Assembly: GCA_016169945.1 (NCBI GenBank) | Contig: JADLSH010000373.1 | Coordinates: 1,054,001 to 1,118,000, forward strand | Length of the DNA stretch: 64,000 nt | Direction: 5' to 3' | Origin: Trachythela sp. YZ-2020 | Taxonomy: Eukaryota > Cnidaria > Anthozoa > Malacalcyonacea > Clavulariidae | Notes under the pieces: generated by a model | Told to the model about the DNA's origin: nothing | Seen by the model: the letters and a program-made list of their open reading frames with translations, nothing else | The model's database searches: none | Program-made: the position numbers and the translations under genes | Shown: in pieces, positions 1 to 64,000 of the stretch | Layout: each line of letters begins with the position of its first letter | Numbering within the stretch: the first letter of the stretch is position 1

Positions 1-1424
1 AGGGGTAATAGCTGTAAGACAGGAATTCTTCAGGGGTAGGTGTTGTAAATACAAAATTCCTCAGGTGGGCTGTTGAAAGTCAGGAATTCGTCAGGGTTAT
101 AGAAAAACCCCTGTCCTCGATAGAGGGGGGGGTTACGCATTTTAAATGGAATAGCTCATTGTGATAGAACCTGTGGAGCGTGTTGAGGGACAAAATATTA
201 TTGATCTGCCCATTGTGGCAGAGCCAGTTGTGGCACAAATTAAACATTGACTGCCTGTTGAGGCAGAAAATGAAAACCAAATTTGGTTGATAAATTATGT
301 TATATTTACTTGAAAAAAATGGTTGTTACAAACTTACAAAATAATGTGGATATATTACATCATCTGTAATGGGATGGCATCTGCGATATAAAGAATTAAA
401 TATTTCCAACATATGTCATGTGGATCCCTGCTCACAGTTGTTTTGGAGAGATATACTATTATGTTGGTTTGCTGTATAATCATGTATTTTGACAATTCAC
501 TGGACAGTACAGATGAACACTGATGGAAGCTAAATGCTAAATAAATATGAAATGAAATATCTACAGATTGGGAACAAAGACTGTTGTGACATGTTTGTTT
601 AGCATGTGTACTTCTTATGGATTATTATTTACAACTAGTAGCTACTATCGCAAGGAAAGTGCTGCCTTGACGCCCAAACTGCATGCAAAATTCCTCGACC
701 AATTAGTAATATAAAGTAATGTAAATTAGTAATATTGTATATAGTTATCTTCTTGTCCAAACGATGAGATTACAACAGTGTGAATGTGATTATTGTAAAT
801 AATAATATATAAGAAGTACACATGCTAAACCAACATGTCACAACAGTCTTTGTTCCCAATCTGTAGATATTTTATATTTATTTAGCATTTAGCTTCCATC
901 AGTGTTCATCCGTACTGTCCAGTGAATTGTCAAAATACATGATTATACAGCAAACCAACATAATAGTATATCTCTCCAAAACAACTGTGAGCAGGGATCC
1001 ACATGACATATGTTGGAAATATTTAATTCTTTATATCGCAGATTCCATCCCATTACAGATGATGAAATATATCCATATTATTTTGTAAGTTTGTAACAAC
1101 CATTTTTTTCAAGTAAATATAACATAATTTATCAACCAAATTTGGTTTTCATTTTCTGCCTCAACAGGCAATCAATGTTACTTTGTGCCATAACTGGCTC
1201 TGCCACAATGGGCAGATCAATAATATTTTGTGCCTCAACACGCTCCACAGGTTCTATCACAATGAGCTATTCCATTTAAAATCTGTAACCCCCCTCCTAT
1301 CGAGGACAGGGGTTTTTCTATAACCCTGAAGAATTCCTGACTTTCAACAAACCACCTGAGGAATTTTGTATTTACAACACCTACCCCTGAAGAATTCCTG
1401 TCTTACAGCTATTACCCCTGAAGA
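1..1424. mobile_element. Foldback (giant palindrome) element, left part
   Basis: Bases 1-634 are repeated as the reverse complement at 793-1424, with an unpaired loop at 635-792. The arms keep their order, including the words around the aggggtaat/attacccct outer edge, so the palindrome probably continues left of the window. No transposase is visible in it. The loop is not unique: a reverse-complement copy lies at about 2695-2880. This is the pattern of a foldback DNA transposon that has taken up a piece of neighbouring sequence, or of an inverted duplication. The superfamily cannot be named because the outer left end and its target duplication lie outside the window. Confidence 0.8.
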
Positions 1425-1550
1425 ATTTGACTGCAACCCCCTGAAGAATGCAATTTTTTAATCAACCCCTGAAGAATTCCAAGCCTAAATAGTCACACCC
1501 CTGAAGAATTCCAAGGCAAAATGGCCCCTTACCCCAGAAGAATTCCAGGG
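1320..1550 (+). repeat. Iterated cccctgaagaattcc motif
   Basis: The word cccctgaagaattcc and close variants recur about eight times at irregular spacing (near 1322, 1384, 1420, 1440, 1467, 1497 and 1531). The mirror form ggaattcttcagggg appears in the left arm within the first 105 bases. Iterated subterminal words are typical of foldback and some DNA transposon ends, where they may bind transposase. That role is inferred only from position. Confidence 0.6.
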
Positions 1551-1799
1551 TCCTCCATAGGGGGGGGTATGGTATTAAATGGAATAGCCCAATGGGTAGA
1601 TCAATCTTTCTTTCTGCCACAATGGGCAGATCAATATTTTGTGCCTCAATGGGCTCTACCACAACAGGTAGATTGCTATTTTGTGCTAGGATCACAGGTA
1701 CAGGCTCTATGACTACAGCTAGATCACTATTTGTCACCGTCATAGATGGGGCACAGGCGATATATTAACTGTGTCGATCACAGACCGACATATGACATA

Positions 1800-2010
1800 T
1801 CTTGTAAGAAAGCATGTTTGAGCCCGTTGAGGCACAAAATATTATTGATCTGCCCATTGTGGCAGGGCCAGTTGTGGACAAAGTAACATTCATCCGCCTG
1901 TTGAGGCAGAAAATGAAAACCAAATTTGGTTGATAAATTATGGTATATTTACTTGTTATGGTTGTGACAAACTTACAAAAAATATGAATATATTACATCA
2001 TCTTAAGGGC
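1800..2010 (+). repeat. Partial third copy of the foldback arm
   Basis: The stretch with gttgaggcacaaaatattat and the following gcagaaaatgaaaaccaaat words repeats the left arm at about 175-370, in the same orientation and with several substitutions. It shows that the foldback family has fragmented copies side by side here. Confidence 0.6.
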
Positions 2011-2041
2011 CTAATGAGATGGAATTATCATCGTACATGAA

Positions 2042-2362
2042 TTAATTAACCTCCACGGGTAGATATTTAATAATATTTGTCATCGTACATGAATTATAAA
2101 CACTAACTATGGTTGGAAAGTTATCTATAGACAAATATTCTACACCAGGATCTAGGACTAATAAGCCATTACTCAGAGCTTTTAAATACATTTTGTCTCC
2201 TTGTATTAAGACATTATTAAATGTTGTTTTAGACCACGCGGACAATGGAATATTTCGTGCTGAAAGAGCGCCGATAAAAATAAAAGCACATTGCTTTCCT
2301 CTAGAATGAACACTAAACAGTTCATCGCCTTGATGAATATCGGCAGAAAGAAATAAAGCCAT
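2042..2362 (-). pseudogene. Fragment of a cysteine-protease/OTU-like domain (tentative)
   Basis: This minus-strand frame of 106 codons contains the segment SRGKQCAFIFIGALSA, followed by WSKTTFNNVLIQGDKMYLKAL and a VLDPGVEYLSIDN segment. The order of a GxQC-type cysteine segment followed by a W...LxxGDxxY segment recalls cysteine-protease domains of the OTU or herpes-tegument type. Such domains occur in proteins carried by large invertebrate transposons such as Helitrons. The frame is too short for a whole domain and the histidine region is not seen, so it is at best an exon or a remnant. The assignment rests on motif memory and is weak. Confidence 0.3.
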
Positions 2363-2689
2363 ACTTACCTGTGTTTCTTCGGGAAATCTTTGTATATTTT
2401 GCAGCTAGTCAGATGACTCAGATCCAGAAATCCAGAATAAAATCTTGTAAAATCTTGAGTTCTGAACTTGCAGATCACATGGAACAAAACATGCGCGTGC
2501 AATACAATATTTTCTCGCCCTCTCCCCCTATTTTAAAAATTCTCCTTGAGCTCGACTTTCTGCCCGGAATTCCGACAACTCACAGAGGCAAAATCGAGAT
2601 CTCGACTATACATATGTCGGCGTAAAAGACTGGGGCGAGTGAACTCTGGAGAAACCTTGCCATGTCAAGAATAGTGTGCTGCCTTCGGC

Positions 2690-2885
2690 AGCAATAATCA
2701 CATTGTTGTAATCGCACTGTTGTAATCTCATCGTTTGGACAAGAAAATAAATATATACATACAGTGTGCCATTAGCAATATAAATACGTTCAATATTACT
2801 ATTTGGTCGAGGAATTTTGCATGCAGTTTGGGCGTCAAGGCAGCACTTTCCTTGTGATAGTAACTACTAGTACAATAGACTAGAT
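2690..2885 (-). repeat. Inverted copy of the foldback loop sequence
   Basis: Read on the minus strand, this segment matches the unpaired loop at 635-792 (shared words include aaggaaagtgctgcct and cttgtccaaacgatgag), with an extra insertion in its middle. It is longer than the loop and may be its source. Confidence 0.65.
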
Positions 2886-2889
2886 ACAG

Positions 2890-4750
2890 AGGCGTCTGAT
2901 ATGAAACCGTGCTCGAGAGAACATTAAACAACAGCTCAAAAGCATACAATTTTGGTTGGTTACTTGACTTGTCTGTTGACAAAACTGTTTACTACGTTTT
3001 TAGTGCAAAGTTTCTTGGAAACTTTGCAGTATTGTGATGAGTGGCGAAAATTCATATGAGTCAGGCATCATAGTGTAAACTTTCCGGGGGGTCACGCGAT
3101 GAATGCATGTAATTTCATTATCACGGATTTTTTTCCAATGTTTTAACGCTTGTCACTTGCATATTATATATAGTCTCGTTTCGCTCTATTTCTCGTTTAA
3201 GCACTTTCAAGTTATCTTATAGCTCAATTCGGTTGTATTCATGCAGTGTTTAATTAGATTTACGAACAACATTTGGGTTGTGGTATTAAACGTCTACATC
3301 ATAACAATCGTTTTATATATAATATTGGGTTGCTAACTCCCCCGGTAGCTATGAACACGTGCGTTCAAGTCCACTGATCTAATAATATCATGGAACGAAA
3401 ATACGAAATTTCGAAATATTTACCGCACAATGGTGGCAGCTGGGACTTTGATGGAAATACGATCAAATTTATAAATAAACGTTTTCATTTTGGCCTTTTG
3501 GATTAGTAGTGCGTTTTGTCATTTATATATTCAATAGGTTGTCCGACAATACGGAATGGGTCGAATATTCATTATTGCAATATTTTTATAAATTCCGAGC
3601 GCGAAAGTTTCGCTCAATCGCCAAAAATTTTGGACTTGGTAGTTGGTGCAAGAATTTGACAAACCTCAGTGGATTCAAGATTCAAGACCCGATGAGATTC
3701 CTTTGGCCTTACCGTAAATATCGAATATGTTAGTTATAGTATACAGCATTGGATTTTACCAGCGATCTAAGGTAAGTCGACTTGCGTACAATTTATACAC
3801 ATTAATACGGCTACTGTATTGTTTCTGGCCGCGAATTTTATAGATAGTAGAAGTTGCTATACTCTGTCCGTAGACTCGTAGAGTGTAATTTGTAGAGTCA
3901 CTAGAGTATAGTAGAGTGTAGTATGAACTGCATAATTTTGAAATTTGACATTTGTTATACAATATTAATAGAACACATCTCTGTTGTTTACAAATGCGAA
4001 TGGCATTTTGATGAGGATGCGTCTGTATATATAACTATAATGTATGTTGCATTCTATATACTTTCTAGTTTTGCTTAGCCTTTATTTTAGTAGTCTGTGT
4101 ACAACCGTACTCTCGAAATTGTATATACACGATGAAATAATAAATAAATAAAATTTGAAATAATCGAAGTTGAGTTTGACATATTTGTAATTAGTTGAAT
4201 AAAACTAATCAAATATTGCAACCGTAAACAAAAGACAATTTTATCTGCTTACTATAATATATTGGCAAAAACATAAATCACTCATCGCGAATTTAGAATT
4301 ACGAATGATGAAATATTACAAGCTTTCCATTGACAAGTGTACTTGTTGAAAAACTGGCATGCTAGCTTTTCAAAAGCTTGTCACATTTCATCAATTTTCA
4401 AGGACAAATAAAAATAGTAAAGTTAAAATAATTGCCAAATAAAAATTGCTCGTGTAAATACGTGATATGCAAATATCAACACAACACAACATGGATGCAC
4501 AACAATTACGTACGCACTATAAACCAGGTAACAACATAGCATTTGTCTTTTAAAACTTTGCACTATCCTTGGATCACTAGTTAAAACTTAAAAGCAAAAA
4601 AAATAAATTTTGCAAGTGTTTTGAACTATATATGATTCTCGAGATATATTATACATAATAATATCCCACTCCTGGCAATTAAAGTGTATAATTTTCAAGT
4701 GGAAGCATGTAATATGATACTTCTCCTCACCCCCTTAGGCAATAAAAATT
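2890..4750. other. AT-rich stretch without recognisable genes
   Basis: Only short frames without recognisable domains occur here. There is a minor run of tagag-type words near 3860-3925. I see no conserved protein, RNA gene or transposon end in this part. Confidence 0.5.
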
Positions 4751-4825
4751 TCAAGAGACACGTGACCAGCTCCATCCAGGGTTTTATCTCCACAAGAGGG
4801 AAAAGCCTGGGTACGAGGATGCTTT
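4751..4825 (+). repeat. Dispersed repeat shared with 28384-28455
   Basis: The stretch from acacgtgaccagctccatcc to cctgggtacgagg reappears on the other strand at 28384-28455 (there cctcgttcccaggctc ... gagctggtcacgtgt). It is probably the end of an abundant short element. In the second place it abuts the broken end of an IS3EU transposon. Confidence 0.6.
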
Positions 4826-4944
4826 TGGAAGCGCATTTCGCATTTCTTCTCTTGGTTCAACCACAAGCGGCCCAATCTTACTCTGTGTTATTAATTTATT
4901 AAGTTACATCTTTATATAATAGTATATTTAAAATACTTTATATA

Positions 4945-4965
4945 TCAATCAATCAATCAAATCGT
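4945..4965 (-). repeat. 3' microsatellite tail of the retrotransposon
   Basis: Plus-strand (atca)n is (ttga)n in the sense of the element and marks its 3' end. Such tails are usual for CR1/L2-type elements. Confidence 0.7.
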
Positions 4966-5104
4966 TTATTAAAATATACATCTTGCAGTCAACATGACTG
5001 AATTACATGTATACGATAAAGATACATTTATATAAAATATGTTTGTATGTTAAAGTTAATATTAAAACCTAACTATATATTACATTTAAAACACTATATA
5101 TCTA

Positions 5105-6614
5105 TTAAGAATCATACTTATTTACATAATTTGGTATAAAAGACGTTTTGTAGCGATTAGTGTTACATTTGGTTATACGAAAAGTTCTATGAGATCGCAA
5201 ATGATTACATGTGCTATCAGTCCTATCAGGTAACAAACAAGCCAGTTTGTGATCGTTGTCCTGCACCATTTTTCCAAAGAATTTCTTACAGAGAAGTTCG
5301 CGTCTGTTATATAATGTTGGAATATTAGCTTCGAGAAGTGCATCATTATAATGTACACCAGGAAATATGATACGCATTGCTCTTTTTTGGATACGCTCTA
5401 ATTCCTCAGATAGATAATTTGGAAGAGCAGAATGAAATACTTGGCAGGAATATTCGAGAATCGATCTTATTATTATGGAATAGAAGCAGACCAAATCTTT
5501 TGTGTCCACATCAGCCCGCTTGAGTTGCTTGAGAAGATACATGCGTTTTGCTGCTTTTAGTGATATCAATTATATGGTCATTCCATTTCAATTCTTTTCT
5601 TTTCGTGAGTCCCAGGATTTTCACGTTTTGTACTCTTTCAACAGGTTGTTCATTAATTTGAATCACATTAAACGTTGGTTTAGATTTTCTAAAACTTATA
5701 ATCATTTCCTTACATTTCTTTGGATTTAGCATAAGTTTATTGTCTTTCGACCATTTAGCAATATGATTGATTTCATGTTGTAAAGAACTTTCTTGATCCG
5801 GTAAGATGAATTCGGAAGTAGTGGTATCATCTGCAAACTTCCACATCAATGATTCATTTTCGCCAGTAAGTCCGAGATCATTAATCATGGCCAGAAAGAG
5901 CCAAGGCCCTAAGCAAGTCCCCTGCGGTACACCTGCGGGCACATATTTATAACTAGAAAGACAATGACTGTGAAGCTTAACTCTTTGTTGCCGATCTCGA
6001 AGGAAATCAATGAGCCAGTTTATAGTAGAAGATTTAACTCCAAGACTTATAAGTTTGGCAATCAATACGTTGTGGTCTATCAAGTCAAAAGCCTTTTTGC
6101 AATCCAAAAATGCAGCACGAACGGTAACCCCGTTTCCATCTGTCATATTCAACCAATGATCGATCATTGAGATGAGAGCACGGGTGGTTGATGAATTAGG
6201 AATAAAACCAAATTGTTTTTGGTCAATTGATCTTAACAGGACTGGTCTCAAGTCTTTTTCAATAACAATCTCCTCTGCTATTTTAGAAAGGCTAGAGGTG
6301 AGTGATATTGGTCTTAAATCCTGAACAAAATCTTCAATAGCGGACACTTTAGGCAGAGGTACTTTAGCCAATTTCCACAGTTTTGGAACACAACAGGATT
6401 TAAATGACACATTTAAAATTATGGAGATAGGTAATGCAAGGATATCTGCGTAATCTTTTAATAGCCAGTTTTCAAGACCATCAGGGCCACCAGATTTTGA
6501 GCGACTTATTTTCTTTAATTTCGCTGCAACCTCAAATTCATCGACTGTAGTAATTTGTTCATTGATATTGTTTCTAACACCTGCATCGGCTGGTAATGGA
6601 GAGTAATCATTCAT
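5105..6614 (-). pseudogene. Reverse transcriptase of the CR1-like element, frameshifted
   Basis: The first frame (6614-5511) carries the RT hallmarks: SGGPDGLENWLLKDYAD near its start, RPISLTSSLSKIAEE, the FLDCKKAFDLIDH block with the first catalytic aspartate, PAGVPQGTCLGPWLF, and the FADDTT active site. After a frameshift near 5511-5569 the C-terminal part continues to 5105 (FYSIIIRSILEYSCQVFHSALP ... ERIQKRAMRIIFPG), which is the typical thumb/tail of CR1-like RTs. It would copy element RNA at a nicked target. The frame break means that the protein is not made whole. Confidence 0.85.
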
Positions 6615-7066
6615 TGCATTAGGAAAGATTCATTAATTTTTTCACATAACATTTCCTCATCAAAACTTAATTCCGGCGATAACATGTCTTTAATGTTCTT
6701 TGTGTATGATTTATGATTTCCACAGAGTTGTTTAACCTCCTGCCACCATTTGCTAGGTTTCACATTTTTAAGGTTTTCAACTTTAGACTTATAATACGAT
6801 TTACGTATGCGCTTCCTCTCCCTGTTAACTTTATTAGGAAAAACTTTGAACAGAGCATAATTTCCAGATGCAAAGGCCTTTTGTCTCCGAGAGATCAGTG
6901 ATTTAAAATGACTAGTAACCCAAGGGCGGTCATTTTGATGGATCTTTATAGAATATAGGGGCATGAGAGTGTTTAATCCATAGTTAATAATATCTGTCAT
7001 TATTTCCATGTTCTGCTCACATGTAAGGTCGGTGGACAACATACGTGACCATGGAACTTCAGCCAA
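6611..7066 (-). pseudogene. Endonuclease-RT linker of the CR1-like element
   Basis: This 151-codon frame has the segment NDRPWVTSHFKSLISRRQKAF followed by a basic helix (NRERKRIRKSYYKSKVENLK) and KWWQEVKQLCG. That is the standard stretch between endonuclease and RT in CR1/L2 elements. It overlaps the RT start by four bases in another frame, so a frameshift separates it from the RT. Confidence 0.8.
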
Positions 7067-7106
7067 AAACTGGCCAAGGCTTGCTTGTTTGCTTTTTCGT
7101 TTGTCT

Positions 7107-7747
7107 CTAATTGATTACTTTTGTTTGAGATCCGCCAGATGAAACACGGTCTCTGGGTTTGACTTTAATTGTAATATGATCTGATAGACCAAAAGGTGGC
7201 GCACTACTGGGAGAAAAGATCTGATCCAAGATGTTAGTACCTCGTGTTGGGAATTTTAACATTGATTTTAATTGAAATAGTTTTGCAGTATGTTTCAATT
7301 TCAATTTATTAAAATCGCCAGCAACGATAATCGCACTGTTTGGGAAAGATGACTCAAAATATTCCAACGAGTTTCAATCATGCTGTCGTTGTCTTCTCCG
7401 GGTGGGTGATAAACTACTCCCACTATGAGTTGGTTGTATCCTCTAGGTAGACGGCGGGGATGTAAAAGGGCCCATAGCACTTCCATACTTTCACTTTGTA
7501 CATCGATTAACTGTCGACAAAATATTGATGATTTTACATATAAGCAGACACCTCCATGTAATTTATGATCCCGATCACGTCTTAGCAATTGATAGTTGGG
7601 TATACTAATTGCTTCATTAGGTATTGTTTCCCTTAACCAAGTCTCTGTAAACATGGCAATATCAATATCTGACGCCAATATAGTTTCCACAATTTCGTCA
7701 ATTTTTGGTGCCAAAGACATTGTGTTGGACAACAACAGAGAAGGCAC
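7107..7747 (-). pseudogene. APE-type endonuclease of the CR1-like element, frameshifted
   Basis: Reading from 7747, SLAPKIDEIVETI begins the domain, followed by the catalytic-type TETWL segment, HGGVCLYVKSS and VVYHPPG. After a frameshift near 7300-7367 the second part carries AGDFNKL, with the DxN catalytic pair, and GLSDH, with the terminal D-H pair. The enzyme would nick target DNA. An in-frame TAA at 7751-7753 lies directly upstream, so the endonuclease is separated from the preceding reading frame by a single stop. Confidence 0.8.
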
Positions 7748-7750
7748 GAA

Positions 7751-8725
7751 TTATTTGCTTATAGAAACTGCAGCCACTTTTCCCATAACATTTGGTTCCT
7801 TTGAAATAGTATTTTGATTAATACTGTTTGATTTGCAACTCTTGATAAAAACTAAATTGTGAAAAGAGAGACATTCGAGCACCTGACGTTGTAAAATATA
7901 TTTATTATTTATACCATAGTCCCATACTGGTCCAGAGTGTGATTGACGGAATGGCGGAAAGCATCCCAAGACGGAGTTTCTATTGGTAATTCTGACCGGA
8001 ATAGGAAGGAATTGTTCATTCTCGAATTGTTCATTCTTTGGTTGGTACGGCTCCATACATGGGGGTAATTTATTTTCTTTGCTTTTTTCCTCCAATGCCA
8101 ATTCCTTCGAAAATTCTTCGGAAAAAAATTTCGAGGTTTCAGTAGAGCTTTGCGTGTGCCCATAGTCTAAGTTTGTCTGGTGGACCTGATGCCTTGCAAA
8201 TCGCTCTTTCGGCTGTAGTTTATGATCACGATTGTATTTAGATTTAGATTTATAAAAAGGTCTTGGTTGTTTGTCAAAAGAAGAGAACACAGAGTTAGAA
8301 TTTGTTTGAGTTGAAACATCGTTTATCTGTTTAACACTTTTAACACCATCATCAGTTGCGTTCTTATTAATTCTTGATTGTGATAATACTGCTTCAGCAT
8401 CTAATTCGGGGTCAATTAGTGGTTGTTTTTCACCATGATCATTAGCCGTGACGTTATCGTCTCCATAAAATTCGTCCCCATTAAACTCACCATTGTTACT
8501 TAGTGATTGTTTATCACCTTGATCATTAGCCGTGACGATTTCATTATATGCTGATTCTTCTTCCCCGTCATTATCGCTGATGCATAAAATTGAATAATGA
8601 TTCTTTGTCTGTTTAGTACTTTGGTTAATTGTTTTATGACCGAGCTGCGCGTTAATTTTCTTTGTCGTTTCTTTTGAATTGTCAACAACATTCCCTTGTT
8701 TTGGTTCAACTTGGTCTTGTTGCAA
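7751..8725 (-). pseudogene. Hydrophilic ORF1-like region of the CR1-like element
   Basis: This 324-codon frame is rich in N, D, E, K and Q and has no clear domain. It contains two similar segments (IVTANDQGDKQSLSNNGE and VTANDHGEKQPLIDPE), an internal duplication of about 35 codons. It is in the same frame as the endonuclease, separated only by one TAA. It probably forms the middle of the first protein or a bridge between ORF1 and ORF2. Confidence 0.6.
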
Positions 8726-8742
8726 AATTTTTATTACAGTGA

Positions 8743-9054
8743 TTAAGCTGGGTTTTTTTCACAGCTCAATTCCTCAACTTTTGCTTTCATGTCCGACAAT
8801 ATCATCTTATAGTTATTACTTTCACCTAGCAGTGTCGTATTTTCGTTCCTAAGCCTCTCGTTTTCGTTTTTAAGAAATTGTCTATATTCTCCGTCAAGCG
8901 TGCCTTCATTGTTAGAAGTAATACTTATGCTTGCAGTATCCCGGCTCACTTTCATCTCCTTAAATTCCCGCATCAATTGATCAAATTTATGTTCAAATTT
9001 CTCTTCAAGTAGCTGAACGCAATTTAAAATTGATTCATTGGTAGTAAAATGCAT
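8743..9054 (-). pseudogene. Coiled-coil part of ORF1
   Basis: This 103-codon frame has regularly spaced hydrophobic residues (ILNCVQLLEEKFEHKFDQL, FLKNENERLRNEN), typical of the coiled coil that makes ORF1 proteins trimerise. It ends at an A-rich run (near 8754) where the frame shifts into the next segment. Upstream, the frame joins after a one-base shift to the remnant next to the transposon insertion at 9173. Confidence 0.65.
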
Positions 9055-9173
9055 TCGATTTCTTAATAGAACTTACACTTTCTTCCGGACATAGATTCTC
9101 AGCCAGCCCTTGTTCATCTTGACGTGTTTCAGCAGCCAATACTTCATCCAAGATAAATTGCGAATCATTAAGG

Positions 9174-9179
9174 CCAATT
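9174..9179 (+). repeat. Target site duplication CCAATT (left)
   Basis: CCAATT at 9174-9179 is repeated exactly at 15572-15577, directly outside the terminal TACGGTGGCCC and GGGCCACCGTA. A 6-bp duplication fits the IS3EU superfamily. Confidence 0.9.
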
Positions 9180-9296
9180 TACGGTGGCCCATAAGTGCAA
9201 AACACAAAACAAGACAAACAAAACGCATTTAACGATCTTCAAACACATTTAGCAGTTTTTTGAACACATTTCAAAAAGTCAAAACACATTTTAAAA

Positions 9297-9605
9297 ATCA
9301 AAACACATTTGGAATAGCAAAACACATTTGACATCGCAAAACACATTTGGAATAGCAAAACACATTTGACATCGCAAAACACATTTGGAATAGCAAAACA
9401 CATTTGACATCGCAGAACACATTTGGAATAGCAAAACACATTTGGAATAGCAAAACACATTTGGAATAGCAAACACATTTGACATCGCAAAACACATTTG
9501 ACATCGCAAAACACATTTGGAATAGCAAAACACATTTGACATCGCACATCACATTTGGAATAGCAAAACACATTTGGGATAGCAAAACACATTTGTAATA
9601 GCAAA
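9297..9605 (+). repeat. Left subterminal 19-bp array of IS3EU copy 1
   Basis: Two alternating 19-bp units, caaaacacatttgacatcg and caaaacacatttggaatag, are repeated about 15 times with a few variants. The array is the mirror of the one at 15120-15435 and sits upstream of the transposase start (9812). It may hold transposase-binding sites or promoter elements; this is inferred from position. Confidence 0.9.
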
Positions 9606-9811
9606 ACATCGACTTGGAATTTAATAGCAAAGCACACGCACAAGCCAAAAGGCAAAACACAATTTGTAGGACACATTTTTATGTTGCAAAATTCTCCGCC
9701 CCCTTGAATGTGGCCCATTGAGGGGTTTGGAAGAAGCGGGAAAATACCGTAGTAAATATTGTTTATATTCGATACAGTACAGACATGTGGCGCAGTTTTT
9801 CAGCTTAATAT

Positions 9812-10963
9812 ATGGATGAAGAGGAAGCAATTAGGTATTACTTTTCCAGAAAGTACGAGTACAACACGATATTGGATTTTCTGGATAAATATCACGATAT
9901 AAAGATGTCAAAAAGGACTCTTTTGAATCGTTTGAAACAATATGGTTTAACTCGACGAAATTGTGAGATAAATGAAGCTGTTCTTCGAGAGCACATTAGC
10001 AAGGAACTCGAAGGAGCTGGAAACCTACTTGGTTACCGAGCAATGTGGCGAAAACTACATGTAAAGTATGGAATAAATGTATCACGATCTGCGGTAGAAG
10101 TCCTGTTGAGAGAAATGGACCCAGAAGGAACCAGGCTTAGACAAGCCCACAGGCTGAAAAGAAGAAATTACACCAATCCAGGGCCAAATTACTGTTGGCA
10201 CGCCGACGGATATGACAAGCTTAAACCTTATGGATTACCTATACATGGCTGTATTGATGGGTTTAGTCGGCGTGTGATATGGCTGAAACTTGAAATGAGT
10301 AACAATGATCCTAAAATAATTGGAAAGTTATTTAGGGATGCTATAATTGAAGCTGGTGGTTGCCCATCAATTCTTCGAACAGATCGAGGTACTGAAAATG
10401 GAATTATGTCCACAGGTCAGTGCTTCCTCAGAAGAAATGGTACTGATTCATTTGCTGGCTTAAAATCTCACCGTTTTGGTTCTTCACATAGCAATCAACG
10501 CATTGAAGCTTGGTGGGCCTACCTAAGGCGGTCATGGAGTTCATGGTGGATTAATTTTTTCAAGGACATGATTGATGCAGGAAATCTTGATACTAGCAAC
10601 AGAATGCATGTGGAGTGCATTTGGTTTTGTTTCAGTAAGATTATACAGAAAGAATTAGATGAAGTAAGGGATGAATGGAACAATCACTACATTCGTAAGT
10701 CTCGACACCATACTGCTTCAGGGATCCCCAACACTCTGTACTTTTTACCAGATAGTGTTGGTACTATAGACTACAAACACCAATACAACCCCGAGGATCT
10801 AGAAGAAATTGACAATGAACTTCATCCATCTGATGATTCAAATGAATCACTGATTTACAAAGAGTACCTATCTTATGCCAATCAAATGATTGGTATTGCT
10901 GAGCCAAATTCTTGGAGAGATGCAGTTGCACTATACCATAGACTATTAAGAGTTGCTCAATAA
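9812..10963 (+). CDS. IS3EU transposase (DDE integrase), intact
   Basis: This 383-residue open frame without breaks catalyses cut-and-paste of the element. The N-terminal ~90 residues are a helix-turn-helix DNA-binding region (KMSKRTLLNRLKQYGL), as in IS3 family proteins. The integrase core follows: first aspartate in CWHADGYDKL (about residue 132), GCIDGFSRRVIWL, second aspartate in LRTDRGTENG (about residue 190), and the glutamate in NQRIEAWWAYLR (about residue 231). The tail has a conserved HYIRKSRH segment. The start is the first ATG of the frame, 200 bases after the left array. It is convergent with the HECT gene. The frame is intact and all catalytic residues are present, so it may be active. 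Confidence 0.92.
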   Translation: MDEEEAIRYYFSRKYEYNTILDFLDKYHDIKMSKRTLLNRLKQYGLTRRNCEINEAVLREHISKELEGAGNLLGYRAMWRKLHVKYGINVSRSAVEVLLREMDPEGTRLRQAHRLKRRNYTNPGPNYCWHADGYDKLKPYGLPIHGCIDGFSRRVIWLKLEMSNNDPKIIGKLFRDAIIEAGGCPSILRTDRGTENGIMSTGQCFLRRNGTDSFAGLKSHRFGSSHSNQRIEAWWAYLRRSWSSWWINFFKDMIDAGNLDTSNRMHVECIWFCFSKIIQKELDEVRDEWNNHYIRKSRHHTASGIPNTLYFLPDSVGTIDYKHQYNPEDLEEIDNELHPSDDSNESLIYKEYLSYANQMIGIAEPNSWRDAVALYHRLLRVAQ

Positions 10964-10969
10964 TAAACA

Positions 10970-12046
10970 CACATACCGTAAATCCTCTATTTATCCTCCT
11001 GGGGAGCTTTTATCTATTTCAGGCACATTTGAGTGGGCGGGACTTATTAGAAAGGGAGGTTTTATTGTAAGACTTTAGCATATGTGGCTACAGTGTCATT
11101 TTTTACCAGTATATTGCTCTGTATGCATATATCTGATGGGTATTGTAAATATCCCAAAACGATCTGTGAAAGATGTCTATAAATTCAAAAAATATGTTGA
11201 AATTTATGAAAAAATAATCTTCAATAATCTTTTAAGATCCTCAGAAATATAAATGTAACTGTAAGTAATATAAAGTACATGTATCATTAACATTATTGTC
11301 TATTGTGCATTTGTAGGTTTATATAATGTTGTTATCAGAAGGGTCACTAAATTGTCACTTCCCCCATGCCATATTAATGCCTTTTGACCCAGTTCTCGTA
11401 TCACTTTCTCCCAAAGGGAACTAAATTATATACACTTTTGATTGCATAAATACTAATTTAAGCATGCACAACTATGAAACACAACTATTAACAATTCTGA
11501 ACATCAAGAGAACATACCAAAGTTCCCAAGTAATTATTATGATACGATTGCAAGTAAAAGGACTGGAACTAGCAACAAGTCAACATAAAAATACAGTTCC
11601 ATATTTCCTGTTATGCCAAAAATACACTGTGTCAGGGATGATTTGATAGGGGGGGGTGCTAAGCGGGTTTTGGTCATGAAGCCAAAGGAAGGGTGAATCG
11701 CCACTGAGGACCCCCTATAGGGTCATGGGAGTTATCTTGTCAGAATTTTTTTTTTAATTAGATGGTCAAAAATGCCCATCAATGGCCCGATATTATATTG
11801 TTTGATAAATGCTCTGTCAAATCCAAAATTCAGATTTGATATGGAATTTGCACCCCTCCTGCACCTCCCTTGGCCAAGGTAGGAGGGGTGCACACCCCCT
11901 GTAAATCCATCTCTGCACTGTGTAGCTACTGCATGAAACATAATTTAGAGCATTTTATGCCATACTAAGTAATTTCTAATTTGATAACTAGTCCAGTCCT
12001 CTACTAGCACTCAGTTCTCAGATTGCCTACTAAACACAATGCAATA
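10970..12046. other. Intergenic region between the convergent genes of IS3EU copy 1
   Basis: About 1.1 kb without coding signals. There is a G-rich stretch near 11650 and a C-rich one near 11850-11900. It should hold the 3' ends and poly(A) signals of both genes; I cannot single out a specific site. Confidence 0.5.
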
Positions 12047-14289
12047 TCAAAGTAACTGAAATCCAGGTGAGTTCAACAAACAAAAAGTAAATTCCTCACT
12101 AAATTTCTTTTGATCACATAACTCACTTACTGGAAATTTGAGAACATTAGCACAAGTGTTTGTGCTGATCTTCCTTGGAGTATCCAAATTATGCAAGAAC
12201 TCTATGGTTGGACGAGGAGAGAATCCAACTGCAGGTACATCTTGTGCGCCAGTTGCAAATTCAAGAATTTGATTCAGGTTAAGTGTAACTTCTCTATCTT
12301 CAACTTGGCTAACAACTCTACCATTCTCAACATCTTCAAGATACTGATTAAAATTGAAAATAAGGTTTTGTTCAATGGCAAATTTGTTGCTACCAACAGG
12401 GCTGAATTTTGGATCGAAAATGGAGTCGATATCCTCAGCTGTTAGCTTTGTGTTTGACACTTCAAATAAACTTCTGAACATATCTGGATCTTCTCGGACT
12501 AGCTGCAGAATATTGCAAGTCTTGAGACCATCAATAAACTGGTTAAGCTCACTCAATGACACAAGCACAGTGTAGTGAAGGGCAATGCATCTAAGAAATT
12601 CCTCTTTGTCGGACATTGTGACAAATGGCTTGGTGTAACCAGCTTCAAATCGGAAACCACTTTCAAAGGTTGCCTTTTCTCGGAATTCATCGGCATTTGA
12701 CTGTTTCTCCAACTCAGTGAGACTGGTCTTTATGTCATGATTTGGGATTTCATCAATAGATGGCACGAGGTCTTCAACATTTCCTGTCAAAATATAATCA
12801 ACTGTAGTCTTAGAAAAACATCTAGGGCCTGGAGATCCTTGTAGTAAGCCAAGAGCAGTAAGCTGCCCAAAAGCATAATATTCTCTTCCTTGTAAGGCTA
12901 AAATATTGTGTCTAAAAATGTATTGTGACATCAACTTTCTTTGAGCAGCAGAGTTTACCAACCCAAAGTATTCTCGTGATGGCCCACCTTGATCTACAGC
13001 GGGCTCCCCAATGAATTGGACCTTGATTGGTTTGCACACATCCTCCTTTGCTCTTCCTAGCTTGGTAAGCGAGTCTTCCCAAACATGCTGCCTTCTAACT
13101 TTCATTCTTAAGTTACCTGAGCTATTCATATTAAGTTCTTTCCAGTTTTTAAGCTTTTCAGTAAGCTTTTCATTCACTGTATACAATGTTTTTGATTGAT
13201 GTAATGGCTCATCCTCATCGTGGTAAGTGTCAACGTCATCTTCACATTCTTCACTCAATAACGACCCATACAAGTCATTCACTGATCTGTCTTGAACTTC
13301 TACAAGCAAGTTAATTGCCCCTTCCACAAATCCAGTTACATCAACTGCTTGCCTCAATTCACTGTCATTGTTAGTGGGGAACATTTCTTTCAAGCTTTGA
13401 AAACCTCTAGAAAATCTTGCTGTTTCAGAAGGTAATGCATTCACTACCTGTGAGCTTGAACCATTCTCTTCAGATACATTAATACTTTGGCCATGGTCAT
13501 CAACAACAATCGAATCATGTGATGTCAATGTTGATGTCTTGCTAGAGCTTTGCACTAATTGCAGTGAGGAACTGTTTGTTTGTGTGGAAGAACTTGCATG
13601 AGCAAATTATTCAATCACAGACATCTGTCTAATGTGGCTTTCCTCCCCTGGTCCTGATTCACCTTCAGTGTCATTGCTACTGTCCAGCTGTAACTGGTTA
13701 TAAAGTTCCTGGTCACTTAGTTTCAAAAGGAACAATGTGATGCGATTGAATGCTTTGCCAACATCTTTCTGATACTCATCCAATTGAAATATACGATTAT
13801 GATGGTCAGGAAGGGTCAAAATTTCTGTGCCATCTGGGTAAACTAGTGTATAATTTGCTTCGTTATCGAAATTACGATCATGTGCACAGTGTTTTTCGTA
13901 TGACACCTTAAGAAGATCTAACTTACGAATGGTTGCAGGAACTCGGACCATCTTGCATTTACCTTTCATGGGTTTTAATTCTCCTTTCGTTAAAGTCATT
14001 ATCCCTATTCCAATAAGAACTTCCTTTGGGGGCTTTTGTTGTTTATTTTTCTCCGCATGCTGTACTCTTTCGTTCGATTTTCTTTTCCGAAATTCATCAA
14101 AGGAAAGTATAGGAGTTACTGGCTGAGGCTGTGAATTCGAAACAGCATGGGCTGCATGGCTACTCGTAGAATCCGAAACATTCGATCCATTTGTTTTAAT
14201 TTGTGTAATTCCACATAAATTACAGTTCCACAAAGATGACAAAAGCGAAATGATTCCAAGACGTCTGAATTACATTTCCTGCATTTCAT
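12047..14289 (-). pseudogene. Zinc-ribbon/CUE/HECT ubiquitin-ligase-like gene of IS3EU copy 1
   Basis: Read on minus. ATG at 14289-14287 starts a small zinc ribbon (CRKC ... FCHLCG). A 95-bp intron with GT/AG borders (14223-14129) would restore the frame to the following part. Next come a conserved domain ending in FNRITLFLLKL, a CUE-like ubiquitin-binding motif (LKEMFPTNN ... GAINLLVE, near 13385), and a HECT domain with GGPSREYFGL and the catalytic-type cysteine in NTCANVLKFP (near 12152), ending in LNSPGFQLL. HECT enzymes pass ubiquitin to substrates. An in-frame TAA at 13607-13609 splits the protein before the CUE and HECT parts; the two sides are in the same frame. The break may be a real mutation or a sequence error. 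Confidence 0.82.
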
Positions 14290-14553
14290 AGTTATAATAT
14301 ATAATCGAAGATATGCAAATTGAATTAAATTAAGTTAAAGTCATTCAAAACGACGCCATTTTGAAGTTTGCATTTGCATACGTATAACACCAATGCTTCC
14401 ACTGCCTAGATCTAAATTTCCTTTTTCGTTGGTGAAAATATTGTATTTCACTATACACGAATCGCGGAAATTCGGCGCGCATCCAAATGACGCGTTCTGA
14501 GTCGGACAAAAATCGCAGTTAAAGAAAAACATGTAGCTGTGACTGGATGATTT

Positions 14554-14668
14554 AAAATATGCGTATTAAAGTATTCAAATGTTCAGTCATGCATTCGTGT
14601 TTTTATTGTTGTGATATGTAATCACGAATGCATGACTGAACATTTGAATACTTTAATACGCATATTTA
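14554..14668. repeat. Perfect 46-bp hairpin inside IS3EU copy 1
   Basis: The stretch 14554-14599 (aaatatgcgtattaaagtat ...) is followed after a 23-base spacer by its mirror at 14623-14668. It lies about 265 bases upstream of the HECT start codon, in the presumed promoter. It may be a tiny foldback insertion or a structural element. Confidence 0.8.
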
Positions 14669-15119
14669 TTAATTATTAATCTTCCCTCATTTTTTGTTTC
14701 AACGTTTCTACTTCTATTTTTAAATTCGGAGCATTGGTCAGCGGCTGTCATAATAGTAGAATGCAACAGGTTGCAAAATGCTATAATAGTAATAGTAATA
14801 GCAAAGAGTATCCTTACTCTATGGTAAGAAGTATATAAATAGTATCTATCAGTAGTGGTAGACAGTAGTACTACTGCGTCGCAAAGACCAGCTGAATTGA
14901 CATGGCGGTACGTGGAAAAATAAGAAATTTAATGCTTATTTTAACAACAAAGTAAGCTTTCCAAAAAGGTTTCAATAGCTTTCCCAGAATTTCCTAAGAT
15001 TTTCTGCGATTTTTTTAAGTGAGGATTTCTGGGGAGAATCAGGAAATTTACCGAGAAGTGGAAGACTGCAATAATAACACCTGCATTCAGCCTGCACAGC
15101 CCGTTTAATTAGTTTCAAA
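14669..15119. other. Non-coding stretch before the right array
   Basis: No coding frame or repeat that I can name; a run of aatagtaatag words lies near 14783-14803. Confidence 0.45.
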
Positions 15120-15435
15120 TCAAATGTGTTTTGACTTTTGTGCTTTGCGATGTCAAATATGTTTTACTATTCCGAATGTGTTTTGCGACTCAAATGTGTT
15201 TTGCGATGTCAAATGTGTTTTGCTATTCCAAATGTGTTTTGCGATGTCAAATGTGTTTTGCTATTCCAAATGTGTTTTGCTATTCCAAATGTGTTTTGCG
15301 ATGTCAAATGTGTTTTACTATTCCAAATGTGATGTGCGATGTCAAATGTGTTTTGCTATTCCAAATGTGTTTTGCGATGTCAAATGTGTTTTGCTATTCC
15401 AAATGTGTTTTGCGATGTCAAATGTGTTTTGATTT
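15120..15435 (-). repeat. Right subterminal 19-bp array of IS3EU copy 1
   Basis: The same two 19-bp units as at the left end, on the other strand and in a different order. The array lies about 0.8 kb upstream of the HECT gene start (14289). Confidence 0.9.
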
Positions 15436-15571
15436 TTAAAAGGTGTTTTGACTTTTTGAAATGTGTTTTGCTGATGTAAAAATATGTCCAAAAAACTGCT
15501 AAATGTGTTTGAAGATCGTTAAATGCGTTTTGTTTGTCTTGTTTTGTGTTTTGCACTTATGGGCCACCGTA

Positions 15572-15800
15572 CCAATTATAGTCCTTAAAAGCGATTTCAT
15601 TTCATCACTACCATTTATCGTTAGGCTTTTATTATTGAAATACCATCGCAGAATAAGGTCATCGATTTCAAGCTTTTTACAATCGCCGCCTGAAGCAGTC
15701 CATGCCGTCTCTCGTTCGAAAATCACATTCATGAAGATTACGAGATTTTCGAAAGTACCATTCCATTTAAAGCTTCCCTGTTCAACAAACCTTCCGCCAT
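15572..15800 (-). pseudogene. Displaced N-terminal ORF1 segment
   Basis: This minus-strand frame has the segments GSFKWNGTFENLVIFMNV, TAWTASGGDCKKLEIDDL and LRWYFNNKSLTINGS, then runs straight into the inserted DNA transposon at 15571. If the transposon and one copy of the 6-bp duplication are left out, the frame continues without a break into 9173 and downstream to about 9090, then reaches the coiled-coil part after a small frame change. So this segment is the start of the same ORF1. Its own upstream end is not clear; it may begin near 15800. Confidence 0.65.
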
Positions 15801-17781
15801 CTTTAATGATATGATATCTTTAATAGTATATTCAAAATCATTAGAAAATCCTTTTTGAGAACTTACATGTGAACCGGCCAAGGTTGGGGTTGACCACAGC
15901 CGGCCCAATTTCAGGGTGAATGATCAGGAGTTGCGGGTTTTTAACGGCTTTTATAAACAAATTTTATACCCAAGCAAAACTATTTTAAAAACATTCTTAA
16001 ATTAATCAAATAACTACACTTTAACAATAAAATATAGTTGACATGATACTATAATGCCTTTACATTCTTTTAATTACTCCATGAGCTCATTTAGAGCGGT
16101 TTATGCAACCTTTTCTGTGGCCTATATGTTGTGTCAACTTGTGTGTTGCTCGTCATATGTATATACCTGTCAGCCCAAGCTCACATTGTTGCTATGTTAA
16201 TATTTTTTTTATTAATATTTTTTTATTATTGCTGTTTGTATGTTATGGTATATTATGTGTATGTGTTATGTCTGTTATGCTATTTACCAGAAATGGTATG
16301 ATGGAATTAAATATATATTTATTATTGATGGTTAGGGTACTTCATATTAGCAAATTATAGTAGACTTAATAGTCAAATATATATTGTCAAAAAAATGCTA
16401 AAATATTGTGTCAAATGTAGAAATAAAGTTACTTACTTCTACTACAAGTTGCAATCGACTTTTCGGTGTTGACTTGGTGTGATTTTAAATCCACTTTGAG
16501 GGGATGGTATTCTATGTAATAATATAATATTAAGGAGAAGGCAGGTGAATATAGCTCCAACGAACTCGCATCGGCTTCACAAATCCTTCTCGCGTCGCAT
16601 AATAATGCATCGAATCGCCAAAAAAACAACAGATCCATAAAGCCCATTACATTTCACATCACATTCATCGTCTTCAGCAAACACAAGAGATTTTTTGTCG
16701 TTGAAAATCCATAATTTGTTCGATTTTCTGACAATCTCAGGCTCCGTGGCTGTCGATACCCGGGGATATTCAGTTGAGAGCTTGCGAGTTCGAATTACAC
16801 TCTCTATTGTTATTGGTTGATTACATTGTTGTCGCGTGAACGCGATTCGAATCTACCAATAACAATAAAGAGTGTAATTCGAACTCGCAAGCTCTCAACT
16901 GAATATCCCCGGGTATCGACAGCCACGGAGCTGAGATTGTCGAAAATCGAACAAATTATGGATTTTCAACGACAAAAATCTCTTTGTGTTTGCTGAAGAC
17001 GATGAATGTGATGTGAACAATGGGCTTTATGGATCTGTTGTTTTGGCGATTTGCATTATGCGACGCGAGAAGGATTTGTAATCGATGAGAGTTCGTTGAG
17101 TTATATTCACATGCCTTCTCCTTAATATTACATAGAATACCATCCCCTCAAAGGGATTTAAAATCACACCAAGTCAACACCGAAAAGTCGATTGCAACTT
17201 GTAGTAGAAGTAAGTAACTTTATTTCTACATTTGACACAATATTTTAGCAATTTTTTGACAATATATATTCGACTATTAAGTCTACTATAATTTGCTAAT
17301 ATGAAGTACCCTAACCATCAATAATAAATATATATTTAATTCCATCATACCATTTCTGGTAAATAGCATAACAGACATAACACATACACATAGTATAACA
17401 TAACATACAAACAGCAATAATAAAAAATTATTAATAAAAAAAATATTAATATAGCAACAATGTGAGCTTGGGCTGCCTTAGACTTGCTACAAGTCGACTC
17501 GCATAATGACTGGGTTAATACGGACTGAGTTTACTGGGTTAATACGGACCTGGTTAATATACAGACTAAGGGCGAGCTTGAGTCGAGAGCGAGACGACTT
17601 GTCGCGCTTGCAGGAAATCGCATCTCCTTGGCGCGAAAAATTACAGCGGGCGGAGCCAAATGGGTTTTCCCTGCAAAACTTGAGTGTTGTTTTGACAGAA
17701 TGAACTGACAGGTTTGCTACACGAAATAAGACTCGTGTTACAAACTTGCTACACTTTTCATGCTATGCGACAAATATGTGA

Positions 17782-18000
17782 ATGGCAACGCCAACTAAAA
17801 TTGTCTCAAGAACGAACGTTTCTCCCAAAACCAAGGAATTTAATTGTCTGATTTGCTTTCAAAAAGTGGAAAGAGCTGATTACAGAAGAAAGTTGTTTAC
17901 GTCAAAGGGGAAAATAAACGTGTGTCAGGACCTTGAGCTTGTGTTGGGAGAGGAAATATTTACAGACAACAGTGGGACGATGACAAGACATATCGAATAG
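17782..18000 (+). pseudogene. Captured zinc-finger-like N-terminal exon
   Basis: The frame starts with ATG and has FNCLICFQKVERADYRRKLFTSKGKINVCQDLELVLGEE. The CxxC pair, the RRKLF basic segment and a later cysteine resemble the N-terminal zinc-binding exon of a widespread, poorly named invertebrate protein family. No second CxxC follows before the stop. The 3' end overlaps the RecQ exon on the other strand (17954-18000), so it is a fragment joined to foreign sequence. Confidence 0.4.
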
Positions 18001-18206
18001 ATCTGTTCTTGTTCACCACGCTTCAAATAGTCGTAAACAAACGGAGCAATGTGAAAAGTAAGGGTTTTGCCAGACCCAGTTGGCGAGACCATCAAAACAT
18101 CACGGCCGGAGAGATATGCTTCTACAACTTGCCGTTGATTTTCTCTTATTTGTTCGAATCCAACCTTCCTAAGGCCATAACTTATAGCATCTTTGATTGA
18201 ATACAT
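17954..18206 (-). pseudogene. Captured first exon of a RecQ-family DNA helicase
   Basis: From the ATG at 18206 the frame gives GLRKVGFEQIRENQRQVVEAYLSGRDVLMVSPTGSGKTLTFHIAPF and ends CLVIVPLLS at a GTAAAT splice-donor-like site (17953). The FxxxRxxQxxxVxxxL motif 0 and the SPTGSGKT Walker A box are those of RecQ helicases, which unwind DNA with ATP. Only the first exon is present; motifs II-VI are missing. It is flanked by the ends of a non-autonomous transposon, so I read it as a captured gene piece and not as a working gene. Confidence 0.72.
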
Positions 18207-18538
18207 GATGCTACGAATAGAAAACTCACAAAATATCTAAAAGTTATAGCTTGAATGTTCACCAATGCAGTAGAGATAAACCTTTGGATAAACAAACACG
18301 GGAATAGGAAAACCCATCGATACTTGAGTGTTGACAGGTACACCTACGTATAGCCAATTCTCAAATCTGATTGGCTTACACGCACCGACTAGGATTCGAG
18401 TCGGTAAAATTTGGCGCGCTGCAAGAGCGACAAGTCGACTCCTCGGCCCTTATCAAGTGGCCAATTTCCGACTCGCGCTTTCGTTGAATTGGGCTTAACT
18501 GCGCGTCTGGGCTTTACCGCGAGTCTGGGCTTTACCTA

Positions 18539-19178
18539 GCCTGATCCCAGACCCTCTTTGTGGGCTCTGTCCCACCCGAGCGTCTGATAACATTCATACA
18601 ACATTCCTTTCCTATGACAAATCTATTAATATACTGTAATGCAAACATTACCGCCACGCCCCCTTTTCACAAATAGAAAAGTTGTCAATTTCATAATGCA
18701 GTAAAATAACATGAATTCGCAAACGGGACAAGCTGTTAAATGTTTAAACGATGAAAATGATGTCGAATACTTGTTTTTGTTGACTGGATAAGCTCTTTAT
18801 TTTAAATATTTCAGTCACTTCACGAAGGGATATATTCTCTGCCATGTTGTTCAACACTACTACCATTTGCAAGATCGATAAACAAAACCCGCTATATTTG
18901 ATCTGAAACCTAGCTCTTACGTTTATAAAACAATATGGTCGCCATTGGTCGGGACCTACAAACGTGTATAAAAATAACTCCAAACGTGTGCGTTTGAAAC
19001 GTAAACAAACGTGGGAAAACGTTTGTAGTTGACGGTTCATCCAAAGGTCATCCAAGGTAATCCCCACGATTTTCGAGGGCTTGACGTTGATTGGTCAAGA
19101 CATGAGAAAGGAATGTTGTATGAATGTTATCAGACGCTCGGGTGGGACAGAGCCCACAAAGAGGGTCTGGGATCAGGC
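18539..19178. mobile_element. MITE with ~75-bp inverted ends and TA duplication (level 4)
   Basis: The ends GCCTGATCCCAGACCCTC and their mirror (about 75 bases, nearly identical) enclose 640 bases, with TA on both sides (18537-18538 and 19179-19180). A TA target fits Tc1/mariner-type MITEs. It has no coding capacity that I recognise. Confidence 0.75.
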
Positions 19179-20464
19179 TAGGCTTTACCGCGCGTCAATG
19201 GAGTCGACTTGTAGCAAGTCTAGGGCTGCCTGTGGTATATAGAAGGTAAAGGCTAATTACTCGCGGCCCGACCGCATCGCCTTCAAACTCAGATATCTCC
19301 GCTCAAACTTGTCGTACGGCAAAAAAAATTCGATCAGATCTTTTCGCAAAGGTTTCTCTTTCGAACGAATATGGTTTTATCATAACTCGGGCAAATTTAG
19401 CGACGAACGGAGCCAAAATCTCTCTCAATTTCGGCTATGTTCATAATACTTCGAACTGTTCGGGCATGATCGTGGACGTGATGTAAACAAACTGGTAAAC
19501 AATACCGTCTTACGCGGGGTGGGACAGCAGTCAAATTCGTCGCTACTCGTCAATTTGACTGCTGTCCCACCCTGAGTAAGACGGTATTATTTACCAGTTC
19601 TTTACGTCACGTCCACGATCATGCCCGAACAGATCGAAGTATTTATTTTAATATGAACATAGCCGAAATTGAGAGAGATTTTGGCTCCGTTCGTCGCTAA
19701 ATTTGCCCGAGTTATGATCAAACCATATTCGTTCGAAAGAGAAACCTTTGTGAAAAGATCTGATCGAATTTTTTTTGCCGTACGACAAGTTTGAGCGAAG
19801 ATATTTGAGTTTGAAGGCGATGCGGTCGGGTCGCGAGTAATTAGCCTTTACCTTCTATATACATATGACGAGCAACACACATTTTGACACAACATATAGG
19901 CCACAGAAAAGGTTGCATAAACCGCTCTAAATGAGCTCATGGAGTAATTAAAAGAATGTAAAGGAATTATAGTATCATGTCAACTATATTTTATTGTTAA
20001 AGTGTAGTTATTTCATTAATTTAATAATTTTTTTAAATAGTTTTGCTTGAGTATAAAATTTGTTTATAAAAGCCGTTAAAAACCCGCAACTCCTGATCAT
20101 TCACCCTGAAATTGGGCCGCCTGTGGCGTTGACATGGGGGTTAGCAACAGCAAATAATACAAGGTTGGAGACTTTGACGGTTAGTGGGACTAGGGACAAA
20201 CGCTGACAGAAATCAATCGAATAACGCGAATTTCGGCTGTCGCATCGTCGCCAAATTACGTTACATCGAAGAGCGATAATTTTTACATAACATAAACTTA
20301 CAAACGTCGCCAACTGAAACTTACAAATATCTATAATCTTCCGAGGGTTGTGCCCTGCTTGAATTCACGGCCTTTAAAGTACTATTTACAACATGAGCGG
20401 CAGTGTTGTATCGGATATACAAACGAAGGTGAGCGTTATATATCTACGGTGGCCCACAAGGGTC

Positions 20465-20790
20465 ACGGCAAAATAAAGACTCACGGCAAAACACAACGAA
20501 CTCACGGCAAAACTCAACGAACTCACGGCAAAACACAACGAACTCACGGCAAAACTCAACGAACTCACGGCAAAACTCAACGAACTCACGGCAAAACTCA
20601 ACGAACTCACGGCAAAACACAACGAACTCACGGCAAAACACAACGAACTCACGGCAAAACACAACGAACTCACGGCAAAACACAACGAACTCACGGCAAA
20701 ACACAACGAACTCACGGCAAAACACAACGAACTCACGGCAAAACACAACGAACTCACGGCAAAACACAACGAACTCACGGCACAACTGAC
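20465..20790 (+). repeat. Left subterminal 21-bp array of IS3EU copy 2
   Basis: About 15 copies of a 21-bp unit (core cggcaaaacacaacgaact, with variant aactcaacg) follow the end. Because 21 is a multiple of three, the array is open in all frames and gives a false GKTQRTH heptapeptide protein. It ends some 215 bases before the HECT start at 21007. Confidence 0.9.
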
Positions 20791-21510
20791 TCGGCAAAGC
20801 AACGAACAACACGCGTAACACACAGCGCCAACGACAAAAACTCAGCAGACAACTGCGTCGAAAGTCACGGCGGAAGTGGATCTCACGGCCGGCGGAAGTC
20901 CGATTTTTCCGAGAAGATACACTGTTGTTGTGAAATTACGCCGCCTCCTCTCTTCTGCTCTGTTCGACAACAAAACACGTGAACTGTAGCAAAAATGTAA
21001 TCCACTATGTTTTGTTCAAACTGTGGACATCATTGTGAAGACACTGGCAGCTTTTGTTTGGATTGTGGTTATAATATCAGCAAAAGTTGTCAAGAAGGTA
21101 TGGAAGTATTTTCAGTACTTTAGTAATAATAGTTTATAAATAATATGAGTTTATAATTTTATTAATTCAGTATACCACAGTTTATACGTTTATACTGGTT
21201 TATACCGAAGTGAAGTTAGCACCCAAATTAGCGCCCAACTCAGTGAAGTATAAATAGCGACCAAATTGTGTTTTCAACCATAACTCACGAACTAAATGAC
21301 AGGCAATAATTAGTCGACCTTTTCAAGATTTATATATATAAAAACGCGCACCGCCATCTTGCCGGGAGTGTGTTTATATGGGAATTAGCTTTACTTTAAT
21401 ATTCATCAGGGTCTATGTGGCTGTGCTTTATACTAAGTTATTCGATAGATATGACATCAAAATTAATTGTGTTTTATTAAATACTTAAAGCAACCAAGGT
21501 GAAGTAATAA

Positions 21511-22156
21511 TGCACCTATCAATGTTTTCCCCCTGGGTGTGGGGAGGGGGGGGGGCAACCCAAGGGGATTTTGACATTTCTATTTAAAAAAAAGTCAATT
21601 TCCCCACCCCTGAGCAATCTCAAATAGTAAAAATTCCCACCCTGTAAACATTTTGAGCCCAAACCTTATCACAATTATAAACAAAGTTTTAATCAACGAT
21701 TTTTTTTAAACTTTTAATTAACACAATAAGAACAAAACCACTGCAGTAAATCATCAATGTCAGTATCACACAGTGTTTATGAAACCACGTCTTGCAGTCA
21801 TCAGGAAGATCAGCTAGGTGACATGTTGCGCATATACTTCACTCGACTCTTCAGTGCTTTTCTTCTAGAAAGACAACATTTAAAAGAAAAGAAAGAAAAG
21901 AACAAAGAAAAGTGGATTATAAATACCTTAAATTCTTGACTTTCTTTCGCCGCCATATTGCAAACGCAGATGTTTGTTCCCAGGCCCTCTCGATTTTTAT
22001 CAAAAATGGCGGATATCCAAAATGGCGGTTTTTCAAAATTCCCCACCCTTGAGCTGCTAGCGTCTGTCAAAATCCCGAGTCCCGGAACAAGCAACGTAGT
22101 CAAACCCCCTGGGGTTGCCTGCCCTCCCCCCCAGGGGGAAAACATTGATAGGTGCA
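21511..22156. mobile_element. Harbinger-like MITE A in HECT intron 1
   Basis: The inverted ends (TGCACCTATCAATGTTTTCC and mirror, ~65 bases with gaps) are flanked by TAA on both sides. A 3-bp TWA duplication suggests PIF/Harbinger. The interior has no clear gene. Confidence 0.65.
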
Positions 22157-22250
22157 TAAATAATTCAACCAAGGTAGAGTATTATACGCTCATGTAGAAA
22201 CTGATACAATCCCTGGAAATTATACCTTTTCAAACTACATAGACATGTAA

Positions 22251-23014
22251 TGCACTTTATTATCAATGTAAATCCCGTGGGGGGGGGAGAGGCCGGGACA
22301 AGGCAGGGGATATAAAAAAACCCCTGGAAAATCAACCAAATTCCCCTAGGTAGGGATGGAAATTCCGGTCAATTATAGGTGATTTCCTCACTCAGGGGAT
22401 ATCAAAAAGGTATTTTATTTATAAAAGTATATTAGCAATAGAAATTTAAATTGTCTTATTTGAAAGATCTTTTAAAATGATAAATACAAACTTTTACCGA
22501 TTATGAGCTGTCTGCCATCTTGGATTTCTGTGGATATGTATGTGTACGTCAATTGCCACAGTTAATAACTGTCAAAAATTAATCCAAGATGGTGGACATT
22601 TCATTGCTTTCAGTCAAAATATTTCAAAAACTAAGCACAATATGAGAAAACAGTAACAAAGTTCTGTATATAATTTTTAACGTTCTTTCGGATAAGACAA
22701 CTTACCTTAGAAACTAAACTTTTATAACAAGCTCAAAATACTGTTCCAAGAGTCTTGCATCAACCACGTTAGCAACGAATTTTAGGATTTTTAGCTAGCA
22801 ACCACGCTGCATTCTGAGCCAGCATTACTATTGTACGCATTACTACACATGCGCAAGTCCAAGTTTAACCTGCGAGCAGGCTGAAAAATTCAAACCACCA
22901 CATCCAAGGGACAAGCTTGGTTGTCAAATTTCTTAGGGAGGGGATGCCTCTTGTGATCAAATCCCCTGCCTTGTCCCGGCCTCACCCCCCACGGGATTTA
23001 CATTGATAAGTGCA
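22251..23014. mobile_element. Harbinger-like MITE B in HECT intron 1
   Basis: The ends TGCACTTTATTATCAATGTA and mirror (TACATTGATAAGTGCA) with C/G-rich inner parts resemble those of MITE A, again with TAA on both sides. It is a related but different family member. Confidence 0.65.
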
Positions 23015-25656
23015 TAACTAGTTAGTTTACTGTCCAAATTTTATTTTGATGCGAGACAGGGAAGATGTTCTGATTTAGTCTGTAAAGTTCGGCTTTTTCA
23101 GTCCACAAATGTGTTCCTGCCTGTGGTTCCTTAGTGGCTCGGATGACCACGTTAATGGAGGTCCCATCTCCAATGGGGACGTTAAAGAACCACTGTGGAC
23201 GTAATAAACCCTGGCCGTGACCTGCCAGTGTCAGCAAGAGGTTGGCTTACTGGATTAGTGCCAGACAGGCCCAGACTACTGGTGAATGAGACATCTAACA
23301 TGTATGACAGCCAATAGTCGAATGGAACAAATACCCAGCGCTGAATGCACAAGAATTTGCGAATGTGTAGACCTTTCAGGCCGATCATCCCCGTATAGTC
23401 CATTATAGGGAGTACCCCCGGGGCTTTAAGATTAATTCAGAGAAGAGCCTTTTTATCCTGCCAGGTTCAGCAAGACCAGGTTCTTTATTTGATATACAGC
23501 TTTAAAAAATATCCTAACCAGGTTCAAAACTGTTTCTTTGAATTTATAGAGCTTCTGAAACCTGGGGGAAAAACAGAATCATTTGGCCGACCTGCAGGCA
23601 CTGCTTCTATAAAATCATTTATCCAATACAAAACTGGAAAAGATGGAAAGCCACAGAAGAGTCAATTGGGCAAGGGGAAATCAAAGAAGAATGACAAAGG
23701 AAAAGATATCAATGAAGAAGTCGTAATCTCTATTGGGTTAATGCAGTGGGACCCAAATGAGGAAAATCTCAAGGAAAAGAGAGGAAAAAGACTAGCCCTG
23801 CGTGTCCCCAAAACTGCTAATTACAAAACACTGTTGAGCAAGGCTTCAGAAAAGTGGCAAGATATACCCTTCTACTTGAAGATGGTCAGGAAGCCATTTT
23901 TGTGCCGGGGTCCAAACCAAAGGAGTTTTTCACACTCAACCGATACAAGGAAGAGCTTTTGAAAGACTACAAGAGAATAACACTATTTCTTTGTACTTGT
24001 GATGACCATGATGCAAGAGATTGTGTTAGTGAAGATTGTAGTGAGGGGAAAAGAGGCATTGACAACAGTGATAACAATTATACAATGTCACCTGTTAAAA
24101 AGGCAAAACCTGAAAATCATTTTGCCTTGCAGGATAGACCTGGACCTTCAGATCTAGGACAATCCTGCTCTACCAGTGATGATAAAGGGTCATGGTTTAT
24201 GCAGGAGGAATTGTCCAGAATGTTTCATGATGACCAATGTGATTATGAGAGCCCTATTCATGATGATAACCTGTCAACAGTGTGCACTGCCAAATCAGAT
24301 GAGACCACTTCATCAGTGACAATCACCAATGGAGTTGATGTACTGAAGGCCTTGAACGAAAAGGTTGTTGTTGGTGACTCTCTATTTATTGTGATCAGAC
24401 GTGGCACATCATTAAATAGAGCCCTCACTTTATGGCAAAGGGCAACATCAAAAGTACCTGCTGAGCATCTACTAAGAGTAAAATTTGTTGGCGAAAATGG
24501 CATCGATAGCGGAGCCTTGGCACAAGAATTTTTTGCCATCACAATGGAAAATATAAAGAAACAATTTTTTCCTGATGGAAGCCCTCTTTATTCTACGAAT
24601 GATCTCCAAAAGGGCAACTACCAAGCAATTGGACAAATTGCTGCTGCAAGCTTGGCCCAGGGAGGACCTGCTCCTTGCTTTTTAGCACCATGTGTGTATG
24701 ATAGTTTAGCTTCTGGTAAGGACACAGAATTCACTACTGCAAGCACAGATCTAGAGAAAAATTTGACAGCAGCCGAGCAAAATGTTTTGCAGCAGATCAA
24801 GAAAGATGTTAAACAACACACAGACCTGATCCTTGAACATGGTTATACTGGGCCAATCAATGAGACCCATGTAGATTCAATTGTAGCAGCAATGGTTGTC
24901 AGCATGCTGAGCAGAAGGTCCCTGGTCATAAAGCAAATCAGAAATGGAATGGAGTTGTATGGTTTGACTGATCTAGTAACAAAGCATCCCCAAGCCGCTA
25001 GGAGTTTGTTTGTCTTAGGCGAACAGAAACCAGTAGATGCAGACTATCTGTTTTCTTTAATCACACCAGAGTACTCCCCTGAAGGCAGCTCACGCCGCTC
25101 CACCGAAGAGCATGTCATGGACCATTTCCAAGACTTCATCTTCAGTATGGAAGATTCAAAGGTTACTGGATATGCAGAAGCATTGGCCTGGGACTGCACT
25201 GATGGCAATGAAGATGATGATATTGACTTTTTTAAGGATCAAAGTAATGACAGGTATGTGGAAATAAGTATATTAATTTTAACAGCAGACCCACAATAAT
25301 GCTTATGCAAATTAGGCCAAAACAATTTGCCTAAATTGTAACCAGTGCAAGATAATAATTGACATTGTTATTTTCAAAATTATTTCAGGTTCGTCTCACC
25401 AGAAATGACTCCAGCAGCTGTTATGGGATGGCTAACCGGGCAAAAACATAGAGATATGGTCAACACAATCCCTATCTATGTCAAGTTTGACCATGAATGC
25501 CAGCAGAGAAATCCCAAACACACGGTGTGCTTCCCTTCTGTTGGAGCGTGTGGCAGGCAGATAACGCTTCCAGTTGTCCATATGTCAAGTGCAGATGGTT
25601 TTCAAAATGTATTTTTGTTAGCCTATTGCAAAGGACAAGCCTTTACTATGTCATAA

Positions 25657-26913
25657 TGCAAGTTTACATCATAATTCAGACATTTACAGGTCTCAGTTTG
25701 CTTATGCTTATGTATTTATAATTGTTCCTGTTACATTCATTTTAGTTCAAACATAAAAAGATAAAAGTAATGAACATGACTTCTATAATTGATTTCAATC
25801 TTGGACAAAAAAATTGTTTAGCCAAATTTTGTTAATCAATCAGTTAAGGCCTTTTACAAATGGCCATCTAAATTCAGCCGGTCTAAATCATTTATATAAC
25901 CAATAACCAAGGTAATAAAAACGTAAAAGTTACATTCAAGTAATAGTTAAAGGTAAATATTATAATATGTTACCGAACGGACAAAAATGACAACTCTTAT
26001 TAAAGAGCATTTTGTTAGCGTTCAAAGTTGTAATTTAGTACAGCTTTGGTATGCAGGCTAAAGTGTCATTCTTAATGCAAACGAACTCGAAACAAAAGCT
26101 CTGATGAACTAAATAATGGGAATAGTTGTTTGGAGTGGCCAGAATTAAGATCCGCATTTGTACTAGGCCTAAGGTACATTAATTGTAATATAACATTACT
26201 TTTTCACAGTTTCAATATATATAAAACTTTGTTTATATTAATTTTGTAAGATGATACTAGCAAGTTTGTTGTTAAAATACCCGAAATGTAGCTCACTTGG
26301 ACAGCCACCAAATTTGTGCACAGCATCCAGATACACAGCAACATTGTTGGGAATCTTAGTTATTGGATCTTGTTAAGTACAACCATATTACTTTTCGGTT
26401 TTCGATTTAGAATAAATGTTTGTCATTGTTGAAGCAGTTTTTATTCTATTTGGGGCTTAGTTCATACACAATTATCAGTTCTGGTCTGCCTGATCAATGA
26501 ATTCCTTTTTCTAGTCCATGAATGGTTGCTTTGCAGCATGATATGTGAAAAAGGAATTTTGAATCAACAATGCATTGCAGTTCACTATTTCCAACTCCCA
26601 AGAGCAACCTTCTTTGACATACAGGCATCAATGGCTCGTGGTATCATTAGTCAAGAACAGTATGATGCTTTGAGCTCACAACAGTGACCCCAGTTGCATG
26701 TCAAACTATACAAATGAAAACCAAAACTGAGCATGTGTAGTTTGCAATCTCAGAACACTTCAGTAAGCATGAGGCATCTTGCTGTCAATGAATACCATTG
26801 CCAGTCACTAAAGCGTAAGAATGATAAAATAATTGCAATGACTATTGTCTCATTTCAAAATGTTTATCACAAGCATTAGAATGGAGAATTGGCAGCACTT
26901 TCCTCTGATATTC
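25657..26913. other. Intergenic region between the convergent genes of IS3EU copy 2
   Basis: About 1.25 kb, AT-rich, without a recognisable protein. It corresponds in position to 10970-12046 in copy 1. Confidence 0.5.
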
Positions 26914-28056
26914 CTAAACTGCAACTTCTAGTATCCTCTCATAAAGACCAAGTGCTTCCCTCCAGTGTGTAGGTTTCTGAAGGTCAAGGTTAGAGATAAC
27001 ATATTGAAAGTACTTGTGGTACTCATTTGCCACATCCTTTTCTATTAAGTGACATTTGGCGTAGTGTAGCTCATTTTCAGGAACTGTAATCATCCAGTTG
27101 TCCATACCACCATGATTTTCTGGTAATGAGTATATTGCATTTGGCCTACCAGACACTGTATCATGCCGAGACTTACGAATGTAGTGTGTATTCCAATGCT
27201 CTAGAGACTGATCTAAATCAGCTTGAATCAACCCAGAGAAGCAGAACCATAAGCACTCCTTCTGGAGTGGATCACATGTGTTTAGCTTTCCCCTGTCTGC
27301 TAAGTCTTTAAAAAAGTTCATCCACCAAGTGCTCCAGTTTTTTCTCAAGGAAGACCACCATGCTTCGATTCTTTGATTTCTCGGTGAGGGTACATATACA
27401 TGTGAATTGGGGTCATTGACAAAAAAACAGTGGATACCAGCCATGGTGCCATTCTCTGTTCCAAGGTCAGTATAAAGATGGCTGGGGGCAACCACCAAGC
27501 TCACTAACAGTATCCAGTAGTAGGCAGCAATGTTATCTGGATAGCTATTTGATCGACTCACATATAGCCAAATTACTTTTCGACTAAACCCATCAATACA
27601 CCCATGGATGGGGAATCCATAAGGGGACAACTTGTCGTAGCCATCAGCATGCCAAGCACTATTCGGCCCAGGGTTGTGATACTCTCGCCTTCGCAGCCTA
27701 TGTGCTTTTCTCCTCTGGACACCTTCCGGATCCAACTCCAACATTAGCTACTGTACGACAATTCGTGGGACAATCATACCATTGAGCCTGAGCGAATGCC
27801 ACATGGATCGATAACCAACACAAGAATGAGGCCCGTCAAGAAGCACCTCGATAGCTTGCCGTACTTGTTGGACGTCAAAATCTACGTTCTTTCTCCATAA
27901 ATTCATGGCTTTCAGCCGCCTTTTCAAAGTACTCAGACTTATTTCTATACCATATTCTCTAGATAACAATCCCCTGATTTCGTCATATTGATATCCTTGG
28001 TAAAATAGGTATTCTATCGCTTCTTCTTCGTAATCTTGCACATTATTGTCCGCCAT
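26914..28056 (-). pseudogene. IS3EU transposase of copy 2, one nonsense codon
   Basis: From ATG at 28056 the first 102 codons hold the helix-turn-helix (ISLSTLKRRLKAMNLW) and VGYRSMWHSLRL. An in-frame TAG at 27748-27750 follows, and the same frame continues to 26914 with the core: WHADGYDKLSPYG, IHGCIDGFSRKVIWL, YTDLGTENG, NQRIEAWWSSLRKNW and HYIRKSRH. All three catalytic acids are kept. Alignment with copy 1 is continuous across the stop (VSRSAVEVLLREMDPEG versus VPRIVVQ-stop-LMLELDPEG), so a single mutation and not an intron explains it. The start codon lies only about 20 bases from the right array. Confidence 0.88.
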
Positions 28057-28074
28057 TTTGTATCTCTGAGTTTG

Positions 28075-28382
28075 TTGAGTTTTGCCGTGAGTTTGTTGAG
28101 TTTTGCCGTGAGTTTGTTGAGTTTTGCCGTGAGTTCGTTGAGTTTTGCCGTGAGTTTGTTGAGTTTTGCCGTGAGTTCGTTGAGTTTTGCCGTGAGTTCG
28201 TTGAGTTTTGCCGTGAGTTCGTTGTGTTTTGCCGTGAGTTCGTTGAGTTTTGCTGTGAGTTCGTTGTGTTGTGCCGTGAGTTCGTTGAGTTTTGCCGTGA
28301 GTTCGTTGTGTTGTGCCGTGAGTTCGTTGTGTTTTGCCGTGCGTTTGTTGAGTTTTGCCGTGAGTTTGTTGAGTTTTGCCGT
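28075..28382 (-). repeat. Right subterminal 21-bp array of IS3EU copy 2
   Basis: About 14-15 copies of the 21-bp unit in the opposite orientation to the left array, starting just upstream of the transposase ATG. The outer end is cut off at 28382. Confidence 0.88.
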
Positions 28383-28383
28383 C

Positions 28384-28455
28384 AACCTCGTTCCCAGGCT
28401 CTTATCTCTTGGGGAGATAATACCCTGGATGGAGCTGGTCACGTGTCACGCGGAT
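28384..28455 (-). repeat. Dispersed repeat shared with 4751-4825
   Basis: The mirror of the repeat at 4751-4825, abutting the IS3EU array directly. Its insertion, or a deletion next to it, probably removed the right tip of IS3EU copy 2. Confidence 0.6.
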
Positions 28456-29439
28456 TTCGCGTGATAAATTGAGAATACACTTAGGGAGGGGTGGTACAGG
28501 AGCGTGTTGTCTTCTGTGATATTGTTGCGTTTGGAAAAAAGTATTTTGGGGCGATGAATTGAAAATTTGCAACAAGAAATTGTGACAAAACTGTTGTTAT
28601 AAAATAGTCGCATTCATCATCATGTCACTACCTACTGTATCCTGGAGTGTTGAGTTACATTTCAAGCGATAAGTTGGATCTCAATACACAACGCTTGTCA
28701 AGCCAAGGAAAGCACGCGTCGCACGGTATTTTAATATAAAACACAATCAATAAAACATATCTTCTATAGACTGACTGATATGATTGTTAACAGTGTTGAA
28801 CCTTATCCTGTCTGGTATTCAAACTGCAAACAAAATGGATTTTTTTAATGCTGACATATGGAATTGCTATAAAATATCTAGATCCTACTGTGTGTAAACA
28901 ATGTTATCCAGAGGTTAAATCACCACTGTGAAGGTAGCCTCGGATTGGGCCTCAGATTCGGCCTCTGATTGAGCCTCAGATTCGGCCTCTGATTGAGCCT
29001 CATATTGGGCCGCACATTCAACTGCATTCAATCACTGAAAAGTAGATTTTACGAAACTTAATTTCTAGCTAATTTTACGGTACTTCTTGTTAAAACCAAG
29101 CAGTAACTTGAGCAGTATAACGTATCTATCCATCACTTGGAGTAAACGATGAAAACCATCCTCTTTGTAGGAGAAATTTAAGATTTAAGACGCTCTGCAT
29201 AGTGTGCGATTCCATATGCCACAGAATATTGAACTTTTATACTTAGAAAAGCATTTGCAACTTGCAAGGAACAAGCACATAGTATTGTTTTGAAATTCCA
29301 GTATATTGTAGATATTTAATGTTATATTCCATAATTTGTAACAATATAATTGCACCCACATATGCGCCTTCCCACATACAACATTAAGATAGCATCTTCG
29401 CGAAATCGATTGCTACGATTACACAGGTACAGTTGTGCA
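28456..29439. other. Non-coding stretch with a short tandem repeat
   Basis: No gene is seen. At 28936-29015 a roughly 15-base word (gcctcagattcg and gcctctgattga variants) is repeated five to six times. Confidence 0.55.
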
Positions 29440-31443
29440 GAATCTTTCCAATGGTAAAGAGCATTTAAGGTCACAGGCGCGGTAAACTTGAGACGTTCAT
29501 GATATGCGAAACTCGCCAGTATGCCAACTCAAATATATGTAACTATAAGAGGTCTATGTGTTTAAATAGCGTTTGCACGAATTCCACAATACAAGATTAT
29601 AGAATTACACATGCAGTCTTTCTAATGGCATACAGCGATTTGCGGCGCAGACTTTGTAAACTTAAGATTGTAAGGATTGGTCAAGTAACAATAGCGCGCC
29701 TTTACATATGCCAGATTATAGAATTACATGGCGTTGATATACATATTCAAGACGCTTGCTAATTGTGCGCAAATTCAACACGTACGATTGCTTTCGACCT
29801 CACGCATGTGTTACGCTCTTTCCAATGGTATATACTGCATGTAAGGTCACAGGCTCGGTAAACATGATATTCTCATCTTATACAAGATTTGCCACGATGC
29901 GAATGCAAATATATGTCACAACTATAACACATCTATGTTTAGATAGACTTTGCACGAATTCCACTCATGCGATTGCTTTCATATTCAAGTATGTTGTACA
30001 GAATGTCCTAATCTTCCTCGTGGTCTACAGCGATTTGTGGCGCACGCTTAGTAAACTCAAGATTTCAAAGATTACTCAAGAGACAATAACGCTCGTTTAC
30101 ATATGCCAGATTATATACTTATATTGCGTTAATATAAATATTCATTACGCGCTTGCGCAAATTCAACACATACGATTACTTTCGACCTCGCGCATATTGT
30201 ACATAATTTTACGCTCTTTCCAGTGGTATACTGCATACTATGCTGCATGTAAGGGTACAGGCGCTTTAAACTTGAAATTTTCATGATATACAAAATTTGC
30301 CACTATGCGAAGTCAAATATATGTCACAACTATAACACATCTATGTTTAGATAGAGTTTGCACGAATTCCACTCATGCGATTACCTTCAAAATCAAGCAT
30401 ATTGTACAAAATTGTGCAATATTTCTAATGGTGTACAGCGATTTGCGGCGCAGACTTTGTAAACTCAAGATTTTAAGGATTACTCAAGATACAATAGTGC
30501 GCGTTTACATATTGCAGATTATACAATTACATATATGGCGTTAACATAAAGATTTAAGGCACGCTTGCGTAAATTCAACAAATACGATTGTTTCTGAACT
30601 CAAGCATATTGTATAACATTTTACGCTCCTTCCAACGATATATAGGGTCACAAACGCAGTATACTTGACGTTTTTATGATATACCAGATTTGCAATTATG
30701 CGAACACAAATATGTATCTAAACTGTACGGCGTCCATGTTTAGAGAGCGTTTGCACGAATTCCACTCATGCGATTGCGTTCATATTCAAGTATGTTGTAC
30801 AGAATGTTCTAGTCTTTCTCGTGGTATACAGCGATTTGCGGCGCAAGCTTCGTAAACTCAAGATTTCAAAGATTACTCAAGAGACAATAGCGCTCGTTTA
30901 CATATGCCAGATTATATAATTACATTGCGTTAATATAAATATTCAATACGCGCTTGCGCAAATTCAATACATACGATTACTTTCGACCTCGCGCATATTG
31001 TACTTAATTTTACGCTCTTTCCAGTGGTATACTGCATACTATGCTGCATGTAAGGGTACAGGCGCTTTAAACTTGAGATTTTTCATGATATACAAGATTT
31101 GCCACTATGCGAAGTCAAATATATATCACAACTATAAAACATCTATGTTTAGATAGAGTTTGCACAAATTCCACTCTTGCGATTACCTTCAAAATCAACC
31201 ATATTGTACAAAATTGTGCAATATTTCTAATGGTGTACAGCGATTTGCGGCGCAGACTTTGTAATCTCAAGATTTTAAGGATTACTCATGGTACAATAGC
31301 GCGCGTTTACGTATTGCAGATTATACAATTACATATATGGGTTAACATAAAGATTCAAGGCACGCTTGCGTCAATTCAACATATACGATTGCTTTTGAGC
31401 TCAACCATGTTGTATAAAAACGTACGCTCTTTCCAACGATATC
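29440..31443 (+). repeat. ~400-bp tandem repeat array, plus orientation, part 1
   Basis: Five diverged units of about 390-410 bases. Landmarks recur in order: ctctttccaatggtatac, a ggtcacaggcgc region, atctatgtttagatag-tttgcacgaattcca, gtacagcgatttgcggcgca, and a TTAAGGATTACTCAAG-type word. The landmark near the ctatgttta word falls near 29546, 29940, 30342, 30735 and 31150. Small frames seen within the units are not coding; they simply follow the repeat. Confidence 0.85.
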
Positions 31444-33660
31444 TTGCATGTAGGGTCACGCAAGAATGAACTTGGTCGTTTCCTGAGTAACATTGACTGG
31501 CATATTGTAAACTCAACCATATCCTGCGATGATAAATGTAATTTTTTATGTTCCTTCATTAAAACTGGTTATGATACTCTAATGCCAGAGAAGCAGGTAA
31601 AATTCCATCGCAACGACACTCCTTGGATCACAGAAAAATTGAAACAACTGATAAAGCTGAGACAACGTGCTTTTTCGTCTAGTAACACTTCTCTTTTCAA
31701 ATTCTATCGGAATAAAGTGAACAGAATGAGGAAATCCTGTAGGGGAAAATATTTTGCTACCAGAGTTGCCAATCTAAAAAAGTCCAACCCGAAATCATGG
31801 TGGTCGGAAGTTAAACGTATTTCAGGTATGAAACCGGTAACCAGCTGCCTGCTGAATCAACTTCATATCGAAGATACAGAACATCTAACACATAAAGGTT
31901 TTTCAGATTTAATCAACAATAGCCTATTGGAACCAATGAATTCTTACAGTCCATTAGATGCCTCAGACGTAGGAATCCTGTTCGAAGGAATCCTGACGAC
32001 CCACCAGATTTAGATGTGAACCTGACTGATATTGAAATGGTGTTAAAAAAACTGAAACGCCTAAACCCATCCAAAGCCCCAGGTCCCGATGACATTCCAA
32101 ATTGGATTCTTCGAGATTATGCCGAAATCCTTGCCCCCCCTATATCAAACCTATTGAATTCCTCCTACAAACAAAAGAAGCTTCCCTTGTCATGGAAACA
32201 GGCTAATATAACACCTATTCCAAAGGAGAAACCTGTTAAGGATATAAACAAACACCTTAGACCAATATCGTTAACTCCTGTCCTATCTAAGCTTGCGGAG
32301 GAATTTGTCGTGGAAAAATACTTCGCCCCAGCTGTGCTTACGGTAATAGATCCCTTTCAATTTGGTGGCATCCCTCGATCTTCTGCGACCAAAGCTTTAA
32401 TTTCTATGATTCATACTTGGTCTCAAGCCACTGATGGAACTGGAAATGCTGTAAGAGTGGTATTATTTGATTACAAAAAGGCTTTTGACCTGATTGACCA
32501 CAAAATTTTAGCAAAAAAAGTCATCAATTTACCCATGCCAACTTTCATCAAGCGATGGGTGGTCGACTTCCTCATGAACAGACAACAACGAGTGAAATTA
32601 GCAAGAGATTGTATGTCCGAATGGAGTGATATTCCTTCCGGTGTCCTCAGGGAACTAAACTGGGACCCTGGATGTTTATTCTTATGATAAATGACCTCCG
32701 CCCTCCTCATCATGAGCGATGGAAATACATTGACGATACTACTGCATCAGAAATTATTCATAGAGACTCATCCAGTAATATTCAAGATGCAGTCGATTGC
32801 GTTCAAAACTGGTCGGTAGAAAATAAGATGCAACTAAATACCTCGAAGTGCAAGGAAATCGTAATCAGTTTCACTAAAGTTGAGAAACAATTTCTCGCCT
32901 AAAGATTAACTCAGGTCATATCGAAGTAGTCAAGCATGCCAGAATCTTAGGACTGACAATAACCAGTGATCTAAAGTGGAACCAACATATCAACAACATT
33001 ATTAAGAAAGCCAACAAACGCATCTACTTTATCATTCAATTGAAACGAGCCCACGTCCCTGAAACTGATGTTTTAAACTTCTACATTACCTGCATTAGAC
33101 CAGTTATGGAATTTAGCTGCCAAGTATTCCACTTTGCTCTACCCTCTTATTTGTCAAACTCCCTGGAACGGATCCAAAAGCGTGTTCTATCCATAATCTA
33201 TCCACAGATGAGTTATGCGGATCGCTTATCTAAATGTGGCATCAAAACTCTGAGTGACAGGCGTGTCGATGCATGCGAGAAACTTTTTACTGAAATCAGC
33301 ACAACACCAGTGGCTAACATGCACGATATCATACCACCAAGATGCCTTTCAAGTTACAATCTGAGACATTCAAGAACTTTTGTCCTCCCAAAAACCAAAA
33401 CAAACAGATTTAAAAACACTTTTATACCCTCATGCGTTGGACATTTTAATGACAAAATCTAACTTTTAGATCTTGATTCTCTTGAACTACTATATTAGCG
33501 TATTTTTACAGTACAATTATGTATTTTAAAAATTCATGTGTAAATAGAGTATAAATTAATTAACTATTTTATTAATCTATGTAAATTATAGCACGCAATT
33601 CAGCCTTATAGGCTGCTATGTGTTATCTTAATTAAATCTATCTATCTATCTATCTATCTA
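31444..33660 (+). mobile_element. CR1-like non-LTR retrotransposon inserted in the array (5'-truncated)
   Basis: It starts inside the linker after the endonuclease and runs through the RT to a (TCTA)n tail at about 33634-33660. 5' truncation with a microsatellite tail is typical of target-primed integration of CR1/L2-type elements. The array continues directly after the tail. Confidence 0.85.
31460..33462 (+). pseudogene. Reverse transcriptase of the inserted CR1-like element, broken
   Basis: Pieces in three frames: the linker (NDTPWITEKLKQLIKLRQRAF ... SWWSEVKRISG, to 32013), RT fingers and palm (SKAPGPDDIPNWILRDYAE, RPISLTPVLSKLAEE, LFDYKKAFDLIDH; 32016-32687), the active site (KYIDDTTASEII; 32672-32902), and the C-terminal part (FYITCIRPVMEFSCQVFHFALP ... 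ERIQKRVLSIIYP; 33040-33462). At least three frameshifts exist, one in the normally conserved PQG region. It is related to the RT at 5105-6614 but clearly a different lineage. Confidence 0.85.
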
Positions 33661-33824
33661 AATGCAGTAAACTTGATGTTTTTATGAAATGCAATATTGC
33701 GAACTCAAATATATATCACAACTCTACGGCGTCTATGTTTAGATAGCGTTTGCACGAATTCCACTCATATGATTGCCTTCAAATTCAAGTATGTTGTACA
33801 GAATATTCCAGTCTTCCTAATGAA
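33661..33824 (+). repeat. ~400-bp repeat array, plus orientation, part 2
   Basis: A partial unit with ctatgtttagatagcgtttg and attcaagtatgttgtacaga landmarks between two retroelement insertions. Confidence 0.7.
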
Positions 33825-35300
33825 CCGGTTGGTACTCCAATTGGGGATTGCAAAATGCCTGTTCTGTCTTAGTTCATATGATGCTTCGTTGGTCGTGGGT
33901 AGCAGCTTATTCAATTTGTTATCTTGGTTATTCACAATCGAGTTATAAAATTCTTACAGATAGCTTCTTCGTAGGACATAATGGTGGGAATGTTTGCTTC
34001 TGTCAGGGCATCATAATATGCTAATCCAGGACTGATAATTGAAAATGCCCTTTTTGGAGGCGTTCCAGTTCGGTTTGTAGATACATGCATTGGCAAGGCG
34101 TAAAAAAATACTGGAATTGCATAAGTTAAAATAGATCGGATGCATGTAATGTAAAAGGGAACCAGATCCTTTCGAGAGAAGGAATGGAAAAACTATGGAT
34201 TCTTCATATACAGGCAGTGTTTTCATTAAGAGGCGGTTACCGGCGGTTTACCGCCGCCTATTCCGCGTCTGACAGCCGGTTATTTTTCTGTCAGTACCGA
34301 AAATAATGCAAAAGAGTAGAGTAAATTTTGTACATTTATTGCTACATACATGTGCTGTACTACCTAACTAACTGAATCTTCTAACGACAATTTGACCCAT
34401 TGTCAAGATACAACATTTGGCTTTCATTTGAAATTTTTGGACACAGACGCCTATTTTTGAATTGCAGCCTGCTATGATGAATCTTAATGAAAACACTGTA
34501 CAGGTAGACGATTTAACGAATGAAGTAACCGATACTCTTCTAGTGGCTCGAGGAAAGCCTTATTGATAGTGTCCGCTAGTTCTTTCGTAGAAAGGTTCTC
34601 TACGCCTTCAACTTGAATTTGATTAATACAATCATCAGTGAAGGATTTGGAACCACATAGCCTTTTAACTTCTTTCCACCACGCTCCTGGGTTACCTTGT
34701 TTCATATGTTCTACTTTAGATTGGTAAAATTTAGCTTTACACGCTTTTCTGTCGCGATGTACTGCATTCCTATAAAATTTATACTTTATTGACTCAACAC
34801 CATTTTTGAGAAAAGCGTTTTGTCTATTCAAAATTAGGGACTTCAAATGTTTCGTCATCCATGGGGCATCTGACGATCTGTTTAAGGCGGAAATGTTTCT
34901 TGATCGTATTGACATCCAAACGGTTGAAGTCACCTGCAATGATAATTGCGCAGTTTGGATATATCGACTCGGCCAGAGTCAGACTTTGGAATAAATGTTC
35001 GCGCATATGATCATTCTCGGCTGTCGTCCAGTGGGGGTGATAAACTACTGCGCCAATAAGTGAGGAGAAACCTCTGGGTAGACGATTTGGTCGTAAATAA
35101 AGCCATAGAATTTCATGATCTTCACAGCAAGACATTAGCTCCAATCGTCTATACTTAAACTGGTTATTTCTTATGTAAATGCAAACCCCACCATGGCTAT
35201 CTGACGAGCGGTCTTTCTTAGCTCATCAACGATTATCCAGTGATATCAACAACGCTGTCCGTAATAGTTGATCGTAACCAAGTTTCGGTGTGAAATATTC
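33825..35300 (-). mobile_element. Fragments of a third CR1-like element
   Basis: On minus, an endonuclease end (35144-34824: LPRGFSSLIGAVVYHPH ... IIAGDFNRLD), a linker (34939-34484: DAPWMTKHLKSLILNRQNAF ... AWWKEVKRLCG) and a piece of the RT C-terminus (about 34226-33950) are seen. Most of the RT is deleted. A 284-bp MITE lies between linker and C-terminal piece. The element is clearly dead. Confidence 0.75.
34215..34498. mobile_element. Small MITE in the third CR1-like fragment
   Basis: The inverted ends CAGTGTTTTCATTAAGA and its exact mirror (34482-34498) enclose 284 bases, with TACAGG directly outside both ends (34209-34214 and 34499-34504). No coding content. Confidence 0.7.
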
Positions 35301-35700
35301 AAGACGCGCTTGCTAACTGTGCGCAAATTTAACACATACGATTGCTTTTCAACTCAAAATTATTGAGAATTATACGAGAATTGTAAGTATGCGAACTCAA
35401 ATATATATCACAACTACAAGACAGCGATGTTTATATAGCGTTTGCGCGAATTCCACGCTTTCAAATTCCAATATATTGTACAAAGTTTTGCAGGCTTTCT
35501 AATGGTTTACAGCGATTTGCGGCGGACGACTTGTAAACTCGAGAATGTAAGGATTACTCAAGCGACAATAGCGCTTTTTGACATATGCCAGATTATAGAA
35601 TTACACGGCGTTGATATAAATATTCAAAACGCACTTGCTAACTGTGGGCAAATTCCACACATAAGATTGCTTTTCAACTCAATGGAATGGAACTCGTAAC
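35301..35700 (+). repeat. ~400-bp repeat array, plus orientation, part 3
   Basis: About one unit with tttatatagcgtttgcgcga and acagcgatttgcggcg landmarks; the last plus-oriented unit before the orientation switches. Confidence 0.75.
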
Positions 35701-35879
35701 ATAATCAACCAAGTGGTCTTTTAATCTTCCTTTGTGCTTCCAAAAGGTTTACGTAATATCATTCAAAACTAGTGACATGTGATGAGCCGAGGACCTCATA
35801 TTGTGATGAGTGAAGCTGGCACCATATTCGAAAATGTGATTAATATCGAGCAAATTGCGCTTGTGCAATCATGCTCTTT

Positions 35880-38626
35880 ATAATATTGGAAAGAACATAA
35901 CATTTTCTACAAAATACTTCTGATTGTGTACACATTGTATGTGTTTCCTTCGCACAAGGACGTGAAGAAGACATAATTATGCTTGCGCCGTTCTATTGCA
36001 ATATATCATTAACAAGATTGCAAAATTCTGTACAATATACTTGAATTTGAAAGGATCCGTATGTATAGAATTCGCGCAAAAGCTATCTAAATACAGATGT
36101 CTTGTAGTTGTGACATATATTTGACTCCGCACACTTGCAAGTCCCGTATTGACAATCGTACGTCTATCGCGCCGATAGTGCCGTTATATGCTGTATATCA
36201 TTGTAAAGAGCGTAACATTGCGCACAATCTGCTTGAGGCTAAAAGCAATCCCGTCTTGAATATTTATGCTACCAGCATGTAATTATATAATTTGGCATAT
36301 GTAAACGCACGCTATTGTCGCACGAGTGATCTTTAAAATCTCATGAGTGGAATTCCTGCAAAGGCTATCTAAACATAGATGTATTATAGTTGTGACATAT
36401 GTTTGACTTCGGATATTGGCAAATCTTGTATATAATGAAAATATCATGTTTACCGCTCCTGTGATCTTACATGCAGTATACCATTGGAAAGAGCGTACAA
36501 TTCTGTACAATATGCGTGAGGTCGAAATCAATCGTATGTGTTGAATTTGCGAACAATTAGCAAGCGCGTCTTGAATATTTATGTCAAGGCCATGTAATTC
36601 TATAATCTGGCATTTGTAAACGCGCGCTATTGTTACTTGACTAATCCTTAAAATCTTGAGTTTACAAAGTCTGCGCCGCAAATCGCTGTACACCATTAGA
36701 AATATTGCACAATTTTGTACAATATGCTTGATTTTGAAGGTAATCGTATGACTGGAATTCGTGGAAAATCTATCTAAACATAGATGTGTTATAGTTGTGA
36801 TATATATTTAACTTCGCATAGTGGCAAATCTTGTATATCATGAAAATCTCAAGTTTAAGCACCTGTACCCTTACATGCTGCATAGTGTGCAGTATACCAC
36901 TGGAAAGAGGCTAAAGACCGTAAAATTATGTACAATATGCGCGAGGTCGATTGAATGAAGATTGAGTATTGAATATTTATATTAACGCAATGTAATTATA
37001 TAATCTGGCATATGTAAACGAGCGTTATTGTCTCTTGAGTAATCTTTGAAATCTTGAGTTTACGAAGCTTGCGCCACAAATCGCTGTAGACCACGAGGAA
37101 GACTAGGAAATTCTGTACAACATACTTGAATATGAAAGCAATCGCATGAGTGGAATTCGTGCAAAGTCTATCCAAACATAGATGTGTTATAGTTGTGACA
37201 TATATTTGCATTCGCATCGTGGCAAATCTTGTATAAGATGAGAATATCATGTTTACCGAGCCTGTGACCTTACATGCAGTATACCATTGGAAAGAGCGTA
37301 ACACATGCGTGAGGTCGAAAGCAATCGTACGTGTTGAATTTGCGCACAATTAGCAAGCGTCTTGAATATGTATATCAACGCCATGTAATTATATAATCTG
37401 ATATATGTAAACGAGCGCTATTGTCTCTTGAGTAATCTTTGAAATCTTGAGCTTACGAAGCTTGCGCCGCAAATCGGTGTATACCGCGAGGAAGACTAGG
37501 ATATTCTGTACAACATACTTGAATATGAAAGCAATCGCATGAGTGGAATTCGTGCAAACGCTCTCTAAACATGGACGCCGTACAGTTTAGATACATATTT
37601 GTGTTCGCATAATTGCAAATCTGGTATATCATAAAAACGTCAAGTATACTCCGTTTGTGACCCTATATATCGTTGGAAGGAGCGTAAAATTTTATACAAT
37701 ATGCTTGAGTTCAGAAACAATCGTATTTGTTGAATTTACGCAAGCGTGCCTTAAATCTTTATGTTAGCGCCATATATGTAATTGTATAATCTGCAATATG
37801 TAAACGCGCGCTATTGTATCTTGAGTAATCCTTAAAATCTTGAGTTTAGAAAGTCTGCGCCGCAAATCGCTGTACACCATTAGAAATGTTGCACAATTTT
37901 GTACAATATGGTTGATTTTGAAGACAATCGCATGAGCGGAATTCGTGCAAAGTCTATCTAAACATAGATGTATTATAGTTGTGACGTATGTTTGACTTCG
38001 GATATTGGCAAATCTTGTATATAATGAAAATCTCAAGTTTGCCGCTCCTGTGATCCAGTATACAATTGGAAAAAGCGTAACATTCTGTACGATATGCGTG
38101 AGATCGAAAGCAATCGTATGTGTTAAATTTGCGCACAATTTGAATTAGCAAGCGCGTCTTGAATATTTATGTCAAGGCCATGTAATTTTATAATCTGGCA
38201 TATGTAAACGCGCGATATTGTTACTTGACTAATCCTTAAAATCATAAGTTTACAAAGTCTGCGCCGCAAATCGCTTGATACCGTTAGAAAGACTGCACTA
38301 TGTTGTACAATATGCTTGATTTTGAAGATAATCGTATGAGTGCAATTCGTGCAAACGCTCTCTAAACATAGACGCCGTACAATTTAGATATATATTTGAG
38401 TTCGCATAATTGCAAATCTTGTATATCATAAAGACTTCAAGTTTGTGACCCTACACCCCATATATCGTTGGAAAGAGCGTAAAAGTTTATACAATATGCT
38501 CGAGTTCAGAAGCAAATGCATATGTTGAATATACGCAAGCGTGTCTTGAATATTTATGTTAACGCCATGTAATTCTATAAGCTGCAATATGTAAACGCGC
38601 GCTATTGCATCTTGAGTAATCCTTAA
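35880..38626 (-). repeat. ~400-bp repeat array, minus orientation, part 1
   Basis: About seven units in reverse orientation (gtgcaaa-ctatctaaacatag landmarks near 36080, 36365, 36765, 37165, 37555, 37945 and 38355). The orientation change at 35700-35880 is the centre of the giant inverted repeat. The array is cut at 38626 by the Kolobok insertion. Confidence 0.85.
38623..38626 (+). repeat. TTAA target duplication of the Kolobok element
   Basis: TTAA at 38623-38626 and again at 45733-45736. The uninterrupted repeat unit elsewhere has a single TTAA at this place (e.g. in the acaagattttaaggattact context near 30470), which confirms the insertion. Confidence 0.9.
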
Positions 38627-38860
38627 AGTGCCTATGCAACGAAAATTTCAAGTTAGAGCAAATAGCACGAAAGGAACAAGTGAACCTATTTCTTTTGATG
38701 CTAAAAGTTTCAGGGGTACTGGTTAAAAGGGAGTGTGTTTTTTTTGCTTTTGAAAACAGTAATTTTGCCTGAAATGTTAAGACACTTTCCGCTTCGCCAA
38801 ATCGAGAAACCTGGGACCATGTGACGTCATTAGTTGTGTAGAAAGCGGTAAACAAAAAAC

Positions 38861-41800
38861 ATGGCGACTCATAGTAGCGTTCAAAGAGATCGAAAAAGAA
38901 GGGTTAGTGGGAAGTTTTGCGTTGCTGGTGGTCCGGGAAACATAAGTTGTAATAATTCAAGCTTAACCGAATGTATTTCCATGCATAGTTTTCCATCAGA
39001 TGATGTTTTAAAACGAAAATGGACTCAATTTGTTCGGAAGCATAGGCATAATTTTAAGCCATCTGAAACGTCTGTGTTGTGTTCGGTTCATTTCAACAAA
39101 GATTGTTTCTCTCGTCGCTTGGATCTTCTTGAACCAGAAAAAGTTTCTGTTGAAATATCAAAGAGTAGAAGGCTGATCAAAGGCTCTGTTCCTACAATTG
39201 ACACGGCTCGGCAGATGCAAAAGCAGGATACACAAGATTTTACGTCTCGCGATAGGAGAATGATTAAGAGAAAGGTATGACGATTTTTCCTCTGTATTTT
39301 TAAATTTATTATTGCACAGTCGTTGTCTGCCCTCAGGTAGCGGCTTCATAATGGATTTATGTCAAGACTTTAAGTGCTTGCATGAAATTAAAGCCGTCCT
39401 ATATTACGTTTTAGATACTCGAAGACGAAGTGCAACAAACGTTTATGCCATCTTTTGATCACACGAACATCAGTACATGCAAATCTCCAGATGCTGATAG
39501 AACTCCTACAGCGAACTCTCTAAGCACGAATCCTCCAACTAGCTTGCCATGTATGGATGCAGCCACCACTAGCTTGATAAATATGGATGCCACAACCGGC
39601 TTTCTAGATACAAATACTGCAACAGACAACGTAGTGGAAGAGACCATTTCAAATCAATCTAGCACAGGAAAGTATCAGAAAGACTGTGTACCCACACACA
39701 TTTCGTGCAAGAAGTGCCCCAAGAAACGTCTGACTATACGTCGCCTTCAAAAAAACAATAGCTATCTGAGAAGAACAGCACAAGAACTAAGAGATCGTTT
39801 GAATAGGGTAAGAATAAACAAGTGTCATGTCAAAATGACCACTGCACTGTTGAGGGAAAAGTATTTATATTAATTGGTTAACGAGACTATCTTATCATGC
39901 CATGTGTCTGATTAACCCATTGAGCTGCAATGCACTACACCTTGTTATTTTACTCTGTTAATGTCAGATGATTTTACTCTGCTATTGCCAGAAACTTTTT
40001 ATTGACAAGGGGAGCTATTAGGCGTTAATGATTTAATATAACTATTTGAATGAGCTTACACCCAAAATGTTTGCAATACCATTGCACTTATACTGTAGGT
40101 CTGTAATGGTGATACTACTGAAACTTCAGCTGATGAATTTGAAGATGAGAAAAGTTGTGAACCATCAGATGCCAACTATTTTCCAAGCCAAGAGGAAAAT
40201 ACTGCAAGTGAGCCAGACACCTGTACAGAAGAGGGGGGTTGCACTGATGATGAAGATCCAAACTGGAATTTTGAAGAGGCGTTTATAGAGGAACCTGATG
40301 ATGATGATGAAGATAATGAAGATCCAGTTATAGAAAGTAAAAATACAGTAAGGTATGTATGCTGTAATGTTGTCAGCATTGTGTAATGACATTGGTCAGC
40401 TCTTAATGGGGTTTGTTCTAAACTGCTTAGGATAAACAATTTTTCCTTTCCCCTCTTGTTCATGTTTGTACTTCCCCCTCTGATACTGTAGTTCCCTTTC
40501 ACCAAGGTTATTTAAATATATTTTCCTCCTTACAGTAATGGAGGAACCCTTCTTCCCTTACAATATGTCAATCTCCTTAGTTTTATCCCAGATGAATATT
40601 GTGTAAATACAGCAGTAGCACATGCATAATCATAGGCGTATGGGCACAACTTTATGTGGGGGGGCAGCCAAAAATTTGCCCGAATTTTAAAACTTGCCCG
40701 AATTCGATAACGACATCTTCATAACAATAATAACCACTATTTTGTTGTCGACGGGGGGGGGGAACGCAAGGGTAAAAAATTTTCTGGGACTTATTAAGTC
40801 CAAAACCCGGATTTTAATCTTAAAAACCATAATTTTTTAAACAATACGCAAACCAGATATATAAACAGTTGTGTAAATTATAAAGTTCAGACAAAATAAA
40901 TCTATTTTGCCCGAATATTCGTTAACCATTTGCCCGAATTACTTGAATCTCCAAATTTTTGGGGGGGCAGGTGTCCCCCCTGCCCCCACGTCCCGTACGC
41001 CTATGTGCATAATTATTTATAAAATGATTATTATTAGTAAAATATACATAAATTGTATTCTAAATTATCACTGCATTTTTACATTTCAGGGTAGAACCTG
41101 GCACACCAGCTCATCAAGAACCAAAATTCTTGGTTTTCTACACTATGCTTTTAAATCTGTTCACAATGTTTTGCTTTCAATGCAAAACTAACAATCCAAA
41201 AGTTAGTATGAAGAGAAATGGAACAATGGTGACAGTTGTTCAAACATGCAGTCAATGCAAGAATAAACCATTTATCTGGCGAAGTCAGCCGTATGTACTG
41301 GGACGATATCCAGCTGGGAACATTCTATTCAGTTTCGCTTTGTTAATGGCTGGGGCCTCGATAAGCAAGATTCTTCTGTTATGCAGACACATGAAGCTAT
41401 CCATCATCTCAATTCGTACATTCTTTCTCCATCAAAAAAAGTTTGTCTTTCCTGCAATATTACATCACTGGGAAACATGCAGGGCCAACCTGATTGAACA
41501 GTTACAAAAATCAAAAGATGTTGTATGGAGTGGTGATGGAAGGTTCGATTCGATGGGCCATAGTGCCAAATATGGACTCTACACAATGTTTTGTTGTACT
41601 ACTTTGAAAATTGTGCACTTTGAGCTTCTCCAAGTAAGTATTTATTACACAAAAATCACTGTCTAGTATTGTATTCAAGTTGCTAATATATATAATATAC
41701 CATACAGATGCATGACTGACAGTACTCGGTAAATTGAATACAATACCAGATGATTGAACTTCAACTGAAGAAGAGGAAATATTTACTTCTATAGATGTTT

Positions 41801-43730
41801 GCTATATAGTGAAAAAATGATAGAAGTACAAATTTCCTAACAATATGGTTGCAGTCTACTGTACTATGTTCCATTATGTTCTGAAAAGGCATGTTTTGGG
41901 TTGCATTAGCTTGTTGCGTTCAAACTATTTGCACAAATGTATATCCCAATGCCACTAAGCAGCAGTGATTACCTACTGTAGATGTATAATATATTATATA
42001 TTTGCACACATCAAATATTGTTTTTTTAGGCCAATGAAGCAGGAAGTAGTCAAGCAATGGAGTTACAGGGAGCGAAACAGTGCTTTGACTTCTTGTTATT
42101 GGCAGGACTTGCAATTTCCGTATTTATTTCGGACAGGCACCTTGGCATCGCTAAATGGATCAGAGAACACCAGCCAAAAACCAGTCATTTCTATGATATC
42201 TGGCATGTTGCCAGATCGATCACTAAAAAGATGGTGAAGGCTGGCAAAAAGAAGGGTTATGAAAAAATAACCTACTGGGTGAAAGGAGTCCGAAGACATT
42301 TATATTGGTGTGCCACAAGTACAAAACAGGGCTTCCAGCAACTGATATTGGCAAAGTGGAAGTCCTTTATGATGCATGTTGCCAATAAACATACAGAACA
42401 TACAGATAGTTTGTATACAAAATGTGCTCATGATGAAATTAAGCGCAGAAAATGGATAAAGATAGGTACTAACCTACAGTGAAAAAAAACCCGGCCTCAT
42501 TTAACCCCCCCCCCCCACACACACACACACATTCATGTTCATGGCAACCAGGTTTTAACCTCATTTATATTATATACAGGAACAACAAGTCATGAAAAAT
42601 TGAAGTCAATTCTAATGAACACCAGAATTCTTAATGATGTTAAAAAATTATCTTCTGAAGCCCAGACCAGCTGTCTTGAGGGATACCATGCCACTTTAAA
42701 CTACTGGCATCCTAAAATGCTGTGCTTCTCCTGGCTTGGGACATATTGCAGGTATACTTTCAAGATAGTCTGATCAATTCAATTAAGATCATCTAGCATT
42801 AGAATAACATCACAAAGTATTATGCATGCTCCTCCCATTAGCTGGCAATGCACACTACTTTAGTATTTTATTCTGTCTAATGCCAGATGATTTTACTGGA
42901 AGAGTACTTGCATGGGTTAATGAGTAAATTTATTTATGCTGGAAGGGTGCAGAAGCAGATAAATAATACTGAGCTGCATTCGATCAGTAGTATCTAAAAC
43001 ATCTCATTTTTTCTTTGGGTTATCCTTGTAATAGAAATATTTTGGCCAGCCTCCACTTCAATGAAAACGTCAAAAGAGAAGCTCGCAAAAGAAAAGATGG
43101 GAAAATATATTATAAAGTTACTTGGCCAAAATTCAAACAAGGAGAGGAAGTTGTGAGGGAAGTTGCAGTTCCCCAAACTTATGGTATGTATATCAATATA
43201 AAAATTGTATAATTATGTGATACAGGTGACACTTGAGAATTGCACCTGCCAATTAAGCAAGTTTAATTTGGCAGAGTTTTCAAATATCATAACCATTTGT
43301 AATTGTTTAACCATTCCAGGCTATGTGTGTAATATTAGAGAAGTTTTGTTCAGTCAATCAGCCAAAGACCGTTTGAAAATACTAGAGAAATATGAGGCAA
43401 AGATACCAGATCCCCTCAACAGACAATTTGATGATAGGGTGTCGAAAGCAGAGGCTGTACAGCGCAAAGATGAAAGAAATAAACTCAGGACAGAGCTATT
43501 TCCAGCAGGTAAATGTGTGCATAATATTTTAATTAAAATATCAATGACAAACAATATTTACACGGATCATTATTTTTTTGTATTATCCAGCCAACAAGCA
43601 AGGAGAGCTCCAGTCACAGTTCAACAGTGAACAAATCAATACGCAAGGTCCACCTGCAAAGAAGAAGGCCCCGTGTTGTAGGAAATGCCACCAGCCCATG
43701 AAGGGTCATCCCCGTACCCGGTGCCCTTAG
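38861..43730 (+). CDS. Kolobok THAP-domain transposase, nine exons, intact
   Basis: Exons by GT/AG and frame: 38861-39274, 39415-39807, 40099-40352, 41090-41633, 42030-42465, 42580-42751, 43035-43183, 43320-43508, 43591-43730; total 2691 bases, about 896 residues, no stop. Exon 1 holds a THAP zinc finger (MHSFPSDDVLKRKWTQFV ... SVLCSVHFNKDCF), the DNA-binding domain. Exon 3 is strongly acidic (EEPDDDDEDNEDP). Exon 4 has CFQCKT/TCSQCK pairs and the catalytic-type VVWSGDGRFDSMGHSAKYG. Exon 5 has FISDRHLGIAKWI and FYDIWHVARS. Exon 6 has SCLEGYHATLNYWHPK, the likely glutamate. Exon 9 ends in a zinc knuckle (CRKCHQPMKGHPRTRC). It would cut and join the element at TTAA. A hAT-like MITE lies in intron 3. 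Confidence 0.9.
40631..41005. mobile_element. hAT-like MITE in Kolobok transposase intron 3
   Basis: The ends CATAGGCGTA and TACGCCTATG enclose 375 bases, flanked by exact 8-bp duplications TGCATAAT (40623-40630 and 41006-41013). The interior has repeated ttgcccgaatt words. The insertion is in an intron and leaves the splice sites untouched. Confidence 0.8.
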
Positions 43731-43971
43731 TGATGCTAGTACTGTATGACATTAATTAGATGTTAGACACTTTTGTTTTGCATGGCTCAATTCTGCCTGA
43801 GACCCCCCCCCCCTCCCTCCCCTCCCCTATGTACTGCCTGATGGTTGCACCATGAAGATCAACATTTCAAATATATTAAGCTTCAAAATCAGATGCCATC
43901 TTGATCAGACTGCTCACAAAAGACAGCTAGCCCATCGATCAAGCCCCCATGGTGGCCATGCATTCTCAGGA

Positions 43972-45422
43972 CTAAACGATCAACACAATTCCATACACCT
44001 CGGCAATTCTGGGTTCTGTTGCACTGGGCAGATGGCCACAGACAGAATTGAACCATGCATTACATTCTATTTTGTTTTCATATGTACAGTACTTGAAAAA
44101 TATATAGCATACAATATCACTCGTCGCCCTCTCTTGTGCTGTTGCATATCCTGTTCTGTTCTCTGTATAAATCCTTGTCCTTATGCTGTGGTAGATACAT
44201 GCTGGTAATGGTCGAGTGTTATCCCACCCTAAAGAGCCGCACAGCCACCTTATCAGCCATCTGTATGCTGTGGCTCTCAGGAGTCTGCAATTTAATATGA
44301 AATATATATAATAATGTATATGCAGTTTATTGTCTAAAAATTGAGGGTAGTGTACATGGAGTTGTGGCTGCAAAAGAAAATTGTTACTTACTCATTTTCA
44401 GATTTACCAGGCTGACGGTGATAACCTCTCCCTTGCTTATCTTTGAGCAATGGCGCAACAGTTGTGAGCACTGCTCTATTGGTCATAGGCCCAAAATCAG
44501 GATGTTCAGTAATGCATTTTATATTTTCACAACTGCCATCAAATCCTAGCAAATGGACAACTGGATTCACCTCTTGGCAGCATCTGTACTCAAGGGCACA
44601 ATCCAAATGTTGGTCATTGCAATGACTGCACAAACACCTAAATGAAATTAAAAGCCAAGGCTGTCTTGTTGATGAAACATTTGTAGACATACAGTACACA
44701 TACAGTAAATCTTAGTACAATCCCTCACGATACTCCAGGAAATTTTTGCCATTATTTAAAAAATACACTGCATGAAGAATTCTCTACATATTATAAAAAT
44801 CATATTCAACAAAATAAAGAAAATTAAGAGTATTTAACAAAATCAAAGTGAACTTCTATATCTTATCATATTACATTTTAATACAGGAAAGTTTTGTCAT
44901 TGGATATAAACAAAAATTCATCAAACACATGTAAGGTTTTATAAGGTTATATAAAAAGTACGTTTTAAGACTCTGTACTTTCAAGTGTATTATAAATCAA
45001 TCTTCAACCAGTTTACAACAAGACAAAGCCTTGTCAGACAATGTCAGTAGACAAAACCCATTTGTAGTTTATTTACTGTACTTTTTATAGTCCTCTGACA
45101 TATTCATGTAGAGTATTTAAGTGTATTTTCACTCTTCTTGACGACCTCACATAGGCTGAATAATATAAAATTATTAATCAAATAATACTTTTACATACCA
45201 AGATTCAACAGGGTCAGTTTTATCGTATCTTCTCTCCAGTGTTGAAGGAGATAATCCATCTTCGTCGCGCTCGTCGGATTCATCGCTAGAGGCATCACTG
45301 TCTGCCAAAGGTTCATCTTGATACGGAAGACAGATGCTTTCTACTTCGCCCTCCTGTGAAATATTCAAATCCAGCTCTTCTTCAGATGATGACCAGGGAG
45401 ATTCCGATTCGCTTTCAGTCAT
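43972..45422 (-). CDS. P2X7-ballast-like cysteine-rich protein carried by Kolobok
   Basis: Minus-strand exons 45422-45199, 44637-44392 and 44284-43972 join in frame with GT/AG borders (GTATGT, GTAAGT donors) to about 260 residues. The N-terminus is acidic and serine-rich (SSEEELDLN, DASSDESDERDED) with LPYQDEPLAD. Across junction 1 comes VESWCLCSHCNDQ ... ALEYRCCQEV, then CITEHPDF and the third-exon part LLRATAYRWLIRWLCGSLGW...LPAC. This order (C-x-C-x2-C, CC, CITEHP, TAYR..RW) is that of the zinc-binding intracellular domain of P2X7 receptors, which also occurs as stand-alone invertebrate proteins. No membrane or channel part is present. Its task in the transposon is unknown; the C-terminal stop at 43972 is the least certain border. 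Confidence 0.78.
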
Positions 45423-45732
45423 TTCGTTTATAAATTATTAAAATATGCAGATCGATTTCACAAGTGATACAGTATATATAAAAACTTGCAACCAAAAATA
45501 AACAAGGCATCGATCATGATTCATGCATACACAACCAATGACGTCACTCGCCCCAGGTTTCTGATATTTTTATGTCTAGTGTTTTTCACGAGAATTGTCG
45601 CATTTCAAACGGAAAAAAACTCACAATTCATGGACTTTTTAGAAATATTTTTTTGATCAAAATAATAGCTGCATAGTAAACTTTCTAATTCAAACGGAAA
45701 AATTGAACGGATTTTTTCGTTGCATAGGCACT

Positions 45733-46369
45733 TTAAAATCTTGAGTTTGCAACGTCTGCGCCGCAAATCGCTTTATATCGTTAGAAAGAATGCACAATTT
45801 TGTACAATATGGTTGATTTTGAAGACAATCGCATGAGCGGAATTCGTGCAAAGTCTATCTAAACATAGATGTATTATAGTTGTGACGTATGTTTGACTTC
45901 GGATATTGGCAAATCTTGTATATCATGAAAATCTCAAGTTTACCGCTCCTGTGAGCCAGTATACCATTGGAAAGAGCGTAACATTCTGTACGATATGCGT
46001 GAGATCGAAAGCAATCGTATGTGTTAAATTTGCGCACAATTAGCAAGCGCGTCTTGAATATTTATGTCAAGGCCATGTAATTCTATAATTTGGAATATGT
46101 AAACGAGCGCTATTGCCTCTTAAGTAATCCTTAAAATCTTGAGTTTACAAAGTCCGCGCCGCAAATACCTGTACACCATTAGAAATATTGCACAATTTTG
46201 TACAATATGCTTGATTTTGAAGGTAATCGCATGAGTGGAATTCGTGCAAACTCTATCTAAACATGGATGTGTTATAGTTGTGATATATATTTGACTTCGC
46301 ATAGTGGCAAATATTGTATATAATGAAAATCTCAAGTTTAAAACGCCTGTACCCTTACATGCAGTATAG
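45733..46369 (-). repeat. ~400-bp repeat array, minus orientation, part 2
   Basis: The array resumes after the Kolobok element for about 1.5 units and is cut again at 46369 by the LTR retrotransposon. The unit 46130-46369 is the specific mirror partner of the plus unit near 30250-30490. Confidence 0.8.
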
Positions 46370-46513
46370 TGTGACGCCTCCTCATGTTTGTGCATGCGGA
46401 ACTTATTTGAATTGTAAATATGCGATATAAAAGTGTGTGTGTGCGTAAATAAAGGGTGATTATTGATAAGTACGTTTGACCTGTTGGTTTCTTAAGTTGG
46501 CTTGCTCGCAACA
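46370..46513 (+). repeat. 5' LTR
   Basis: A 144-base LTR with a gatataaaag TATA-like box and an aataaa-type signal (gtaaataaagg). Identical to the 3' LTR. Confidence 0.92.
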
Positions 46514-46530
46514 TTTGGTAGCAGGAAATG
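46514..46530 (+). promoter_or_regulatory. Primer binding site region
   Basis: The sequence tttggtagcaggaaatg directly after the 5' LTR is in the place of the tRNA primer site; ttggtagcag is common in gypsy-type elements. The tRNA is not identified. Confidence 0.6.
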
Positions 46531-46556
46531 GTTTGTTAAGTTTTCGTTAGATAACG

Positions 46557-47960
46557 ATGTCGAAGGAAAGGCGAGGCCAACTAAGAGAAGAAATTGAAGC
46601 TTCTTTGGGCATTGAAAACCCAGGAGAACGCTTGACTGACCACGAAGCAAGTCCACGGTTTTCCGAATATATTGGCGATGAAATACATGTCGTAGAGAAG
46701 CTACAAACCGTAAAAGACGGCCTCAACGATATAAAGCAAAGTCAGGCGGAGTTAAAAGAAATGAACGAGCGAATCTGTCGCGATAATCGACGGTTAGTCG
46801 AACGAGTAGAACTATTAGAAGCCCGCGAGACAGAAAGCCGTCGAAGTCAAATAGACCTTGAAACCCGCTGCGATGTTCTCGAAGGTAACATTGAAAAGCT
46901 AAAGGTGGACTCTAGCCGAATCCCGGCGTTGTCTTATAAAGAAATAGAGCGTCGTGTTGAGAAGTCGAATGAGGAAATTCAAGATGTTCGTGCTAGCTTT
47001 GCCGAAAGTTTCGAACAGTTGCTTTCCGTGGTCGAGAAGCTTGATACGCAAGTGCGCTCAACTGAAACCAATTTACAATGCAAAATTGACGAAATAACTC
47101 AAGTTGGTTTATCCGAAAGCCCGATCTACGGAGAGGAAATCTACAAGACAAGACATGTTGCCTAAACAAACGAGTTCTAGTCCTGTTATCGATCTTCGCA
47201 CAGATCCACGTAACATCACGCAGAGAAAACATAAGTATTCCAAGCGCAGTGGGAAGTATTCCAAGCGCAGTTCGAAATAGCAGCTGAAATAAACGGGTGG
47301 GAAGAAGATGACAAAGCTGTTTTCTTAGCTACGGCTCTAGTTGGAAGGGCTGCACTGGTGCTGAGTAACTTGTCTAATCGTGAACGGCGGGATTATAAAA
47401 CGTTGGTAACCGTTTTGACTACACGCTTTGGAATGGCCCACCAGTCGGAGTTAGCAAGAGCTAAATTGAAATGCAGGGGAAAGAACAAAGAAGAATCTAT
47501 GGCAGAGTTGGCGGAAAGTGTGGAGACTTTAACTCGAACTGCATATCCCGACGCTTCTACAGACCTGCAAGATGTTATTGCTAGAGATAATTTCATTGAT
47601 GCTTTGCCTGACGACGATACGCGGTTAAGAATTCGCCAGTTAAGACCGCCATCTTTGCAAGTAGCTCTCGAAAATGCCATGGAGTTAGAGTCTTTCCAAC
47701 TGGCTTCGCGACACCGACAAAGATGGCAGCGTGGCTCATCGTGGAGCGTGCGCAAAGTAGAAGATACTACGCCTCCAGCTACTGCGACGAACGAAGAAAA
47801 ATCAAGCATTGAGCGTCTTGAGAAAATGGTGGATCAACTGCTGAATGAGTTAAAAGACGACCTCGGCGTTCACCGCCTCGACTTCCTTCGGTGGGTCACT
47901 GAGATGTTGGAACTGTGGTCAGTGGGGTCATTTGCAACGAGATTGTATGCACGACGATAA
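46557..47960 (+). pseudogene. gag of the Ty3/gypsy element, frameshifted
   Basis: The first 202-codon frame is a long coiled coil (46557-47165). A frame change follows near 47150-47280, where a 19-base tandem duplication (aagtattccaagcgcagt) is seen. The capsid part (GWEEDDKAVFLATALVGRAALVLSNL ... RFGMAHQSELAR ... FIDALPDDDTRLRIRQLRP) then runs to about 47860. A zinc knuckle CWNCGQWGHLQRDC lies near 47910-47955 in another frame. Structural protein of the particle; interrupted in this copy. Confidence 0.82.
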
Positions 47961-48982
47961 AGATGGGACGAAAGAGTCGTGGGAAGGAAGAGAAGACACA
48001 GGACCACGTCAACAACTCCAGGAGAAGCAGGAAACGACGAACGGTCGACTCAGAGGGGCATGGGTTGGCCGAACAAAATTTAAAGCATACCCTAACAGAG
48101 ATGTTGAAGTGAAAGCATGTGGTGGTTCACTAACTGTAGATGGTCTTATTGAAAATATCCCATGCCAATTTACGATTGATACCGGAGCTGACGTAACTAT
48201 ACTCAGTTCTCGTTTGTATGGCATGATAAACTGTGTTGATGAGTTAGAGACAATGGCAGATGGTGAAGTGCTCAGAGGTTTAGATGGGAAAAAGAATACC
48301 AGTGGCCGGTAAAGCAATTTTACGGATAGGATTGGGTGAAAACATATCAATACAAAATGTTTGGATTGCACATATACAGGAGGACTGTATATTGGGTTCT
48401 GACTTCCTGAAGAAAGAAGGTTGTATGATTGATTATCCACGCCAAGTCCTGCGAATGGGGAATACGGAAATTCCTATGCGTTCAGGTGACAAGCAAGTGA
48501 AATGCCTGCGTTTGGTTCTGGACCGGTCCGTCAAAGTGCCAGGATATACGGAGATGATTATCCCGGTCAAAGTCGAAGGACCCAGGGGGGGTTGCTTTTG
48601 GGGAACCGTGGGACCATCAAGCTGCTGTAAGAAAAACAATAAGATTATGGTCGGAAGAACATTGGTTGACTTGGAAAAAGAGTACATTCCTGTTCGTGTG
48701 GCCAACCTCACCGCCGGTAGGCAAAAGTTAAGAAAAGGATTCGAACTTGCAGTATGTGAACCTGTCGCCAGTATAACTTCCAGAGTAGCTGACCGTGGAG
48801 AGCCGCAAGAATCATTTGACACATCGTCATTACCTGCTCACTTGAAACCTCTTCTAGAAAGAACTGAGGAAGGTCTAGACGAAGAACAAACCAGGAAAAT
48901 AGCCGAAATTCTTACGAACTACCAAGATGTGTTTTCGAAAGGGACAGGGGGACATTGGTCGTGCGACAGGCGCCTACCATAA
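47961..48982 (+). pseudogene. Protease region of pol
   Basis: The segment FTIDTGADVTILSSRLY (near 48170-48220) has the DTGA active site of a retropepsin. After a frameshift near 48284 the frame continues with ILGSDFLKKEGCMIDY, the typical end of the protease domain, and on to a linker. Another frameshift near 48930-48980 leads into the RT frame. Confidence 0.85.
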
Positions 48983-49784
48983 GATCGATACCGGAAACGC
49001 ATTGCCCTTGAAACAAGCACCTAGACGACTTCCAATTGCAAAGAGACAAGAAGCCGAGAAGGCAATTGACGAGATGGAGAAACAAGGTATCATCGAACCA
49101 TCGACCAGTCCATGGAGTTCGCCAGTGGTTCTTGTGAGGAAGAAAGATGGAACAACACGGTTCTGCGTCGACTATCGACGACTGAATGACGTCACGCGAA
49201 AGGACTTATTTCCGTTGCCTCGTATCGACACCACTTTAGATGCCTTGAACGGCTCTCGTTGGTTTACCACTTTAGATCTAAAGAGTGGATATTGGCAAGT
49301 GGAACTGGATGCCGAGGCCAAGGAGAAGACCGCGTTTTCCTTTGGAAAGGGACTTTGGCAGTTTACTGTTATGCCATTCGGCTTGTGTAATGCCCCGGCG
49401 ACATTCGAACGGCTTATGGAGACGGTGCTTGCGAAACTCCCGTGGGAAACCTGTCTGGTGTATCTCGACGACATTATTGTCCTTGGGAAAGATTTTGATG
49501 AACAGCAAGAAAATCTTCGACAGGTGTTCGACAGGCTGCGATGCGCTGGTCTTAAGCTGAACCCGAAGAAGTGTAGTTTATTCAAAACCCAGGTGGTCTA
49601 TCTGGGGTATGTGGTTACTAGAAATGGGATTAAAGCTGATCCAGAGAAGGTTGAAGCGATAAGATCCTGGCCAGCACCATTAAACGTTCACGAACTCCGT
49701 AGTTTCCTGGGACTATGTTCCTATTATAGGCGATTTGTTTTAAATTTCGCGAAGATTGCTCAACCCTTACACGTCTTGACATAG
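48927..49784 (+). pseudogene. Reverse transcriptase of the Ty3/gypsy element
   Basis: The classic gypsy RT motifs are complete: SPWSSPVVLVRKKDGTTRFC, DYRRLNDVT, FTTLDLKSGYWQV, FTVMPFGLCNAPATFERLM, the YLDD active site in CLVYLDDIIV, and FLGLCSYYRRFV. The frame ends at an in-frame TAG (49782-49784) that separates it from RNase H in the same frame. Confidence 0.9.
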
Positions 49785-51659
49785 AAGAATGTACCGTTTC
49801 ACTGGGACGAGGATTGTGCGCAAGCGTTTGAATCTTTGAAGCAACACTTGACCAACACTCCAACACTGGCATACCCTGATGTAAATCAACCTTTTGTTTT
49901 GGACACGGATGCGAGCAACATTTCCATTGGTGCAGTACTCTCGCAAGTTGTAAATGGAGACGAACATCCGATTGCTTATTTTAGCAGAACACTTAGCCGA
50001 CCAGAAAAACAGTATTGTGTAACAAGAAAAGAACTGCTAGCAGTTGTAAAAGGTGTTGAACACTTTCACGCTTATCTGTATGGAACCCATTTTCTTGTGC
50101 GTACCGACCACTCATCCCTGCAATGGCTTCTTAGTTTCAAGAATCCTGAAGGACAAATGGCGCGATGGATTCAAAAACTGGGACAATATGACTTTGAAAT
50201 CAAGCATCGAAAAGGGAAACTGCACGGAAATGCAGACTCGCTCTCAAGAAGACCCTGTGACGAAAATGGATGCGGATACTGCGAAAAACGGGAGATAAAC
50301 GAATTGCAGGGTAGAGAAGAAGAATCTGCACATGACTTTCCTGGCCCGATGGCTAAAATGGCGAGAACGACTGTTTCCGAAGCGGCAAGCGAAGAGCTTG
50401 GACCACAATTTTCCAGAGAAACTCAACTAAAAGATCCCGATATTCGGATAATCGTGCAATTGATGGAAGAGTCCGACGTAAAGCCAGCATGGCAGGAGAT
50501 TTCGTCATATAACCTTGCAGTAAAGGTGTATTGGGGACAGTGGAGCTCTTTACAAATAATCGAAGGGAAGCTGTACCGATGCCTCGATACTGTGCCCCCC
50601 GAGATACCACGGAAACAGTTAGTTGTTCCTAAGGAAAGTCGAGTGACTGTATTACAGAAATTGCACAATAGCAGGACTGGAGGGCACTTTGGAGTGGCGA
50701 AAACACTCGGGAAAGTGAAAGAACGATTTTTCTGGCCGCACTGCAGACGTGATATAGAAGAATGGTGTAAGAGCTGCGAAAAATGCGCTTCGCGGAAAGG
50801 ACCCAGAAGAAGACCGAAAGGACCTATGAAACAGTTTAATGTGGGAGCTCCGCTAGAAAGGATAGCGATTGATGTTCTTGGTCCTCTACCCACTTCGGAA
50901 AAAGGGAACAAATATATCCTGATTGTCGGTGATTACTTCACTAAATGGGTCGAAGCGTACCCTTTAGAAAACCAGCGGGCGGAAGTTGTAGCAGAGGTAC
51001 TTGTGAAGGAATTCATTTCAAGGTTTGGTGTTCCACTTCAGCTGCACTCCGACCAAGGGAGAAATTTTGAGTCTTCTCTATTTTCAGAAGTTTGTAACCT
51101 GTTGGGGATAGAAAAGACGAGAACAACTGCCCTACATCCCGAATCCGACGGTATGGTCGAAAGATTCAACAGGACACTAGAAAACCAATTGGCTATATTT
51201 AGCGAGCAGCACCAAAAAGACTGGGACGAGCATATTCCATTATTATTGATGTCATATCGCTCCGCAGTTCATGAAAGCACAAGACAAACGCCTGCAAACC
51301 TAATGTTCGGACGAGAATTAAATTTGCCAATTGATCTTTTGTATGGAAGACCACTGGAGGAGAGATCCGTTGATATTGATGATTATGTCACAAAACTGCA
51401 AAGAAGAATGGAGAATACGCACGAATTTGCGCGTATAAGAATTCGGGTTGCGAGCGATAGAATGAAGAAAAGGTACGACGTGGGAGTATCTCATGACATT
51501 TTTCAGCCTGGTGATTTAGTTTGGCTCTTCAATCCAAAACGCAAGAAAGGACTGTCCCCGAAACTTACGTGCGACTGGGAAGGACCATACCTTGTCATGA
51601 AGAGGATCAATGAATTACTATATAGAGTGAGAAATCAACACGCGAGAAACCACGCGTAG
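49785..51659 (+). pseudogene. RNase H and integrase of the Ty3/gypsy element
   Basis: The frame is open from just after the TAG to 51659. RNase H: FVLDTDASNISIGAVLSQ, RKELLAVVKGVEHFHAY, VRTDHSSLQWL. Integrase: the zinc-binding H...H and CKSCEKC, then catalytic acids in IDVLGPLP, LHSDQGRNF and MVERFNRTLE. A GPY-type tail (CDWEGPYLVMKRI) ends the protein, which would insert cDNA. The domain itself is intact; only the upstream nonsense codon and frameshifts disable it. Confidence 0.9.
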
Positions 51660-51737
51660 TCCACCGGAATAGACTTTGGCGATATTTTGGGAAAACGGAC
51701 TAAATTGTTATATATTATTCGGGACGAACAGCTTCAT

Positions 51738-51750
51738 AAGGAGGGGGCAG
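51738..51750 (+). promoter_or_regulatory. Polypurine tract
   Basis: The purine-rich aaggagggggcag immediately before the 3' LTR is the plus-strand primer site. Confidence 0.75.
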
Positions 51751-51894
51751 TGTGACGCCTCCTCATGTTTGTGCATGCGGAACTTATTTGAATTGTAAAT
51801 ATGCGATATAAAAGTGTGTGTGTGCGTAAATAAAGGGTGATTATTGATAAGTACGTTTGACCTGTTGGTTTCTTAAGTTGGCTTGCTCGCAACA
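51751..51894 (+). repeat. 3' LTR
   Basis: Identical over all 144 bases to the 5' LTR, followed by the ATAG duplication. Confidence 0.92.
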
Positions 51895-52455
51895 ATAGTA
51901 TGCAGTATACCACTGGAAAGAGCGTAAAATTATGTACAATATGCGCGAGGTCGAAAGTAATCGTATGTGTTGAATTTGCGCAAGCGCGTATTGAATATTT
52001 ATATTAACGCAATATAAGTATATAATCTGGCATATGTAAACGAGCGTTATTGTCTCTTGAGTAATCTTTGAAATCTTGTGTTTACGAAGCTTGCGCCACA
52101 AATCGCTGTAGACCACGAGGAAGACTAGGACATTCTGTACAACATACTTGAATATGAAAGCAATCGCATGAGTGGAATTCGTGCAAAGTCTATCTAAACA
52201 TAGATGTGTTCTAGTTGTGACATATATTCGCATTCGCATCGTGGCAAATCTTGTATATCATGAAAATATCATGTTTACCGCGCCTGTGACCTTACATGCC
52301 GTATACCATTGGAAAGAGCGTAACATTCTGTACAAACACATAGACCTCTTATAGTTACATATATTTGAGTTGGCATACTGGCGAGTTTCCCATATCATGA
52401 ACGTCTCAAGTTTACCGCGCCTGTGACCTTAAATGCTCTTTACCTTTGGATTATG
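51895..52455 (-). repeat. ~400-bp repeat array, minus orientation, outer end
   Basis: About 1.4 units. The last ~115 bases (52337-52450) are the near-exact mirror of the first ~115 bases of the plus array (29446-29560), and the unit before matches the second plus unit (29880-30240). This outer pairing defines the giant inverted repeat. Confidence 0.85.
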
Positions 52456-52583
52456 TGACACCCGGTTGAGTAAGACGTGCATATTCGAGCTCCTGATTTT
52501 TATTCATTGATCAAGTATATATTTATTTATAAACGACTGATATCATTTTAAAGCTTACTTTATTACTAGATGTTAATAATCAA

Positions 52584-53453
52584 ATGGGCTGTAGGTGTTC
52601 TGATGCTGCTTTCATTGCAGAGATAGAGGGAATCAAATTAGATATAGCAATTTTACAATCGCAATCGGACCCTGCTTCTCATCGAAAACTGATCGCCCTT
52701 GAGTCTACTATTAATTTAATACAACTAAATCAAACAGACCTAGAGGCTAAAGTTAAAAGTCAAGAAGAGGAGATTATTAATTTAAGACAAATTAATCCCC
52801 CAATTGGGAACCCCCAATTGCAATTGCAAGCTTCATTAACTCCTGACGAAAGCATTAATTCCTCACCTGTAGTTAACGATTCAATTATATTATCCCACAC
52901 ACATTCTCAAGACTTAAGTAGCGGAGCTTCATCGAACATGAATATAAATGATGAAATGCCCAGTCGTACCGTAATTGATTCTACCTTAATTAGCGTAGAT
53001 CCAATTCCCCAATCGCAACTGCAAACTTCATTAACTCCGGATGAAAGCATCAATTCCTTATTTGTAGTTAACGATTCAACTATTCTATCCCACGTACACA
53101 ATCAATCTGTGAATATATTAAACAGCAAATCTGGTGCTGGTCTCCGTGAAGATAATTATTTGACCACTTCTCATGGCTTAAATAGTGGAACTTCATCGAA
53201 TCTGAATATAATTGATGAAATGCCCAATCGTACCGAAATTGATTCTATCTCAATCACCGCAGATCTACAATCCTGGACACAACTTGTTAATAAAATTCCA
53301 AGGTACGTCTGTCGAAGTATAAATTGTACTATAATTTCTGTATTTGACCTTGGATATCCCCCCTTCCCCCTAGACAATGTTGTTATGTTGCGTTTTAAGT
53401 CTGGGGATAATAATAGCAACATTGGTTGGGGGAAAGGGGGGGCGAAAGCCTAA
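52584..53453 (+). CDS. Coiled-coil protein with internal repeats, 3' part fused to the 1.67-kb array
   Basis: I do not recognise this protein. The frame of 289 codons begins with ATG and a coiled coil (ESTINLIQLNQTDLEAKVKSQEEEIINLRQ). It then has two copies of a LQ(A/T)SLTPDESINS ... VVNDS segment and three copies of a (N/D)EMP(S/N)RT segment. The end (SWTQLVNKIPR) resembles the stretch that precedes the endonuclease in non-LTR ORF1 proteins, so a retroelement ORF1 is one possibility. An AG|GTACGT donor at about 53302 and a pyrimidine-rich TAG acceptor near 53372 suggest a ~70-base intron. The last ~60 codons lie in the first unit of the tandem array. Confidence 0.4.
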   Translation: MGCRCSDAAFIAEIEGIKLDIAILQSQSDPASHRKLIALESTINLIQLNQTDLEAKVKSQEEEIINLRQINPPIGNPQLQLQASLTPDESINSSPVVNDSIILSHTHSQDLSSGASSNMNINDEMPSRTVIDSTLISVDPIPQSQLQTSLTPDESINSLFVVNDSTILSHVHNQSVNILNSKSGAGLREDNYLTTSHGLNSGTSSNLNIIDEMPNRTEIDSISITADLQSWTQLVNKIPRYVCRSINCTIISVFDLGYPPFPLDNVVMLRFKSGDNNSNIGWGKGGAKA

Positions 53454-56400
53454 TGAAATTAGTCGAATGTGTGTTCCGGAAAATTTAAGCAATTTTATCA
53501 ACTGTTATGTCCACGATTGTCTGTGATACATTGCAGTTTTCGAAGTGACACGCAATCAGTTACCGATAATCGTAAGGTCCATTTTAGACATTTGTTTAAG
53601 GACAGACCACTAAGCTTTCAAATGATGCTAACCTTTCAGTTTTTGAACCATTTTTAATGGTTAAGCAAAGGCAATGCTGATAAAGACTATATATGTGAAT
53701 TTGACAAAATATTGCTCGAGAGCGTCTTAGTGCAAGTACATGCATATGCAGTACGTAAACCTAAAGGTTAAAAATACTTTGTAAGAAATGTATCAGGAGA
53801 ATTTAATATCTGTGTTTTGCCGTTAATTGGGATGCTTTGTAAATATAAAGTGGACATAAATCGCATTTTGGGGCGAATAAGACCTACTGGTATCCAGTGG
53901 CGCCGAACGGTTAACCACAGTTAACTCACGGTTAACCATGAACAATAATGAGAAATTGTGACTTTATGGCGATAAATGTGCCTGCATTTTAGCATATTGT
54001 GCTGTTTCTAAACATAGTGTTAGCCATCGAAAAGAATCAAGTGTTCACAACTATGAATTGTTCAAAACGACGACGGTTAACCACGGTTAACCACTGTAAT
54101 TTAGATATACTAAAGACTCAATTATATATACAAAATAGTGGTTAACCGTGGTTAACCGTTGGAATACGCCAATGGTAACAGTAATTGCTCCTAAAACGTT
54201 TCTTAAGGGTTCCTTTATATCTAATAAAAGAATCAAGTCCCAAAAGGGATAAATTTATAACATTGCTTTGAATATAATTAAGATTTAGCTATGGTTAACC
54301 GTGCGGTTAACCGTCGAGTTATTATCCATTGAGTCTCAATCAAGTGCGCATCATATTACATTCGACTTTTGCTACGGATATATGTTCGCACACACTCATA
54401 TATCCTAAGTTATTCGAATTGATAATGCACTAGTACATAGCAAGTTCTGTTTTATATCCTATAAATGCTTTTAAACTCTAGTTATATGCTTATTATAAAC
54501 GCTGTATATAAAGGTGTAAACTAAGACATGGTGATTTCGACCAAGATTTAACAGGCCTGTAATGCAAATTACTTCAGTTTCCCGTCAGTAATGTCGGTAA
54601 AAATGCTTAAAATTGACTTTAAATTAGAGTGGCTTACACTGCAAGATGATAATTGTCAAATAAGGACAGATCATACATTCTATGTACGATATTGGCAATA
54701 GTTATCCTGCACGCTCATTACCTTGACAGTAGAATTGTTACGCGCGCTATTAATTGCAACAGTCAATTTCGCGTATTATATGTTTATGCAACACTTAAGA
54801 GATAAATAATCGCACAATTCCTTTTAAATCTTTAAAACACGGTCTGTTTTATAACAATCTAATGCTTAGCAGAGTAATTCAGACGTTAAATCGTCAATAT
54901 AACCCAACATATTCTCGCTATTTCAAGGTCCGTTCTCAGACAATCCTGGACACAACTTGTTAATAAAATTCCAAGGTACGTCTGTCGAAGTATAAATTGT
55001 ACTATAATTTCTGTATTTGACCTTGGATATCCCCCCTTCCCCCTAGACAATGTTGTTATGTTGCGTTTTAAGTCTGGGGATAATAATAGCAACATTGGTT
55101 GGGGGAAAGGGGGGCGAAAGCCTAATGAAATTAGTCGAATGTGTGTTCCGGAAAATTTAAGCAATTTTATCAACTGTTATGTCCACGATTGTCTGTGATA
55201 CATTGCAGTTTTCGAAGTGACACGCAATCAGTTACCGATAATCGTAAGGTCCATTTTAGACATTTGTTTAAGGACAGACCACTAAGCTTTCAAATGATGC
55301 TAACCTTTCAGTTTTTGAACCATTTTTAATGGTTAAGCAAAGGCAATGCTGATAAAGACTATATATGTGAATTTGACAAAATATTGCTCGAGAGCGTCTT
55401 AGTGCAAGTACATGCATATGCAGTACGTAAACCTAAAGGTTAAAAATACTTTGTAAGAAATGCATCAGGAGAATTTAATATCTGTGTTTTGCCGTTAATT
55501 GGGATGCTTTGTAAATATAAAGTGGACATAAATCGCATTTTGGGGCGAATAAGACCTACTGGTATCCAGTGGCGCCGAACGGTTAACCACAGTTAACTCA
55601 CGGTTAACCATGAACAATAATGAGAAATTGTGACTTTGTGGCGATAAATGTGCCTGCATTTTAGCATATTGTGCTGTTTCTAAACATAGTCTTAGCCATC
55701 GAAAAGAATCAAGCGTTCACAACTATGAATTGTTCAAAACGACGACGGTTAACCACGGTTAACCACTGTAATTTAGATATACTAAAGACTCAATTATATA
55801 TACAAAATAGTGGTTAACCGTGGTTAACCGTTGGAATACGCCAATGGTAACAGTAATTGCTCCTAAAACGTTTCTTAAGGGTTCCTTTATATCTAATAAA
55901 ATAATCAAGTCCCAAAGGGATAAATTTATAACATTGCTTTAAATATAATTAAGATTTAGCTATGGTTAACCGTGCGGTTAACCGTCGAGTTATTATCCAT
56001 TGAGTCTCAATCAAGTCAAGCGCATCATATTACATTCGACTTTTGCTACGGATATATGTTCGCACACACTCATATATCCTAAGTTATTCGAATTGATAAT
56101 GCACTAGTACATAGCAAGTTCTGTTTTATATCCTATAAATGCTTTTAAACTCTAGTTATATGCTTATTATAAACGCTGTATATAACGGTGTAAACTAAGA
56201 CATGGTGATTTCGACCAAGATTTAACAGGCCTGTAATGCAAATTACTTCAGTTTCCCGTCAGTAATGTCGGTAAAAATGCTTAAAATTGACTTTAAATTA
56301 GAGTGGCTTACACTGCAAGATGATAATTGTCAAATAAGGACAGATCATACATTCTATGTACGATATTGGCAATAGTTATCCTGCACGCTCATTACCTTGA

Positions 56401-59400
56401 CAGTAGAATTGTTACGCGCTATTAATTGCAACAGTCAATTTCGCGTATTATATGTTTATGCAACACTTAAGAGATAAATAATCGCACAATTCCTTTTAAA
56501 TCTTTAAAACACGGTCTGTTTTATAACAATCTAATGCTTAGCAGAGTAATTCAGACGTTAAATCGTCAATATAACCCAACATATTCTCGCTATTTCAAGG
56601 TCCGTTCTCAGACAATCCTGGACACAACTTGTTAATAAAATTCCAAGGTACGTCTGTCGAAGTATAAATTGTACTATAATTTCTGTATTTGACCTTGGAT
56701 ATCCCCCCTTCCCCCTAGACAATGTTGTTATGTTGCGTTTTAAGTCTGGGGATAATAATAGCAACATTGGTTGGGGGAAAGGGGGGCGAAAGCCTAATGA
56801 AATTAGTCGAATGTGTGTTCCGGAAAATTTAAGCAATTTTATCAACTGTTATGTCCACGATTGTCTGTGATACATTGCAGTTTTCGAAGTGACACGCAAT
56901 CAGTTACCGATAATCGTAAGGTCCATTTTAGACATTTGTTTAAGGACATACCACTAAGCTTTCAAATGATGCTAACCTTTCAGTTTTTGAACCATTTTTA
57001 ATGGTTAAGCAAAGGCAATGCTGATAAAGACTATATATGTGAATTTGACAAAATATTGCTCGAGAGCGTCTTAGTGCAAGTACATGCATATGCATGCAGT
57101 ACGTAAACCTAAAGGTTAAAAATACTTTGTAAGAAATGTATCAGGAGAATTTAATATCTGTGTTTTGCCGTTAATTGGGATGCTTTGTAAATATAAAGTG
57201 GACATAAATCGCATTTTGGGGCGAATAAGACCTACTGGTATCCAGTGGCGCCGAACGGTTAACCACAGTTAACTCACGGTTAACCATGAACAATAATGAG
57301 AAATTGTGACTTTGTGGCGATAAATGTGCCTGCATTTTAGCATATTGTGCTGTTTCTAAACATAGTCTTAGCCATCGAAAAGAATCAAGCGTTCACAACT
57401 ATGAATTGTTCAAAACGACGACGGTTAACCACGGTTAACCACTGTAATTAGATATACTAAAGACTCAATTATATATACAAAATAGTGGTTAACCGTGGTT
57501 AACCGTTGGAATACGCCAATGGTAACAGTAATTGCTCCTAAAACGTTTCTTAAGGGTTCCTTTATATCTAATAAAATAATCAAGTCCCAAAGGGATAAAT
57601 TTATAACATTGCTTTAAATATAATTAAGATTTAGCTATGGTTAACCGTGCGGTTAACCGTCGAGTTATTATCCATTGAGTCTCAATCAAGTGCGCATCAT
57701 ATTACATTCGACTTTTGCTACGGATATATGTTCGCACACACTCATATATCCTAAGTTATTCGAATTGATAATGCACTAGTACATAGCAAGTTCTGTTTTA
57801 TATCCTATAAATGCTTTTAAACTCTAGTTATATGCTTATTATAAACGCTGTATATAACGGTGTAAACTAAGACATGGTGATTTCGACCAAGATTTAGCAG
57901 GCCTGTAATGCAAATTACTTCAGTTTCCCGTCAGTAATGTCGGTAAAAATGCTTAAAATTGACTTTAAATTAGAGTGGCTTACACTGCAAGATGATAATT
58001 GTCAAATAAGGACAGATCATACATTCTATGTACGATATTGGCAATAGTTATCCTGCACGCTCATTACCTTGACAGTAGAATTGTTACGCGCGCTATTAAT
58101 TGCAACAGTCAATTTCGCGTATTATATGTTTATGCAACACTTAAGAGATAAATAATCGCACAATTCCTTTTAAATCTTTAAAACACGGTCTGTTTTATAA
58201 CAATCTAATGCTTAGCAGAGTAATTCAGACGTTAAATCGTCAATATAACCCAACATATTCTCGCTATTTCAAGGTCCGTTCTCAGACAATCCTGGACACA
58301 ACTTGTTAATAAAATTCCAAGGTACGTCTGTCGAAGTATAAATTGTACTATAATTTCTGTATTTGACCTTGGATATCCCCCCTTCCCCCTAGACAATGTT
58401 GTTATGTTGCGTTTTAAGTCTGGGGATAATAATAGCAACATTGGTTGGGGAAGAGGGGGGCGAAAGCCTTATGAAGTTAGTCGAATGTGTGTTCCGGAAA
58501 ATTTAAGCAATTTTATCAACTGTTATGTCCACGATTGTCTGTGATACATTGCAGTTTTCAGTGACACGCAATCAGTTACCGATAATCGTAAGGTCCATTT
58601 TAGACATTTGTTTAAGGACATACCACTAAGCTTTCAAATGATGCTAACCTTTCAGTTTTTGAACCATTTTTAATGGTTAAGCAAAACAATGCTGATAAAG
58701 ACTATATATGTGAATTTGACAAAATATTGCTCGAGAGCGTCTTAGTGCAAGTACATGCATATGCATGCAGTACGTAAACCTAAAGGTTAAAAATACTTTG
58801 TAAGAAATGTATCAGGAGAATTTAATATCTGTGTTTTGCCGTTAATTGGGATGCTTTGTAAATATAAAGTGGACATAAATCGCATTTTGGGGCGAATAAG
58901 ACCTACTGGTATCCAGTGGCGCCGAACGGTTAACCACAGTTAACTCACGGTTAACCATGAACAATAATGAGAAATTGTGACTTTGTGGCGATAAATGTGC
59001 CTGCATTTTAGCATATTGTGCTGTTTCTAAACATAGTCTTAGCCATCGAAAAGAATCAAGCGTTCACAACTATGAATTGTTCAAAACGACGACGGTTAAC
59101 CACGGTTAACCACTGTAATTTAGATATACTAAAGACTCAATTATATATACAAAATAGTGGTTAACCGTTGGAATACGCCAATGGTAACAGTAATTGCTCC
59201 TAAAACGTTTCTTAAGGGTTCCTTTATATCTAATAAAAGAATCAAGTCCCAAAAGGGATAAATTTATAACATTGCTTTAAATATAATTAAGATTTAGCTA
59301 TGGTTAACCGTGCGGTTAACCGTCGAGTTATTATCCATTGAGTCTCAATCAAGTGCGCATCATATTACATTCGACTTTTGCTACGGATATATGTTCGCAC

Positions 59401-62400
59401 ACACTCATATATCCTAAGTTATTCGAATTGATAATGCACTAGTACATAGCAAGTTCTGTTTTATATCCTATAAATGCTTTTAAACTCTAGTTATATGCTT
59501 ATTATAAACGCTGTATATAACGGTGTAAACTAAGACATGGTGATTTCGACCAAGATTTAGCAGGCCTGTAATGCAAATTACTTCAGTTTCCCGTCAGTAA
59601 TGTCGGTAAAAATGCTTAAAATTGACTTTAAATTAGAGTGGCTTACACTGCAAGATGATAATTGTCAAATAAGGACAGATCATATATTCTATGTACGATA
59701 TTGGCAATAGTTATCCTGCACGCTCATTTCCTTGACAGTAGAATTGTTACGCGCGCTATTAATTGCAACAGTCAATTTCGCGTATTATATGTTTATGCAA
59801 CACTTAAGAGATAAATAATCGCACAATTCCTTTTAAATCTTTACAACACGGTCTGTTTTATAACAATCTAATGCTTAGCAGAGTAATTCAGACGTTAAAT
59901 CGTCAATATAACCCAACATATTCTCGCTATTTCAAGGTCCGTTCTCAGACAATCCTGGACACAACTTGTTAATAAAATTCCAAGGTACGTCTGTCGAAGT
60001 ATAAATTGTACTATAATTTCTGTATTTGACCTTGGATATCCCCCCTTCCCCCTAGACAATGTTGTTATGTTGCGTTTTAAGTCTGGGGATAATAATAGCA
60101 ACATTGGTTGGGGGAAAGGGAGCGAAAGCCTAATGAAATTAGTCGAATGTGTGTTCCGGAAAATTTAAGCAATTTTATCAACTGTTATGTCCACGATTGT
60201 CTGTGATACATTGCAGTTTTCAGTGACACGCAATCAGTTACCGATAATCGTAAGGTCCATTTTAGACATTTGTTTAAGGACATACCACTAAGCTTTCAAA
60301 TGATGCTAACCTTTCAGTTTTGAACCATTTTTAATGGTTAAGCAAAACAATGCTGATAAAGACTATATATGTGAATTTGACAAAATATTGCTCGAGAGCG
60401 TCTTAGTGCAAGTACATGCATATGCATGCAGTACGTAAACCTAAAGGTTAAAAATACTTTGTAAGAAATGTATCAGGAGAATTTAATATCTGTGTTTTGC
60501 CGTTAATTGGGATGCTTTGTAAATATAAAGTGGACATAAATCGCATTTTGGGGCGAATAAGACCTACTGGTATCCAGTGGCGCCGAACGGTTAACCACAG
60601 TTAACTCACGGTTAACCATGAACAATAATGAGAAATTGTGACTTTGTGGCGATAAATGTGCCTGCATTTTAGCATATTGTGCTGTTTCTAAACATAGTCT
60701 TAGCCATCGAAAAGAATCAAGCGTTCACAACTATGAATTGTTCAAAACGACGACGGTTAACCACGGTTAACCACTGTAATTTAGATATACTAAAGACTCA
60801 ATTATATATACAAAATAGTGGTTAACCGTTGGAATACGCCAATGGTAACAGTAATTGCTCTAAAACGTTTCTTAAGGGTTCCTTGATATCTAATAAAATA
60901 ATCAAGTCCCAACAGGGATAAATTTATAACATTGCTTTAAATATAATTAAGATTTAGCTATGGTTAACCGTGCGGTTAACCGTCGAGTTATTATCCATTG
61001 AGTCTCAATCAAGTGCGCATCATATTACATTCGACTTTTGCTACGGATATATGTTCGCACACACTCATATATCTAAGTTATTCGAATTGATAATGCACTA
61101 GTACATAGCAAGTTCTGTTTTATATCCTATAAATGCTTTTAAACTCTAGTTATATGCTTATTATAAACGCTGTATATAACGGTGTAAACTAAGACATGGT
61201 GATTTCGACCAAGATTTAGCAGGCCTGTAATGCAAATTACTTCAGTTTCCCGTCAGTAATGTCGGTAAAAATGCTTAAAATTGACTTTAAATTAGAGTGG
61301 CTTACACTGCAAGATGATAATTGTCAAATAAGGACAGATCATACATTCTATGTACGATATTGGCAATAGTTATCCTGCACGCTCATTACCTTGACAGTAG
61401 AATTGTTACGCGCGCTATTAATTGCAACAGTCAATTTCGCGTATTATATGTTTATGCAACACTTAAGAGATAAATAATCGCACAATTCCTTTTAAATCTT
61501 TAAAACACGGTCTGTTTTATAACAATCTAATGCTTAGCAGAGTAATTCAGACGTTAAATCGTCAATATAACCCAACATATTCTCGCTATTTCAAGGTCCG
61601 TTCTCAGACAATCCTGGACACAACTTGTTAATAAAATTCCAAGGTACGTCTGTCGAAGTATAAATTGTACTATAATTTCTGTATTTGACCTTGGATATCC
61701 CCCCTTCCCCCTAGACAATGTTGTTATGTTGCGTTTTAAGTCTGGGGATAATAATAGCAACATTGGTTGGGGGAAAGGGGGGCGAAAGCCTAATGAAATT
61801 AGTCGAATGTGTGTTCCGGAAAATTTAAGCAATTTTATCAACTGTTATGTCCACGATTGTCTGTGATACATTGCAGTTTTCGAAGTGACACGCAATCAGT
61901 TACCGATAATCGTAAGGTCCATTTTAGACATTTGTTTAAGGACATACCACTAAGCTTTCAAATGATGCTAACCTTTCAGTTTTTGAACCATTTTTAATGG
62001 TTAAGCAAAGGCAATGCTGATAAAGACTATATATGTGAATTTGACAAAATATTGCTCGAGAGCGTCTTAGTGCAAGTACATGCATATGCATGCAGTACGT
62101 AAACCTAAAGGTTAAAAATACTTTGTAAGAAATGTATCAGGAGAATTTAATATCTGTGTTTTGCCGTTAATTGGGATGCTTTGTAAATATAAAGTGGACA
62201 TAAATCGCATTTTGGGGCGAATAAGACCTACTGGTATCCAGTGGCGCCGAACGGTTAACCACAGTTAACTCACGGTTAACCATGAACAATAATGAGAAAT
62301 TGTGACTTTGTGGCGATAAATGTGCCTGCATTTTAGCATATTGTGCTGTTTCTAAACATAGTCTTAGCCATCGAAAAGAATCAAGCGTTCACAACTATGA

Positions 62401-64000
62401 ATTGTTCAAAACGACGACGGTTAACCACGGTTAACCACTGTAATTTAGATATACTAAAGACTCAATTATATATACAAAATAGTGGTTAACCGTTGGAATA
62501 CGCCAATGGTAACAGTAATTGCTCCTAAAACGTTTCTTAAGGGTTCCTTTATATCTAATAAAATAATCAAGTCCCAAAGGGATAAATTTATAACATTGCT
62601 TTAAATATAATTAAGATTTAGCTATGATTAACCGTGCGGTTAACCGTCGAGTTATTATCCATTGAGTCTCAATCAAGTGCGCATCATATTACATTCGACT
62701 TTTGCTACGGATATATGTTCGCACACACTCATATATCCTAAGTTATTCGAATTGATAATGCACTAGTACATAGCAAGTTCTGTTTTATATCCTATAAATG
62801 CTTTTAAACTCTAGTTATATGCTTATTATAAACGCTGTATATAACGGTGTAAACTAAGACATGGTGATTTCGACCAAGATTTAACAGGCCTGTAATGCAA
62901 ATTACTTCAGTTTCCCGTCAGTAATGTCGGTAAAAATGCTTAAAATTGACTTTAAATTAGAGTGGCTTACACTGCAAGATGATAATTGTCAAATAAGGAC
63001 AGATCATACATTCTATGTACGATATTGGCAATAGTTATCCTGCACGCTCATTACCTTGACAGTAGAATTGTTACGCGCGCTATTAATTGCAACAGTCAAT
63101 TTCGCGTATTATATGTTTATGCAACACTTAAGAGATAAATAATCGCACAATTCCTTTTAAATCTTTAAAACACGGTCTGTTTTATAACAATCTAATGCTT
63201 AGCAGAGTAATTCAGACGTTAAATCGTCAATATAACCCAACATATTCTCGCTATTTCAAGGTCCGTTCTCAGACAATCCTGGACACAACTTGTTAATAAA
63301 ATTCCAAGTACGTCTGTCGAAGTATAAATTGTACTATAATTTCTGTATTTGACCTTGGATATCCCCTAGACAATGTTGTTATGTTGCGTTTTAAGTCTGG
63401 GGATAATAATAGCAACATTGGTTGGGGAAAGGGGCGAAAGCCTAATGAAATTAGTCGAATGTGTGTTCCGGAAAATTTAAGCAATTTTATCAACTGTTAT
63501 GTCCACGATTGTCTGTGATACATTGCAGTTTTCGAAGTGACACGCAATCAGTTACCGATAATCGTAAGGTCCATTTTAGACATTTGTTTAAGGACAGACC
63601 ACTAAGCTTTCAAATGATGCTAACCTTTCAGTTTTTGAACCATTTTTAATGGTTAAGCAAAGGCAATGCTGATAAAGACTATATATGTGAATTTGACAAA
63701 ATATTGCTCAAGAGCGTCTTAGTGCAAGTACATGCATATGCAGTACGTAAACCTAAAGGTTAAAAATACTTTGTAAGAAATGTATCAGGAGAATTTAATA
63801 TCTGTGTTTTGCCGTTAATTGGGATGCTTTGTAAATATAAAGTGGACATAAATCGCATTTTGGGGCGAATAAGACCTACTGGTATCCAGTGGCGCCGAAC
63901 GGTTAACCACAGTTAACTCACGGTTAACCATGAACAATAATGAGAAATTGTGACTTTGTGGCGATAAATGTGCCTGCATTTTAGCATATTGTGCTGTTTC
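53267..64000. repeat. Tandem array of a ~1.67-kb unit
   Basis: The word acaatcctggacac marks unit starts at 53267, 54940, 56612, 58286, 59949, 61608 and 63273, giving periods of 1673, 1672, 1674, 1663, 1659 and 1665 bases: six full units plus 728 bases of a seventh that leaves the window. Units differ by only a few substitutions and small indels. Short frames in both strands recur in the units (e.g. a minus frame of 95 codons) but are broken in several copies, so I do not call them genes. The size and similarity suggest a young satellite-like or segmental tandem amplification. Confidence 0.95.
53905..54320. promoter_or_regulatory. Cluster of GGTTAACC palindromes (example: unit 1)
   Basis: Eight GGTTAACC sites and one lone GTTAAC lie in four groups within about 400 bases: near 53909-53938, 54074-54092, 54141-54160 and 54293-54312. 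Paired sites within a group are two to four bases apart, except in the first group where the lone GTTAAC lies between them. The same cluster recurs in every unit (units 4-6 have lost one site). Repeated identical palindromes suggest binding sites for a dimeric DNA-binding protein; no known factor is assigned. Confidence 0.6.

Follow-up and report, generated by a model that had tools for sequence, protein, structure and literature searches.

Positions 38627-45732 of the window (the whole stretch of DNA analysed here, 64,000 nucleotides) very probably hold a complete two-gene Kolobok transposon, whose second gene runs convergent to the transposase gene and is predicted to encode KolX, a zinc-stabilised ballast protein of the P2X7 type (Table 1). 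The ends at 38627 and 45732 were the only TTAA-flanked pair found in a scan of 38000-46500, and about 1e-6 such perfect 19-bp pairs would be expected by chance in the window, according to a crude equal-base estimate. The element begins with AG and finishes with CT, in agreement with the 5'-RR ... YY-3' ends of Kolobok, and the TTAA target-site duplication is present on both sides, with an empty site in the satellite that received the insertion: the joined flanks of the element match another satellite unit at 91% over 376 bp. The same satellite, whose ~400-bp units were traced at 36337-38444 beside the element, was also found at window 29612-31435, and both of its orientations are present in the window. 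A Gypsy-type LTR element (window 46368-51905), with 157-bp end repeats that are 97% alike and with reverse transcriptase, RNase H and integrase domains, is inserted in this satellite as well. Nesting of the Gypsy-type element within the Kolobok was considered and ruled out, because the inverted ends exclude 46368-51905.

Table 1. Coordinates in the window of the Kolobok element, its genes and its insertion site.
Feature	Position	Strand	Remarks
Satellite, host of the insertion	36337..38622, resumes from 45737	.	~400-bp units
Left TTAA target-site duplication	38623..38626	.	
Left terminal inverted repeat	38627..38645	+	AGTGCCTATGCAACGAAAA; perfect 19 bp versus right end
Transposase gene	38861..43730	+	nine exons; 896 aa, no internal stop
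Transposase exons 1-5	38861-39274, 39415-39807, 40099-40352, 41090-41633, 42030-42465	+	
Transposase exons 6-9	42580-42751, 43035-43183, 43320-43508, 43591-43730	+	
KolX gene, type A	43972..45422	-	exons 45422-45199, 44637-44392, 44284-43972
Right terminal inverted repeat	45714..45732	-	
Right TTAA target-site duplication	45733..45736	.	

Kolobok elements are marked by TTAA target sites, 5'-RR ends and a C/DxxH motif in the transposase (PMC9587614). The transposase of the window contains the aspartates D503 (SGDGRFDSMGH) and D570 (ISDRHLG) and the motif DIWH at residue 591; both D regions are common to six other loci of the genome, and the catalytic glutamate was placed, by eye only, in the stretch CLEGYHA that starts at residue 712. 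In Pfam searches, exon 1 was found to encode a THAP domain (53.2 bits), and two core transposase exons resembled the Mutator-like family PF20700 below the cut-off. The word THAP does not occur in the main text of PMC9587614.

A first, sequence-only reading of the second gene had joined three exons in frame to a protein with the cysteine pattern and the CITEHP and TAYR..RW segments of the P2X7 ballast domain but without a channel, and had placed this gene inside a transposon. All of these points were borne out. The three exons lie as given in Table 1, both introns are of the GT/AG type, and the joined exons form one open frame of 260 aa, located between the perfect 19-bp, TTAA-flanked ends. The protein has an acidic N-terminus followed by the ballast domain: P2RX7_C was matched on residues 60-203 (24.9 bits versus a cut-off of 23.5) and was the sole Pfam match, with no P2X channel domain in the 260 aa. 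When predicted proteins were searched with this sequence, 38 relatives among 426 candidates were found at E <= 0.001 (best 1.1e-69), and its CITEHP, TAYRW and cysteines align with theirs. Those named to species are mostly cnidarian (Montipora, Actinostola, Oculina, Acropora, Dendronephthya, Rhopilema and others), and the remainder include proteins of amphioxus, an anchovy and a frog; the nearest relatives point to a probably cnidarian genome. The window protein was aligned with 19 of the 38 relatives, and in this alignment, which extends from the initial methionine as far as YATAQER, 20 columns are invariant, including seven cysteines. Most aligned relatives stop near YATAQER, and because the window protein runs on for ~50 aa past this end, its natural stop has probably been lost or the last splice was missed.

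The relationship to P2X7 was also examined at the level of profiles and structure. When PDB chains were searched with the window protein as a single sequence, nothing matched up to E 1, and a profile built from the KolX alignment matched four distinct P2X7 sequences at residues ~475-593 (E 0.0025 to 0.092). The seven zinc-coordinating cysteines are all present in the window protein and in 51 of the 51 sequences of the tree described below. The ballast fold was recognised in a predicted model of a relative, P0001, rather than in one of the spliced window protein itself; a Foldseek search with this model, which has a long disordered N-terminus, gave no match reaching E 0.001 and TM-scores of 0.41-0.44. 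Compared with the P2X7 ballast (PF20478), the window protein shares, besides the cysteines and this fold as modelled for its close relative, the equivalents of R546, Y550 and R578. It differs from P2X7 in having no channel and in carrying A, I, Y and T in place of H547, C573, R574 and K583, so that the guanine-nucleotide site (R546, H547, R574, R578 and K583) reads R, A, Y, R and T and is incomplete.

By these sequence features, the window protein can be identified as KolX, which is known as the second protein encoded by Kolobok elements of the Kol0 lineage. KolX of this lineage was reported to be similar to P2X7 residues 476-595, with the ballast fold and seven conserved cysteines, and the lineage to range over vertebrates, annelids, cnidarians and sponges (Kojima and Bao 2022, PMC9587614). 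The element of the window has the TTAA duplication, the 5'-RR/YY-3' ends, the C/DxxH transposase, and the second gene for a KolX with seven cysteines described there, and no difference was found from that published description that would mark it as a separate kind. It is a clear further example, not a discovery. Likewise, the idea that P2X7 gained its tail from a transposon is not new, because Kojima and Bao (2022, PMC9587614) proposed P2X7 to be a fusion of a P2X4-like protein with KolX, and also suggested NANOR to be a domesticated KolX. One other paper, PMC9319628, came up in literature searches on this link, with a single mention of each term. Stand-alone ballast proteins in invertebrates, which the sequence-only reading took as known, are documented across animals by Rump et al. 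(2020, PMC7016195), who inferred capture by a P2X4-like gene and linked two markers to ballast genes across invertebrates, and they appear among the cnidarian database relatives found here. NANOR and the other stand-alone ZCD proteins are short, channel-free ballast proteins like that of the window, but they were described as host genes (PMC7016195), whereas the KolX of the window is transposon-borne. No word with the stem "transpos" was found in the searched text of PMC7016195, and a literature search combining P2X purinoceptor 7-like with cnidaria gave no match. As a case fully delimited by its ends, target site and both genes, the window element offers an independent example for the published claim that the signature domain of an immune receptor derives from a DNA transposon.

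Ballast sequences are abundant in this genome. A search of the assembly (578 Mb, 396 contigs) for P2RX7_C identified at least 150 places, with 150 of 750 candidates scored and all of those listed passing the cut-off; the KolX gene of the window is absent from this list. The numbers given by Rump et al. (PMC7016195) stay below ten such genes per species, in contrast to the at least 150 places counted here. The same search gave no match to P2RX7_C in 14 control genomes, and a scan of viral contigs produced seven pattern matches, none of which was confirmed as a relative. From the first 26 listed places, 20 were then taken as a non-random sample (six were passed over by hand), and the 10-kb stretch around each was searched with the window transposase and a transposase piece from locus L010 (E <= 1e-5), the latter a type B piece without a Pfam match. 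Seventeen of the 20 loci contained a Kolobok transposase match within 5 kb, each of them convergent with the ballast gene as in the window (orientation judged by eye), while none of four control stretches had a transposase match at E <= 10. Ballast genes are thus repeatedly linked to a convergent transposase in this sample (17/20 versus 0/4). The sequence-only reading had proposed a survey for flanking Kolobok ends and TTAA: enclosing TTAA ends (16 bases, <= 2 mismatches) were found in five loci (L023, L024 and L026-L028) and in none of the other 15, in a scan of 10-kb stretches that are often too short for both ends. L024 and L025 had no transposase match, L024 nevertheless being enclosed by TTAA ends, and L009 had a THAP piece only, in divergent orientation; L009 and L025 are therefore the two loci that lack both a convergent transposase piece and TTAA ends around them. 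These data bear on whether the ballast gene might be a host gene, into or beside which a Kolobok was inserted by accident. In favour of such an origin, cnidarian database entries present stand-alone ballast genes as ordinary genes, and Rump et al. (PMC7016195) treated them as host genes, but the KolX gene of the window lies between both inverted ends and the convergent pairing recurs in the loci and not in the control stretches; an accidental association is hardly credible.

The role of KolX may be considered from the same loci. We suggest that KolX assists transposition as an accessory factor and is retained because it would help the transposase, probably by contributing to the transposition complex a zinc-stabilised module that binds protein or nucleic acid. 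In sister Kolobok lineages the second function is supplied by a nuclease or a helicase (PMC9587614), and KolX would occupy the slot held by these proteins. Because such second functions recur, and because the convergent pairing is kept although the transposase segments are only ~26-36% identical, an accessory role appears rather likely, while the proposal that it acts by binding nucleotides or DNA is a tentative one. Alternatively, KolX might have no part in transposition, being carried along neutrally or acting on the host instead, for instance by counteracting silencing. Transposase-poor copies that also keep KolX count against the accessory role and fit this possibility. L026 (3546-7573), L027 (3581-7535) and L028 (3568-7490) are ~4-kb elements with identical ends consisting of TTAA and AGGTAGGTTACAGTCG, in which an open 138-aa KolX frame is kept and only a short N-terminal piece of the transposase was found; in L023, which is TTAA-ended too, only a short transposase piece was found. 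Likewise, 30 of the 150 listed places (counted by eye) have a stop-free 138-aa ballast frame. However, the pairing has persisted although the KolX proteins fall into two very different types and the transposase segments diverge as noted above, and a KolX without a role in transposition seems unlikely to us. A selection test on KolX of four related elements (L023 and L026-L028) had very few changes to compare.

Two types of KolX were distinguished. The 20 loci match a type B protein at 61-100%, far above their match to the window protein, which belongs to type A, and all 20 look like type B; the window element is therefore the one case that links type A to Kolobok. An unrooted tree of 51 sequences, with no outgroup, was calculated from type A (the window protein and 14 of its 38 matches), type B database proteins (10 of 120 listed; 11 were chosen, and P0141 was left out, presumably because it lacks the motif), 17 of the 20 genome loci (no single frame of L009, L017 or L024 contained the motif), and P2X7 (9 of 120 listed matches, all mammals). 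Type A was divided from type B plus P2X7 by a branch with a support of 100/97, and the nine mammalian P2X7 sequences formed one clade within type B, beside P0056 (99/88); because the stem of this clade is long (2.02), its exact attachment point is unsure. The residues agree with this placement. H547 was found in 27 of the 27 type B sequences, 17 of them from the genome analysed here, and C573 in 26 of the 27, both as in P2X7, and both residues are missing from the window protein and all 14 type A relatives. Rump et al. (PMC7016195) stated that H547 is not found in invertebrates, in contrast to its presence in these 17 loci.

These data modify the suggestion of the sequence-only reading that mobile elements spread the domain and may be the source of the P2X7 tail. 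A mobile source is favoured by type B, which is transposon-linked and groups with P2X7, but the window copy, as type A, is split off and is not the closest candidate; on the sequences compared, the main addition made here is that type B rather than the window copy is nearest to P2X7. That reading had also named recent capture from a host gene as a finding that would speak against it, and nothing in the sequences compared points to such a capture for the window copy, because the similarity of its relatives to KolX extends along their length; the direction of transfer, on the other hand, is left unproven by an unrooted tree. A transfer from KolX to P2X7 fits, but is not proven by, a tree with mammalian P2X7 only, a long stem and no outgroup. 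The opposite transfer, from a P2X7-like receptor into the transposon, would be compatible with the unfixed direction of this tree and with the H547 and C573 common to type B and P2X7. It would have to explain, however, why P2X7 is a single clade attached within type B, subject to the unsure attachment noted above, and why typical P2X7 was not found in agnathans or sharks while ballast domains occur in sponges and cnidarians (Rump et al., PMC7016195), and we regard it as very unlikely. Because this genome offers so many ballast copies (150 places or more) and no fewer than two types of KolX, of which type B is near P2X7, it becomes possible to test where the P2X7 tail came from and what KolX does.

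Additional sequences were observed upstream of the type B ballast exon. A conserved cysteine motif of the C-x-C kind (CSCRGxCLR..GR..CPCK) was located with a regular expression in 11 of the 20 loci, for example at 3598 in L010, 3539 in L013 and 6436 in L018, and an RG-rich frame lies upstream of the ballast exon in L010, L018 and L026. The C-x-C motif is of a kind present in DNA-binding CXC proteins. The frame that contains it matched no Pfam family (two ORFs), and the motif was present in none of 278 database proteins, from a type B search that took only proteins up to ~241 aa. The C-x-C and RG-rich stretches are possibly N-terminal exons of type B KolX. It is conceivable, although we offer this with considerable reserve, that the P2X7 tail derives from one KolX branch, type B, with these upstream exons, and that the ballast began in a DNA-bound transposition factor carrying H547.

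Other apparent mobile units were noted in the window. Two copies of a two-gene unit, at 9263-15481 and 20463-28382, contain an integrase-core gene and a HECT-like gene in convergent orientation. Their integrase-core genes match rva_4 with 115 and 101 bits, respectively; HECT was matched with 38.7 bits in the copy at 9263-15481, and the corresponding frame of the copy at 20463-28382, which has no Pfam match, is alike by eye. Both copies are bracketed by inverted minisatellites with 19-bp and 21-bp units.
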